From a virus: 46,851 nt of DNA. The notes under the pieces were generated by a model. The model had not been told where the DNA came from. It saw nothing but the letters and a program-made list of their open reading frames with translations, and did not search any database. Each line of letters starts with the position of its first letter. Position 1 is the first letter of the stretch. Shown here one piece after another: positions 1 through 46,851 of the stretch. The DNA lies in IMG/VR virus record IMGVR_UViG_3300042476_000542, positions 1 to 46,851 of that record, one strand, 5' to 3'. Position numbers and translations under genes: made by a program.

Positions 1-129
1 GTGAAGTTCAAAAACGAGGCCGAGGCGACCAAGTGCCTGCGCGACACGCTGGCGTCGGTGATCGAACTCAAAACGCCGGAACCGAGCGTGGTTCCGGTTT
101 CATCGCATGATGCTGCGAGGACTGTGTAG
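1..129 (+). CDS. C-terminal end of an unidentified protein (truncated by window edge)
   Basis: An open frame from base 1 ends at a TAG at 127-129 and encodes the last 42 residues of a protein whose start may lie outside the window. The first codon is GTG, so base 1 could also be a start, but nothing upstream is visible to test that. The visible part is charged (FKNEAEATKCL) and then Pro/Val-rich; I recognise no family. It is followed by the methyltransferase gene in the same direction. Confidence 0.45.
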   Translation: MKFKNEAEATKCLRDTLASVIELKTPEPSVVPVSSHDAARTV

Positions 130-182
130 CGATGAAGCTCAAGGGATGCACCGGGAACGCGCTCCGAAACGGGACTGACTTC

Positions 183-1199
183 ATGACTACCAACACGCCT
201 CCTCAACTGAACGCCAGGGTGCCGTCCGTATCATCCGCTGGTTCGGAGCCGGATTTAGTCGGCGCGAGCACACGATGCGATGGGAGCCGTGGCGGTGCGC
301 GTGGTGTGCGGTCGGATTCAGATTTGGCACCGGACAAGAGGCCCAATGGAGTCAGCGTGGCGCTTGCTTCCGCGCAAGGTAGTCCGGTGCCATTCACTTT
401 GCTGGCTGGCGACTGCCGCGAGACTTTGCGCGGGCTGCCGGCCGCGTGCGCGCAATGCTGCGTGACCTCGCCGCCATACTGGAATCTCCGCGACTACGGG
501 CACGCCGACCAAATCGGGCAGGAGGCGACGCCAGAGGAATACGTTGCCAGTCTCGTGAAGGTGTTTCGCGAAGTCCGGCGGGTGCTCGCGCCCGATGGGA
601 CACTGTGGCTGAACCTCGGAGATACCTACTGGAAGAAGCAACTCGTCGGCATCCCGTGGCGCGTGGCGCTTGCTTTGCAGGCGGATTCGTGGTGGCTGCG
701 CTCGGAAATCATCTGGCATAAAGAAAACGCGATGCCGGAGAGCACGACGGACCGGCCAAGTCGTAGCCACGAAACAATCTTTCTGTTCGGTGCCTCCGAG
801 AGCTACCGTTACGACGCAGAAGCAATCAAAGAGCCGATCCAGTCAGACCGCGCGCCGAGCCGAAAGGCGAAGGCCACTGGCGCGGGGCACTCCGAACTTC
901 GAGGAGGCACACCCTACGACGGGAGCGGGACGCATCGCAACCGCCGCACGGTCTGGACGGTGCCAACGGCACCGTATCCGAATGCTCACTTCGCCGTTTA
1001 TCCGGCGACTCTCATCGCGCCTTGTATCCTCGCCGGGAGTCAGCCCGGCGAGGTGGTGCTCGATCCTTTCGGCGGGAGTGGAACGACGGGAGCCACCGCG
1101 CTGACTCTCGGGAGAAAAACGATCCTGTGCGAACTCAACCCGGAATACGCGAAGCTCATCGAGCAACGCACGACAACCACCTTTGGATTGCCTCTATGA
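183..1199 (+). CDS. DNA methyltransferase, beta-class (N4-cytosine or N6-adenine)
   Basis: Predicted to transfer a methyl group from S-adenosylmethionine to an exocyclic amino group in DNA. The catalytic motif TSPPYWN lies near residue 95 and the AdoMet-binding motif LDPFGGSGTTG near residue 293; the order catalytic-then-binding is the beta arrangement. TSPPY is common in N4-cytosine enzymes, but specificity cannot be read from it. The catalytic domain begins around GDCRETL (near residue 79); the preceding residues form a Ser/Gly/Arg-rich leader that shares a motif with four other genes here. An in-frame ATG at 132 would add 17 residues; I prefer 183 because its leader, ACTGACTTCATGA, closely matches those before the genes at 2454 and 6066. 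No target-recognition domain is obvious, and no restriction endonuclease gene is adjacent, so it looks like an orphan phage methylase. The stop overlaps the next gene by ATGA. Confidence 0.88.
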   Translation: MTTNTPPQLNARVPSVSSAGSEPDLVGASTRCDGSRGGARGVRSDSDLAPDKRPNGVSVALASAQGSPVPFTLLAGDCRETLRGLPAACAQCCVTSPPYWNLRDYGHADQIGQEATPEEYVASLVKVFREVRRVLAPDGTLWLNLGDTYWKKQLVGIPWRVALALQADSWWLRSEIIWHKENAMPESTTDRPSRSHETIFLFGASESYRYDAEAIKEPIQSDRAPSRKAKATGAGHSELRGGTPYDGSGTHRNRRTVWTVPTAPYPNAHFAVYPATLIAPCILAGSQPGEVVLDPFGGSGTTGATALTLGRKTILCELNPEYAKLIEQRTTTTFGLPL

Positions 1200-1417
1200 A
1201 CCGTCCAAATTACGACAACGTAGCTGACGCAATACGCGGCGCAATGGCTAGGCTGTGCCGGGCTGTATCACGTCGAATGATGCCGGATGAACCAACGCCG
1301 GAAGATAGAATCGAGATGCTGGAGGCATACAAGGCGGCGTGCGCCTTGCTGGAGTCATGCCAGCCGAACGACAAGCTCTGCCGCGAGCAGGGCGGAAAGG
1401 ACTCCGATGGCAGGTGA
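1196..1417 (+). CDS. Small hypothetical protein (73 aa)
   Basis: The start ATG overlaps the methyltransferase stop as ATGA, which indicates translational coupling and fixes the start. The product is a short soluble protein with an acidic stretch (DEPTPEDRIEMLEAYKAA) likely to form a helix, and a Cys-containing C terminus. No family is recognised. Its place inside the modification block suggests an accessory role, but nothing more specific can be said. Confidence 0.65.
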   Translation: MNRPNYDNVADAIRGAMARLCRAVSRRMMPDEPTPEDRIEMLEAYKAACALLESCQPNDKLCREQGGKDSDGR

Positions 1418-1640
1418 ACCGCGGCGACATGGAGACGGCGCAGCGCATGGTTCGCTTCCTCGCCTACCCGCAAGACCTTGGGTTGCGAGCCAGCAATACT
1501 CCATGCGCTTCATCCTCTCGCAAGACAACGAAATTCTCTGGCGGTGTGACTTCGTGCCGATGCCGGTACTCAAGGCAATGGTGGACGCCGCCAATGCAGC
1601 AATGGAAGCGAACGCAAAGCTCTGCAACTCGCGCCCATGA
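1407..1640 (+). CDS. Small hypothetical ORF, start uncertain
   Basis: A frame from ATG 1407 runs to a TGA that overlaps the next start by ATGA, so the 3' end fits the operon's coupling pattern. Only the last 45 residues, from ATG 1503 (MRFILSQDNEILW onward), look like normal protein; the first part is Arg/Pro-rich and may be read-through of repeat-like DNA. The alternative is a gene spanning only 1503-1640. No domain is recognised. Confidence 0.4.
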   Translation: MAGEPRRHGDGAAHGSLPRLPARPWVASQQYSMRFILSQDNEILWRCDFVPMPVLKAMVDAANAAMEANAKLCNSRP

Positions 1641-2440
1641 AACCGTCCGCCTTCACGCAAGATGCACCGCGCGTGTTTGCTGATGCGGCTGGTTCCCCGA
1701 CTCTTGGTGAAATTACCATCGACACGGGATCGGAACTGCCTCTTGGAGCGGGGGGTGCATCTGTTGTGCTCGCAGACCCGCCGTGGGCGTATGAATCGAA
1801 TGGCGCTCCCGCAAGTGCGCGGCCAAGTCTCGAACGTGGTGAGAAGCCGCACAGCGTCGAACACTACTACGGAACGCTGACGGCGGAACAAATCGCCGCG
1901 ATGCCGGTCGCTGACATGGCCGCGCCTGACTCCGTGCTGTTCCTGTGGGCGACGGTGCCGCTACTGCCGGAAGCCTTCATGGTGATGAAGGCGTGGGGAT
2001 ACCGATACAAGACGATGCTGACGTGGCACAAGCTGAACGGGAAGGGCATGGGCTATTGGTTCCGTGGCGTGACTGAGCACTTGCTTCTTGGCGTGCGCGG
2101 GAACGTGAAGGCGTTCCGGTCGCTGCAAAGGAATCTCATCGAATGCAAGGTGGGGAGGCACTCGGCCAAGCCGGACCAGTTCCACGAACTCATCGAAAAA
2201 GTGTGCGCGCCTCCGTATCTCGAATTGTTCTCGCGGCGTGCGCGTCCCGGCTGGTCGCACTTCGGGAACCAAGTGGAGCACGATCTATTTTCCGGCGTCG
2301 GCTTCGAGGAATGCGTGCCCGGTCTTCCGAAGGGTAGCGCCGACCCTCGGCACTCTGAGTCGGGGAACGCAGAAGTCAGCGAGCGCGGGCCGCTGGCGTC
2401 CACAAGCACAACAGGCGAAACCCGCGATTCGCTGCACTGA
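1637..2440 (+). CDS. MT-A70-family N6-adenine methyltransferase
   Basis: Predicted to methylate adenine N6 using S-adenosylmethionine. The DPPW catalytic motif is at residues 47-50 (VVLADPPWAY), followed by the FLWATVPLLPEAF segment and by GYWFRGVTEHLLLGVRG, typical of short phage and bacterial MT-A70 enzymes, and the usual RPGWSHFGNQVE end near residue 215. Two things are odd. The first 40 or so residues are a variable leader containing VFADAAGS, shared with the gene at 4600. The last 45 or so residues lie beyond the usual family end and are encoded by a repeat that recurs at 5602-5666. The catalytic core is intact. Starts by ATGA overlap. Confidence 0.9.
   Translation: MKPSAFTQDAPRVFADAAGSPTLGEITIDTGSELPLGAGGASVVLADPPWAYESNGAPASARPSLERGEKPHSVEHYYGTLTAEQIAAMPVADMAAPDSVLFLWATVPLLPEAFMVMKAWGYRYKTMLTWHKLNGKGMGYWFRGVTEHLLLGVRGNVKAFRSLQRNLIECKVGRHSAKPDQFHELIEKVCAPPYLELFSRRARPGWSHFGNQVEHDLFSGVGFEECVPGLPKGSADPRHSESGNAEVSERGPLASTSTTGETRDSLH
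2303..2368. repeat. About 65-bp REP-like repeat, copy 1
   Basis: Nearly identical to 5602-5666, differing only in a few bases after GGAATGCGTG. It contains an imperfect stem, CCGAAGGGT pairing with ACCCTCGG with one bulged base, followed by ACTC-T-GAGT. This copy is read through by the 3' end of the MT-A70 gene. The following bases GGGGAACGCAGAAG resemble those after copy 2. Confidence 0.8.
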
Positions 2441-2453
2441 TTGGTTCGACTTT

Positions 2454-3065
2454 ATGACCTACGAATTTTGTCCAAAATGCAATTCCCGCCCGTGCCAGTG
2501 TGCGGAAGAAAGTAAATCGCTCTACAAAGAGCGGTCTCACGGTTCCTTTGGAACATTTGAAATCGAGATAACTGTCGGCGCAACCAAGCTGCCTGACCTC
2601 AACCAAAAGGAAATCTCATACGCGGCTTACGATGCCGTCAAGCTAGTGAAGGCCGCAGTGATGGCTGCTGTAGTTCGAGACAACCCGGAGGCAAAGGAGC
2701 GTGCAAAAAACGAACGTCGTGAACTGCTCGCTCTATTCTCGGAGCCAATTCACGCGGAAGAAATCCCCAACGGCTATTGCTCAGACTGGTGCTGTAAGCA
2801 TCTGCCGTGGTTTGTTGTCACAACCAAGGCGGGACGATTCACAATCGGATGGCGAAAGCACGTCATTGAAATCAACTGGAAGGCTGTGGATGGGGCTGGC
2901 ACCGCCGAGGATTTGTTTGCCGCCGAGAATGTCACGAAAGACAAGACCATGATTCACGCTTGGAGCCTTGATGATGCACGTCGCTACATCGCGTCAATCG
3001 TAGTGAGCACCGAGAAGTCGAACGCCGGGCTTCACCAACGCGCCGAGGACGCGCCCCCGCAATGA
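2454..3065 (+). CDS. Hypothetical protein with N-terminal Cys cluster (203 aa)
   Basis: Starts at ATG 2454 within the leader CGACTTTATGA, shared in form with the starts at 183 and 6066; the longer upstream frame overlaps the MT-A70 gene and is not protein-like. The N terminus has a compact Cys cluster (CPKCNSRPCQC, residues 6-16) suited to metal binding, and a second Cys-rich segment, YCSDWCCKHL, lies mid-protein. The remainder looks like a mixed alpha/beta domain (FVVTTKAGRFTIGW). Family unknown. Ends by ATGA overlap with the next gene. Confidence 0.72.
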   Translation: MTYEFCPKCNSRPCQCAEESKSLYKERSHGSFGTFEIEITVGATKLPDLNQKEISYAAYDAVKLVKAAVMAAVVRDNPEAKERAKNERRELLALFSEPIHAEEIPNGYCSDWCCKHLPWFVVTTKAGRFTIGWRKHVIEINWKAVDGAGTAEDLFAAENVTKDKTMIHAWSLDDARRYIASIVVSTEKSNAGLHQRAEDAPPQ

Positions 3066-3724
3066 AGCCGCCTATCCAATCCGAACCGGAGCTTTTCAGC
3101 ACGACGCCAGGCGCGTTTGGTGCAAGCCCTGGTTCTCCGCCCGATTTAGAGCCGCCCGTGGCAGCAGAGTTGGCGGGGAGTGGGAGGCCATACATGGTTC
3201 CGATGACGCTCCGAAAGGCGAATGATTTCGTCGCGCAGCACCACAGGCACAACGGCCGCACCGCACGCAACGGAGGCAAGTGGTCTGCCGGCGTGGCGGT
3301 GGATGGTCGGCTTGTGGGGGTCGCGATAGTCGGAAACCCGCTCTCGGCGACACTGATGGATGGATGGACGGCGGAGGTTCTCCGCGTCTGCACGATAGAG
3401 CCCGCGCCGAAGGGAACGTGCTCGATGCTGTATGCCGCGTGCTGGCGAGCGTGGGAGGCAATGGGGGGACGGCGGATGATTACGTACACCCTCGAAACGG
3501 AAAGCGGCGCGTCTTTGCGGGGGGCAGGCTGGCGGGTGGTGGGGAAGACGAAGCCCGTAAAGGATGGTTGGCGGAAGGATGACCACCTGAATGAAAAGCG
3601 GACTCACAGCCCGGTGATGCTCGAAGTGAAAAACCGCTGGCAAAAAACCGCATCTACTCACAACGGCGCTGAGGCGGAGAACGTCGCGGTGAGCGACAAA
3701 GCCGCGCCGGGAGGGACGCCATGA
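3062..3724 (+). CDS. XF1762-type / Mom-like GNAT-fold protein
   Basis: The core from about residue 45 (MTLRKANDFVAQHHRH) through VAIVGNPLSATLMDG, TAEVLRVCTIEPAPKG, CSMLYAACWRAWEAMGGRRMITYT and LRGAGWRVVG matches the pattern I know for phage XF1762-type proteins. These resemble GNAT acyltransferases and are often compared with the Mu DNA-modification protein Mom. The chemical activity is not established by sequence. The first 44 residues are a Pro/Gly-rich leader (GAFGASPGSPPDLEPP) with the motif shared by neighbouring genes; ATG 3194 could start a leaderless core. The C-terminal end is also repeat-like. Neighbours are methylases and another GNAT protein, consistent with a DNA base-modification role. 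Confidence 0.8.
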   Translation: MKPPIQSEPELFSTTPGAFGASPGSPPDLEPPVAAELAGSGRPYMVPMTLRKANDFVAQHHRHNGRTARNGGKWSAGVAVDGRLVGVAIVGNPLSATLMDGWTAEVLRVCTIEPAPKGTCSMLYAACWRAWEAMGGRRMITYTLETESGASLRGAGWRVVGKTKPVKDGWRKDDHLNEKRTHSPVMLEVKNRWQKTASTHNGAEAENVAVSDKAAPGGTP

Positions 3725-3930
3725 GCACGCAAGACGTTACCGGCGCGGATTTGTTCGCTCCACTGCGTGGTTCTGGGAACCCCGAACTAGAGCCGGGCGT
3801 CGAGCGCACAAGTGATGCGGTGCGGAGCGGAGTGGGCGGAGATTCTAAACCAAAGCGCCTGCGCCTATCTGGAAAAATGATCGTCATAGACATAACGCCC
3901 GAAGAACCCGAAGAAGATGAGCAACCCTGA
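3721..3930 (+). CDS. Small acidic-tailed hypothetical protein (69 aa)
   Basis: Starts by ATGA overlap with the previous stop. About two thirds of the protein is the shared leader (LFAPLRGSGNPELEPG, then a Gly/Ser-rich stretch). The unique part is a short C-terminal segment, KMIVIDITPEEPEEDEQ, with a beta-strand-like run and an acidic tail. It overlaps the next gene by 14 nt. The function is unknown; it may be the remnant of a larger gene whose body was lost, leaving the leader. Confidence 0.55.
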   Translation: MSTQDVTGADLFAPLRGSGNPELEPGVERTSDAVRSGVGGDSKPKRLRLSGKMIVIDITPEEPEEDEQP

Positions 3931-4603
3931 TTTCCAAATTGTGAAGGTGCATCCGCACCTGATTTCCTTCGTGGACGGTCTGCAAAGGAAGAACGCCGAG
4001 GCGCTGAGCTTCTACCCGAAATGCGTATTCGAGCGCGAGTCGGAGAATGGGCGAATCTTCCTTGGGATGCTCAACGGTGAGCCGTGCGGGTATCTCTACG
4101 TCGGCGCGCAAGGGGCGGACGTGAAGTGCCATCAAGTGTGCATCGAATACGACGCGCGGCGGCGACTCTACGGGGCCGCGCTGGTGGCGGCGATGGAGGA
4201 ATACGCGGAGGGCGCTTGCACGCTGACGCTTCGCTGCGGGTTCGACCTCGACGCGAATACGTTTTGGGCGGAGATGGGGTATCAGTGCATCGGCGTGCAG
4301 GACGGTGGAATCCGGCGCATGAGAAAAATCAACGTGTGGCGCAAGGCGATGCAAATCGAACTGTTCGCGGATGCCTCCGTGGTGCCAGCCGTAGGGAAAA
4401 CTGACGCCTCTGTGTGGCGCAAGAATAAGCAGACCGGACTCGTCACGCAGTTCATTCGCGGCAAAAGGATGCGCGACTATCGCGCACTCATTGTGGGCGG
4501 CGGGGGTGCGGAGCAGGTGGCGAACGTGATAGAGCGTGAGTCGGAGAGCGGCGCGGGTTCCCAGAACGGGGAGCACAGCAACACGCCGGAACCACGCGCA
4601 TGA
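3917..4603 (+). CDS. GNAT-family acyltransferase-like protein (possibly Mom-like)
   Basis: The fold order fits a GNAT domain: FLGMLNGEPCGYLYVG (beta strands), KCHQVCIEYDARRRLYGAALVAAMEEYAEG (central strand, then acyl-CoA-binding loop and helix), then CTLTLRCGFDLDANTFWAEMGYQCIG (terminal strands). GNAT proteins transfer acyl groups from acyl-CoA, while Mu Mom uses the fold to modify adenine. The loop has Arg-Arg-x-Tyr-Gly instead of the usual Q/R-x-x-G-x-G/A, so activity is uncertain. After it come a basic segment (RRMRKINVWRKAM) and a Gly-rich, repeat-like C-terminal tail. It lies directly between an XF1762-type gene and the PP-loop gene and ends by ATGA overlap. Confidence 0.68.
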   Translation: MSNPDFQIVKVHPHLISFVDGLQRKNAEALSFYPKCVFERESENGRIFLGMLNGEPCGYLYVGAQGADVKCHQVCIEYDARRRLYGAALVAAMEEYAEGACTLTLRCGFDLDANTFWAEMGYQCIGVQDGGIRRMRKINVWRKAMQIELFADASVVPAVGKTDASVWRKNKQTGLVTQFIRGKRMRDYRALIVGGGGAEQVANVIERESESGAGSQNGEHSNTPEPRA

Positions 4604-5577
4604 GCACGACACCTGAGATCCTCACTCCGCACGGCAGCACACCAACAGGCGTGTTTGCTGATGCGGCTGGTTATCTTTCCGCCGTTGAAGTTCACGACCC
4701 TGCCACGAAGCAGAGTGCATCTTTGGAGCGGGGGGATTCTAAAGCAAAAGCCGAAGGGCCAATTCACATCATCTCGCTCGGCGCTGGCGTGCAAAGCAGC
4801 ACGATGGCACTGATGGCTGCGCACGGTGAAATCACGCCGATGCCGGTCGCTGCGGTGTTCGCGGACACGCAAGCCGAGCCGCAGAGCGTGTATCGCTGGC
4901 TGGAGTGGTTGGAGCCTCGCCTGCCGTTCCCGGTGATTCGCGTGACGAAAGGCGACATGACGCACGCCAGCCTGCACTCGCGCACGAAGCGCGATGGCTC
5001 CGGGACGTGGACGAAAAGCCTCATCCCGGCCTTCGTGAAAAACCGGAACGGCACGCGCGGAATCATGGGGCGTGCCTGCACATGGGATTACAAGGTCTGC
5101 CAGTTGGAGAAGGCCGCTCGAAAACTCGCCGGAATCAAGCGCGGGCAAAAGACCGTGGGCGTGGTGCAATGGATCGGAATCAGCCTCGACGAAGCGCACC
5201 GAATGAAGCCCTCGCGCAAACCGTGGTCTGAACATCGCTGGCCGCTGATAGACGCGGGAATGAAGCGCCACGACTGCCTGCGCTGGATGGCGGCGAAGGG
5301 ATACCCCGCTCCGCCGCGCTCCGCGTGCGTCTATTGCCCGTTTCACAGCGACGCCGAATGGCGGCGCTTGCGCGACTCGGAGCCGGAAGAATTTGCGCGC
5401 GCTGTGCAATTCGAGCGGGACTTGCAACGCACGAAAGCCGCGAGCGACAACATGGGCGGCATCCCGTTCTTGCATTCGTCGCTCAAGCCATTGGACGAAG
5501 TTGATTTGACGACGGACATCGAACGCGGACAGGGCGAGATGTTCGGAAACGACTGCACGGGGCTTTGCGGCGTATGA
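4600..5577 (+). CDS. PP-loop ATPase, PAPS-reductase-like (adenine nucleotide alpha-hydrolase fold)
   Basis: The PP-loop SLGAGVQSS (near residue 59) binds ATP or an adenylated substrate. It is followed by VFADTQAEPQSVYRWL, the ACTWDYKV segment, and paired cysteines in SACVYCPFHSDAEW and CTGLCG that could hold a metal or act in sulfur chemistry. This architecture recurs in phage PAPS-reductase-family proteins; such enzymes activate substrates by adenylation, and sulfate reduction is unlikely here because no other sulfur-assimilation gene is present. The first 55 or so residues are a leader with GVFADAAG, sharing a 24-nt identical stretch with the MT-A70 gene. Its company of methylases and GNAT proteins suggests a role in nucleotide or base modification (inference). 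Confidence 0.85.
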   Translation: MSTTPEILTPHGSTPTGVFADAAGYLSAVEVHDPATKQSASLERGDSKAKAEGPIHIISLGAGVQSSTMALMAAHGEITPMPVAAVFADTQAEPQSVYRWLEWLEPRLPFPVIRVTKGDMTHASLHSRTKRDGSGTWTKSLIPAFVKNRNGTRGIMGRACTWDYKVCQLEKAARKLAGIKRGQKTVGVVQWIGISLDEAHRMKPSRKPWSEHRWPLIDAGMKRHDCLRWMAAKGYPAPPRSACVYCPFHSDAEWRRLRDSEPEEFARAVQFERDLQRTKAASDNMGGIPFLHSSLKPLDEVDLTTDIERGQGEMFGNDCTGLCGV

Positions 5578-5601
5578 CTCGTGCAACCGCCAGCGTCCGC
5601 T

Positions 5602-5666
5602 TTCGAGGAATGCGTGTGGGGCTTCCGAAGGGTAGCGCCGACCCTCGGCACTCTGAGTCGGGGAAC
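5602..5666. repeat. About 65-bp REP-like repeat, copy 2
   Basis: Second copy of the 2303-2368 repeat, here intergenic, starting 24 nt after the PP-loop gene stop. The same bulged stem (CCGAAGGGT with ACCCTCGG) and ACTC-T-GAGT are present. It is followed by GGGGAACAATCAAGCTCAG, related to GGCTAACGAAAAGCTCACC at about 6008. Confidence 0.8.
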
Positions 5667-5731
5667 AATCAAGCTCAGAGACCGCGAGCCGGGAGCGGGG
5701 CATCTGAAACAATACCGGCATCCAAAATACC

Positions 5732-6004
5732 ATGAAACACCGAATCCAAACCGCCAAGCTCGCGGTTCTCTGCAGCGCCTTGTTAGCCCTTGGCGCTTGC
5801 TCGAAAGACCCAATCAGCAAGGCCGGAACGAACAATCCTGAAATCACCGTTGAACTCCTATTCGAGAAGGACGGCGTGAAGGTCTATCGCTTCACGGACT
5901 CGGGTAGAAGCATCTACTACACCGATGCGCGTGGGCGCACGGACTGGTCAGTGAACCAAGGCAAGAACGGCGTCCGTCACTTCGGCGTGGAGACAGCGCA
6001 ATGA
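5732..6004 (+). CDS. Small secreted lipoprotein, DUF4884-like
   Basis: The N terminus is a classic lipoprotein signal: a basic start (MKHRIQTAK), a hydrophobic core (LAVLCSALLAL) and lipobox LGAC with Cys23 as the lipidated residue. The mature part (ITVELLFEKDGVKVYRFTDSG then SIYYTDARGRTDW) resembles small DUF4884-type proteins of bacteria; the assignment is from memory of the pattern. It is expected at the cell envelope. It is unusual inside a phage modification operon and could be a morphon (superinfection exclusion) or a host-derived gene; it does not look like an Rz1 spanin, which is Pro-rich. Confidence 0.7.
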   Translation: MKHRIQTAKLAVLCSALLALGACSKDPISKAGTNNPEITVELLFEKDGVKVYRFTDSGRSIYYTDARGRTDWSVNQGKNGVRHFGVETAQ

Positions 6005-6065
6005 AAAGGGCTAACGAAAAGCTCACCGACGCGCCGAGATAGCGCCTCGCAAACACACTGACTTT

Positions 6066-6314
6066 ATGAAAAAGAAAACCGTCAAAAACACGAAGAAGGC
6101 GCGTTCGAGTGCAGCGCATGGTTCGGCGATTCCCGCGTCGAAGCTACTACGAGCCGAAGCAACCCGCCTCGACGTGCTGAAACACGCGATGCCAGATGCA
6201 GCCGAGGACATGATAGCGGCTCAGGTGTGGGCCTACAACATGGCGGCGGCATACCTCGACGCTCTAGGCGCGCCGGAGAAACTGGTGCGCTACGTGCCTT
6301 CGCCGAACAGATGA
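6066..6314 (+). CDS. Small hypothetical protein (82 aa)
   Basis: The start follows the leader ACACTGACTTTATGA, similar to those at 183 and 2454. It has a very basic N terminus (MKKKTVKNTKKARS) followed by a helical segment (EDMIAAQVWAYNMAAAYLDAL). The basic start suggests nucleic-acid contact, but no family is recognised. It ends by ATGA overlap with a 10-codon mini-ORF leading to the helicase gene. Confidence 0.6.
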   Translation: MKKKTVKNTKKARSSAAHGSAIPASKLLRAEATRLDVLKHAMPDAAEDMIAAQVWAYNMAAAYLDALGAPEKLVRYVPSPNR

Positions 6315-6343
6315 TTCCGCAGAAAAAAATCCGCATATCATGA
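6311..6343 (+). CDS. 10-codon mini-ORF, coupling bridge
   Basis: Encodes MIPQKKIRIS. Its ATG overlaps the upstream stop (ATGA) and its own TGA overlaps the next ATG (ATGA). A function for the peptide is doubtful; the arrangement would keep ribosomes coupled between genes. This is too short for codon statistics. Confidence 0.3.
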   Translation: MIPQKKIRIS

Positions 6344-6420
6344 AAAAGACAGAACTGATCGAACAGCTACAAATCGCGATTCGGCGCAAGCACTACAACT
6401 ACGCGACCGTGAACCAATGA
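6340..6420 (+). CDS. 26-aa small ORF upstream of the helicase
   Basis: Encodes MKKTELIEQLQIAIRRKHYNYATVNQ, a plausible amphipathic helix. It is held by ATGA overlaps on both sides: with the 10-codon ORF before it and with the helicase start after it. It could be a genuine microprotein or the remnant of a longer gene retained for translational coupling. Confidence 0.45.
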   Translation: MKKTELIEQLQIAIRRKHYNYATVNQ

Positions 6421-7988
6421 TCGCCCGCCCTTACCAATCCGCCTCCGTCGAGAGCGTAGAGCAGGCATTTCGCGAGTTTTCCAAAGTGCTCGGCGTGGCT
6501 GCGACCGGGGCCGGAAAGACGATCGTGTTCTCGATGTTCACGCAGCGGCACCTTGCGGAATCGGACACGAACCGCGTGCTCATCATCGCGCACCGCGAGG
6601 AACTGCTGACTCAGGCGGCGCAGAAACTCATGCGCGCGACGGGTATCAACTCCGAACTGGAGCGCGCGGATGCGCGCGCAAGCCTCGACGCCCGCGTGGT
6701 GGTCGCGAGCATTCAGACACTCTGCCGACGCTTCGAGCGGTTCCCGGCGAACCATTTCACGCGGATCATCGTGGATGAATGCCATCACGCACTGGCGGAC
6801 AGCTACCAGCCGGCGCTCCAGTATTTCCTCGGCGGCGGCGCGAAAGTCTTGGGCGTGACTGCAACGCCGGGAACGAAGGGCAAGAAGGCGCTCGGGAATT
6901 TCTTCGAGACGATCGCTTTCGAGGTCGGGCTGATTGAGTTGATCCGCGCGGGCTACCTATCCCCGATCAGCGTCAAGAGCTTCCCGCTCATCGGCGGGGG
7001 CGCGGAACCGATCTCGTTTGCGGTCAAGAATGGCGACTACGATCAGGAGCAGGTGGATCACGCCCTCGATCCTTACCTTGAGAGCATCGTTGCGCGGCTC
7101 GGCGCGGAGATTGGCGACCGTAAGACGCTCGTTTTTCTGCCGCTCATCAAGACGGTGGAGCGGTTCGTGGCGCTGTGCAATGCGGCGGGACTGAAGGCCG
7201 CGGGCGTGAGCGGCGTGAGCGAGGAACGGGCAGACATCCTTTCCGCGCACGGCACGGACTTTCAGATCCTCGCGAACTCGATGTTGCTGACCGAGGGCTA
7301 TGACGACCCGGCGATCTCGGCGATGATGATCCTGCGACCGACGCGCTCGGAGATTCTTTTCTCGCAAATGGTGGGGCGCGGCACGCGAGTCTATTGCCCG
7401 TGGGGATGCACCGAACGATGCACGCACGGATCGCGGAAGCGCAACCTGCTGTTGTTGGATCCGCTTTGGCTCCACGAGGACATGAACCTGGTGCGACCGG
7501 CGAACCTTGTGACCGGACGAGACGAGGACCGCAGGAGCATGAGCGAGCGCGTGGCGGCGAAGCAGGAGGAACTCGATCTTCTGAACATGCTCGCCGACGC
7601 GGAGCATGACCGGGAAAAATCACTCGCCGAGAAGCTGGCGCGCATGGAGAAGCGAAAGACGAAGACGATCAGCGTGGAGGAGTGGGCGGTGCTCGCGCAC
7701 GCGCCGAACATTGCGGATTTTGAACCGACGATGCGGTGGCACGAATCGCCGATCTCGCCAAAGCAGGCGGAAATGCTGGTGCGCTTCGGCTTCGACGCCG
7801 GGAGCGTCCGGGGCCGCGGGCACGCATCGGCGCTGCTAGACGTGTTCTTTTCCCGCCGGAAGCAGGGACTCGCGACCGTGGCGCAGGTGCGGCTGATGAC
7901 GAGGATGAAGCACCCGAACCCTGAGACGGAGACTTTCGCCGGCGCGAAGGCGTGGCTCGACCAACGATTTTCCAAAACCACAAAATGA
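6417..7988 (+). CDS. SF2 DEAD/DEAH-box helicase
   Basis: An ATP-dependent nucleic-acid translocase. Walker A is AATGAGKT (near residue 30), motif II DECHHA (near 120), motif III TATPGTKG and motif VI QMVGRGTR (near 318), so both RecA-like domains are complete. A Cys cluster, CPWGCTERCTHG, follows motif VI and may bind zinc. The C-terminal third is charged and helical, ending in a basic domain. The layout resembles phage UvsW-like or type III restriction Res-type helicases. With the primase-helicase and the RecF-like ATPase downstream, a role in phage replication or recombination is likely. Overlaps both neighbours by ATGA. Confidence 0.93.
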   Translation: MIARPYQSASVESVEQAFREFSKVLGVAATGAGKTIVFSMFTQRHLAESDTNRVLIIAHREELLTQAAQKLMRATGINSELERADARASLDARVVVASIQTLCRRFERFPANHFTRIIVDECHHALADSYQPALQYFLGGGAKVLGVTATPGTKGKKALGNFFETIAFEVGLIELIRAGYLSPISVKSFPLIGGGAEPISFAVKNGDYDQEQVDHALDPYLESIVARLGAEIGDRKTLVFLPLIKTVERFVALCNAAGLKAAGVSGVSEERADILSAHGTDFQILANSMLLTEGYDDPAISAMMILRPTRSEILFSQMVGRGTRVYCPWGCTERCTHGSRKRNLLLLDPLWLHEDMNLVRPANLVTGRDEDRRSMSERVAAKQEELDLLNMLADAEHDREKSLAEKLARMEKRKTKTISVEEWAVLAHAPNIADFEPTMRWHESPISPKQAEMLVRFGFDAGSVRGRGHASALLDVFFSRRKQGLATVAQVRLMTRMKHPNPETETFAGAKAWLDQRFSKTTK

Positions 7989-8173
7989 ACCTGCCAACCT
8001 ACAAGGAATACTCGTACGACGAGCCGATCCAGAAACAGACCGCGATCCACATGAACCACCTGCTCGATTTCATCCACAACGCCAACCCGCCTTTGAAGGT
8101 GAAGGAAGCGGCGAAATTCATCGCTGACGAAATGGCGATGCACCGCGAGCTGCGCGAGGAGGACGAGGTATGA
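7985..8173 (+). CDS. Small hypothetical protein (62 aa)
   Basis: ATG 7985 overlaps the helicase stop. The product, beginning MNLPTYKEYSYDEP, is acidic and helical toward the end (DEMAMHRELREEDEV). No family is recognised. It is coupled to the Dam gene by another ATGA. The longer upstream frame is only a shadow of the helicase end. Confidence 0.65.
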   Translation: MNLPTYKEYSYDEPIQKQTAIHMNHLLDFIHNANPPLKVKEAAKFIADEMAMHRELREEDEV

Positions 8174-8679
8174 GCGATCTTTTTGGCGGAAAAAAAGACG
8201 ACTGGGCGACCCCGCAGTGGTTGTTCGACGCGCTCGATGATGAGTTTGATTTCGGGCTGGACCCGTGCTGCTACGCGCACACGGCGAAGTGCGATCTGTT
8301 CTTCACCGAGGCGGACGACGGGCTGGCGCAGTCATGGCATGGCCGGAGCGTGTACGTGAATCCGCCCTATTCCGAGATGAACGACTGGATGAGGAAGTGC
8401 GCGGACGAGTCGCGCAAGGGCGCGAAGGTGATCGTGGCGCTCGTGCCGGCGCGCACGGACACGAAGGCGTGGCAGGATACCGTGCTCCGAACCGCGGACG
8501 AGATCCGATTCATCCGCGGGCGCGTGCAATTTGTCGGCGCGGAGGCAGGGGCGAAATTCCCGAGCGCACTGGTGATCTGGCGGCACCGGCTGAACCTGCT
8601 CGACCGGAACCCGTCGCGGCATTCGCTGAAGGTGGGCGGTTTCGACATTCGCGCGCTGAAGCCGAAGGGGGCAAAATGA
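8170..8679 (+). CDS. dam: Phage DNA N6-adenine methyltransferase (Dam-type)
   Basis: Short phage Dam family. It starts with DDWATPQWLFDALDDEF, has the LDPCCYAHTAKCDLFFT segment and the catalytic NPPYS motif (near residues 64-68), then KVIVALVPARTDT and RGRVQF. At 169 aa it has the normal family length. It methylates adenine, giving protection from restriction or marking replicated DNA. It is the third stand-alone methylase in 8.7 kb, placed in the replication rather than the modification block. Confidence 0.93.
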   Translation: MSDLFGGKKDDWATPQWLFDALDDEFDFGLDPCCYAHTAKCDLFFTEADDGLAQSWHGRSVYVNPPYSEMNDWMRKCADESRKGAKVIVALVPARTDTKAWQDTVLRTADEIRFIRGRVQFVGAEAGAKFPSALVIWRHRLNLLDRNPSRHSLKVGGFDIRALKPKGAK

Positions 8680-8888
8680 GCGAGGCCGAGATCCACGCCG
8701 TCGCGAACCAGATCGCGACCGAAACGGCAACGAGGCTGTGCGCCGTGCTGCGGGACGGCGGCGCGCTGCCGCTTCTTGATTCTCAGGAGCCCGTAGCGCT
8801 CCTGTCACTGAAGCTGGCGGCGACGCAGGGCTTCGAGCAGGGATTCGCGGCGTGTGCCGCGATGACCGAGAGAACCCCAAAAGCATGA
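8676..8888 (+). CDS. Small hypothetical protein (70 aa)
   Basis: ATG 8676 overlaps the Dam stop (ATGA). The product is an Ala/Glu-rich helical protein (SEAEIHAVANQIATETATRL) with a central LLDSQEPVALL segment. No domain is recognised. It is followed by a 14-codon mini-ORF joined to the primase-helicase gene. Confidence 0.62.
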   Translation: MSEAEIHAVANQIATETATRLCAVLRDGGALPLLDSQEPVALLSLKLAATQGFEQGFAACAAMTERTPKA

Positions 8889-8929
8889 GTAACCACGCAA
8901 TCCACCGCAGCCAGAAATCCGAAGCATGA
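8885..8929 (+). CDS. 14-codon mini-ORF, coupling bridge
   Basis: Encodes MSNHAIHRSQKSEA. Its ATG overlaps the upstream stop and its TGA overlaps the primase-helicase start, both as ATGA, filling the only gap in this part of the operon. Its end uses AAATCCGAAGCATGA, a junction sequence nearly repeated at 20319 and 20977. Confidence 0.3.
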   Translation: MSNHAIHRSQKSEA

Positions 8930-11211
8930 ACCTCGACGAAATCAAAGAATCCCTGCGCGAGCGCGCGGCAGAACTCGCAACCTTCCTTTTTCCCACCGGC
9001 AAGATGGCCGGCAGAGAGTGGCAGATCGGCGACGTGAGCGGATCGCCGGGATCGTCGCTTTCGATCTGCACGAGCGGCTTGAAGGCTGGCGTGTGGAAGG
9101 ACTGGAGCACGGGGGAGACCGGCACCTTGCTCGACCTCTGGGCGATGCGGCACGGCTACCACGGCGGCGACGGATGGGTGGCGAAGGCGGGCGAAGAGTG
9201 CGCGTCGTGGCTCGGCGGGCAATTTGAGAAGCGGCAGAAGGACGGCACGACGGCGCCCGCGGCGACCAATGGGAGCCATCCGGCGCCCGCCCGCCCGCGC
9301 GTGGCTTCACCCCCGCCGCGTCCGACGCCGAGGGTGAAGCCCGCGGCGCTCCCGGCGATGCCAAGCTACGCCGACGAATGGCAGAAGTGCGTGGAGGCCA
9401 TGACGAGCAAGGCACTGGCGCAACTCTGCGAGCAACGCGGCTTTTCGCTGGAGTTCGGCGGCTGGCTTGTGGCGCAAGGTCTCATCGGCCTGCATGAGAC
9501 TCGGCACGGACTGGCACTCGCGCTGCCGGTGCATGACGAGAGCGGCGCGGTGATCGCGGCGCACGTCCGCAATCGCCAGAAGGACGCCGCGGGTAACCCG
9601 ATCGATCCGCCGCCGCCAAAGTGGCAGTATCGCTACCACGGCGAGCAATCGCCCGGGACGCGGCCGCTCATCATCGGGGACATCGCCAAAGCATCGAAAC
9701 TCTACACGTTCGAGTCCCAGTGGGATGCCTTCGCGGTGATCGACCGGCTCGGGCTGCACCGCGGCGAGGCTGAATGGCCGCCGATTGCGTTTTTCATCAC
9801 GCGCGGGGCGTCGAACGCGGCGATCCTCGCCCGCTACATCACCGAGGGGCGCGCGCTCATTTTGTGGCCGCAGAACGACCAGCCGACCGAGGCGGGGAAG
9901 ATTCCGGCGGAGGAGTGGGTGAAAAGCATCGTGTCGCTCGCTGGAAGTGTGCCGTGCAGGCGCGTGGCGACGCCGAAAGAATACGAGGATCCGAACGACT
10001 GGCTGAACAAGGACCGAGAGGCTGGCGCGATCCAGCTTTTTGAGGCGATCTCCCAAGCTGTGCCAGCGCGCACGACGAAGCTGCCGCCGATGCGGGACAT
10101 GGCTTTCGCCATCCGGCCCGAGAATCGTTCGCCGGTTCCGCCGGAGGTGATCAAGGGCATCCTCCACCGCGGATCGAAGATGGTGATCGGCGGGACGAGC
10201 AAGGGGCGGAAATCGTTTTCCCTGCTCGATCTCGCTGTTGCTGTGGCGACCGGCGGCAAGTGGTGGGGCTTCGATTGCAATCAAGGGCGCGTGCTCTACC
10301 TCAACTTCGAGATCCAGCAGCCGTTCCTCGAGGCGCGCGTGTTCGACATCACGCAGGCGAGGGAGACGACGGTGATGCCGGGATATTTCCAAAGCATCTC
10401 GCTCCGCGGTTCGATCGAGACAGTGGAAGACCTGGCAAAAGACCTGATCGCCTACATCCTCGATTTGGAGCCATTCGCCATGATCATCTTCGATCCGGTG
10501 TACAAGCTCATGGCTGGCAAGGACGAGAACAAGGCGGGTGACGTAGGCACGATCATGGCGCACCTTGAGCGCGTGAGCGTGGAGACCGGCGCGGCGATCG
10601 TCTTCGGCGCGCATTACTCCAAGGGGAACCAGTCGGCGAAGGAGAGCATTGACCGCATCGGCGGCTCCGGCGTGTTCGCCCGCGATCCTGACGCGATCCT
10701 GACGATGACCGGGCACGAAGTGGAGAACGCTTTCACCGTGGAGGCGACGCTTCGCAACTACAAGCCGATCGATCCTTTCGTCGTCGGCTGGCAGTATCCG
10801 CTTTTCTCGCGTGATGACTCGGGGCTGGATCCCGCGGCGCTGAAGATGCCGCCGGGGAAGAAGGGGGAGAAGGAGAAGGGCGGCGACCGATGGGAGGGCG
10901 GGCGCAACCTTCGGAAGAACGACCGGCTTTTGCCCGCGCTCGAACTGCTGCGACTCTGCTACACCGAGGTCCCGCGCGCCGTGCGGATGTACGACGCGAC
11001 GCGGAAGGCGGTGGCGACGATGTTCGACGGTCTCGGCAACCCGCTGAAGGAGGACACGGCGAAGAAGTATTTCTACAAGCTGAAGGACGACGGTTACATC
11101 GTGAAGGATTCCGGTTCATCCAACTGGATCACCACGAAGCTCGGCGACGATTACCTCGACGCGCAGGCCGCAAAAGATTCCGCAGAACCAACAACTGAAC
11201 CAACAACATGA
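8926..11211 (+). CDS. Primase-helicase: TOPRIM plus RepA/RecA-like ATPase
   Basis: A bifunctional replication protein. Residues 1-100 resemble the primase N-terminal region (GVWKDWSTGETGTLLDLW) but lack zinc-binding cysteines. A Pro/Ala linker (about 105-145) follows. The TOPRIM-like domain begins near PLIIGDIAKASKLYTFES (residue 247), with FFITRGASNAAILA and LILWPQNDQ. The ATPase has the variant P-loop GGTSKGRKSFS (near 422) and Walker B AMIIFDPVY (near 519), followed by VIVFGAHYSKGN, the pattern of RepA-type hexameric helicases. The C terminus looks like a winged helix (AKKYFYKLKDDGYIVKD). The loop departs from GxxxxGKS but agrees with SK-x-x-K-T/S forms in this phage family. Overlaps the next gene by ATGA. 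Confidence 0.88.
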   Translation: MNLDEIKESLRERAAELATFLFPTGKMAGREWQIGDVSGSPGSSLSICTSGLKAGVWKDWSTGETGTLLDLWAMRHGYHGGDGWVAKAGEECASWLGGQFEKRQKDGTTAPAATNGSHPAPARPRVASPPPRPTPRVKPAALPAMPSYADEWQKCVEAMTSKALAQLCEQRGFSLEFGGWLVAQGLIGLHETRHGLALALPVHDESGAVIAAHVRNRQKDAAGNPIDPPPPKWQYRYHGEQSPGTRPLIIGDIAKASKLYTFESQWDAFAVIDRLGLHRGEAEWPPIAFFITRGASNAAILARYITEGRALILWPQNDQPTEAGKIPAEEWVKSIVSLAGSVPCRRVATPKEYEDPNDWLNKDREAGAIQLFEAISQAVPARTTKLPPMRDMAFAIRPENRSPVPPEVIKGILHRGSKMVIGGTSKGRKSFSLLDLAVAVATGGKWWGFDCNQGRVLYLNFEIQQPFLEARVFDITQARETTVMPGYFQSISLRGSIETVEDLAKDLIAYILDLEPFAMIIFDPVYKLMAGKDENKAGDVGTIMAHLERVSVETGAAIVFGAHYSKGNQSAKESIDRIGGSGVFARDPDAILTMTGHEVENAFTVEATLRNYKPIDPFVVGWQYPLFSRDDSGLDPAALKMPPGKKGEKEKGGDRWEGGRNLRKNDRLLPALELLRLCYTEVPRAVRMYDATRKAVATMFDGLGNPLKEDTAKKYFYKLKDDGYIVKDSGSSNWITTKLGDDYLDAQAAKDSAEPTTEPTT

Positions 11212-12521
11212 CCACACCAAACAACACCCCGCTCCACATCGTCTCACTTGAGATCGAGAACGTAAAACGCCTGTCCGCCGTGCAGATCACGCCGGACGGG
11301 TCCACCGTCGTCATCGGCGGCGATAATGCCCAAGGCAAAAGCTCCGTGCTCGATGCCATCACGCTCGCCCTCGAAGGCCTCGGCGGCGCCACTGGGAAAA
11401 ACACCACGCGGCCCGTGCACGGCGATGCGGCGAAAGGAAAGGTGGTGCTCGACCTTGGCGAGATCATCGTCACTCGCACCTTCACTCAGGCCGGAGGCGG
11501 CACGCTGACTGTCACCACGGCGGAGGGCGTGAAATTCTCCAGCCCGCAGGCGATGCTCGACGCGATGCTCGGTAAGATCAGCTTCGATCCGCTCGCTTTC
11601 ACTCGGCAGAAGCCGGCGGACCAGCTCACGACGCTGCGCGAGCTGTGCGGGATCTCCACGGCACTGCTCGACTCAGCGCGCGCGGCGACGTTTGAGGAGC
11701 GCACGGGAGTCAATCGCGCGGTGAAGGACAAGGAGGCGCTGATCGCCGGGATGCCGCACCATGACGACGCACCCGCGGAGCCGGTGAGCGCGGCGGCAAT
11801 CACCGAGGAGCTGAAGGCGGCGAACGCAGCGAACGCGGCGCGCACTGCTTTCATTGCGGCCGGCAAGGAAAAGGCGAGCGAGCACGCCGCGCAGGCCGAT
11901 CGGATCGCGAAGCAGAAGGCGGAGATCGCCCGGATGGATGCCGCGCTCAACGCGGAAAAAACGCGGCTCGCCGACATGGAACGGGGCGAAAAGCTGCTCG
12001 CAAGCGATCTGAGCGAGATGCGGATCAAGGCCGCGGAGATGCAGGAGACCGACACGGCGGCGCTGACCGCGAAGCTGGACCAGGTGGGCGCGCTGAACCA
12101 AAAGCTGCGCGAGAACCAGCAGGCAGAGGAGGCGAACGCGGTGCTGACCGCGCTGCGCGACAAGGCCGAGTCGCTGACGGCGAAGCTGGCGGAAATTGAC
12201 GCGAAGAAGCGGGCGAAGCTCGACGGCGCGACGTATCCGGTGAAGGGGCTGGCGCTCGGTGACGACGGGATCCTGTTCAACGGGCTTCCGTTCGCGCAGG
12301 CTTCGAGCGCGGAGCAGCTTCGTGTGTCCGTGGGCATCGGGCTGGCGAGCAACCCCCGGCTGCGCGTGCTGCTTGTGCGCGATGGCAGTCTCCTCGACCC
12401 TGCCAGCCTCGCCATGATGCGCGAAATGGCGGAGAGCGCGGAGGCCCAAGTGTGGATCGAGCGCGTTTCCAAGGGCGACGAGTGTACGGTGATCATCCAG
12501 GACGGGAGGATCGAGCCGTGA
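11208..12521 (+). CDS. RecF/SbcC-like AAA ATPase
   Basis: The N terminus begins LHIVSLEIENVKRLSAVQI, with Walker A GGDNAQGKSSVLDA (near residues 37-45), as in RecF, SbcC and Rad50 ATPases. A central coiled coil (about residues 190-320; EKTRLADMERGEKLLASDL region) follows. The signature-like SSAEQLRVSVGIGLA then precedes LRVLLVRDGSLLD and a final VWIERVSKGDEC strand. The Walker B carries Arg-Asp-Gly rather than a run of hydrophobics and Asp-Glu, so hydrolysis may be altered. It likely manages DNA ends or recombination with a partner not seen here. A separate nuclease subunit (SbcD-like) is not in the window. Joined by GTGA to the next gene. Confidence 0.85.
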   Translation: MTTPNNTPLHIVSLEIENVKRLSAVQITPDGSTVVIGGDNAQGKSSVLDAITLALEGLGGATGKNTTRPVHGDAAKGKVVLDLGEIIVTRTFTQAGGGTLTVTTAEGVKFSSPQAMLDAMLGKISFDPLAFTRQKPADQLTTLRELCGISTALLDSARAATFEERTGVNRAVKDKEALIAGMPHHDDAPAEPVSAAAITEELKAANAANAARTAFIAAGKEKASEHAAQADRIAKQKAEIARMDAALNAEKTRLADMERGEKLLASDLSEMRIKAAEMQETDTAALTAKLDQVGALNQKLRENQQAEEANAVLTALRDKAESLTAKLAEIDAKKRAKLDGATYPVKGLALGDDGILFNGLPFAQASSAEQLRVSVGIGLASNPRLRVLLVRDGSLLDPASLAMMREMAESAEAQVWIERVSKGDECTVIIQDGRIEP

Positions 12522-12760
12522 TCACCTTCAAAAACGCGACCGACAAGCACATCACCGCGGTAACCGGCACCGATTGGAGGGGCGGCTACATCGTGCTCGA
12601 CGCGCTGCCAGGCTGCTTTGCTGGAACCGACAAGATCACGCTCGACGACGCGCGCGAGCTGGCGCGGATCATCCGGCGGCGTGGCTTCACCGTGGATGAG
12701 GATGCGGGCGAGGGCGTGGACTTCTCGGTGGACTTCACCTTCTCGGAGGCGAAGCAGTGA
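12518..12760 (+). CDS. Hypothetical protein (80 aa, GTG start)
   Basis: GTG 12518 overlaps the previous TGA as GTGA; the upstream in-frame ATG lies inside the ATPase and gives non-protein-like sequence. The product begins MITFKNATDKHITAV and contains DDARELARIIRRRGF, a likely helix, ending acidic. No family is recognised. Confidence 0.68.
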   Translation: MITFKNATDKHITAVTGTDWRGGYIVLDALPGCFAGTDKITLDDARELARIIRRRGFTVDEDAGEGVDFSVDFTFSEAKQ

Positions 12761-13032
12761 GCGCGCACCCGCGCACATCGGAATTGCTCGAGCGGATCCG
12801 CCGGCGGGATGGGCAGGTGGGCGTCAATCTCGGCAACGCACCCGAGGAGTGGGTGAATCTGGCGCGCGAGTTGGAAAGCGAGAACTGCACGCTCAAGGCC
12901 GAGCTGGACGAGGCGCGGCGCCGACTGGCGATCTACGGAGCCGAGCGTGAGCACAACGCGATGAAGGCGCTGGAATACAAGGCCGAGCTGGATCATTACG
13001 CGAAGATGGGCATGATCGTCCGGCGGGAGTGA
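12757..13032 (+). CDS. Small coiled-coil hypothetical protein (91 aa)
   Basis: Starts at GTG 12757 by GTGA overlap. After a short N-terminal region (SELLERIRRRDG) it is a probable coiled coil (WVNLARELESENCTLKAEL through DEARRRLAIY). Similar short coiled-coil proteins are common in phage early regions and have no known function. It is the last gene of the rightward replication operon, ending 8 nt before the terminator hairpin. Confidence 0.65.
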   Translation: MSAHPRTSELLERIRRRDGQVGVNLGNAPEEWVNLARELESENCTLKAELDEARRRLAIYGAEREHNAMKALEYKAELDHYAKMGMIVRRE

Positions 13033-13039
13033 ACACGAA

Positions 13040-13076
13040 AAAGCCCGCGCCCTCAGTGACGAGGAGCGCGGGCTTT
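13040..13076. terminator. Bidirectional intrinsic terminator
   Basis: A perfect 11-bp stem, AAAGCCCGCGC with GCGCGGGCTTT, around a 15-nt loop. It lies between two converging units (the rightward replication operon and the leftward small genes) with A and T runs at the stem base on both strands, so it can end both transcripts. Confidence 0.88.
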
Positions 13077-13095
13077 GGACGGGCGCGGTTCAGTG

Positions 13096-13284
13096 CTACG
13101 GCGAGATCCGATCGGCGAGCGCGCGGGCGTGTTCCGCGCGGATGCGATCCAACTCTGTGCGCTTGCGATTTTTCGCGCGCACGATATTTCCGCGGCGTCC
13201 GAGTTCCCGGCGCGCTTCGGCGAACGTGATGCCGTTGGCCGAGGCTGTGGCGAGGGTGAGGGTGTTCAGTGTGTGGGCGTTCAT
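13096..13284 (-). CDS. Small hypothetical protein (62 aa)
   Basis: The last gene of the leftward unit, ending about 20 nt from the shared terminator. Its ATG overlaps the stop of the 48-aa gene before it (ATGA). It begins MNAHTLNTLTLATASANG and has a basic helical body (FAEARRELGRRGNIVRAKNR) that could bind nucleic acid. No family is recognised. Confidence 0.62.
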   Translation of the reverse strand: MNAHTLNTLTLATASANGITFAEARRELGRRGNIVRAKNRKRTELDRIRAEHARALADRISP

Positions 13285-13427
13285 TTGGTGGTGGTTTCGG
13301 GTTTGGGTTCAGTGAGTGCTTCGAGGAATCCAAGGATCGTCTCGGTCGGAGAGATCCCCGGCTGTTGGAGCAGTTCCGCGAGCTGTGCGGCTTTCTGCCA
13401 TAGGTCGGTGTCGTGCGGTTTGTTCAT
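13281..13427 (-). CDS. Small hypothetical protein (48 aa)
   Basis: Begins MNKPHDTDLWQKAAQLAELL and contains PGISPTETILGFLEAL, two probable helices. It is supported by its ATGA coupling to the following leftward gene and by ordinary amino-acid composition. The function is unknown. Confidence 0.58.
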   Translation of the reverse strand: MNKPHDTDLWQKAAQLAELLQQPGISPTETILGFLEALTEPKPETTTK

Positions 13428-13501
13428 GGTTCGGTTTGTGGGTGGTTTGGGACTCGTCAGCGCGGGGCATTACCCGCGGACGCCTTTCGGCGTTTCGTCC
13501 T

Positions 13502-14266
13502 TTAGGATAGGCGGAGCGATGAGCCGAGGGCACCGCGGGCGCCGATGCTGATCTGTCCGCCGGCGATGCGACCCTGCGCGCGGGCGTTCGAGTCAAAGCG
13601 CGAGCCGGAGCGCGAGCGGGATCGGAGGCGGAGAACCTTCTTCCCGTAGTCCTCGACCTCCTGCGTCTGCTTTTCAATCGTCGCGAGGCTCTTTTCGACG
13701 AGCGCAAGCGCCAGCGTGTTTCCGGCGGCGGTGCTGGCCGCGGCTGCTTCGACCTTCACCGAGGCGACCGTTTCGCGGGCGGCGGCGGAGAGGCGGGCGG
13801 TCACGGTTTCCACGGCACCGAGTCGGAAGTTGTTCCAGTAGGTGCGGCCGCAACCCGCGCATCCTTTCGCGGCGAGGCGATCAATCTCCTTGGTGAGCCA
13901 TGCATAGAGGTAGCGCACGGCGTTCATGTCGCTCGGGCGACCGATCAGGCAATACCCGTCCGGCCCTGCGTAGAGTTTGCACTGGTTAAGCTTGGCGATC
14001 ACCATTCCGAGTTGGCCCTTCCAGCGGGCGGAGCCGTCGCGATCAAGCGGATCCTGCGGGCAGTGGATCACGTTCTCGACGGGCTTGCTCCCGTCCAGCG
14101 CGATGTCGGCGCCGGAGAGTTTGAAGCGGTCCATGATGTCTTGTGCCTTGGCAGCGGCCAGCGCGGCTTCGTGCGGGTTTGCGGACTGAGCGAGGCGGAG
14201 CAACTTTGCGGCTTTCGCGAGTGCTTCGTTGTGGGTCATGGGGGCGGATGATTCAGTAGTGGTCAT
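13502..14266 (-). CDS. DUF2786-domain protein
   Basis: The N terminus matches DUF2786: MTHNEALAKAAKLLRLAQSAN followed by PHEAALAAAKAQDIMDRFKLS. The middle (LGMVIAKLNQCKLY, SDMNAVRYLYAWLTKEIDRLA, NNFRLGAVETVTARL) is the region usually paired with that domain. The function of the family is unknown; it is frequent in phages and plasmids. A CxxC (KGCAGCGRTYW) may bind metal. The start at 14266 is chosen because the domain begins right after it and the upstream extension is low-quality sequence. The C terminus is Arg/Ser-rich (LRLRSRSRSGSRF). Confidence 0.82.
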   Translation of the reverse strand: MTTTESSAPMTHNEALAKAAKLLRLAQSANPHEAALAAAKAQDIMDRFKLSGADIALDGSKPVENVIHCPQDPLDRDGSARWKGQLGMVIAKLNQCKLYAGPDGYCLIGRPSDMNAVRYLYAWLTKEIDRLAAKGCAGCGRTYWNNFRLGAVETVTARLSAAARETVASVKVEAAAASTAAGNTLALALVEKSLATIEKQTQEVEDYGKKVLRLRSRSRSGSRFDSNARAQGRIAGGQISIGARGALGSSLRLS

Positions 14267-14312
14267 GTGGTTTGGTTTTTGTGTGGTTGGTCGGTTCGGC
14301 GGACTGCCTCCC

Positions 14313-14348
14313 CGCTTGCGCGCCCCACACATGGCGAGGCGCGCAGCG
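14313..14348. repeat. Strong inverted repeat downstream of a leftward gene
   Basis: CGCT-GCGCGCC pairs with GGCGCGC-AGCG (11 bp with one bulged T) around a 13-nt loop, 7 nt beyond the stop of the gene at 14355. It has no T-run, so it may slow transcription or stabilise a 3' end rather than terminate. Confidence 0.45.
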
Positions 14349-14354
14349 GAGAGG

Positions 14355-14612
14355 CTAGCGGCGGAGTTCCGCGATGTATCCCCGCGCCTCGTTTTCCGAA
14401 TCAAATGGACCGTATTCGTGCCGCACCGGGAAATCAATCGGCCACCCGTTCCGGCACAATCCGATCAGATACCAGCCAGCCGGCATACAGCCATCACCGC
14501 CGTCATCATATTCCACGTTCCATTCGTAAGGAATGTGGGCACCCTTGGCAAATGCCTCACTGGCCAGCCGGCGCTCCCAATCCCGCATTGATTCGACGCA
14601 TGACGCACTCAC
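14355..14612 (-). CDS. Hypothetical protein (85 aa, GTG start)
   Basis: GTG overlaps the previous stop as GTGA, with an AGGAGGT site just upstream inside the preceding gene. The product has aromatic-rich beta-like segments (AHIPYEWNVEYDDGGDGC, GWYLIGLCRNGWPIDFP) and ends in a helix. No family is recognised; it is probably soluble. Confidence 0.68.
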   Translation of the reverse strand: MSASCVESMRDWERRLASEAFAKGAHIPYEWNVEYDDGGDGCMPAGWYLIGLCRNGWPIDFPVRHEYGPFDSENEARGYIAELRR

Positions 14613-14863
14613 TTGGCACCTCCTTTCGCTTTCCCGCGAGGAATCACGACAAGCCCCGCTCGCATTTCCGGCGCATACATCGGCGCGGCACCTAGGAACT
14701 CGACCGCGGGGATTTCCGCCTTGAGGATCCGCTTTGCATCATCGCTCAGCGGATCCCCCTTGTAGTAGTCACCGACGACCTTGCGACCGCGCTTCAGTTT
14801 CCCGAACTCATAGTATCGGAATCCAGCCCGCTCGAATGCCCTCATTAAGAGCCAGATGTTCAC
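14609..14863 (-). CDS. Hypothetical protein (84 aa, GTG start)
   Basis: Starts at GTG 14863 by GTGA overlap with the preceding stop and has AGGAGGT a few bases upstream; the longer ATG-started frame runs antisense-like through its neighbour. It begins MNIWLLMRAFERAGFRYYEFG and ends KAKGGAK. The function is unknown. Its 3' end almost duplicates the 3' end of the upstream gene, giving both the same ribosome-binding junction. Confidence 0.68.
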   Translation of the reverse strand: MNIWLLMRAFERAGFRYYEFGKLKRGRKVVGDYYKGDPLSDDAKRILKAEIPAVEFLGAAPMYAPEMRAGLVVIPRGKAKGGAK

Positions 14864-15231
14864 TTGGCACCTCCTGTCGCTTTGGAAATGGCGGCGCGGG
14901 CGTTGATCATCGCGTCGTCCAGTTCGATAAGTGCTGCGGTGGTGATGGCGCGGCAATGAACGTCGACGGCGTTTGCCAGTCGCTCCAGCGCAACGAGCAG
15001 GTCAGGCGCGGCGGCGATCAGGCGGGCGTTGGCGGCGGCGCGTTCCGTCGGGTAATGCCGATACGATCCGCGCTCCCTTGAGAGCACGACCGCGACGCAA
15101 GTGGCCTCCACTGCATGAGGTTGTTCCCCGGTCAGTTCCGGCGCTCCTTGGATGGTGTCGCCGTCAATCACCCAATGTCCGGGCGTGTGCGCCGTCTGCG
15201 TCGCGACGGTGGTGGTGGTGGTGTTTTTCAT
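14860..15231 (-). CDS. Phage hypothetical protein with RLIAAAPDLL motif (123 aa)
   Basis: The second half (AANARLIAAAPDLLVALERLAN, then INARAAISKATGGAK) matches a very common phage and prophage family of unknown function that ends in this helical signature. The N-terminal half (TPGHWVIDGDTIQGAP) is likewise typical. Such genes usually sit in early, non-structural regions, as here. It carries AGGAGGT in its last codons, serving the next gene. Confidence 0.78.
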   Translation of the reverse strand: MKNTTTTTVATQTAHTPGHWVIDGDTIQGAPELTGEQPHAVEATCVAVVLSRERGSYRHYPTERAAANARLIAAAPDLLVALERLANAVDVHCRAITTAALIELDDAMINARAAISKATGGAK

Positions 15232-15249
15232 GGTGGAGTTGGTTGAGAG

Positions 15250-15492
15250 TTAGCCGACCAGTGCGATGAAACGCACATCCGCCGGGGCGAACCATTGGGT
15301 GTCGTCGTGATCGAGCGCGTCCTCGATGTGGCCGCCCTTCATGGTGCGATACAGCGAATTGACGCCGATCATCTTGAGCATGGTTTCGCCGTCGTGGTCT
15401 TCAACGGCGATCACTTTGCCGAGCCAGCCGCACTCGATGGAGCGGGCATAGCGGGCGATGTAATTGGATGCGGGGGCTTGTGTGGTTTTCAT
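15250..15492 (-). CDS. Hypothetical protein (80 aa)
   Basis: The start at 15492 (MKTTQAPASNYIARY) follows a Thr/Gln-rich untranslated-looking stretch; a longer frame to 15549 overlaps the previous gene. It contains a beta-rich segment (GKVIAVEDHDGETMLKMIGV) and acidic His/Asp-rich residues (EDALDHDDTQWF). No family is recognised. Confidence 0.65.
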   Translation of the reverse strand: MKTTQAPASNYIARYARSIECGWLGKVIAVEDHDGETMLKMIGVNSLYRTMKGGHIEDALDHDDTQWFAPADVRFIALVG

Positions 15493-15514
15493 GGTTTGGG
15501 TTTGGTTGAGAGAG

Positions 15515-15679
15515 TTAGCGGGCGCCGCACTTGCAGCAGTGGGACGCACCGCGGAGAACGGTGTGCAGGCCGTGAGTGGCCGCGACGCATTCGCCGACGG
15601 ACTGAGTGAGGGCGACCGATGCGCTGCGATCGATGCGGCTGATCATGATGGGCGGGCGGGGGTTGGCGGTGGTGTGCAT
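15515..15679 (-). CDS. Small Cys-rich hypothetical protein (54 aa)
   Basis: First gene of the leftward unit, starting at ATG 15679. A sigma70-like promoter lies 35 nt upstream, leaving almost no leader. The C terminus has HCCKCGAR, a possible metal-binding knuckle. No family is recognised. The longer frame back to 15736 would cover the promoter and operator and is less likely. Confidence 0.58.
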   Translation of the reverse strand: MHTTANPRPPIMISRIDRSASVALTQSVGECVAATHGLHTVLRGASHCCKCGAR

Positions 15680-15686
15680 GGATGGG

Positions 15687-15714
15687 AGTATGCAACAAAG
15701 TGAAAACCGCGCAA
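15687..15714 (-). promoter_or_regulatory. Sigma70-like promoter of the leftward unit
   Basis: On the minus strand TTGCGC (15714-15709) and CATACT (15692-15687) are separated by 16 nt. The predicted transcript start is at or next to the ATG at 15679, so the message would be nearly leaderless. It abuts the inverted-repeat operator at 15721. Confidence 0.55.
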
Positions 15715-15720
15715 GAATTA

Positions 15721-15766
15721 TTTTCGTAAAGTGCAATTTTACCTATGAAAAAAAGATTTACGAAAA
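15721..15766. promoter_or_regulatory. Inverted-repeat operator between divergent units
   Basis: TTTTCGTAAA at 15721-15730 and its exact reverse complement TTTACGAAAA at 15757-15766, in an AT-rich stretch unlike its surroundings. It lies between the leftward promoter and the Xre-family gene at 15815, the usual place for operators controlled by that regulator. Confidence 0.6.
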
Positions 15767-15814
15767 GCGAAACGAGCACTTGCCAGCGTTGCGAATTTGT
15801 GAAAGCGTGGAGCG

Positions 15815-16207
15815 ATGAAAAAGAAAAAGCAACCAGCGAAAAAAATGATCAACTACCGAGACCTGTCACCCGATGAGCAGGCGAAGACGGAAAAGGATAT
15901 GGGCTTCGGAGTCGATCATGGACCACGACCCGATCCGGCTCCGTTCGCGCACAAGCTGAAGACCGAGCGCCTCCGCGCGGGCCTCACACAGACCGAGTGC
16001 GCCAGGCTGTTGGACGTGTCGCTTCACACGATTTGCAAGTGGGAGAAAGGGGCGAGCGCGCTTTCGCTCACACAAGAAGCGGCACTCGGCAGACTGCGCG
16101 GAGCGAAGCCCGCGGTGCCCTCGCTCCAGCAGCAGTTGAGCGCGATGCCGCGGGCGAAGCTGGAGCGGCTCGCGGCCTCGTTGGTGAAGGGCGAAAATAA
16201 AAAGTGA
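15815..16207 (+). CDS. Xre-family helix-turn-helix regulator
   Basis: The helix-turn-helix is FAHKLKTERLRAGLTQTECA followed by RLLDVSLHTICKWEKGASAL (about residues 44-84), a standard Xre/Cro-type DNA-binding domain. The N terminus is very basic; ATG 15845 (MINYRDLSPDEQ) is an alternative start giving a cleaner N terminus. The C terminus is helical and may dimerise. It probably binds the inverted repeat 50 nt upstream and controls the divergent units, acting as a lysogeny or early-timing regulator (inference). No integrase is in the window, so lysogeny is unproven. Confidence 0.85.
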   Translation: MKKKKQPAKKMINYRDLSPDEQAKTEKDMGFGVDHGPRPDPAPFAHKLKTERLRAGLTQTECARLLDVSLHTICKWEKGASALSLTQEAALGRLRGAKPAVPSLQQQLSAMPRAKLERLAASLVKGENKK

Positions 16208-16250
16208 AAATCGTTCTTGCGATCGTTTCCATATTGTGAAAGAGTGCGGC

Positions 16251-16571
16251 ATGAACAAGACCAACACCAACACCAGCGCGGCCCGCGATGCAGGGCACCC
16301 ATTGAACCGCCTCCGCCATCGCGTCACCGCCGCGATCGAGCGCGGTGATGCGGTCGCTATCGTGGAGCGGCCCGCGCCGGAGCCGTTGACGCTTCACCGC
16401 TTCGCGCGGGAAATCGTCACGCAGTGCGACGGCGATCTGGATGATGCACAGTTTCGCGCGTATGTTCGTTTCCGCGCCGAGAAGGTCCTAAGCGACATTC
16501 CCGATCCATCCGCCGAGATTGCCCGCTTGCGCGCAGCCCACACCGCCCTCGCCGGAAAGGGGGACAAGTGA
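16251..16571 (+). CDS. Hypothetical protein (106 aa)
   Basis: ATG 16251 is preferred over GTG 16236; a TTGCGA hexamer lies 34 nt upstream of the ATG. The product begins MNKTNTNTSAARDAGHPLNR, then becomes helical with several acidic and basic stretches (LTLHRFAREIVTQCDGDLD). No family is recognised. Coupled by GTGA to the next gene. Confidence 0.62.
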   Translation: MNKTNTNTSAARDAGHPLNRLRHRVTAAIERGDAVAIVERPAPEPLTLHRFAREIVTQCDGDLDDAQFRAYVRFRAEKVLSDIPDPSAEIARLRAAHTALAGKGDK

Positions 16572-16765
16572 GCGTCGCTCCACTGACAAAGGCGCAGCTT
16601 CGGAAGGAAATCACCAAGGTGAAGTTTGACATTCGTTACGCCGAGATTCACCACGGTTACAACAGCCCGCAGCGCGCCGAGGTGATCAAGCGACACACGG
16701 CCCTGCAAATGGCCCTTGGCGCAATCGAGCTTCGTGAACTCGGAATTGAACCCGTGAAATCGTAG
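16568..16765 (+). CDS. Small helical hypothetical protein (65 aa, GTG start)
   Basis: The GTG start overlaps the upstream stop as GTGA. Almost entirely charged helices (LTKAQLRKEITKVKFDIRY, RAEVIKRHTALQMALGAIEL). No family is recognised. Confidence 0.62.
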   Translation: MSVAPLTKAQLRKEITKVKFDIRYAEIHHGYNSPQRAEVIKRHTALQMALGAIELRELGIEPVKS

Positions 16766-16812
16766 TGCGGACACAACTCAACGCCGAGCGCAAAAAAAGA
16801 AGGAAACAGCCA

Positions 16813-17433
16813 ATGAGCCGACACGCTGACACATTTTTCCGGCGGGAGCCGATTTACCGCGCAATGTCGGACATGCCGGAGCTGACGCACTGGCGAGACC
16901 GAGGGCGACCGTGGACGCCGGAGCAAAGCGACGTGATCGCATGGGTGCTCGAGCGGTTCCCGAAACTGAGCATGGAGGAGTCGCGCAAGATTTGCTCCTC
17001 GACGAAGGGCAAAGGCGTCGTGGAGTTCACTTCGGGGAAACTCTGGCGAGGCACTGAGGACACACGGCGCCTCGACCAGATATGCGAGCTCCTCAGGAAG
17101 CGAGGGCAGACCACCAAGGCGCGGCGAAAGCCCAAGCAGCGCGCGGCGAAGCCCGCGCAGCGCAGCACGACACCGGCTCTGTCTCCCGTCCCGCGAGTCC
17201 GCACCAACGACCGCATGGCCGCGGCACTCGTCGTGTGCCAGCGATGGAGGAAGGCGAGCAAGGTGCCAGCGTGGACCTTCGCGGACCTCGTTCGCTCGTT
17301 CGTGATCCACTCGGGCGACGGGAAAGCCGACACCATGCGACGCTACATCCGAGCCCTGCACGCGGCCGGATGGCTCGTCAAGGACGCGGATGGAATGCTC
17401 TCAGCCGCACCAACGGCACCGCCGACACCGTAA
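16813..17433 (+). CDS. Hypothetical protein with basic linker and winged-helix-like C terminus
   Basis: ATG 16813 has AAGAAGGA upstream at good spacing and is preferred over GTG 16765. The N-terminal domain (about 1-85) includes WTPEQSDVIAWVLERF and KGVVEFTSGKLWRG. A strongly basic linker (KARRKPKQRAAKPAQR) follows. The C-terminal domain (TFADLVRSFVIHSGD, TMRRYIRALHAAGWLVKD) looks like a winged helix. The layout suggests a DNA-binding regulator or replication accessory protein, but I recognise no family. It is the last gene before a terminator. Confidence 0.68.
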   Translation: MSRHADTFFRREPIYRAMSDMPELTHWRDRGRPWTPEQSDVIAWVLERFPKLSMEESRKICSSTKGKGVVEFTSGKLWRGTEDTRRLDQICELLRKRGQTTKARRKPKQRAAKPAQRSTTPALSPVPRVRTNDRMAAALVVCQRWRKASKVPAWTFADLVRSFVIHSGDGKADTMRRYIRALHAAGWLVKDADGMLSAAPTAPPTP

Positions 17434-17449
17434 GCTAGCCGCTCCAAGC

Positions 17450-17483
17450 AAGCCCGGCCTGCACGCAGCACGCCGGGCTTTTT
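17450..17483 (+). terminator. Intrinsic terminator
   Basis: AAGCCCGGC pairs with GCCGGGCTT around a 13-nt loop, followed by a short T run, 17 nt after the stop of the gene at 16813. It ends the regulator operon. Confidence 0.85.
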
Positions 17484-17588
17484 GCTGCCTCAGTCAAAAG
17501 GTTAAGGTATGTTAGAAGGGACGATTCGGGATGAATTTAAGGATGAATCATAAACCGTCCCGCGGGGGGCTCACACGGTGGGATGAAT

Positions 17589-17641
17589 GGAGGGATAATA
17601 GGTTGTTGTTTCCTAAGAGGGAAACAACCAACCATCCCTCC
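17589..17641. repeat. Long imperfect hairpin (53 nt)
   Basis: The outer arms GGAGGGAT and ATCCCTCC are perfect; the inner arms around TTGTTTCC-TAAGA-GGGAAACAA also pair. It is flanked on each side by GGGACG/CGTCCC motifs. Confidence 0.72.
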
Positions 17642-17983
17642 AATCGTCCCTCCAGTGAGCGGCGCATTTTTTTGGGGTCTCGGAAAAACTCAAAAACAAA
17701 ACCGTCCCTAAATCCGTCCCGCCGATTCGAGGAGAAATCAGACGCTCAAAACCTGCACGCCGGAAAGCAGGGGCTGGGACAAGCCGGGGATCGGATTCCA
17801 CCAGACCGCGCACGCCTTCGCGAGCCTTGCCGCCGCCCTGCCGCGTTCGGTATTCCACCAAGGGCAGGACAGCGGGCGACGAATAAAAAGCCCGTGGCGG
17901 GGCGTACAGCGCGTCGGATTTTTGGCGATCTGGCCGGAATTGGGCGTTTCGGGGCTTTTTGCGGGTTCGGGCCGCGGCCGGAC

Positions 17984-18007
17984 CATTTTGTTGACGCCAA
18001 CAAAATG
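17984..18007. repeat. Perfect 10-bp-arm palindrome
   Basis: CATTTTGTTG-ACGC-CAACAAAATG, AT-rich arms within GC-rich DNA. It is directly followed by the tandem repeat at 18007. Typical of a protein-binding site; no T-run for termination on the plus strand. Confidence 0.7.
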
Positions 18008-18028
18008 ATGACGGGGCGATGACGGGGC
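18007..18028. repeat. Tandem duplication of an 11-mer
   Basis: Two adjoining copies of GATGACGGGGC, the first sharing its first base with the palindrome before it. Confidence 0.7.
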
Positions 18029-18881
18029 GCCAATATCGCACCTCGACCCCCGAGCTGCGATACAGGCCAGAAGGTTCGCGCACCTTTATTACGGAAGAAG
18101 CGTGAAAAGCCCAAAAAACAACAGGCAGACCGTGATCGGGAAATCGAAAACTCCACACGGGGGGCCAAGCCTGCGCGCGAGGCGCGGGCGTGGGCATGGA
18201 CGGCGAACATCGGGTCGGCGGAAGGCCAGGTGCCGGAGCGTGGTCACGGGTAGTCACACGGAAGCCGGAGCTTGACCGCGGTCTCGATGCTCGTCCACGA
18301 TGCCAGCCGAGCCGGATCCGGTGCTCGAGCGAATCGCGACCGGAATGCTGTAATTACCATAACGGAAAGACCGCCGGAAGTTATGGAAATTAGAGCGAAT
18401 GCCGTAAGCGTCTCGGAATCAGCGACTTAGCAAAAGTGATAACATCCCACAATAGACAAAAAATCAAATTGAAACCGAAAAGCGAAAACCACCGACCGAC
18501 GACCGCGGCCTCGACCGCCGAGCTGCACACCGTCCGCCTGCCTCGGTTTCCAATCCGACCTCGGCATCCGCTCAGCATGTTCGCGATTGCGTCGGCGACC
18601 ACGGCCCACGGTGCCGGCCGGGGCGGATGGGCAGACGTTCCATGCCGCCCGCTCCCGCCCACGGGCGATCTCGGGTTCACTTAACTGCCCCTCTCCCACT
18701 CGCAAAAATCTCCCGTGTCGAAGCCCCCTTTTCCTCTGAAACATGAACGCGAAATTCCCTCATCTTTTTCGCCCAAAAATTTCCAGAAAAACGGCCCGTG
18801 TCGAAGGCCCAACAGGGGGAGGCGAATTTTCCGCCATAAAAACAGCTTGACGAAAGCCGTTAATTTGCGGACAACCGAGCC

Positions 18882-19349
18882 ATGCCCGAGCCAAAGCCTG
18901 AGCCTCAGACCGTGAAAGTGCCGCTGATTGCGGACCACGTTCAGCGTGCGCGGGAGTGGCGCGTGAAGGGTGGAAAGTCGCACTCGAAGGCGCACATGTC
19001 TGAGATGGGGAAAAAAGGGTGGGAAGCGCGGAAGAAGAAGATGCACAGAGGGGTGCCGTTCAACCAGATTTGGCGGTATCGGAAGTGCTTTCAGGGGACG
19101 CCAAAGGGGCTGGACAAGGGGACGTTGCCGGTGGTGCCGCCGTCGCCGACGAACCCTGAGATCAAGTGCCCGACGGAGCGGTGCAACTACTCGATGATCG
19201 CGAGCGACCGTGTGGCGAGGGTGATGCACGAGTATCGGGCGTTTCGGTTTGAGTGCCCGAGGTGCGGGAAGAAGGCGATTGTTCGCCGTGGGAAAAAAAG
19301 CACGATCGGGGCGTTTTTCGCGTGCCGAGTGGAGGCTGTGAAGGAATGA
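18882..19349 (+). CDS. Zinc-ribbon hypothetical protein (155 aa)
   Basis: First gene of the packaging operon. The N-terminal half is basic (REWRVKGGKSHSKAHMSEMG, KKGWEARKKKMHRG), suited to DNA contact. The C-terminal half has two Cys pairs, CPTERC and CPRCG, forming a probable zinc ribbon. Its place two genes before the terminase small subunit suggests a packaging or late-transcription role, but no family is recognised. TTGACG lies 35 nt before its ATG. Ends by ATGA overlap. Confidence 0.72.
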   Translation: MPEPKPEPQTVKVPLIADHVQRAREWRVKGGKSHSKAHMSEMGKKGWEARKKKMHRGVPFNQIWRYRKCFQGTPKGLDKGTLPVVPPSPTNPEIKCPTERCNYSMIASDRVARVMHEYRAFRFECPRCGKKAIVRRGKKSTIGAFFACRVEAVKE

Positions 19350-19603
19350 ATATGCCCGCGCCCACACCTGAGACGGACGCAATGTTCACGGACAATGTGC
19401 CCGAGGACGCGCAAATCGTGGCCTTCTGCGAGCGGCTGGAGCGCGAGCGCAACGCAGCCCGCGCCGAGCGGGAGAAAATCCGCGAGTGGGCGGGGCGCTG
19501 TCAGCAGGAGATGGAGCACCAGGCGCGGATTGCGATGGATTTCAAATCCGAGCGGGACGCACTCCTTACCGAACTCGACGAAGCCGCAAAGGGGAACGCA
19601 TGA
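19346..19603 (+). CDS. Short coiled-coil phage protein (85 aa)
   Basis: ATG 19346 overlaps the previous stop. It begins MNMPAPTPETDAMFTDN and is then almost wholly coiled coil (CERLERERNAARAEREKIR, MDFKSERDALLTELDEA). Proteins of this pattern are frequent in phages and have no known function. Coupled by ATGA to the terminase small subunit. Confidence 0.7.
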   Translation: MNMPAPTPETDAMFTDNVPEDAQIVAFCERLERERNAARAEREKIREWAGRCQQEMEHQARIAMDFKSERDALLTELDEAAKGNA

Positions 19604-20319
19604 GCGGACGCCCGCGATCGAGGCAGCGCGAGGAGGACGAATACGCGAACGTGGAGCCGCCGCCGGAAGTGCCCGGGCAGTCTTGGATTGACGACATGGT
19701 GCAGAAAACGCGGGAGCCGGAGCCGATGGAAACGGAACCGCTGATGCCGGGCGAGGTGGATGAGGAAGTGGAGTTGCATCCGGTGGCGGAGCCGAAGGAG
19801 CCGCGGAGCAAGTCGGCGGCGTTGCTGCGCCGGCTGCCGCCGGAGATCATGAAGTATCTCGGGGCGTTGCGTGCGTGCCCGGCGCCTGCGATGGCGCGGA
19901 AGGCGGCGGGTGTCAGTGGCGTGAAGCTGGCATATTGGCGGCGCGTGCCTGGGTTTTCGGATTTGGAGCGGGAAGCGACGAGTGACGCGAAGGACACGCT
20001 GCTCGCGTCGGCCTACAACCGGGCCGTGCACGGGGTGGTGAAGCCGGTGTTCCAACTTGGGAACCTGGTGGGCTACGAGCGGGAGTATTCGGACAAGCTC
20101 ATGGAAGTTCTGCTGAAAGGGATGCGGGAGGAGTTCAAGCCGGAGCAGCCGAAGGAGGCCGGGACCACGACCAACATTGTCATCACGGATCCGGCGGCGA
20201 TTGCGGACGTGGTGCGTCGGCTGAGTCCGACGAGCCAGCCGAAGCAAGCGCAGGCGATCGAGATTGAAGCGCCGAAGCCCATTGCGACACCCAACCCTCC
20301 GCCGGGGAGTGAATTTTGA
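19600..20319 (+). CDS. Terminase small subunit-like protein
   Basis: Recognises phage DNA for packaging. The central part reads ACPAPAMARKAAGVSGVKLA (helix-turn-helix of terminase small subunits), then YNRAVHGVVKPVFQLGNLVG and YSDKLMEVLLKGMREEF, the usual end of this family. The N-terminal 75 residues are acidic and disordered, and the C-terminal tail is Pro/Glu-rich. At 239 aa it is slightly long for the family because of these tails. The large subunit lies five genes downstream, with a metalloprotease and small genes inserted between them. Start at ATG 19600 by overlap. Confidence 0.78.
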   Translation: MSGRPRSRQREEDEYANVEPPPEVPGQSWIDDMVQKTREPEPMETEPLMPGEVDEEVELHPVAEPKEPRSKSAALLRRLPPEIMKYLGALRACPAPAMARKAAGVSGVKLAYWRRVPGFSDLEREATSDAKDTLLASAYNRAVHGVVKPVFQLGNLVGYEREYSDKLMEVLLKGMREEFKPEQPKEAGTTTNIVITDPAAIADVVRRLSPTSQPKQAQAIEIEAPKPIATPNPPPGSEF

Positions 20320-20329
20320 AATCCGAACC

Positions 20330-20656
20330 ATGAACCGACTCCAACCGATTGAAACAGAGGGCCAGAACCACGACGAAGCGCGGAAGATGGGGCGATTTGT
20401 CGCCTCGGTCGAAGTCATCAACTCGAGCGTGGAGGATGCGCGCGCGGTGATGAGCGGGATCGTCGTGCTCGAGGCCGTGACGCGCGACGGCATCATTCAC
20501 TACGTGGCGCTGTGCGAGCAGTTCGCCGCGTTGGAGAATGGCGATGGCATTCCCGAGTATCGCGCGCTCATCGCGAAGCAGGACGGCAAGATCGTGTCGG
20601 TGCGGTGGGAGATGGTCGAAGCGCCGAGCACGCGCCGGCTGAATTGGGACAACTGA
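20330..20656 (+). CDS. Hypothetical protein (108 aa)
   Basis: The start at 20330 lies in the junction sequence AAATCCGAACCATGA. The product begins MNRLQPIETEGQNHDEARKM and has a beta-rich centre (VLEAVTRDGIIHYVALCEQF). Probably soluble; no family is recognised. Confidence 0.65.
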   Translation: MNRLQPIETEGQNHDEARKMGRFVASVEVINSSVEDARAVMSGIVVLEAVTRDGIIHYVALCEQFAALENGDGIPEYRALIAKQDGKIVSVRWEMVEAPSTRRLNWDN

Positions 20657-20676
20657 CAATCATCATGGAGCCAAGC

Positions 20677-20991
20677 ATGACGAACTACATTCTTGTGAAC
20701 GAAGCCATGCGGCTCGCCAGGGATGTTAAGAACCAGCACGAACAGGAGCCAGTGCCAACAGTGGAGCTGCATGGCATAACCGACGCAAAGCAAGGAAGCC
20801 GCGTTCTTTTCAAGGTCACGCCATCCATCGCCGGGAAAACGATCACGCTCGACATCGAGAACAGCCTTGGTGCTGCGGCAGGCTTTTCAGCCACGCTGAC
20901 GCGCAAGTTTCTCGACACTGAGGACCGAGCGATCCGTGCCGCGCTCGTCGCGCTCGGATGGACGCCGCCGCCGGAAAAATCCGAACCATGA
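20677..20991 (+). CDS. Hypothetical protein (104 aa)
   Basis: ATG 20677 is preceded by GGAG at a 6-nt spacing; ATG 20665 is an alternative, adding four residues. It begins MTNYILVNEAMRLARDV, has a beta-rich middle (KVTPSIAGKTITLDIEN) and ends PPPEKSEP in the same AAATCCGAACCATGA junction as the gene before. Function unknown. Confidence 0.62.
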   Translation: MTNYILVNEAMRLARDVKNQHEQEPVPTVELHGITDAKQGSRVLFKVTPSIAGKTITLDIENSLGAAAGFSATLTRKFLDTEDRAIRAALVALGWTPPPEKSEP

Positions 20992-21476
20992 CCGGACTCA
21001 AAATCGCGCAACGCATGATTCGCCTTCTGCCCGGAGTCACCGCCGGGGTCGGAACGTGTGACTGGTATGAGCCGCGCATCCGGCGTGTGCATCTGAGCCC
21101 GCGCACGGCGCGCGGAGAGGACATGCGCGCCCTTGCTTGCGCCGCGCATGAGGCGGCGCACGCGGTTCAGCACGTCCGGCTTCACGGGATCAGCTTCCGT
21201 GTGTGGCAATCGTGGCCGGTGCAGTCGCCGCTTGTTCCGCTCGGGCTTTTTTCCGCGACGCTCGCGGCGGTGGCGATGAAGTGGCATCCGTGGCCGGTGG
21301 CGATCTTCGCGGCGTGCGTGGCACTGGGGCGCGTGGCCGCAGTGATGCTCATGGAGTGGGAAGCGAGCACGATCGCGCTCGGCTGGCTGAAGCTCCACGG
21401 CTTCGAGCATCCTGACTCCGCGCACTATCTGCGCCGACTGTGGCGCTCCTATCTCTGGATCGCGATTGGACTCTAA
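20988..21476 (+). CDS. Membrane zinc metallopeptidase, YugP-like
   Basis: The zinc-binding helix is CAAHEAAHAVQH (HExxH form), and a downstream glutamate in MEWEAST matches the third ligand position of YugP-type peptidases (usually E-F-x-A-S). Two hydrophobic segments (VPLGLFSATLAAVAM and AIFAACVALGRVAAVML) suggest anchoring in the inner membrane. YugP-type enzymes have no defined substrate. At 162 aa it is shorter than cellular homologues, which are about 220. Its location between the terminase subunits is unusual; it could act on the host envelope or on a virion protein (inference). Confidence 0.75.
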   Translation: MTGLKIAQRMIRLLPGVTAGVGTCDWYEPRIRRVHLSPRTARGEDMRALACAAHEAAHAVQHVRLHGISFRVWQSWPVQSPLVPLGLFSATLAAVAMKWHPWPVAIFAACVALGRVAAVMLMEWEASTIALGWLKLHGFEHPDSAHYLRRLWRSYLWIAIGL

Positions 21477-21523
21477 ACCACAACGAATAAACTCACCATA
21501 ATTACAGCGCTTTAATCCCAAAC

Positions 21524-21871
21524 ATGAAAACCGTACTCACAGAAAAATCCGACGTTGAAATCGCCGAGCTTCTTTTGAACGATGAAGTGAATAACAACGC
21601 CGTCTTTATCGCCGCGCTCATTCGCGAAGCACTTTCGCGGCTTTTGCTGTGTAAGGCAAGGGAGGTTAATTTGCTTCATCATGAAACGCTTGAAAGAACG
21701 AATCACGGAACCGATTGGTGTCTCGGTCGCGAGTTCCTGCACAAAGGAAAGCGGGAATGGGTAGGATTTAGCTGGACCCAGGATTCCTCATCCACACAAC
21801 TCGACAAGCTCATGCAGGCTAGGGCCGCGCTACCTGAGCTTATTCAAAAATTCATCGAAGAGCATCCGTGA
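21524..21871 (+). CDS. Hypothetical protein (115 aa)
   Basis: Starts after a 47-nt AT-rich gap. Begins MKTVLTEKSDVEIAELLLND, with an acidic-hydrophobic helix and a WVGFSWTQD strand near the middle. Codon use is less GC-rich than its neighbours, hinting at a different origin. No family is recognised. It overlaps the terminase by GTGA. Confidence 0.65.
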   Translation: MKTVLTEKSDVEIAELLLNDEVNNNAVFIAALIREALSRLLLCKAREVNLLHHETLERTNHGTDWCLGREFLHKGKREWVGFSWTQDSSSTQLDKLMQARAALPELIQKFIEEHP

Positions 21872-24800
21872 CCCGCGAACTCATCAGTGGCAAGCTATCC
21901 GTCGGCGACCGGGCCGCGTGCAATGCGCCGCGCCTTCATTCCGCCGGGAAATCCGCGTGCATCGTGCATGGATGCAAAACGTGCCACCAGGCGAAGGCGG
22001 GGAAGCTGTCACCAACGGACAAGCGGTATCTCAGTTTCGTGGAGCAGGGCGATCTTTACCTGAACCTGATCGACGCGACGACAGCCTACTTCCAGACGCA
22101 GAGCTTCACAGCGTTCCTGAGATTCGCGCGCGACAACTGGCTCGACGATCGACCGATCACGATCCACTGCGACCAGGGCCGGAGCCGCGCGCCCATGTTG
22201 GCCGTGCTGTTCATGGCGAAGGTCTTGGAGATCATCCCGAACACGAGCCTCGACGACGCGATGGATGCTTTTGAGGCGCAGCACGGGAAGCTGGAGCCGA
22301 GCGAGGGCATCGAGACCTACCTGCGCAAGAACTGGCACGGCATCGAGTCTATGCCGGTGAACTACCGGGGGCCGAACCGTCGCAGCCAGCAATACCGGCC
22401 GCCGGACACGAGCCAGATCACGAACGACGAGGCCGTGGCGCTCATCCAAGGCAGCCCGATTGTCCACTTCGCGACGATGGTGGAGATCGAAGACAAGGAT
22501 CACAACATGGTGACGCCCGTTCCGAACATCCTCCAGATGCGGATCAACGAGGCGTATGAGTGGTGCATCGAGAACGGCATCGCGCCACGGTTGCAGGCGC
22601 TCAAGCCGCGACAAAAGGGATCGAGCACGTTCTTCGGCGAGCTTTTCTATCACCATGCGCGCCGCTTCCACACCGACGGGCTGATCATCGGGGACGAGAG
22701 CAGCCGCGTGATGAAGGTGTGGCAGATTTTCACGGAATACAGCATCCGCGACAAGTTTCCGTGGGACTCGAAGTTCGCCTACGACACAAAGAAGGCGAGC
22801 TTCACCTACGCCGACGGCACGAAGGGGCTTTGGGAGTATGACACCGCCAACGACCCGAAAGCCGGCATCTCGGGCACGCGCCAGGCGATTTGGTACACTG
22901 AGGCCGCGCGCTACCCGAAGTCCGGATCTCGGACGGACGTGAAAGTTATCACGGCGTCGCTGGCGTCGCTCTCGAAAGGGCCGCGCTCGCTGGCCGCGAT
23001 GGAGTCCACGGCGGAAGGCGCGAACGGCTTCTTCTACAACAATTGGCAGGGTGCCGTGTCGCTGGAGGACATGAAGGCCGGGAAGTTCGGCAACGGCTGG
23101 ATCAAGATTTTCGCGGCGTGGTTCGAGTTCGCCGACGGCGTGCTGCCGCGCGCGCCGCACTACGAGGAGCACTTTCACACGACCTACTCCTACCGGGAGA
23201 AGCGCGGACGCCAGCTTTACGGGTGGACCGCGGAACAAATCGCGTGGAGGCGCTACACGATCGCGAGCGAGTGCGACGGGGATGAATCGATCTTCGATCA
23301 GGATTACCCGGAGAACGATCGGGACTGCATAGGCGGCGACGTTCGCATTGGAACAAGTGACGGGTTGATTCCGATCCGCGATGCCCGAATTGGAGCGCGC
23401 TGCGACCACGGCATCATTGTTGCCAAAAAACGCAAAGGCGTGAGGGCGACGATCGAGGTGACGACCAAACTTGGATACAGGGTTACATGCACGGCGGATC
23501 ACCGACTCGCAATGCCGAATGGCGATTTCGTCATGGCGCACGAGTCACTCGGACAGACCATCGCGCTACAACCTCCGATCTTCTCAGAGACGATTCATGA
23601 GGCAACTTGGGATGGATTTGCGGGAACGAAGGTATCGCTTACGATCACTGAGAAATGGGGAAGATTGCTTGGTTACTTCATGGGGGATGGATCGTTTCAC
23701 GGCGACTGCATTTCATTCTGTTGCTGCGATGAAGACATGGATGTTGGCGAGGATATTGCGTCACTCGTGAATGAACTGATGGGTGAATCGTCCACCCGGC
23801 AATTCAAACACGCCAACGCGCACGAAGTCAGACTGAGCCGGAACAAGTTGAGCGAACTACTCACCGGGCTTGGGGTTATTGACACGTACGTTGACCATCG
23901 CGGCGTTCAGTCATACCGGCGAAGAATCACGGTGCCGGAGTGCATCTGGAGAAGTCCGCGCTTTGTGGTGCGGGAGTTCCTGCGCGGGCTGTTCGAGAGT
24001 GACGGATGGGTTTCCAAGACCGGACGCAGCGTGAAGTTCTTTGCGAAAGACCCGGAGCTTTGCCAGCAGGTTCAGCTTCTTCTTCTCGGGTTCGGAATCC
24101 ACTCGAACATCAACCACGTCATCAAAAAGACCGGCGGCAAGGAGTATCCGGGCTGCGAACTGGCGCTTTGGGTGAACGACGCGCTCCGATTCATGGAGGT
24201 AATCGGATTCGTGTCAGCCAGAAAGCAATCCCGGCGCGCGACAAGTCGCTACTGCGGGCGCGGACGGAAGCCGGTCGAGATCGGAATGGCCGATACCGTC
24301 GTTGGCGTTGAGTATGCCGGTGAATCTGACGTGTGGGACATTCAAATTGAAGGAACCGCCCCCGTGTTCGGAGCCGGCGGCATTCTCGTTCACAACTGCT
24401 TCCTCCAGTCAGGCCGCCCGCGCTTCGACGACGACGGCGTGACGAGGCTGGAAATCATGGCCGAGCGCGAGCACGACCTTGCCGAGCGCGGAATCCTCAC
24501 CGGGAGCGAGGCGAACGTGATTTTCGTGCCGCAGAAGGAGGACGCATGGCTTTGGCTGAAGGAAAAACCGATCCGCGGGTGTGCCTACATCGTCGCGATC
24601 GATCCATGCCAGGGATCACAGAGCAATGGCGCGAAAAATCCCGACGCGCACGCCTGCGTGGTGCTTCGCCAGCCCTACATTTGCGAGAAGAACGTGCTGC
24701 ATCCGGTCGCAGTCGTCGCGGCGATCCATGTGGAGCCGAGCGGGTGTCGGTGGGATGATTCGATCATCGCGGAGCGCGCGGTGATGCTCGCGAACTTCTT

Positions 24801-25218
24801 TGGCAGCGTGATGATCGTGCCGGAGACTGGCAACGGACTCGGCGTGCTCGTGAAGCTGCGTGATTTTGGCGGGAACATCTACCAGCGGCAGAAACCGGAC
24901 TCGTTCATCCCCGGCAAGATGCTCCCGACCGCCGGATGGGAAACGAACTCAGCCACGCGCGACATGTGGGTGGGCGCAATCGCCGATGCAATCCGCGAGG
25001 GGCTTTTTGACTGCGCGTTCAGGCCGGCGGTGGCAGAGTTCCGCACGTTCGTCATTGACGACCGAGGGAAAGCGCAGGCCGCGCCGAGCAAGCATGATGA
25101 TTTCGTGGCCGCGATCGGCATCGGGCTCTACTGTTTGAATTTCGCGGGCGTGTACAAGCCGATCCCGCCGCGCTCGATGTTCGCGGGCGACAAAAAGAGG
25201 TCTTCGATGTTCTCGTGA
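21868..25218 (+). CDS. Terminase large subunit with N-terminal CX5R phosphatase-like domain and intein
   Basis: Packages DNA into the prohead. Residues 1-150 carry a phosphatase-like domain with the CX5R loop IHCDQGRSRAP (Cys101, Arg107) typical of dual-specificity phosphatases. The terminase ATPase has a Walker-A-like LKPRQKGSST (near 245), Walker B AIWYTEAARYP (near 340; Glu catalytic) and the coupling motif ESTAEG. An intein occupies residues 487-843. The nuclease domain follows, with IVAIDPCQGS (Asp912) and SKHDDFVAA (Asp1077/1078). Without the intein the host sequence reads QDYPENDRD-CFLQSGRPRF, a continuous terminase motif. The GTG start overlaps the previous stop; the frame is uninterrupted, so the fusion is not a frameshift artefact. 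The role of the phosphatase domain is unknown. Confidence 0.9.
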   Translation: MTRELISGKLSVGDRAACNAPRLHSAGKSACIVHGCKTCHQAKAGKLSPTDKRYLSFVEQGDLYLNLIDATTAYFQTQSFTAFLRFARDNWLDDRPITIHCDQGRSRAPMLAVLFMAKVLEIIPNTSLDDAMDAFEAQHGKLEPSEGIETYLRKNWHGIESMPVNYRGPNRRSQQYRPPDTSQITNDEAVALIQGSPIVHFATMVEIEDKDHNMVTPVPNILQMRINEAYEWCIENGIAPRLQALKPRQKGSSTFFGELFYHHARRFHTDGLIIGDESSRVMKVWQIFTEYSIRDKFPWDSKFAYDTKKASFTYADGTKGLWEYDTANDPKAGISGTRQAIWYTEAARYPKSGSRTDVKVITASLASLSKGPRSLAAMESTAEGANGFFYNNWQGAVSLEDMKAGKFGNGWIKIFAAWFEFADGVLPRAPHYEEHFHTTYSYREKRGRQLYGWTAEQIAWRRYTIASECDGDESIFDQDYPENDRDCIGGDVRIGTSDGLIPIRDARIGARCDHGIIVAKKRKGVRATIEVTTKLGYRVTCTADHRLAMPNGDFVMAHESLGQTIALQPPIFSETIHEATWDGFAGTKVSLTITEKWGRLLGYFMGDGSFHGDCISFCCCDEDMDVGEDIASLVNELMGESSTRQFKHANAHEVRLSRNKLSELLTGLGVIDTYVDHRGVQSYRRRITVPECIWRSPRFVVREFLRGLFESDGWVSKTGRSVKFFAKDPELCQQVQLLLLGFGIHSNINHVIKKTGGKEYPGCELALWVNDALRFMEVIGFVSARKQSRRATSRYCGRGRKPVEIGMADTVVGVEYAGESDVWDIQIEGTAPVFGAGGILVHNCFLQSGRPRFDDDGVTRLEIMAEREHDLAERGILTGSEANVIFVPQKEDAWLWLKEKPIRGCAYIVAIDPCQGSQSNGAKNPDAHACVVLRQPYICEKNVLHPVAVVAAIHVEPSGCRWDDSIIAERAVMLANFFGSVMIVPETGNGLGVLVKLRDFGGNIYQRQKPDSFIPGKMLPTAGWETNSATRDMWVGAIADAIREGLFDCAFRPAVAEFRTFVIDDRGKAQAAPSKHDDFVAAIGIGLYCLNFAGVYKPIPPRSMFAGDKKRSSMFS
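23326..24396 (+). other. LAGLIDADG intein within the terminase
   Basis: 357 residues (487-843 of the terminase). Splice signals are Cys1 (CIGGDVRIGTSDG), the TxxH block TCTADHRL, and the C-terminal VWDIQIEG with GILVHN followed by Cys+1. The homing-endonuclease motifs are LLGYFMGDGSF (near residue 600) and FLRGLFESDGW (near 703), both retaining the acidic Asp. All parts appear intact, so it is probably both splicing- and endonuclease-competent. Its codon use looks less GC-rich than the flanking exteins, consistent with separate acquisition. Confidence 0.93.
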
Positions 25219-25228
25219 GACTTTCCGC

Positions 25229-25257
25229 TTGACCTCGCCGATCCGATGCAGGATGCG
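25229..25257 (+). promoter_or_regulatory. Possible promoter with TTGACC
   Basis: TTGACC lies 35 nt before ATG 25264; 17 nt downstream is GATGCG, a poor -10. The block CCGATGCAGGA is repeated before the portal gene at 41179-41189, in the same position relative to TTGACT. Confidence 0.4.
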
Positions 25258-25263
25258 CGAAAC

Positions 25264-27024
25264 ATGCCGCCTACATACCACTATCCAGGCCGACGCGATC
25301 CCGAGCAGGAAGCTGAAGACAAGAGGCGCACGCGCACCTCGAATCGCGACGCAATGGAGGCGGCCGCCCGAGCAGAGCGCGCCGCGTTCCTCGCCCATAT
25401 CCGGGGCACGCCGGGAGAGTTGAGCGTGCGGAACATGATGCCGTCGTGGGACACCTACAAAAACTCGCCCGAGATGAGCGGGAACACCGCGATGACCGAT
25501 TACATTTCTCGATACAACGCGAAGAACCCGCAGCGCGCCTTCAAGCCGGAAGTGTACACGCCGCAGGCAAGACAGGCCGCGCCCGCAGTGGCTCCCGCCG
25601 CCCCGCAGAGCCGCGTGATGCAGAATGCGCCCGCGGTCGGTGTACAGGCGGGGGCTCCGCTCGCGCCGCAATCCAAGACAGCCGCTGAGATGGAAAAGCG
25701 CACCAGCGGAGGAATGGAGGACGCGCTAAACGCGCAGGGCGCAGTGCAGGACATCGCGAAGAAGAACCTGACCCCGGATCAGATGAACGAACGCGCGAGC
25801 GCCGTCCAGCAACCCGGCCCGCTCGACACGCTTCGCGATGACACGGCGGCGCGGCAGCGTGTGCTGAACCGGGACTTTAGTGGCCCGAAGCCGGATGGTC
25901 GGCCCGACGTGGTGTACGGATGGGCGGGCTACGGAGGAACCGGGCGGCAACTCGTCTCAGTGCCGAGCGGCGAGCGCAGCGGGATGGCTCACTTGGATGC
26001 ACTCGGGGAGTTCCAACGGAGGCAGCAGCAGGACAGGGCCGACGCCTACGCGGGCACGTTGCAGCGCGGACAGAAGCCTTCAGCCGAAGGCTTCGCAGCA
26101 TGGAGCAAGGCGAACCCGGTGAATTACGACATGCAGTCCAGGGCAGCGCAGGCGTATGCCGACGCAGCTGTGGCACCGCGCCCGGTGGCTTTCTATGCGC
26201 CTCCGACGGCACTGAATCAGGCTCAAGCCACCGCAGCCGGAGCACCGTCAGATGCGTTCAACGTGATGAGGATGCCGGATGGCAGCTTGGGCTACGCCCG
26301 GCCCGAAGGCTCACCCACACTCACGGCCGGGCGATCCGCGTCCGTCACGATGCCAAACGGCAAAGTGGAGCGCAGGGCATTTTCAGACACGCCGCTCACG
26401 GACGCCGTGACCAACGCGAGCATCGGGCTTGGTGGTGCCTCCGGTCTCGCGATGACCGCTGGCGCGATGGGTGCCGGGGCGATGAATACCCGAGGGGGCA
26501 GCATGATCGCGCAAGCGGTAAAGCCGCCCGGGTCAGACACCGCGGACCCGAACAGCATCGCATCGCAGGCGAAAGCAGCCACATCATCGGTTGCGAACAC
26601 CCCGATGCCGATCACCAGCGCAGTGAAGCAGGCCGCGACAGGAGCCGCGACGCTGCCGACGGGATATGAAGCCGGAAAGTCGGCCTTTGGCGCACTGAAA
26701 ACTGGCGCTGGACTTATCGAAGGCGGAATCAAGAACACGAGCGACGCCATTGGCGGAACCGTCAAGGCCGCAACGAACTTCGCTCGCGGCTTTGCTGGCG
26801 CGTCACCGCTGGACAGCCTGAGCGGCCCGCAGATCATTAGCACGGAAACCCGACGACCGGGCCCGCTGTGGAATCCGCCGCCCGACACTACGCCGCCCGC
26901 GGTTTCTGATGACGAGATGGCAAAGTGGCGCGCGAGCGTTGGCGCGCCCGATCCGAAGGAAGGCAAGGGCAATCCTTACGACAAGCGCAAGCGCAACGGA
27001 GCATACGCCTCCCTGACTCCGTAA
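25264..27024 (+). CDS. Ala/Pro-rich hypothetical protein, probable virion or ejection protein (586 aa)
   Basis: Begins MPPTYHYPGRRDPEQEAEDK. ATG 25246 would give six more residues, but that ATG lies in a repeated upstream motif also present, out of frame, before the portal gene. The protein is rich in Ala, Pro, Gly and Met (about residues 100-150 and 400-500), with an apolar small-residue stretch, GLGGASGLAMTAGAMGAGAM, that could contact membrane. No enzymatic motif is seen. Its position between terminase and the giant protein, before the portal, and its composition suggest a minor virion or internal ejection protein, but this is inference. Confidence 0.7.
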   Translation: MPPTYHYPGRRDPEQEAEDKRRTRTSNRDAMEAAARAERAAFLAHIRGTPGELSVRNMMPSWDTYKNSPEMSGNTAMTDYISRYNAKNPQRAFKPEVYTPQARQAAPAVAPAAPQSRVMQNAPAVGVQAGAPLAPQSKTAAEMEKRTSGGMEDALNAQGAVQDIAKKNLTPDQMNERASAVQQPGPLDTLRDDTAARQRVLNRDFSGPKPDGRPDVVYGWAGYGGTGRQLVSVPSGERSGMAHLDALGEFQRRQQQDRADAYAGTLQRGQKPSAEGFAAWSKANPVNYDMQSRAAQAYADAAVAPRPVAFYAPPTALNQAQATAAGAPSDAFNVMRMPDGSLGYARPEGSPTLTAGRSASVTMPNGKVERRAFSDTPLTDAVTNASIGLGGASGLAMTAGAMGAGAMNTRGGSMIAQAVKPPGSDTADPNSIASQAKAATSSVANTPMPITSAVKQAATGAATLPTGYEAGKSAFGALKTGAGLIEGGIKNTSDAIGGTVKAATNFARGFAGASPLDSLSGPQIISTETRRPGPLWNPPPDTTPPAVSDDEMAKWRASVGAPDPKEGKGNPYDKRKRNGAYASLTP

Positions 27025-27036
27025 CTTTACACACAC

Positions 27037-30000
27037 ATGGGATTCGACGCATACGAACAGCTCGCAGTTGATCCGGGGGCGGTGGGCGATGTCGCCCGAT
27101 CCATTCTCGAGACACCCTCACAGCCCGGCGAAAGCTACGCCGACACGCAATACCGCAGCGCGCAACAGGCCGGAGCCACCGCGCGCATCCAAGCGATCAA
27201 GGGCAAGCAGTGGGCCGCCCGCGGCGTGCCAAGCTACCAGGACATGCAGGGCAACACGAAGCCCGTCGTGGACGACACCGGATCGCCGCTGAGCAAGCTC
27301 GATCCGAGGCACAACATCGCCTACGACTCCACCGGCTCGCCGAAGAAGATCGATTTCGACGTGGCTGGCGGATCGCCCGTGCTGAAAGATCCGTTTGAGG
27401 GACTGGAAACCACCACCGACCCGAAGACGGGGCACCAATACAAGATCGCGCCCGGTCTCCCGTGGCGATGGGTGAGCACGGACGCGCAGCTTGCGCAGAA
27501 GGCGGAATTTGCGCGGCAGGACGCATGGCTTTCCAGAGCCAGCGCATCCGAAGGTCGCAAGATCACGCTCCTCGAATACGGCGCAAAACCCCACCACGAC
27601 GCCATCAATGACGTGCGCTCGCAGTTGAAGCAACTCGGCGTTGCCGACACGGACCCCGTGACCGGCGATCCGCTCGACTACGACAGCCTCGTGGCCGGCA
27701 TCAACAGCCAGTTCGACGGGCAGAAAAATGACAAGAACTGGGCCGGAAACGCGAAGGAATACTTCGGGATGGGCGGCTACAAGCCCGAGGCGCTGAAGGC
27801 GCAGGCCGATCTTGAACTCCAGCGCGCCGCCGCACTCCGCGCCGCGGCCAAGGGCCACGCGCACGCACAGACGCTCGACGGAATCCGGCAGCAGGCGGAA
27901 GCCGTGCGCGCGCAGCGGATGATGATCGAGCAGACGAGGCTCGACCACGAAACCGAGATTCTGAAGGCGCAGGGAATTGACATTTCGCAGCCGCCGCCGG
28001 ACGCGCCGCAACCCGACGACTCACAGCCACAGGAAAACACCGCGCCCGACGGCAAGCCGCTGCCTCCCGCAGCACTCGCCTTGCGCGATGCACAGGCGGG
28101 AAAAAAGTCTTACAAGATTGACGAGAAATTTCAGCCGCAGTTTTCCGCCGAGCATCCGTTCGATGACCTGATGGCGATGAAAGCTGACGGATTGGTGGAC
28201 GCGGAGTTTGAGAAGAAATACGCCGGCAAATTCAAGGAGGCGCAGGATCATTACGCGCAAATCGTGAAGGACGCGGGCGGCGCATCGCAGGCGAAGGCAC
28301 TCATTCACGGACTCGGGCCGGCGGCGGCATTCATGGCGGGATTCGGCCCCGGCGCCGCGGCAGGTGCCACGGTCGGCGGCGGGATTGGTGCCGCGATTGG
28401 CGGGGCAGTGTCAGCTCCGACAGCGGGGATCGCGGCACCGGCCACGGTTCCGGCGGGCGCAGGCATCGGCGCAGGCATCGGAAGCGTGATCGGCGGACTC
28501 GCCGCCGGCACAATGGCGGCATGGGCGGCTCACAAGGCGATGAACGCGCTCGGCGAATACAGCGACGTGATGAAGTCACTGAACGCCGCGGCGGAAATGC
28601 ACCCGATTCTCGATGAAGTGGGCGGCCTGCTCGCATTCTCGACCGGCGCACCGAAAGCGATCGCGAACTTGAGCAAGGTGGGCAAAATCGCGAACGCCTC
28701 CCGCGCAGCCGCGATTGCCGCGGGCGTGCCGCTGGAGGAGGCTGGCGCGACGGGCGCGAAAGTGATCGCCGCTCAACTCGCCAAGGGTGCGGCGGGCGGG
28801 CTGGCGTTTGAAGGGCTGGCACGTCCGGGATTCGACGCCACCGTGAACCTTGTGGCCGACGGACTCGGCATCGAGCACGAGCAACTGCAATCCCCGACGG
28901 TCAAATCCCTCGCAGTGAATGCCGCGCTCGGTGTATTGCTCGCCGGGAAGCATATTCAATTCAAGGACTTCAACGCGCAGGAAGTCGCCAGCGTGGCGCT
29001 TCGAGGACAGTTGCGCAAAGCGATGGGAGTCGGATACGACGCGCCGCTCGACCCCGCGCAGGTGGCTCCCGTGGCTGAGAAGATGGGAATGGACAGCGCA
29101 AAGGTGGCGGAGATGGCGCAACCGATGAATCCGCAGGAAGCCGCGCTCTACGAGCAGATCGGCAAGCAAGTGGACGCCATGAAGAAAGCGGGCAGTTTCG
29201 ATAACCTCAAGTTGTCGAAGCTGGAAGCGCAGCAGGCTTTCATTCCAGGACTGACGCCGGGCAAAGGCACCGCCATCACCTCGGCGACCATCGGCGGCGA
29301 GCGGGCGGAACCCGGCGCACCGGAAGGACGCGCGGGACTCGGTGGCCCCGAAGCCCCAACCCCGACAGCGCCCGGCGGAGAGCGCAACATCACGCCGAAG
29401 CCGGAGCCGACGAAGCCCGCAGAACCCGGCACGACGAACATCGGGGAAAAACTTGGAAGCGAACTCGACAAGGTGGAGGTCACGCCGGAGCCGCCAGCGC
29501 CCACGGAACCCGCGCCTGCGGCGGTCGCGAAGGTATCACCGGAAATCCCGAGCGACCTAGATCAGCGCATCGCGCCGGTCATGGAAGATTTCACGCAGCG
29601 CCTCGCCGACGCCGACCGCAAGATCGCGATGGCGAAAGGGCAAGGGAACAGCGACGTGATCGCCGAAGCGAAGGCGGAGAAGGATGCGATTTTCGAGGAC
29701 ATGAAGCAGCGTCTCGGCACGGACATTCCCGAGCAGGTGCCGCAGATCGTCCGCGACCGGCTCGAAGGCGGCGCGCACGATTGGGAGGACGGGAAGGGGC
29801 TGCGGGAGAAAAAAGCCTACCGCTACGTCATTGACCAGCACGAAGGCGAGCAAGGAATGGGAGAGCCGTCGTTCTACGTGATCCGAAACTTGGATACCGG
29901 AAAGGAATCCGATCCTTACGAGAAACGAGAGGATGCAGAGGCTTTCTTGCGCGCTCATGGAAAAGGCGGAGTTGCGCCGGAAGGGTGGGTTGAACCAGAG

Positions 30001-33000
30001 AAACCATCGGTGCTTCCAGACGCGAAGCCTCCGCACGAAAAGATCATTGGCGAAAGCCAGTTTCATTCGGACAGGCGTGAACTTGGAAAGCCGACTACCT
30101 TTAAGACATGGGAGGCGTATGATAGTTGGCTGAAAACCAAGTCTGACAAGTTCCTGACGGATGCGCTAGGAACCCAGGCGAAAAATCTAATTGATCAGAT
30201 TAAGCAAGAGGCTTCCGGGATGCGTATTCCGAAGAGCGATCGGTCGAATCTGGAAACCAGAATCAACATCGGTGCGGTGTTCAAGGAGGCGTTGCGTCGT
30301 GGATTGCCAGTACCTGAATCCGAGGGGCTTTCGCAATACACGGGATCAAGACCGGCGCGAAAGGAAGCGCCTAGACAAAATGCATTACCAGAACCACCCG
30401 CACCCAATGAGCCAAAGCTACCCGCAAGCGAACGCAACGACCAAAGCAAACCTGAAGGCGCAAAGCCCGCAGGTGGAGCAAGCGAAGTGGCGAAAACCGA
30501 AGAAGGCAAACCCGGCGGCGAGCCCGCTGGACAGGCTGGCGGTAAGCCCGATGCGGAAACGGTAGAGCGGCGGAAGAAGATCGTCGGCACGGTGAACGTC
30601 GCCATGCGCGGCCACGCGAAGGAGTTGAGCAATCTCGGCCACATCGCCCGCGCGCACGAGGCGGAGCTTCCCGAATCGAACAAGAGCGGAATCGCGCTCC
30701 ACAATGGCAAGATCACTGTGGATGCCGCGAAGCTCGACGCGGCGACGGAGCAAATGACGCCAAAGGAGCGCGAGACCTACATCAACGCGGCAATCGGCGA
30801 GGAGGTTCTTCATAAAGGATTCAAGAACTTCGTCAATGAGTCACCCGCGAACCGCGCGCGCGCGCTGAAGCTCATCGAGGACGAGCCCGCCGCGGTGGAG
30901 TATCTGCAAAAACACTACAAGGGATTCGACGCCCTTGATCCGGAACACAAAGCGGCCGAGATCGCCCGCGTGATCATGCAAGGCAAGGCCGGAGTGACCA
31001 CCGAGAGCACTTGGAAATTTATCGAGGACTTGATCGCGCACATCAAGCGCATCCTCGGCAACATGACCGACGCGACGCGCAAGCTGATCGCGGACATCGA
31101 GGCGCGGATGAAGGGCGCGGAGACGGAGAAGGCAGCGAAGAAGCCGAAGGCCGAGAAACCCGCAACCCGTCCAGAGCGGCGCGATCTTAATCCTGACGAG
31201 CAGCGGAAGGTTGATGCCTTGCGCGCGGAGATCATAAAGCTGATCCAAGGGCGTCCGGTCGCTTACGACATGGCGATGAACGACAAAGGCGCATCGCTTG
31301 CGCGTCTCGAAAAACAGATCGCAGAGAAGCAGGGTGAGATCGATGGGATTTACGACAACGCGCGCAAGGCAGAAACGCCAGAGAAACCAAAGCCCAAGAG
31401 CAACAGCGTCGGAGTGAACGAGAGGGGGCAGCAGCTTTACGAGGACGAAAACGGCGTGCGCTACCGCATCGAGGACGGCGTGAAGATTTCCGCGCCCGTG
31501 TATATCGTGCCGACTCGCGCGGGCGTGAAAGCCCAGAAGCAGACACCGGAAGGCGAATGGCGCACCGCGGAAGAAGCCGCCGCCGAGAAACCGAAATCCC
31601 CGCTCCCGAACTTAGAGTCCCAAAAGCCCGCCGTTCTTGAACCGCACGCCACATTTGCAGAACGCCGCGCGCTGTCCGAGAAGTGGCTGAATACGCTCTC
31701 GCCGGATGCGCTGCTGAAGAAGATGGCGGAATACGGCATCCCGGCCAAGCGCGCACAAAAGGTGTGGGACAAGGCACGCAACCGGAAGCCCGACGACACC
31801 AAGGACTACGCCGAGGACTTCCAGCTCGAAGCCGGAGACGATCTTTCATTCTGGGAGAAGTCCGCGAAATCCCCGCTCCCGAACCGGGGCAGCGTGCTGC
31901 CGGAGAAGAAGGCGGATGCGCCGAAGCTCTCGCCGGGCGCGCAGGCCATCAAGGACAAGCTGGGTGATCTGTTTTCAGCGGCGGCGCCTGAGCCGCGTTA
32001 CGACGCTCCGATCCCGCGCGAGAAGCGCGATGCACTGAACTCTCTGACGGCTGACCTGATTGACAGCCACGGCGTTGACACTCCTGAGAAGCTGGCCACC
32101 GCGCTGACGGAACTCGGCCCGAAGGCGTTGGCGTTCTCGCAAAACATTTGGTTCAAGATGAAAAGCGAAGGGGCGCAAGGTTCGGCTGAACCGGACTGGA
32201 AATCCATCTACGCGCAGCTTGCGCCCGAACCGAAAACCGATATCGTAACACCAGATGAGCAACCAGCCACTACCCCCGAACTTGAAAGTCCTGCGGATGA
32301 TAATGGCGATGGTGGAACAACGCCTGGAGGCGCAGAATCCGGGGCTGGTGGAAAAATTACAGGAGGAGGGAAAGTGGAAGGCGCAACTGGCGGAACGGGC
32401 GAAGAACCTGTTTCAGACGGAGAGGGCGCTTCTTCAGGAGGGAAGATCAAAGCAGGAAGCGAGGGAGACAGCGATGAACGAGTGGGCGACATTTCCGCCG
32501 GACGCGGAAACCTCCGACTCGAACTCAGCGACGGCATCGGCGAAGGCGGACTGACCCGGAAGTTTCGCGACAACGTATCCGCGATCAAGACGCTTCGCGC
32601 GATCGAAGCGGAACGCCGGGACGCAACGCCAGAGGAACAGAAGACGCTCGCGCGGTATGTCGGATGGGGCGGGCTGGCTGAAAAGGCATTCCAGCCTGGC
32701 GGGGAGTTCTACGACGAGATGCAGGCACTCGGACTGAGCGACGACGAGATGGCGAGCGCGCGCCGCAGCACGACAAACGCGCACTACACCGCCCCGGAGA
32801 TGGTGCAGGGCATTTGGGGCGCGCTCGCTAAGATGGGATTCCAGAGCGGGCGCATCACGGAGCCTGCAATGGGCCCCGGGAGCTTCTACGGCTTCATGCC
32901 GGCGGAGATCGCGCGCTACTCCAGCTTGACCGGCATCGAGATGGACAATCTCACGTCTCGGATCGCCAGGGCGCTCTATCCTGAGTCAAAAGTATGGAAC

Positions 33001-36000
33001 CGCCCGTTCGAGAAGCACGTCATGGCGGACAACTCACAGGATCTCATCGTGAGCAATTTCCCGTTCAGTGACGCCGATCACCCGAACGATCCGCGCTACA
33101 ACAAGATCAACCCGAACCTGCACGATTATTTCTTCCTGAAATCGCTCGATAAGGTGCGACCCGGCGGATTCGTGGTCGCCATCACTTCGATCGGCACGAT
33201 GGATAAGATGGGATCGGCGGTGCGTGAGGTTCTTTCCGCGAAGGCGAATCTTGTCGCGGCGTTCCGACTGCCGAACACGATGTTCAAGGGGAACGCGGCC
33301 ACGGAAGTCACGACCGACCTGATCATCCTGCAAAAACGGGGCCCCGGCGTTCCAATGGAGCATAAGGACTGGCTAAACCCTGTCCACATCACCACGAGGA
33401 CCGGAGACGAGATCCGCATCAACCAGTATTTCCGAGACAACCCCTCAAACATGCTCGGGATCATGACGAGCGAAGGGAAGATGTACGGCAAGCCGACCAC
33501 TGGCGAGGACGGCAAGAAAGTCGGAAGCAAGGCGCTTCTCTCGGATGGCCGAACCGTCGCCCAACTCATCGAGCAGATCAAAAAAACGCTCCCTGAAAAC
33601 ATCTTTGTTCCCGAAGACAAGCAGGCGGCGACCATCCGCAATGCCGACGAACTAGAATTTGACCCGAACTCTGAAAAGGACGGATCGTTCGTTCTGCACA
33701 AGAACGAGGTGAGAGTGTTCCGCGGCGGAGAAGTCGAGCGCCCGAGGAAGGAGATTTCACCCACCACGAAGCGGCACACGCTGCTTTCCGGCTACATCGA
33801 GAGCGGTCACGTCGAGATTGACGACGACGGCACCGTGAAGCGCACCGGGGCGGCGTGGCCGGAATCGAAGAACCCGACCGACATCAAGCTGCGCGCCGAA
33901 ATCGAGGCCGGCGACATCACGGGCGAGCAATACAAGGAGTTCCGCGAGGTCGAAGAAAAATACGAAGACCCGCTCACCGGATCGGAGCGAACCACCACCG
34001 TTGAGAGGCAGTTCAGCACGTATGCCTTCGATGGGGATTTCACCAAGGCGGACTACGAGCGGATCAAGCAGTTGATCCCGTTGAGAAAGTCGCTGAAGGC
34101 GGTTCTACACGCCCAGGTCACGAATGCGGACGACGCCACGCTTGCGGCGATGCAGAAGGATCTGAACGTGTTCTACGATACCTACGTAAAGGAGAACGGA
34201 TTCCTGCACGAAGGGAAGACGCGCGCGGCGTTTCAGGATGATCCGTTCTACCCGGCGCTGATGGCGCTCGAGGATTACGACGCCACGAACAACGAGACGA
34301 CCAAGACGGACATTTTCAGCAAGCGGACGCGCCCGCGCAAGGAACCGCTCACCGGACTGACCGGGACCACTCGCGAGAACATGACAAAGATCATGGCGCA
34401 GACCGGCAAGGTGGACGTGGAGCTTCAGGCGAAGCTCTCCATGAGAGATCCCGATGAACTCGGGGACGAGATGGTGCGCGAGGGGCTTGTGTTCCGGGAT
34501 GCCGTCACCGGCAACTACGTCGAGCGCGAGGAGTATCTTTCCGGCAACATCTACGAGAAGCTGCACGCCGCAGAGGAAGCGGCGAAGTCGGACGAATCAT
34601 TCCGCAAGAACATCGAGGAACTGACGAAGGCGATCCCTGAACTACGCCCCGTTGAGCGGATCGGATTCTCCTTGGGTGCTGCGTGGATCGATCCGCACAC
34701 CTATTCCGAGTTCGTAAAGCACATCTACCGCGACCGGGGGCAGGCTTCGGAGTTCAAATACAAGAACGGCAGATGGGAGGTCAATGTGCCCGTGCGCGGA
34801 AACGCCGAGGGATTTGGAACCGAAGACGTTTCCACCGAGGAACTGATCTCGCAGTCCATGAATCTTTCGTCCCCGACGGTTCGCAAGCGATTCGATGACG
34901 GATCATCCGTCGTGCTCGAAAAGGAAACGAAGCTGGCGCGGATGGCTCAAAACCGACTGAAACAGGAGTTCAAGAACTTCATCCTCGACAACCCGGACAT
35001 CCACGAGCCGCTGGTGAAGAAATTCAACGAACTGGCGAACGCAATCCGCCCGCGCACGTACGATGCGCCCTACTCCACGCTGGAGGGGATGAATCCTGAA
35101 ATCTCGCTTCGGAAGCATCAGCTCGATTTCGTTTGGCGCGCGACCGTGGACGGTAAGGCGGTGGCGGCGCACGTAGTCGGCGGGGGGAAGACGTTCGCCT
35201 TCATCGGCGCGGGCATGGAGTGGAAGCGCATGGGGCTCGCGAGCAAGCCCATGTATATCGTGCCGAACCATCTTCTGCGCAGTGGGCAGACCGCATCGGA
35301 CTTCTACCGGATGTATCCGACCGCGAAGATTCTCACGGTGACGGAACGCGATTTCACGGCAAAGCGCCGACAGAGGCTCATGGCGCGGATTGCAACGGGG
35401 AATTGGGACGCCGTGCTGATCGGTCACAGCCAGATCGGATCGATCCCGGTGTCGCCGGATCTCATGGCCGCGCACATCCAGGGCGAGCTTGCGGAACTTG
35501 AGGAAGCATTGCGCGCCACGAAGGACGAGGTGGATCCAAACTCCAAGCAGGGGAAGAAGCGCATCAAGGCGCTAGAGGCGTCGCTTGCGGCAAAGCGGAG
35601 CAAGATGGAGAAGCTGCTCGATCCGCGGCGCGCGGACAAGGCACTTTACTTCGAGGAGCTTGGCGTGGATGCCATCATTATTGACGAGGCCCACGAGTTC
35701 AAGAATCTGAACTTCTGGACGAAGCTGAACAACATCGGCGGCCTTGGGAGCGCGAACACGGAGACGATCAAGACCGCGCAACTGAAGGTGAAGACCGACT
35801 ACATCCTTCGGCAGAATAATGGCCGCAACCTACTGTTCGCCACTGGCACGCCGATCACCAACACGATCGCCGAGGTCTATCTGCTTCAGAAGTACATCGC
35901 GCAGGATCTCCTAGACGCCGCCGGCATCAAATACTTTGACGAGTGGGCGCAGATGTTCGCGGACGTGCGCGAGGTTGCGGAAATCTCACCCGACGGGCAG

Positions 36001-39000
36001 ACGTTCCAGAACAAGGCGAAATTCGTCGAGTTCAAGAACATGCAGAGCCTTATCACGATGTTCCGACGGTATGTGGACATCCAGCGCCAGGAGCAACTGA
36101 ACCTTCCGGTCCCGCCCCTCTTTGGCGGCAAGATTCAGAACATCGTGTTCCAGCCGACTCAGGTTGTTCAGGACTACATGGCCGAGGTCGTCGAGCGCGC
36201 GGAGGCGCTGCGCGGCGGGAAAGTGGATCCGAGGGTGGACAACTGGCTCAAGCTGAACACGGACGCCCGAAAGATCAGCACGGACCCGCGGTTGATTGAC
36301 GCGAATCTGCCGGACGATCCTGAATACAAATCCTCGCGCATCGCGAAGAACACCTACGAAATCTGGAAGGCGAACGACTACCGCAAGGGCACGCAGATCG
36401 TATTTTGTGACCTGTATTCCAACAAGGTCGAGCGCGCCAGGAAGAATGCCTTCGGGGAGCCGGAGCGTTACAAGCGCGGACCGAAACGCGGGCAGCCCAT
36501 CGTCGAGAAAGTTGAACTGTTCAACGTGTTCACCGACATGAAGGACAAACTGATCCGCATGGGCGTGCCGGAGGACCAGATCGCCATCATCCACGATTAC
36601 GAGAAGGATGAGGACAAGGAGGAACTGAAAAGCGACTTCAACGCCGGCAAGATTCGCGTGCTTCTCGGCACAACAATGAAGCTCGGCACCGGCATGAATC
36701 TTCAGCGGCGGATGGTCGCGGTTCACAGTATGGACGCCAATTATCGCCCTGACCAGATGACGCAGCGCGAGGGCCGCGGCATCCGGCAGGGAAACCTTTT
36801 CCACGAGGCGACCATTGGCGGCAAGAAGGCGCCGGGACGGATGCCACAGCAACCGAGCTACGAACTCAGCAAGGACGGCGCGCTCACGACCGGGCCGGGC
36901 GGAAAATTCGGCCCTTTCAACATCATCATCACGCGCAACGCGGTAGAGCGCACGCTGGACAGCCGTATCTACCAGACGATCACGACGAAAACGAAGATCG
37001 TCGAGGATCTGCTGAACGGAGATTACAAGGGCGACACCGCTTCCGACATCAGCGACGCCGAACTGCGCGGGCAGGAAATGATCGCCGCGGCGAGCGGGAA
37101 CCCGCTGGTCATGGAGCGCTTCACGCTCGAAAACGAAGTGCGCGATCTGAAGATCAGTCAGGAGGACTTTGACAGGCGACAGGCGCGAATCCGAAAGGAA
37201 ATCCGCGAACTCACAAGCGGCATCGAGGAAAATGATCGCGCCATCCCGCATGTGGACGCGCTTCGGGATGCCCACCGCGCTGCCGACGCCGACATTGATC
37301 GCCGGGTCAAGGAGGGCGAGGAGGCCAAGCAAAAGGAACTCTCGGACAAGCATGTATTCGACCCGGAGACGCCTTTCGTCGTGACTCGGGACGTGAAGAA
37401 AAAGGGAAAGCAAACCGAGCTTGAGCTTGCGAAGGAAAAGATCGGAGAGGGCGAGAAGGAGGAAGTCCCGATGACGATTCTGGACATGCTCAAGGAGCCG
37501 CTGAAGAAGACGAAGAACAACCCGGACGGCGAACTCGAATTGCGCGCCTTCGGATTGAATGGGCGACTCACGCGGAAATCCGAGCGCATCGAGGCGGCGC
37601 AAAGTCTCACGGGAGAATCACGCCTCCGCCACACGTTCAGTTGGAATTACACCGGAGCCAGCGCGTCGAAGTTTGAATTTGCGACGCAATACAACGACGA
37701 GGCGCCAGAGCTTTACAAATACTCAGGAGATAGCCCGCTGCCGAAGTTCAAGGAGCAGCGCGATTACCTCATCGAGCGCGCCGCGCATCAGTGGCTTTAC
37801 GACAATGCGAGGCAGACCGATGTTGAAGTGGGCGGAACTCGCTTCACGACATTGCAGGAGGCAGTCAAGGCACTTGAGCCAAAGCTGAACGCGCTGAAGA
37901 AAGGCGAATCGCTTTCGTTCAAAGAGAACGGCGTGGATGTGAGCGTGAAGGCGGAGGAAAAGAAATCGCTCACCGAGGACGAGAAGAAGAACGCCGACAT
38001 GCTCGGTGTTGTTCCGATGCTCTATCACGCCAATTTCCCGGCGCTGAAGGACGTTGGTGCGCAGGCTTACAATCCGCTCGCTTCAAGTGATGCCAGCCAA
38101 CTGATTTGGCACATCGCCAATTCCCTGAAGTGGATCCCGTCGTCGGAGCAGATTCAAAAGAACGTCGCCGATCAGAAGAATCAGTTGAAGATGAAGCAGG
38201 ACGCAGTTCAGACGGCGTTCCCGGAGGCGGATCAACTGGACGAGAAACAGGCGCGACTCGCGGAGGTGGTGCGTCTCACATCCGGCGATCCGCACGCGCG
38301 AACCGCGGATCCGAATGACGATGACGGGCAGATTGCTGACGACGGAAGCGGCGAAACCTTCTCCGCCGCCGCGCCGGAAAGAAAAGCCACCGACGCCGTG
38401 GCCGCAGGCGCGAAGGGGCGCGAGGAGACGAAGGAAGACCGCAAGGCGGCGCAGGCCGCCACGTTCGCGACGAAGCCCCCGGGTGTCGCGTCGCAGATTT
38501 GGGATGCCATCAAGACCGCGGGCAGCGCGACGAAAAGGTGGTGGGGCGAGATGCCAGCCTACGACCCGATCGACAAGGCGATCGGGCAATGGCTCGGGGC
38601 AGGGGACAGCGCACCGCTCAAGGGCACCGACATCGTGATCCCTGGCAGACAGAAGGCCGCGCACGAATCCCGCAAGCTCGTGGAGACGATCGTGAAGCAG
38701 TTCCCGAACGTGCTCACGCGCCAGGCGATCAGCCGCTACATGGAGGCCGACGGCGACAGGGCCACGCTGCAAAAGTGGGCGGACAAGTCGAAGCCGGAAA
38801 TGAAAACGGTGTATGAGCGCGCGCTGAACCTGAACGCCGCGGAGAAGGCGATGGCGGACACGGCCAAGACGTTCTTCAAGGAGAAGGGCGAGGAGGCGCA
38901 AAAGCTCGGGCTGCTCGGCAACCTGCTGGAGAACTACGTCACGCACTTTGTCGAGAAGGCGCCGGCCAACCAGCGCAGCGGACTCATGGCGCGCATCCTC

Positions 39001-40914
39001 GGCGATCTCGCCAGCGACACGCCCGCGAGCAAGCTGAAGACGAAATTTGACCACGCCATCAAGCGCGTGTTCTCGAGCATGTTCGATCTGGAACAGGAAG
39101 GGCACTCGCTGCGCGGCGGCGGCGACATCGCGGGCACGCTCGGAGCCTACGCGCAGGCGGCGAACAACACGGTCGCGGATCGGGTGTTCGTGAAGTCGCT
39201 CACCGACATCATGGCGCGCGACGGCCGCCCGATGGCAGTGCCGAGCGGGGCAATCACCAGGACGGACGGATCGGCGGACTCCCCGCTGCTCATCAAGCCG
39301 CACACGCACCCGGCGGACACTTCCGACTACCGCCCGATCTCGCACCCGGCGCTTCGCAAGTGGAAGTGGCTCGGCAAAGAAGGCGAGAAGGACGTTCTAG
39401 TGGAGGGCGAACTGCTCATCCACCCCGACCTCTACAAGCGGCTGAAAAACACGCTCGGCACCTCGGCGCTGAACAACGTGCCGATCATCAAGGCTGTCGG
39501 CGAGTTTCAGGCCATCGTGAAGCAGTTCATGCTTTCGTTCTCGCCGTTCCATTTCGTGCAGGAGGGCACGCACGCCATCGGCCACAAGGTCAACCCCTTC
39601 AAAGTGGCGGAGATCGACATGGACGATCCGGCGACACGCGAATTGGTGAACGCCGGGCTCATGCTCGCGAACTGGAATGCCAAGGCGGAATTTGGCGAGG
39701 GATTGACGGCGAACGGCATGGAAAAGCTGCTCTCTCACATCGGACTCGGGAAGCTCGGGAAGCTGAACGACACGATGAGTTCATTCCTTTTCGAGAAGTA
39801 CATCCCCGGTCTGAAAATCGCGATGGCGAAGGAGGCGATGGTGCGCAACATGGAACGGTTCAAGAAGGATCTGGCCTCCGGCAAGATGACGCGCGAACAG
39901 GTCGCACAGAAGACCGCGCAGCAGGCCAACGACGCATTCGGCGAACAGAACAACCTCTACGCGGGCAACAACCCGACGCGCCTGCACTTCGAGCGCCTGC
40001 TTTTCCTCGCCCCGGACTTCCTGAAGTCGCGCGCCAAGTTCTTCGCCGATGCGTTCCGCAAGCACGGCGGCGAGCAACGCAACGCGCTCATCCTGCTCGC
40101 CGTCGTCCTCGCAGTGACCGCGAAGCTCCTTGAGCGGATGCTGACCGGCAAGAACGATTGGGAGAAGCCTTTCAGCGTGGTGACAGAGGGCCGCGAATAC
40201 GAGCTGCGCAGCGTCCCCGGCGACGTGATCGCGCTGCTCAAGAACAGGCGGCAGTTTGTCATGGGGCGTATTTCCCCGCTCATCAGCCGCACCGCGCTCG
40301 AAGCGGCCACCGGGCGCGACTGGCGCGGCCAGCAGCGTTCCGGCGCGCAGCAGGTGAAGGATCTCGCCATGACGCCGCTCCCGCTTGCCCTGCGCGGCGT
40401 GATCGACCCGGAGGCACCGGACATCTCCGCGGCGGAGTCGCTGATCAGTTCCTCGGGACTGCGCACAATCCGACACAGCGAAATCACCAAGGCCCGCAAG
40501 CTCGGTCGCGAGTGGCAGAAGGCCAACGGAAGCGAGCATGTGGACGAAGTGCATCCGCCGTCGAAATACGTCGGTATCAAGAACGCGCTCGAAGACGGCG
40601 ACAACGCGCGGGCGATGAAGGAATACGGGAAGCTGCTCGCCACGATGCCGAAGGATAAGGCGGACACCGGATTCCGCTCGTCGCTCATGAAGCCGTTCAG
40701 CGGGAGCCTCGCAAACGAGAAGGCGTTCGTCGCCTCACTCGATGCCGACGACCGCGCCACGTATCAGGCGGCGATGACGAAGCGCGGCCGGATGCTGGCA
40801 GCCTTCACGCGCATGTCCGCGACGACGCGCGCGCCGGCCAATGCGCCACGGGCCGCGGCGAAGGCCGCACCGATCGGGAGCCGCAATCTCACGGTGAAGG
40901 AGTTCTTCCGGTAG
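27037..40914 (+). CDS. Giant polyvalent protein (4625 aa): membrane region, DarB-like methylase, SNF2-like helicase
   Basis: Resembles the injected polyvalent proteins of phages (P1 DarB is a partial analogue). Residues 1-420 are hydrophilic; about 425-500 is a glycine-zipper membrane-active region (GAAAGATVGGGIGAAIGGAV). A Pro/Glu linker follows, and near 1255 there is a protease-like EEVLHKGF. The methylase spans about 1840-2100, with EPAMGPGSF (AdoMet) and VSNFPFSD, a DarB-like form of NPPF. After a helical region, the SNF2-like helicase spans about 2690-3280: VGGGKTF, DEAHEFKN, FATGTPITN and QREGRGIRQGN. Coiled coil and a second globular region follow; residues 3800-4625 resemble C-terminal polyvalent domains, with a membrane segment near 4350 (ALILLAVVLAVTAKLL). 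It lies between terminase and portal. Likely a virion protein delivered with DNA to block restriction (inference). Confidence 0.85.
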   Translation: MGFDAYEQLAVDPGAVGDVARSILETPSQPGESYADTQYRSAQQAGATARIQAIKGKQWAARGVPSYQDMQGNTKPVVDDTGSPLSKLDPRHNIAYDSTGSPKKIDFDVAGGSPVLKDPFEGLETTTDPKTGHQYKIAPGLPWRWVSTDAQLAQKAEFARQDAWLSRASASEGRKITLLEYGAKPHHDAINDVRSQLKQLGVADTDPVTGDPLDYDSLVAGINSQFDGQKNDKNWAGNAKEYFGMGGYKPEALKAQADLELQRAAALRAAAKGHAHAQTLDGIRQQAEAVRAQRMMIEQTRLDHETEILKAQGIDISQPPPDAPQPDDSQPQENTAPDGKPLPPAALALRDAQAGKKSYKIDEKFQPQFSAEHPFDDLMAMKADGLVDAEFEKKYAGKFKEAQDHYAQIVKDAGGASQAKALIHGLGPAAAFMAGFGPGAAAGATVGGGIGAAIGGAVSAPTAGIAAPATVPAGAGIGAGIGSVIGGLAAGTMAAWAAHKAMNALGEYSDVMKSLNAAAEMHPILDEVGGLLAFSTGAPKAIANLSKVGKIANASRAAAIAAGVPLEEAGATGAKVIAAQLAKGAAGGLAFEGLARPGFDATVNLVADGLGIEHEQLQSPTVKSLAVNAALGVLLAGKHIQFKDFNAQEVASVALRGQLRKAMGVGYDAPLDPAQVAPVAEKMGMDSAKVAEMAQPMNPQEAALYEQIGKQVDAMKKAGSFDNLKLSKLEAQQAFIPGLTPGKGTAITSATIGGERAEPGAPEGRAGLGGPEAPTPTAPGGERNITPKPEPTKPAEPGTTNIGEKLGSELDKVEVTPEPPAPTEPAPAAVAKVSPEIPSDLDQRIAPVMEDFTQRLADADRKIAMAKGQGNSDVIAEAKAEKDAIFEDMKQRLGTDIPEQVPQIVRDRLEGGAHDWEDGKGLREKKAYRYVIDQHEGEQGMGEPSFYVIRNLDTGKESDPYEKREDAEAFLRAHGKGGVAPEGWVEPEKPSVLPDAKPPHEKIIGESQFHSDRRELGKPTTFKTWEAYDSWLKTKSDKFLTDALGTQAKNLIDQIKQEASGMRIPKSDRSNLETRINIGAVFKEALRRGLPVPESEGLSQYTGSRPARKEAPRQNALPEPPAPNEPKLPASERNDQSKPEGAKPAGGASEVAKTEEGKPGGEPAGQAGGKPDAETVERRKKIVGTVNVAMRGHAKELSNLGHIARAHEAELPESNKSGIALHNGKITVDAAKLDAATEQMTPKERETYINAAIGEEVLHKGFKNFVNESPANRARALKLIEDEPAAVEYLQKHYKGFDALDPEHKAAEIARVIMQGKAGVTTESTWKFIEDLIAHIKRILGNMTDATRKLIADIEARMKGAETEKAAKKPKAEKPATRPERRDLNPDEQRKVDALRAEIIKLIQGRPVAYDMAMNDKGASLARLEKQIAEKQGEIDGIYDNARKAETPEKPKPKSNSVGVNERGQQLYEDENGVRYRIEDGVKISAPVYIVPTRAGVKAQKQTPEGEWRTAEEAAAEKPKSPLPNLESQKPAVLEPHATFAERRALSEKWLNTLSPDALLKKMAEYGIPAKRAQKVWDKARNRKPDDTKDYAEDFQLEAGDDLSFWEKSAKSPLPNRGSVLPEKKADAPKLSPGAQAIKDKLGDLFSAAAPEPRYDAPIPREKRDALNSLTADLIDSHGVDTPEKLATALTELGPKALAFSQNIWFKMKSEGAQGSAEPDWKSIYAQLAPEPKTDIVTPDEQPATTPELESPADDNGDGGTTPGGAESGAGGKITGGGKVEGATGGTGEEPVSDGEGASSGGKIKAGSEGDSDERVGDISAGRGNLRLELSDGIGEGGLTRKFRDNVSAIKTLRAIEAERRDATPEEQKTLARYVGWGGLAEKAFQPGGEFYDEMQALGLSDDEMASARRSTTNAHYTAPEMVQGIWGALAKMGFQSGRITEPAMGPGSFYGFMPAEIARYSSLTGIEMDNLTSRIARALYPESKVWNRPFEKHVMADNSQDLIVSNFPFSDADHPNDPRYNKINPNLHDYFFLKSLDKVRPGGFVVAITSIGTMDKMGSAVREVLSAKANLVAAFRLPNTMFKGNAATEVTTDLIILQKRGPGVPMEHKDWLNPVHITTRTGDEIRINQYFRDNPSNMLGIMTSEGKMYGKPTTGEDGKKVGSKALLSDGRTVAQLIEQIKKTLPENIFVPEDKQAATIRNADELEFDPNSEKDGSFVLHKNEVRVFRGGEVERPRKEISPTTKRHTLLSGYIESGHVEIDDDGTVKRTGAAWPESKNPTDIKLRAEIEAGDITGEQYKEFREVEEKYEDPLTGSERTTTVERQFSTYAFDGDFTKADYERIKQLIPLRKSLKAVLHAQVTNADDATLAAMQKDLNVFYDTYVKENGFLHEGKTRAAFQDDPFYPALMALEDYDATNNETTKTDIFSKRTRPRKEPLTGLTGTTRENMTKIMAQTGKVDVELQAKLSMRDPDELGDEMVREGLVFRDAVTGNYVEREEYLSGNIYEKLHAAEEAAKSDESFRKNIEELTKAIPELRPVERIGFSLGAAWIDPHTYSEFVKHIYRDRGQASEFKYKNGRWEVNVPVRGNAEGFGTEDVSTEELISQSMNLSSPTVRKRFDDGSSVVLEKETKLARMAQNRLKQEFKNFILDNPDIHEPLVKKFNELANAIRPRTYDAPYSTLEGMNPEISLRKHQLDFVWRATVDGKAVAAHVVGGGKTFAFIGAGMEWKRMGLASKPMYIVPNHLLRSGQTASDFYRMYPTAKILTVTERDFTAKRRQRLMARIATGNWDAVLIGHSQIGSIPVSPDLMAAHIQGELAELEEALRATKDEVDPNSKQGKKRIKALEASLAAKRSKMEKLLDPRRADKALYFEELGVDAIIIDEAHEFKNLNFWTKLNNIGGLGSANTETIKTAQLKVKTDYILRQNNGRNLLFATGTPITNTIAEVYLLQKYIAQDLLDAAGIKYFDEWAQMFADVREVAEISPDGQTFQNKAKFVEFKNMQSLITMFRRYVDIQRQEQLNLPVPPLFGGKIQNIVFQPTQVVQDYMAEVVERAEALRGGKVDPRVDNWLKLNTDARKISTDPRLIDANLPDDPEYKSSRIAKNTYEIWKANDYRKGTQIVFCDLYSNKVERARKNAFGEPERYKRGPKRGQPIVEKVELFNVFTDMKDKLIRMGVPEDQIAIIHDYEKDEDKEELKSDFNAGKIRVLLGTTMKLGTGMNLQRRMVAVHSMDANYRPDQMTQREGRGIRQGNLFHEATIGGKKAPGRMPQQPSYELSKDGALTTGPGGKFGPFNIIITRNAVERTLDSRIYQTITTKTKIVEDLLNGDYKGDTASDISDAELRGQEMIAAASGNPLVMERFTLENEVRDLKISQEDFDRRQARIRKEIRELTSGIEENDRAIPHVDALRDAHRAADADIDRRVKEGEEAKQKELSDKHVFDPETPFVVTRDVKKKGKQTELELAKEKIGEGEKEEVPMTILDMLKEPLKKTKNNPDGELELRAFGLNGRLTRKSERIEAAQSLTGESRLRHTFSWNYTGASASKFEFATQYNDEAPELYKYSGDSPLPKFKEQRDYLIERAAHQWLYDNARQTDVEVGGTRFTTLQEAVKALEPKLNALKKGESLSFKENGVDVSVKAEEKKSLTEDEKKNADMLGVVPMLYHANFPALKDVGAQAYNPLASSDASQLIWHIANSLKWIPSSEQIQKNVADQKNQLKMKQDAVQTAFPEADQLDEKQARLAEVVRLTSGDPHARTADPNDDDGQIADDGSGETFSAAAPERKATDAVAAGAKGREETKEDRKAAQAATFATKPPGVASQIWDAIKTAGSATKRWWGEMPAYDPIDKAIGQWLGAGDSAPLKGTDIVIPGRQKAAHESRKLVETIVKQFPNVLTRQAISRYMEADGDRATLQKWADKSKPEMKTVYERALNLNAAEKAMADTAKTFFKEKGEEAQKLGLLGNLLENYVTHFVEKAPANQRSGLMARILGDLASDTPASKLKTKFDHAIKRVFSSMFDLEQEGHSLRGGGDIAGTLGAYAQAANNTVADRVFVKSLTDIMARDGRPMAVPSGAITRTDGSADSPLLIKPHTHPADTSDYRPISHPALRKWKWLGKEGEKDVLVEGELLIHPDLYKRLKNTLGTSALNNVPIIKAVGEFQAIVKQFMLSFSPFHFVQEGTHAIGHKVNPFKVAEIDMDDPATRELVNAGLMLANWNAKAEFGEGLTANGMEKLLSHIGLGKLGKLNDTMSSFLFEKYIPGLKIAMAKEAMVRNMERFKKDLASGKMTREQVAQKTAQQANDAFGEQNNLYAGNNPTRLHFERLLFLAPDFLKSRAKFFADAFRKHGGEQRNALILLAVVLAVTAKLLERMLTGKNDWEKPFSVVTEGREYELRSVPGDVIALLKNRRQFVMGRISPLISRTALEAATGRDWRGQQRSGAQQVKDLAMTPLPLALRGVIDPEAPDISAAESLISSSGLRTIRHSEITKARKLGREWQKANGSEHVDEVHPPSKYVGIKNALEDGDNARAMKEYGKLLATMPKDKADTGFRSSLMKPFSGSLANEKAFVASLDADDRATYQAAMTKRGRMLAAFTRMSATTRAPANAPRAAAKAAPIGSRNLTVKEFFR
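30407..30565 (+). CDS. Possible overlapping gene inside the giant ORF (52 aa)
   Basis: Read in another forward frame of the giant gene over a linker of the main frame (Pro/Lys/Glu/Gly-rich). Encodes MSQSYPQANATTKANLKAQS then a basic end (NPAASPLDRLAVSPMRKR). An earlier ATG at 30380 is possible. The sequence is protein-like but short, and no ribosome-binding site is visible. Confidence 0.3.
   Translation: MSQSYPQANATTKANLKAQSPQVEQAKWRKPKKANPAASPLDRLAVSPMRKR
32255..32554 (+). CDS. Overlapping gene inside the giant ORF (99 aa, helical)
   Basis: An ATG-started frame, shifted relative to the giant gene, encodes a well-formed protein: MSNQPLPPNLKVLRMIMAMV, helices through RLEAQNPGLVEKLQEEGKWK and LAERAKNLFQTERALLQEG, then RSKQEARETAMNEWATFPPD. 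Its codons end mainly in G or C. In contrast the giant frame here is low-complexity Gly/Glu/Ser/Thr (GGTTPGGAESGAGGKITGGG). This pattern is expected where one frame is the ancestral coding frame and the other is overprinted. No ribosome-binding site is obvious. The function is unknown; it may be an independently translated gene or a domain formerly in another frame before fusion. Confidence 0.55.
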   Translation: MSNQPLPPNLKVLRMIMAMVEQRLEAQNPGLVEKLQEEGKWKAQLAERAKNLFQTERALLQEGRSKQEARETAMNEWATFPPDAETSDSNSATASAKAD

Positions 40915-40968
40915 GATTTTCCACTTGCCAACGCGCGGGGAATATCCGAATCATGACCGCAGTTCTTT

Positions 40969-41068
40969 GAGTTGCGCGGGGAACCGGGGCAACACCTCGA
41001 AAGGGTGCCGGGTCCAGCCTGAGTGGTCCGCAAAACCGCGAAGCGGGTAGCAGCCGCCCGCGCAACTC
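40969..41068 (+). ncRNA. Structured RNA candidate upstream of tRNA-Met
   Basis: A perfect 12-bp closing stem, GAGTTGCGCGGG with CCCGCGCAACTC, encloses at least two further hairpins (CCGG...CCGG with CACC/GGTG inside; CCGC-GAA-GCGG). The total is about 100 nt, ending 11 nt before the tRNA. No family is recognised from memory. The region cannot be coding: the only start, ATG 40953, gives MTAVL and stops. Confidence 0.62.
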
Positions 41069-41079
41069 AGGGAACAAAT

Positions 41080-41156
41080 CGCAGGATGGCGCAGTCCGGT
41101 AGCGCGCTTGGCTCATACCCAAGAGGACGCGGGTTCAAATCCCGCTCCTGCAACCA
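41080..41156 (+). tRNA. tRNA-Met (anticodon CAT), initiator-like
   Basis: A full 77-nt cloverleaf with encoded CCA. Acceptor CGCAGGA/TCCTGCA has a C1-A72 mismatch, the hallmark of bacterial initiator tRNA. The D stem is GCGC/GCGC, the anticodon stem CTTGG/CCAAG with loop CTCATAC, and the T stem GCGGG/CCCGC with loop TTCAAAT. Initiator features are incomplete: the anticodon stem has T29-A41 instead of the third G-C pair, and the D stem lacks the A11-U24 pair. Confidence 0.92.
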
Positions 41157-41164
41157 ATTTCGGC

Positions 41165-41193
41165 TTGACTCCGCGAAACCGATGCAGGACGCG
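41165..41193 (+). promoter_or_regulatory. Possible promoter with TTGACT
   Basis: TTGACT begins 9 nt after the tRNA, with CCGATGCAGGA following as at 25244; 17 nt downstream is GACGCG. The portal ATG is 39 nt after the first T. It may drive the head genes independently of the giant gene. Confidence 0.4.
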
Positions 41194-41203
41194 GCGGACA
41201 CTC

Positions 41204-43447
41204 ATGGAACTTCCCAAGCCACAGCCCGCGTTTGACGGGAACGATTTCACCGTTCTACCCCCGGCCCCGGCGCCGACGCGGTTCAAGACGAACCTGCAAC
41301 TCACGCCCGACCAACGCGAGGAACTGAAACACCGATGCCTGACGCGGATCACGGAGCTTCAGCGCGAGATGGGACTGAGCGGCGAGGGCGCGGTGGACGG
41401 CGGATCGTGGATGGACCGGAGGAAGCGGTATCAGGATCTCTTTGACAACGACAACTCCTGGCGCGCGGCGATGTATGGCGGCGTCTTCGACAAGAGCAAC
41501 CTGACGCTCGGCACGGCACAGCGGTTCGTGCGCGAGATGCACAGCAAGGCCGCGGACGATCTTCTCGGCACGCGCCCATTTTTCGCCGCGGTGAAATATC
41601 AGAACGTGGGCGACGACCAGACGGCGCGCGCGGTGGAGGAACTGGTGCAGCAGCGCGTGGACCAGAGCGACGTGCAGACCGAACTTCGCTCGGCGCTACG
41701 CAGCGCGCTCATCCGCAACGAGTGCGTGGTGAAGATCCGATGGATCAAGCGCAGCACGCCCTACGTCAGCCCCGCGGTGGTGCTCGTGGACGCGAACGGC
41801 GAGCCGATCAAGACCCCGAACGGCCTCATGGTCTATGAGAACGACGACTTTCTGCCCGACCCGAACGTGGAGGGGCTGGCGCGGCTGGAGAAGGATCCGC
41901 TGTTCGCGATGCGGCAGGGGGAGTTTCAATACAAGCAGTTCGACCGGCTTTTGCAGGAGTTGATCCAATTTGAGGGCGTCGAGTGTCGCGAAGTGGACTA
42001 CCGATCATACCTCTGCCCGCTCCGGTGCCCGGACATTCACGAGGCGGACGCGGTGTTCCAGCTTTACGACGACACGCCGCAGCACATCAAGGAGACCTAC
42101 GGCGAATACGAGGGCTTCGACGAGTATTGGGCCGGCAGCGTGACCGACGAGGGCAGCGGCGAGATGCGCGCGAAGGAGACGCACGGCGAACAGCGCGATA
42201 CCGTCGTGAGCCGCCTGAACATCTTCCGGCGCATGGCCGAGTGCTACGTGCGCTTCGATGCCGACGGCGACGGATTCGAGGAGGAGATTTTCTGCGTGCT
42301 GGACCGGAGCTGTGAAGACCTCGTGTATTACGAATACCTCGCGAACGTGATGCACAAGCGCCCGTTTGAAGTGATCCCCGGCGTCGCCCGCGTGCCGAAC
42401 CGCTGGTATGGCGAGGGCGTGATCCAGGCGGTGATCGATCAGGACACCTACATTGACGCGCAGTTCAACCGCTTCAACATCAAGGACAGCAAGGAGAACA
42501 GCGTCACGTTCCGCGACCCGATGGCGGTGCGCGAGTGGAAGAACGGCGCGCAGGTGGAATTTGGCGGCGACAAGATTTACGACGTGGAGCCGGGCTACGA
42601 CAAGGATCACCGCCCGCCGATGTGGAACGTGAACCTCACGGAGAAATCCGAGATCGGGCTGGAACTGCTCACGATGGCGCAGCAGCAGCTCAACCTGATG
42701 TTCGGCGTGATCGGCGCGAAGGACGCCAGCGCGAGCGACCTGAATAGCAGCCGGACGGCGACGGGCATCCTGAACATCGAGCGCACGAGCAACCTGCTCA
42801 TCAAGAACAGCGAGATCCAGCACCAGAAGGCGATCATCGGGATCATGGGCCAGGTGGTGACAATCGTGCTGGAGAACATCCGCGACACCGAGCTTCTGCT
42901 TTCCAAGGACGGCAAGATGCTGCTCACGATCAACCGCGAGGAGGCGCGCACCATCGAGCGGGAAATCCGACTCCTGCTCACGCGCTCGCGTTCGTCCGAG
43001 ATGCTTTCCACAAACCAGCAGGCGCTCGCAGTGGCGGAGAAATACCACATGACGCGCGCGCAGATGCCGGAAGTGGCGCGCACGCTGCGTCCGCTATTCC
43101 TCTCGCAACTCAAGGCGCTCGAAGTGGCCGATCCCGATGAGCTTTGCCCGAACATCTCCGACGAGGAGATCAAGGTGTGGCAGGAAAAGAGCCAGCAGTC
43201 CGCACAGGCGCAACTCCGCCGCGAGACGCGCGAAGCCATCGCCTACAAGGACTGCCCGCCGAGCGTGCAAGCGCAGTGGGAAACGGAGATGGGATTCCAG
43301 CCCGCGAGCCCCGAGGAGCGAGCGCAGAAGGCCAAGCAGGACTTCACGCTCAAAAATCCCGAGTTTGTCATGCCGGCGGTTCCGCAGCCCGGCGCGCACG
43401 GCGCGGAAGAAGCCGGCGAAACCGAAACCGGAGCACCCGCGCAGTGA
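41204..43447 (+). CDS. Portal protein, P22-type
   Basis: Forms the dodecameric portal at the capsid vertex. At 747 aa it is close to P22 gp1 (about 725). Family-like parts are the N-terminal RRKRYQDLFDNDNSWRAAMY, the TLGTAQRFVREMHSKAADDL segment, ECVVKIRWIKRSTPYV, RFDADGDGFEEEIFCVLD, NRWYGEGVIQAVIDQDTYID and the LMFGVIGAKDASASDLNSSR loop, followed by a long helix and a Glu/Ala-rich tail. The ATG at 41204 is chosen because the longer frame starts inside the tRNA. Identification is from pattern and context; no P22-type scaffolding or coat protein is yet visible downstream. Confidence 0.85.
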   Translation: MELPKPQPAFDGNDFTVLPPAPAPTRFKTNLQLTPDQREELKHRCLTRITELQREMGLSGEGAVDGGSWMDRRKRYQDLFDNDNSWRAAMYGGVFDKSNLTLGTAQRFVREMHSKAADDLLGTRPFFAAVKYQNVGDDQTARAVEELVQQRVDQSDVQTELRSALRSALIRNECVVKIRWIKRSTPYVSPAVVLVDANGEPIKTPNGLMVYENDDFLPDPNVEGLARLEKDPLFAMRQGEFQYKQFDRLLQELIQFEGVECREVDYRSYLCPLRCPDIHEADAVFQLYDDTPQHIKETYGEYEGFDEYWAGSVTDEGSGEMRAKETHGEQRDTVVSRLNIFRRMAECYVRFDADGDGFEEEIFCVLDRSCEDLVYYEYLANVMHKRPFEVIPGVARVPNRWYGEGVIQAVIDQDTYIDAQFNRFNIKDSKENSVTFRDPMAVREWKNGAQVEFGGDKIYDVEPGYDKDHRPPMWNVNLTEKSEIGLELLTMAQQQLNLMFGVIGAKDASASDLNSSRTATGILNIERTSNLLIKNSEIQHQKAIIGIMGQVVTIVLENIRDTELLLSKDGKMLLTINREEARTIEREIRLLLTRSRSSEMLSTNQQALAVAEKYHMTRAQMPEVARTLRPLFLSQLKALEVADPDELCPNISDEEIKVWQEKSQQSAQAQLRRETREAIAYKDCPPSVQAQWETEMGFQPASPEERAQKAKQDFTLKNPEFVMPAVPQPGAHGAEEAGETETGAPAQ

Positions 43448-43776
43448 GCCCCGCCCAGGCGCACAACCACAAGATCGCCGCCGAAGGGCTCGGGCGCATC
43501 ACCCGCCTGATCGCGCAACCGGACTTCATCTGGTTCCTGCGCGAAGCGGCCGGAAAGGAACTCACGAGGCTCGACAATCTCATCCATGACCGCAAAGAAT
43601 CGAAGGAAGATCGCGAGGCCGCACTGTCCGAATGGCTCGCCGTGAAGCGGCTCGCCGAGTGGCCGGAAACCTTTGCGAATGATTGCGGGAAAACCCTCGG
43701 GCACGAGCACCGAATTACGCTTGACATCACCGAACCGAAACCGGACGCAGCCCGCGCCACCGAAACCACCACCTAA
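43444..43776 (+). CDS. Hypothetical protein after portal (110 aa, GTG start)
   Basis: GTG 43444 overlaps the portal stop as GTGA. A helical protein (IAAEGLGRITRLIAQPDFIW, LTRLDNLIHDRKESKEDRE) ending in a Pro/Thr-rich tail. The position suggests a head-completion or scaffold-related role; no family is recognised. Confidence 0.68.
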   Translation: MSPAQAHNHKIAAEGLGRITRLIAQPDFIWFLREAAGKELTRLDNLIHDRKESKEDREAALSEWLAVKRLAEWPETFANDCGKTLGHEHRITLDITEPKPDAARATETTT

Positions 43777-43785
43777 AACACTCTC

Positions 43786-44397
43786 ATGAATCAAATCGAA
43801 CCTCGTACCGCTGAAACCCTCAAAACCAATCTCGGCGTCTCAAACGCGGAGCCGCCTGCGGCCACGCTCGCGCGCGGCCTCGTGGATGTGAACGGAAACA
43901 TCCGACTTCAGGCTCCGAACAACGCCATCTCGCCTCGCGGCATCAACACCGGAGAGCACCCGGCGAGGGCCTCGACCGACGGCACCGATTCCACGCCGGT
44001 CATCACCGAAACCTATCTCAGTGAAATTCATGTGCCAGCAAACTGCACCATCACCGGAATTGAGCTTTTCAACGGAAGCAACGTGACAGGGAACGTGACC
44101 GTCGGACTCGCGGACGCGCTCGGAAACCCTATCGCGGCGGCTCAGTCGGCCAGCACTGCCGGCAGCGGCACGGACGCCTACCAGCGCATTCCGTTCGCTG
44201 CGCCCTATGTCGCCAGTGGTCCGGCCACCTATTTCATTCAGGTCCAGTACAGCAGTGCGACCGCGCGCTATAATACGCACGCGGTCGGCAGGCACGCCAC
44301 CGGAAAGCAGACCGGACAGACCTACGGAACCCTCACGGCATTCACTCCGCCGACCACTTTCACAACGGCCATTGGGAATATCGCCGGCCCTTACTAA
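43786..44397 (+). CDS. Probable virion structural protein (203 aa)
   Basis: Beta-rich, with Gly, Ala, Thr and Asn common (TYLSEIHVPANCTITGIELF, SNVTGNVTVGLADALGNP, TYFIQVQYSSATARYNT). There is no catalytic motif. The composition and its place after the portal fit a head-decoration, tail-tube or carbohydrate-type beta-sandwich protein. A leader of 50 or so residues (TLARGLVDVNGNIRLQAPNN) precedes the domain. Confidence 0.68.
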   Translation: MNQIEPRTAETLKTNLGVSNAEPPAATLARGLVDVNGNIRLQAPNNAISPRGINTGEHPARASTDGTDSTPVITETYLSEIHVPANCTITGIELFNGSNVTGNVTVGLADALGNPIAAAQSASTAGSGTDAYQRIPFAAPYVASGPATYFIQVQYSSATARYNTHAVGRHATGKQTGQTYGTLTAFTPPTTFTTAIGNIAGPY

Positions 44398-44403
44398 ACC
44401 GAA

Positions 44404-44667
44404 ATGCGAACCCTCGACCTCAACTCGATCTACGACGCGAACGGCGGTGTGTATGTGACCGGCACAAGCGCCAACACCGGTCCGTTCTCCGGCATCATCG
44501 CCCACACCGACACCGTGATCGCGTCCCTGACGTGCGCCAAGTGGACGGGATCGCCCGCATCCGTCACCGTGAAGGCGGGGACATTCCTGATGTTCCCCGG
44601 CGGCGCGACCGCCGTGACGCTCACCAGCGGAACCTGCACCTTGATGAATCGCCCCGCCTCACAATAA
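44404..44667 (+). CDS. Small beta-rich virion-associated protein (87 aa)
   Basis: Starts 7 nt after the previous stop. Beta-rich (GGVYVTGTSANTGPFSGIIA, SVTVKAGTFLMFPGG), similar in style to its neighbour. It may be a small decoration or head-tail connector protein; no family is recognised. Confidence 0.65.
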   Translation: MRTLDLNSIYDANGGVYVTGTSANTGPFSGIIAHTDTVIASLTCAKWTGSPASVTVKAGTFLMFPGGATAVTLTSGTCTLMNRPASQ

Positions 44668-44727
44668 CCCCCGCGCCGGCTCGACCTCACCGGGCTTCAC
44701 GACGTTTAGCGGAAAAATACTTCCAAT

Positions 44728-46851
44728 ATGGGACTCACCTGCACGCTGACCGGAACCATTTACCGCGACGACGGCGCGGTGGCAACAGGCGCGGTGGTGA
44801 GCTTCACGCTCTGCGCGCCTCGGAACACGCACTGGACATCGAACAACCGCGTCGTCCTGCGTGCGGTTCTTTCCGCGACCACCGACGGGAGCGGGAACTT
44901 CTCGCAGGTGGTCGCCCGGAACGATGAACTCACTCCGGCCGGAACGTATTGGAAGGTGGAATGCGCCGATGCCGCGCTGCTGAAGCACATCGCGGCGAAC
45001 GCGGACACGCTGAACGTGATCGACGCGCCGGATCTGGATGCCTCCGCGCAGGTGTTCAGCGGATTGGACGACCCGGATGCGGATTGGGTGGCGCACGGGC
45101 ACGCGCAGACGCTCACGGCGGCGGAAAAGCTGCAAGCCGCAACGAACCTCGGACTGAACCTGTCCGCGTCGCAACTGCTCGGACAGGCTTCGAGCGGCGG
45201 CACCGGGCTTCCGGTTGCTGTCACGCTCGGCACCGGCCTGGCGATGAGCGGCACGACGCTGAATGTTACTCTCAGCACTGGCCTGACAGTCGGCACCACA
45301 GCCATCGCCAGCGGCACCACGGGCCGCATCCTCTATGACAACGCGGGCGTGCTTGGGGAGCTACCAGTCGGCACCGGAGTCGCGACGGCACTGGCGGTCA
45401 ACGTGGGCAGCGCAGGGGCGTTCCTGACATCGGCTGTAACCTCCATCACCGGCACGGCAAACGAAATCACAGTCACCGGCACGACGACGCCGACGCTCTC
45501 GCTTCCGAGCGCGCTGACATTCACCGGCAAGACGGTGACGGGCGGGACGTTCAATTCGCCGACGCTATTCGAGCCTAGTTCCATAAATTACAAGATTCTC
45601 GATAACCAAGACGGAACCATGAAAGGCCGTCTTACTAACGATTTTACGCACGTATATTTAGACGCCGGTGGTGATGTATTTTTGCGGTCATCCGATTTCG
45701 TAAGCAGCTATCTCATCCTCGCTCATTTCTCCGCTTCAACGGGGCGCATGTCATTAGGCCACTCAGCATTTTTATCCGGGAAAATCGGATTCAAGAACGC
45801 TACATCGACGGGAACTACAACCCTCGACTCCGCAAACGCTTCTGCAAACGACTACACGGTTACACTGCAAGCTGCGACAGGCACGCTCGCGCTGACCTCC
45901 GACATCACAGGCGGCACACGCGCGGGCAGCTTCACCACGCTGACGGCAAGCTCCACCACGTCCCTCCTCCTCGGCACCGCAGGCAGCGCCGTTGGCAACG
46001 TGGGCTTCCGCAACGCCACCTCTGGCACCACGACGCTTGCGCCTGCTACGGGCGCGCTCGGCACGGGCACGGTGACGCTCCCGCTGAGTGGCACGCTGGC
46101 GACGCTGGAGGGGAGCAACACCTACACCGGCACGACGAACACCTTCACGCTGCCAACCACGACCGGCACGACCACGACCAGCGGCATCGCGGTTGCGGCC
46201 AACAGCCTCACGACCGGCACGGGCATCTACGCGGCCTCCTCATCGCTTACGAGCGGCAAGCTGCTTGACCTGCAAGTGAGCGGCACGGCGGCGGCGGCAT
46301 CGCAGACCGCGCTGAACGTCGCCACTGCGGGCGCGAATGGCACGAGCGGCATCACCAGCAAGGGTGCGGTGATTTCCAACACGCACACCGGGACGACCTC
46401 GACTAATGTGGCGTTGGAATTGACTGCGAGCGGCGGGACGACGAACACGGCGCTGAATGTGACGGCGGGGAATACATTTCTTTCAGGCAATCTACTATTT
46501 ACAGACAGCACTTACGATATTGGTAACAGTGGAGCGCCGTTTTATCGTGTGCGTCACATTTACAGCACTGGAACCATCACCGCCCTGCAGTCAAACATAA
46601 CCGTTTGCGGCGCTACCTATTTCAGCGACGCTTTAAACACGAAAACGTATGTGGACACGACAGGCACGGGGTGGATTATCATCCCGCGCGCAACAACGAC
46701 TGTCCCATTTACCTGTCGAGGCACGGCATCGCAAACCGCAGACCTGCAACGCTGGACAGATTCATCTGCTTCCGTTTTGGCGAAAATAGCGGCGGATGGA
46801 TCATTTACCACCACAGGCACTCTCGCCGTGACCGGAGCCAGCACGCTTACA
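44728..46851 (+). CDS. Tail fibre or tailspike-like protein (N-terminal 708 codons; runs off window)
   Basis: Open from ATG 44728 to the window end with no stop. The N-terminal 110 or so residues are a globular beta domain (TGTIYRDDGAVATGAVVSFT, ATTDGSGNFSQVV). The rest is a long Thr/Gly/Ser/Ala repeat (GTGLAMSGTTLNVTLSTGL, VTGTTTPTLSLPSALTF) typical of trimeric tail fibres. Two segments, about 45580-45850 and 46480-46720, are visibly more AT-rich than the rest and encode non-repetitive, less Thr-rich sequence (NYKILDNQDGTMKGRLTNDF), suggesting modular exchange. It probably binds the host surface; the tip lies outside the window. Confidence 0.82.
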   Translation, partial: MGLTCTLTGTIYRDDGAVATGAVVSFTLCAPRNTHWTSNNRVVLRAVLSATTDGSGNFSQVVARNDELTPAGTYWKVECADAALLKHIAANADTLNVIDAPDLDASAQVFSGLDDPDADWVAHGHAQTLTAAEKLQAATNLGLNLSASQLLGQASSGGTGLPVAVTLGTGLAMSGTTLNVTLSTGLTVGTTAIASGTTGRILYDNAGVLGELPVGTGVATALAVNVGSAGAFLTSAVTSITGTANEITVTGTTTPTLSLPSALTFTGKTVTGGTFNSPTLFEPSSINYKILDNQDGTMKGRLTNDFTHVYLDAGGDVFLRSSDFVSSYLILAHFSASTGRMSLGHSAFLSGKIGFKNATSTGTTTLDSANASANDYTVTLQAATGTLALTSDITGGTRAGSFTTLTASSTTSLLLGTAGSAVGNVGFRNATSGTTTLAPATGALGTGTVTLPLSGTLATLEGSNTYTGTTNTFTLPTTTGTTTTSGIAVAANSLTTGTGIYAASSSLTSGKLLDLQVSGTAAAASQTALNVATAGANGTSGITSKGAVISNTHTGTTSTNVALELTASGGTTNTALNVTAGNTFLSGNLLFTDSTYDIGNSGAPFYRVRHIYSTGTITALQSNITVCGATYFSDALNTKTYVDTTGTGWIIIPRATTTVPFTCRGTASQTADLQRWTDSSASVLAKIAADGSFTTTGTLAVTGASTLT

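Follow-up and report, generated by a model that had tools for sequence, protein, structure and literature searches.

A giant DarB-like phage protein with an enzyme cassette exchanged between constant ends

DarB-type proteins and the giant gene

DarB of phage P1 (2,255-aa class) is a head protein active against EcoK and EcoB. The first 30 residues are enough to send a reporter to the capsid, and darB is the ORF immediately before the portal gene (PMC9024508). P1 DarB carries a methylase-helicase dyad, and P1 also requires DarA, DdrB and other proteins. For DarB, movement of the methylase-helicase along the incoming DNA, with methylation on the way, has been proposed; the same paper describes polyvalent proteins, in which several unrelated enzymes are joined in one polypeptide encoded near virion genes (PMC5512222). 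Giants of the Bcep22-type podoviruses (BcepIL02 gp70, 4,667 aa; JC1 gp69, 4,515 aa; CSP3 orf43) have a soluble lytic transglycosylase domain, and their gene lies before the lysis genes. Mass spectrometry of virions purified on CsCl identified JC1 gp69 by 51 unique peptides (PMC9144972).

The window, i.e. the whole stretch of DNA that was analysed, covers an entire virus record (46,851 bp), which is classed as linear. Its open frame at 27037-40914 (plus strand, like all parts of the gene given below) comprises 4,625 codons, or ~29.6% of the window. This agreed with an earlier note on this DNA, which had described a 4,625-aa frame filling nearly 30% of the window between terminase and portal genes. 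A 61-kb record carries a giant protein 100% identical to that of the window, indicating that the window is a fragment and that the real share of the gene is ~22% of the genome. The gene lies among virion and packaging genes, as is expected of a polyvalent protein. An intein-bearing terminase (21868-25218) is found upstream, followed by a 592-aa gene of unassigned function (25246-27024), and a tRNA-Met gene (41080-41156) and a SU10-type portal gene (41108-43447; Pfam E = 4e-13) are found downstream. Since position 41108, annotated as the TTG start of the portal, falls within the tRNA-Met gene, the true portal start is probably further downstream. Neither the 592-aa protein nor the portal had a match among 50,697 phage records, and no relation was found when the N-terminus of the giant was considered as a paralogue of the 592-aa neighbour.

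The earlier note had also ranked the protein among the largest of its kind, which did not hold. Among 61 distinct DarB-type giants fetched, many exceeded 4,500 aa, the longest reaching 5,771 aa, and Iyer et al. (PMC5512222) cite a protein of 12,242 aa. In Bacteroides phage BKO1-TP3, a 5,553-aa protein is encoded directly before the portal gene.

The DarB-like centre and the zincin-like domain

Profile searches, which had been suggested in the earlier note, matched the giant to PHROG 10089 'DarB-like antirestriction' (E = 0, 1,291 bits, profile of 4,647 positions), and N6_Mtase (E = 4.5e-6) and Helicase_C (E = 4.6e-6) were detected with Pfam. An LPD36-like (GWGG) and N6-adenine methylase region (residues 1826-2240, 32512..33756) precedes a SNF2-like helicase core (residues 2700-3260, 35134..36816), which is the order of DarB-like proteins (LPD36 with its GXGG/A/S motif, gamma-class N6 methylase, SWI2/SNF2 ATPase), and at least two disparate enzymatic domains (N6_Mtase and SNF2 helicase) are thus present in one polypeptide. 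The polyvalent, DarB-like architecture proposed from the single sequence was thus supported. The motifs on which that proposal was built were all present, with the glycine zipper GGGIGAAIGG at residue 447, EEVLHK at 1255, VSNFPFSD at 2005, the helicase motifs HVVGGGKT, DEAH and QREGRGIRQG at 2712, 2883 and 3243, and a hydrophobic helix at 4350-4370; GWGG is at 1875.

A tblastn search with residues 1781-3440 matched 115 phage records, including BcepIL02, JC1, PEp14, LASTA, POI1126 and PBC5, all below 60% identity and the best at ~35%. The giants of the Bcep22 type resemble that of the window in size, in the LPD36-methylase-SNF2 centre (28-35% identity), in late-gene context and in taking up ~22% of the genome. 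In contrast to their transglycosylase domain, no Pfam match was obtained in residues 1-1780 of the window protein; its N-terminus has no recognisable relation to theirs, its C-terminus is related to those of other giants only by profile comparison, and its gene lies between terminase and portal rather than before lysis genes. With P1 DarB it shares the methylase-helicase dyad and the position directly before the portal gene, but it is twice as long. Unlike P1 DarB, it also has a zincin-like domain and large parts at both termini, and in its relatives the enzymes are replaceable.

The earlier note had held that degenerate motifs in all relatives would speak against its reading; instead, the motifs were found to be intact. 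In 86 relatives of the methylase, motif I (EPxxGxGxF; EPAMGPG in the window), an acidic GxExD and N-x-P-F (motif IV) were conserved, with N kept in 82/86 and P and F in 83/86, the remainder being mostly gaps. The position after N was P in 58/86 and V in 23/86, and is F in the window; its NFPF departs from the NPPF/NVPF of most relatives and from the catalytic NPP(Y/F) of DarB-like methylases, a point against the reading favoured below. In the helicase, GxGKT (Walker A), DE.H and QR.GR were invariant in the 14 phages compared. Between the window and relative L032, 49 silent and 13 replacement differences were counted in residues 1790-3440, giving a dN/dS of 0.076. Together with the motif conservation, this ratio indicates that the methylase-helicase block is under purifying selection and maintained, and it is very probably active.

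The DarB-like architecture, the intact motifs and the neighbourhood of virion genes make delivery together with the DNA the likeliest role of the giant, as the earlier note had proposed and as the homologues JC1 gp69 and P1 DarB suggest. By analogy with these proteins, the giant would be packed in the head and enter the host together with the phage genome. There, the methylase-helicase block would travel along the incoming DNA, methylate it and guard the genome against restriction.

The zincin-like domain (residues 1165-1410, 30529..31266) carries EEVLH (30799-30816). Three versions of the motif (EEVLH, EEVKH, EEVIH) were found in the phage group, with EExxH in place of HExxH/HEXXXH. In an AlphaFold model (pLDDT 80), a helix, three strands, the motif helix and a helix with a conserved glutamate follow one another; the same helix-strand order is given for polyvalent metallopeptidases in PMC5512222. 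Foldseek with this model returned no match at E ≤ 0.001 and none in the PDB; its best viral matches had a probability of 0.96-1.0 but E ≥ 0.01, and one of them was an ART-PolyVal protein. A PDB sequence search with the domain returned only designed helical repeats and a tRNA synthetase, the Pfam search of the giant gave no peptidase match, and no further relatives of the domain were found outside the same phage group. The protease-like character read by the earlier note from EEVLHK is doubtful: the first metal-ligand histidine of HExxH is replaced, and the modelled fold order came without a significant fold match. We refer to the domain as zincin-like and as a putative protease at most.

Constant ends and the exchanged enzyme cassette

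The close relatives are all metagenome assemblies. Five IMG/VR contigs matched the C-terminal part of the giant at 97-100% identity. The relatives retain residues ~1-320 and 3781-4625 and exchange ~2,900-2,960 residues in between. This was clearest in IMG/VR contig 3300044625_000517 (L025, also L005), the giant frame of which has 4,584 codons without a stop. Its residues corresponding to 1-828 and 3770-4625 of the window protein were 94% and 97% identical, respectively, and the middle was different. DNA identity ends at 29487 and is regained from 38360 onwards, with the reading frame kept at both junctions. The genes flanking the giant were 92-100% identical, showing that near-identical phages carry different enzymes within one gene.

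The cassette of the window (cassette A, residues ~814-3774, 29476..38358) was replaced as a whole in L025. Where the window has the methylase and SNF2 block, L025 has cassette B with DarA_C (E = 2e-10), ART-PolyVal (E = 1e-12) and a Strawberry-notch-type helicase (AAA_34, Helicase_C_4); DarA_C and ART-PolyVal are both Pfam families defined on polyvalent proteins. Cassette B is complete in one viral contig and in one MAG contig with a 10-N gap inside the gene. The zincin-like domain was kept in every cassette; between A and B it was 31% identical, with EEVxH and the downstream glutamate conserved.

Other combinations were also found. In L032 and L033, cassette A (~99%) follows an N-terminal module that shares only 52-60% identity with that of the window; dS was 2.4 in this module but 0.04 in the cassette. 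In L035, a third N-terminal module precedes the start of cassette B. L116/L124 (BJFP01000021.1) is a contig binned as Verrucomicrobiota, with a name that points to Lake Biwa. It combines yet another N-terminal module, the fourth, with the N-side seam of the window and a cassette-A-like start; a third version of the zincin-like domain comes next, and cassette-B modules follow it. A second ART module (L116 residues 2960-3253; ART-PolyVal, E = 2e-17) lies between its helicase and the C-terminal part, flanked by two linkers. Silent divergence thus differed by module, from a dS of 0.019 to 2.4, which implied that the modules have separate histories. The swaps were in frame and were seen in separate assemblies. 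The cassette character of the enzymes between constant ends had been invisible in the single sequence.

Residues 1-320 (27037..27996) were common to all records reaching that far, with ~92% DNA identity in L025, L032, L033, L034 and L035 and 81-83% amino acid identity in L124. Since the N-terminus of P1 DarB targets the capsid, these residues may by analogy direct packaging or targeting. The following module (residues 321-795, 27997..29421; glycine-zipper-like at ~440-490) is exchangeable: version 1 is also present in L025 (dS 0.019), the 52-60% version in L032, L033 and L034, and unrelated ones in L035 and L124, so that there are at least four versions in all. The C-terminal part (residues 3781-4625, 38377..40911) was common to all records holding it (95-99% amino acid identity in L025, L116 and L032). 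It contains a predicted membrane helix, ALILLAVVLAVTAKLLERMLT (residues 4350-4370, 40084..40146), with a hydropathy of 1.88. By hhalign, the C-terminal part was distantly related to the C-termini of other DarB giants (L038, L043, L062, L065, L055, L040) over 478 columns that include the hydrophobic helix (probability 96.9, E = 1.4e-10). Neither the N- nor the C-terminal part had a tblastn match in the 50,697 phage records.

The earlier note had placed membrane parts at both ends, from which a channel through the cell envelope could be formed. The C-terminal helix, conserved in distant relatives, agreed with this, and all four versions of the N-terminal module have hydrophobic or glycine-rich stretches. 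However, the N-terminal hydropathy peaks reached only 1.3-1.5, so that only the C-terminal segment resembles a genuine membrane helix, that part is exchangeable and unrelated in some relatives, and an AlphaFold model of the C-terminal part, made with four near-identical sequences, had a pLDDT of 37. A channel formed by part of the giant therefore seems unlikely. We favour the reading that the constant parts most likely serve packaging, ejection and membrane contact; the relatives would bring an ADP-ribosyltransferase and a DarA-related set in place of the methylase-helicase, and the swaps could be an answer to host defences.

Taken together, the giant is probably a virion-delivered DarB-like anti-defence protein with constant ends, the enzyme cassette of which is exchanged at seams. 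The kind of protein is already known; the exchange of a cassette between constant ends and the reordering at linker sites would be the new part. The available part of PMC5512222 describes long-term accretion, and whole-cassette exchange between near-identical phages at repeated linkers is absent from it. No description of recent whole-cassette exchange between constant ends with module reordering at repeated linkers was found in the literature searched, a limited library.

In boundary-sequence exchange and in polymorphic toxins, a constant delivery part is combined with variable cargo by recombination at short conserved sequences. Here, in contrast, the cargo lies between two constant ends of one gene, and the module order also changes. 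Natural swaps of this kind mark candidate delivery parts as opposed to cargo parts in giant ejected phage proteins, and the seams give precise places at which test fusions could be joined in a laboratory phage such as P1. Near-identical phages differing by one cassette are pairs whose range of defence evasion could differ accordingly.

Seams, linkers and alternative readings

The N-side seam, EPGTTNIGEKLGSELDKV (residues 796-813, 29422..29475), was common to the window, L025, L032 and L124, and was kept although the sequence differs on one or the other side. On the C-side, the identity of the window with L025 and L116 begins to the nucleotide at FSAAAP (residues 3775-3780, 38359..38376). The same linker occurs internally at residues 1646-1651 (31972..31989). 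The window has two A(E/A)AP linkers (1648 and 3777), which is not above chance by itself (0.72 expected), and only 3777 is seen as a breakpoint. In L025, six A(E/A)AP were found between modules (residues 1341, 1473, 2215, 2557, 3044 and 3733), whereas shuffling predicts 0.83; among 1,000 shuffled versions, none had as many as six.

The module order in L025 was SLFAEAP–ART–LEAEAP–X–ALFAEAP–helicase–SAAAP–C-end, and that in L116 was SLFAEAP–X–ALFAEAP–ART–LEAATP–helicase–SAAAP–second ART–HAAAP–C-end. At the DNA level, all order breaks between the two were located at a seam GC[CG]G[AC][AC]GC[GC]CC, within ~11 nt. In L025 coordinates, the breaks relative to L116 were 11129/12144, 13615/11110, 12154/13605 and 15679/new/15671, and the seams were at 11118, 12144, 13605 and 15672. 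Some differences, insertions within modules, lie away from the linkers, so that the seams are not used for every change. The idea that A(E/A)AP marks DarB-type giants in general was rejected; outside the phage group A[AE]AP (z 0.6) and [LIVMT][FY]SR (z 1.3) were unenriched. FSR had a z of 3.6 among DarB-type giants, seemingly mainly from one aligned position.

On the favoured reading, the cassette of ~2,900 residues is replaced whole and reordered by module, probably through recombination at short in-frame seams coding for A(E/A)AP. It is possible, and we suggest it tentatively, that this amounts to an intragenic cassette system, in which the 11-nt linker-coding seams would be preferred recombination points, and possibly processing sites, at which a pool of anti-defence modules is plugged in, swapped and reordered. 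A preference of recombination and the survival of linker junctions under selection both fit the sequence.

Alternatively, the protein might be an ordinary Bcep22/P1 DarB-type giant, in which the cassette differences reflect normal slow turnover of domains without special seams. The centre, the size and the gene context match many described phages, and variable architectures and domain accretion have already been reported by Iyer et al. (PMC5512222). But the swap is recent, the phages being 96-98% identical in flanking DNA, and every order break was within ~11 nt of a seam, for which we estimated ~2% for a random position; we therefore doubt that slow turnover is sufficient.

The linkers might also be processing sites of a polyprotein, cut by its own zincin-like domain or by a head protease, with selection for intact sites placing the joins. 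That the linkers separate domains, that L025 has six of them instead of 0.8 and that the zincin-like domain is kept in every cassette would agree with this, as would the autoproteolysis by such domains proposed by Iyer et al. (PMC5512222). On the other hand, EExxH differs from the zincin motif and lacked a Pfam peptidase match, linkers rich in A and P are commonly just flexible, and the JC1 peptides gave no sign of processing, which made a polyprotein improbable.

That L025 and L116 are chimeric assemblies without any cassette exchange is very improbable: the contigs are metagenomic and the N-side seam of 50-60 nt that is shared could mislead an assembler, but both junctions are in frame in a frame of 4,584 codons without a stop, cassette B is found again in two other records (L035, L116) with other partners, and seams of 11 nt fall below the usual word length of assemblers.

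Several observations were made on other genes of the phage. The terminase contains a LAGLIDADG intein (23329-24396; 356 aa, C488 to N843). An exact empty site (NDRD/CFLQSG) was found in the terminase of L025, and by DNA alignment the insert is absent from L034, indicating that the intein is polymorphic in the phage group. In L025, ~1.8 kb of additional DNA relative to the window (993-2796 of L025) separates the terminase from the 592-aa gene. Just upstream of the terminase, a small putative zinc metallopeptidase (PF04298, E = 3e-12) is encoded at 20958-21476, which could be a processing enzyme. Two stand-alone DNA methyltransferase genes were found at 132-1199 and 1637-2440 (phrog_67, phrog_359), which together with that of the giant gives at least three methylase domains in the phage. 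A PAPS-reductase-like gene is located at 4600-5577 (phrog_424, E = 2e-50); BcepIL02 likewise has a PAPS-reductase-like gene, three genes ahead of its DarB gene.
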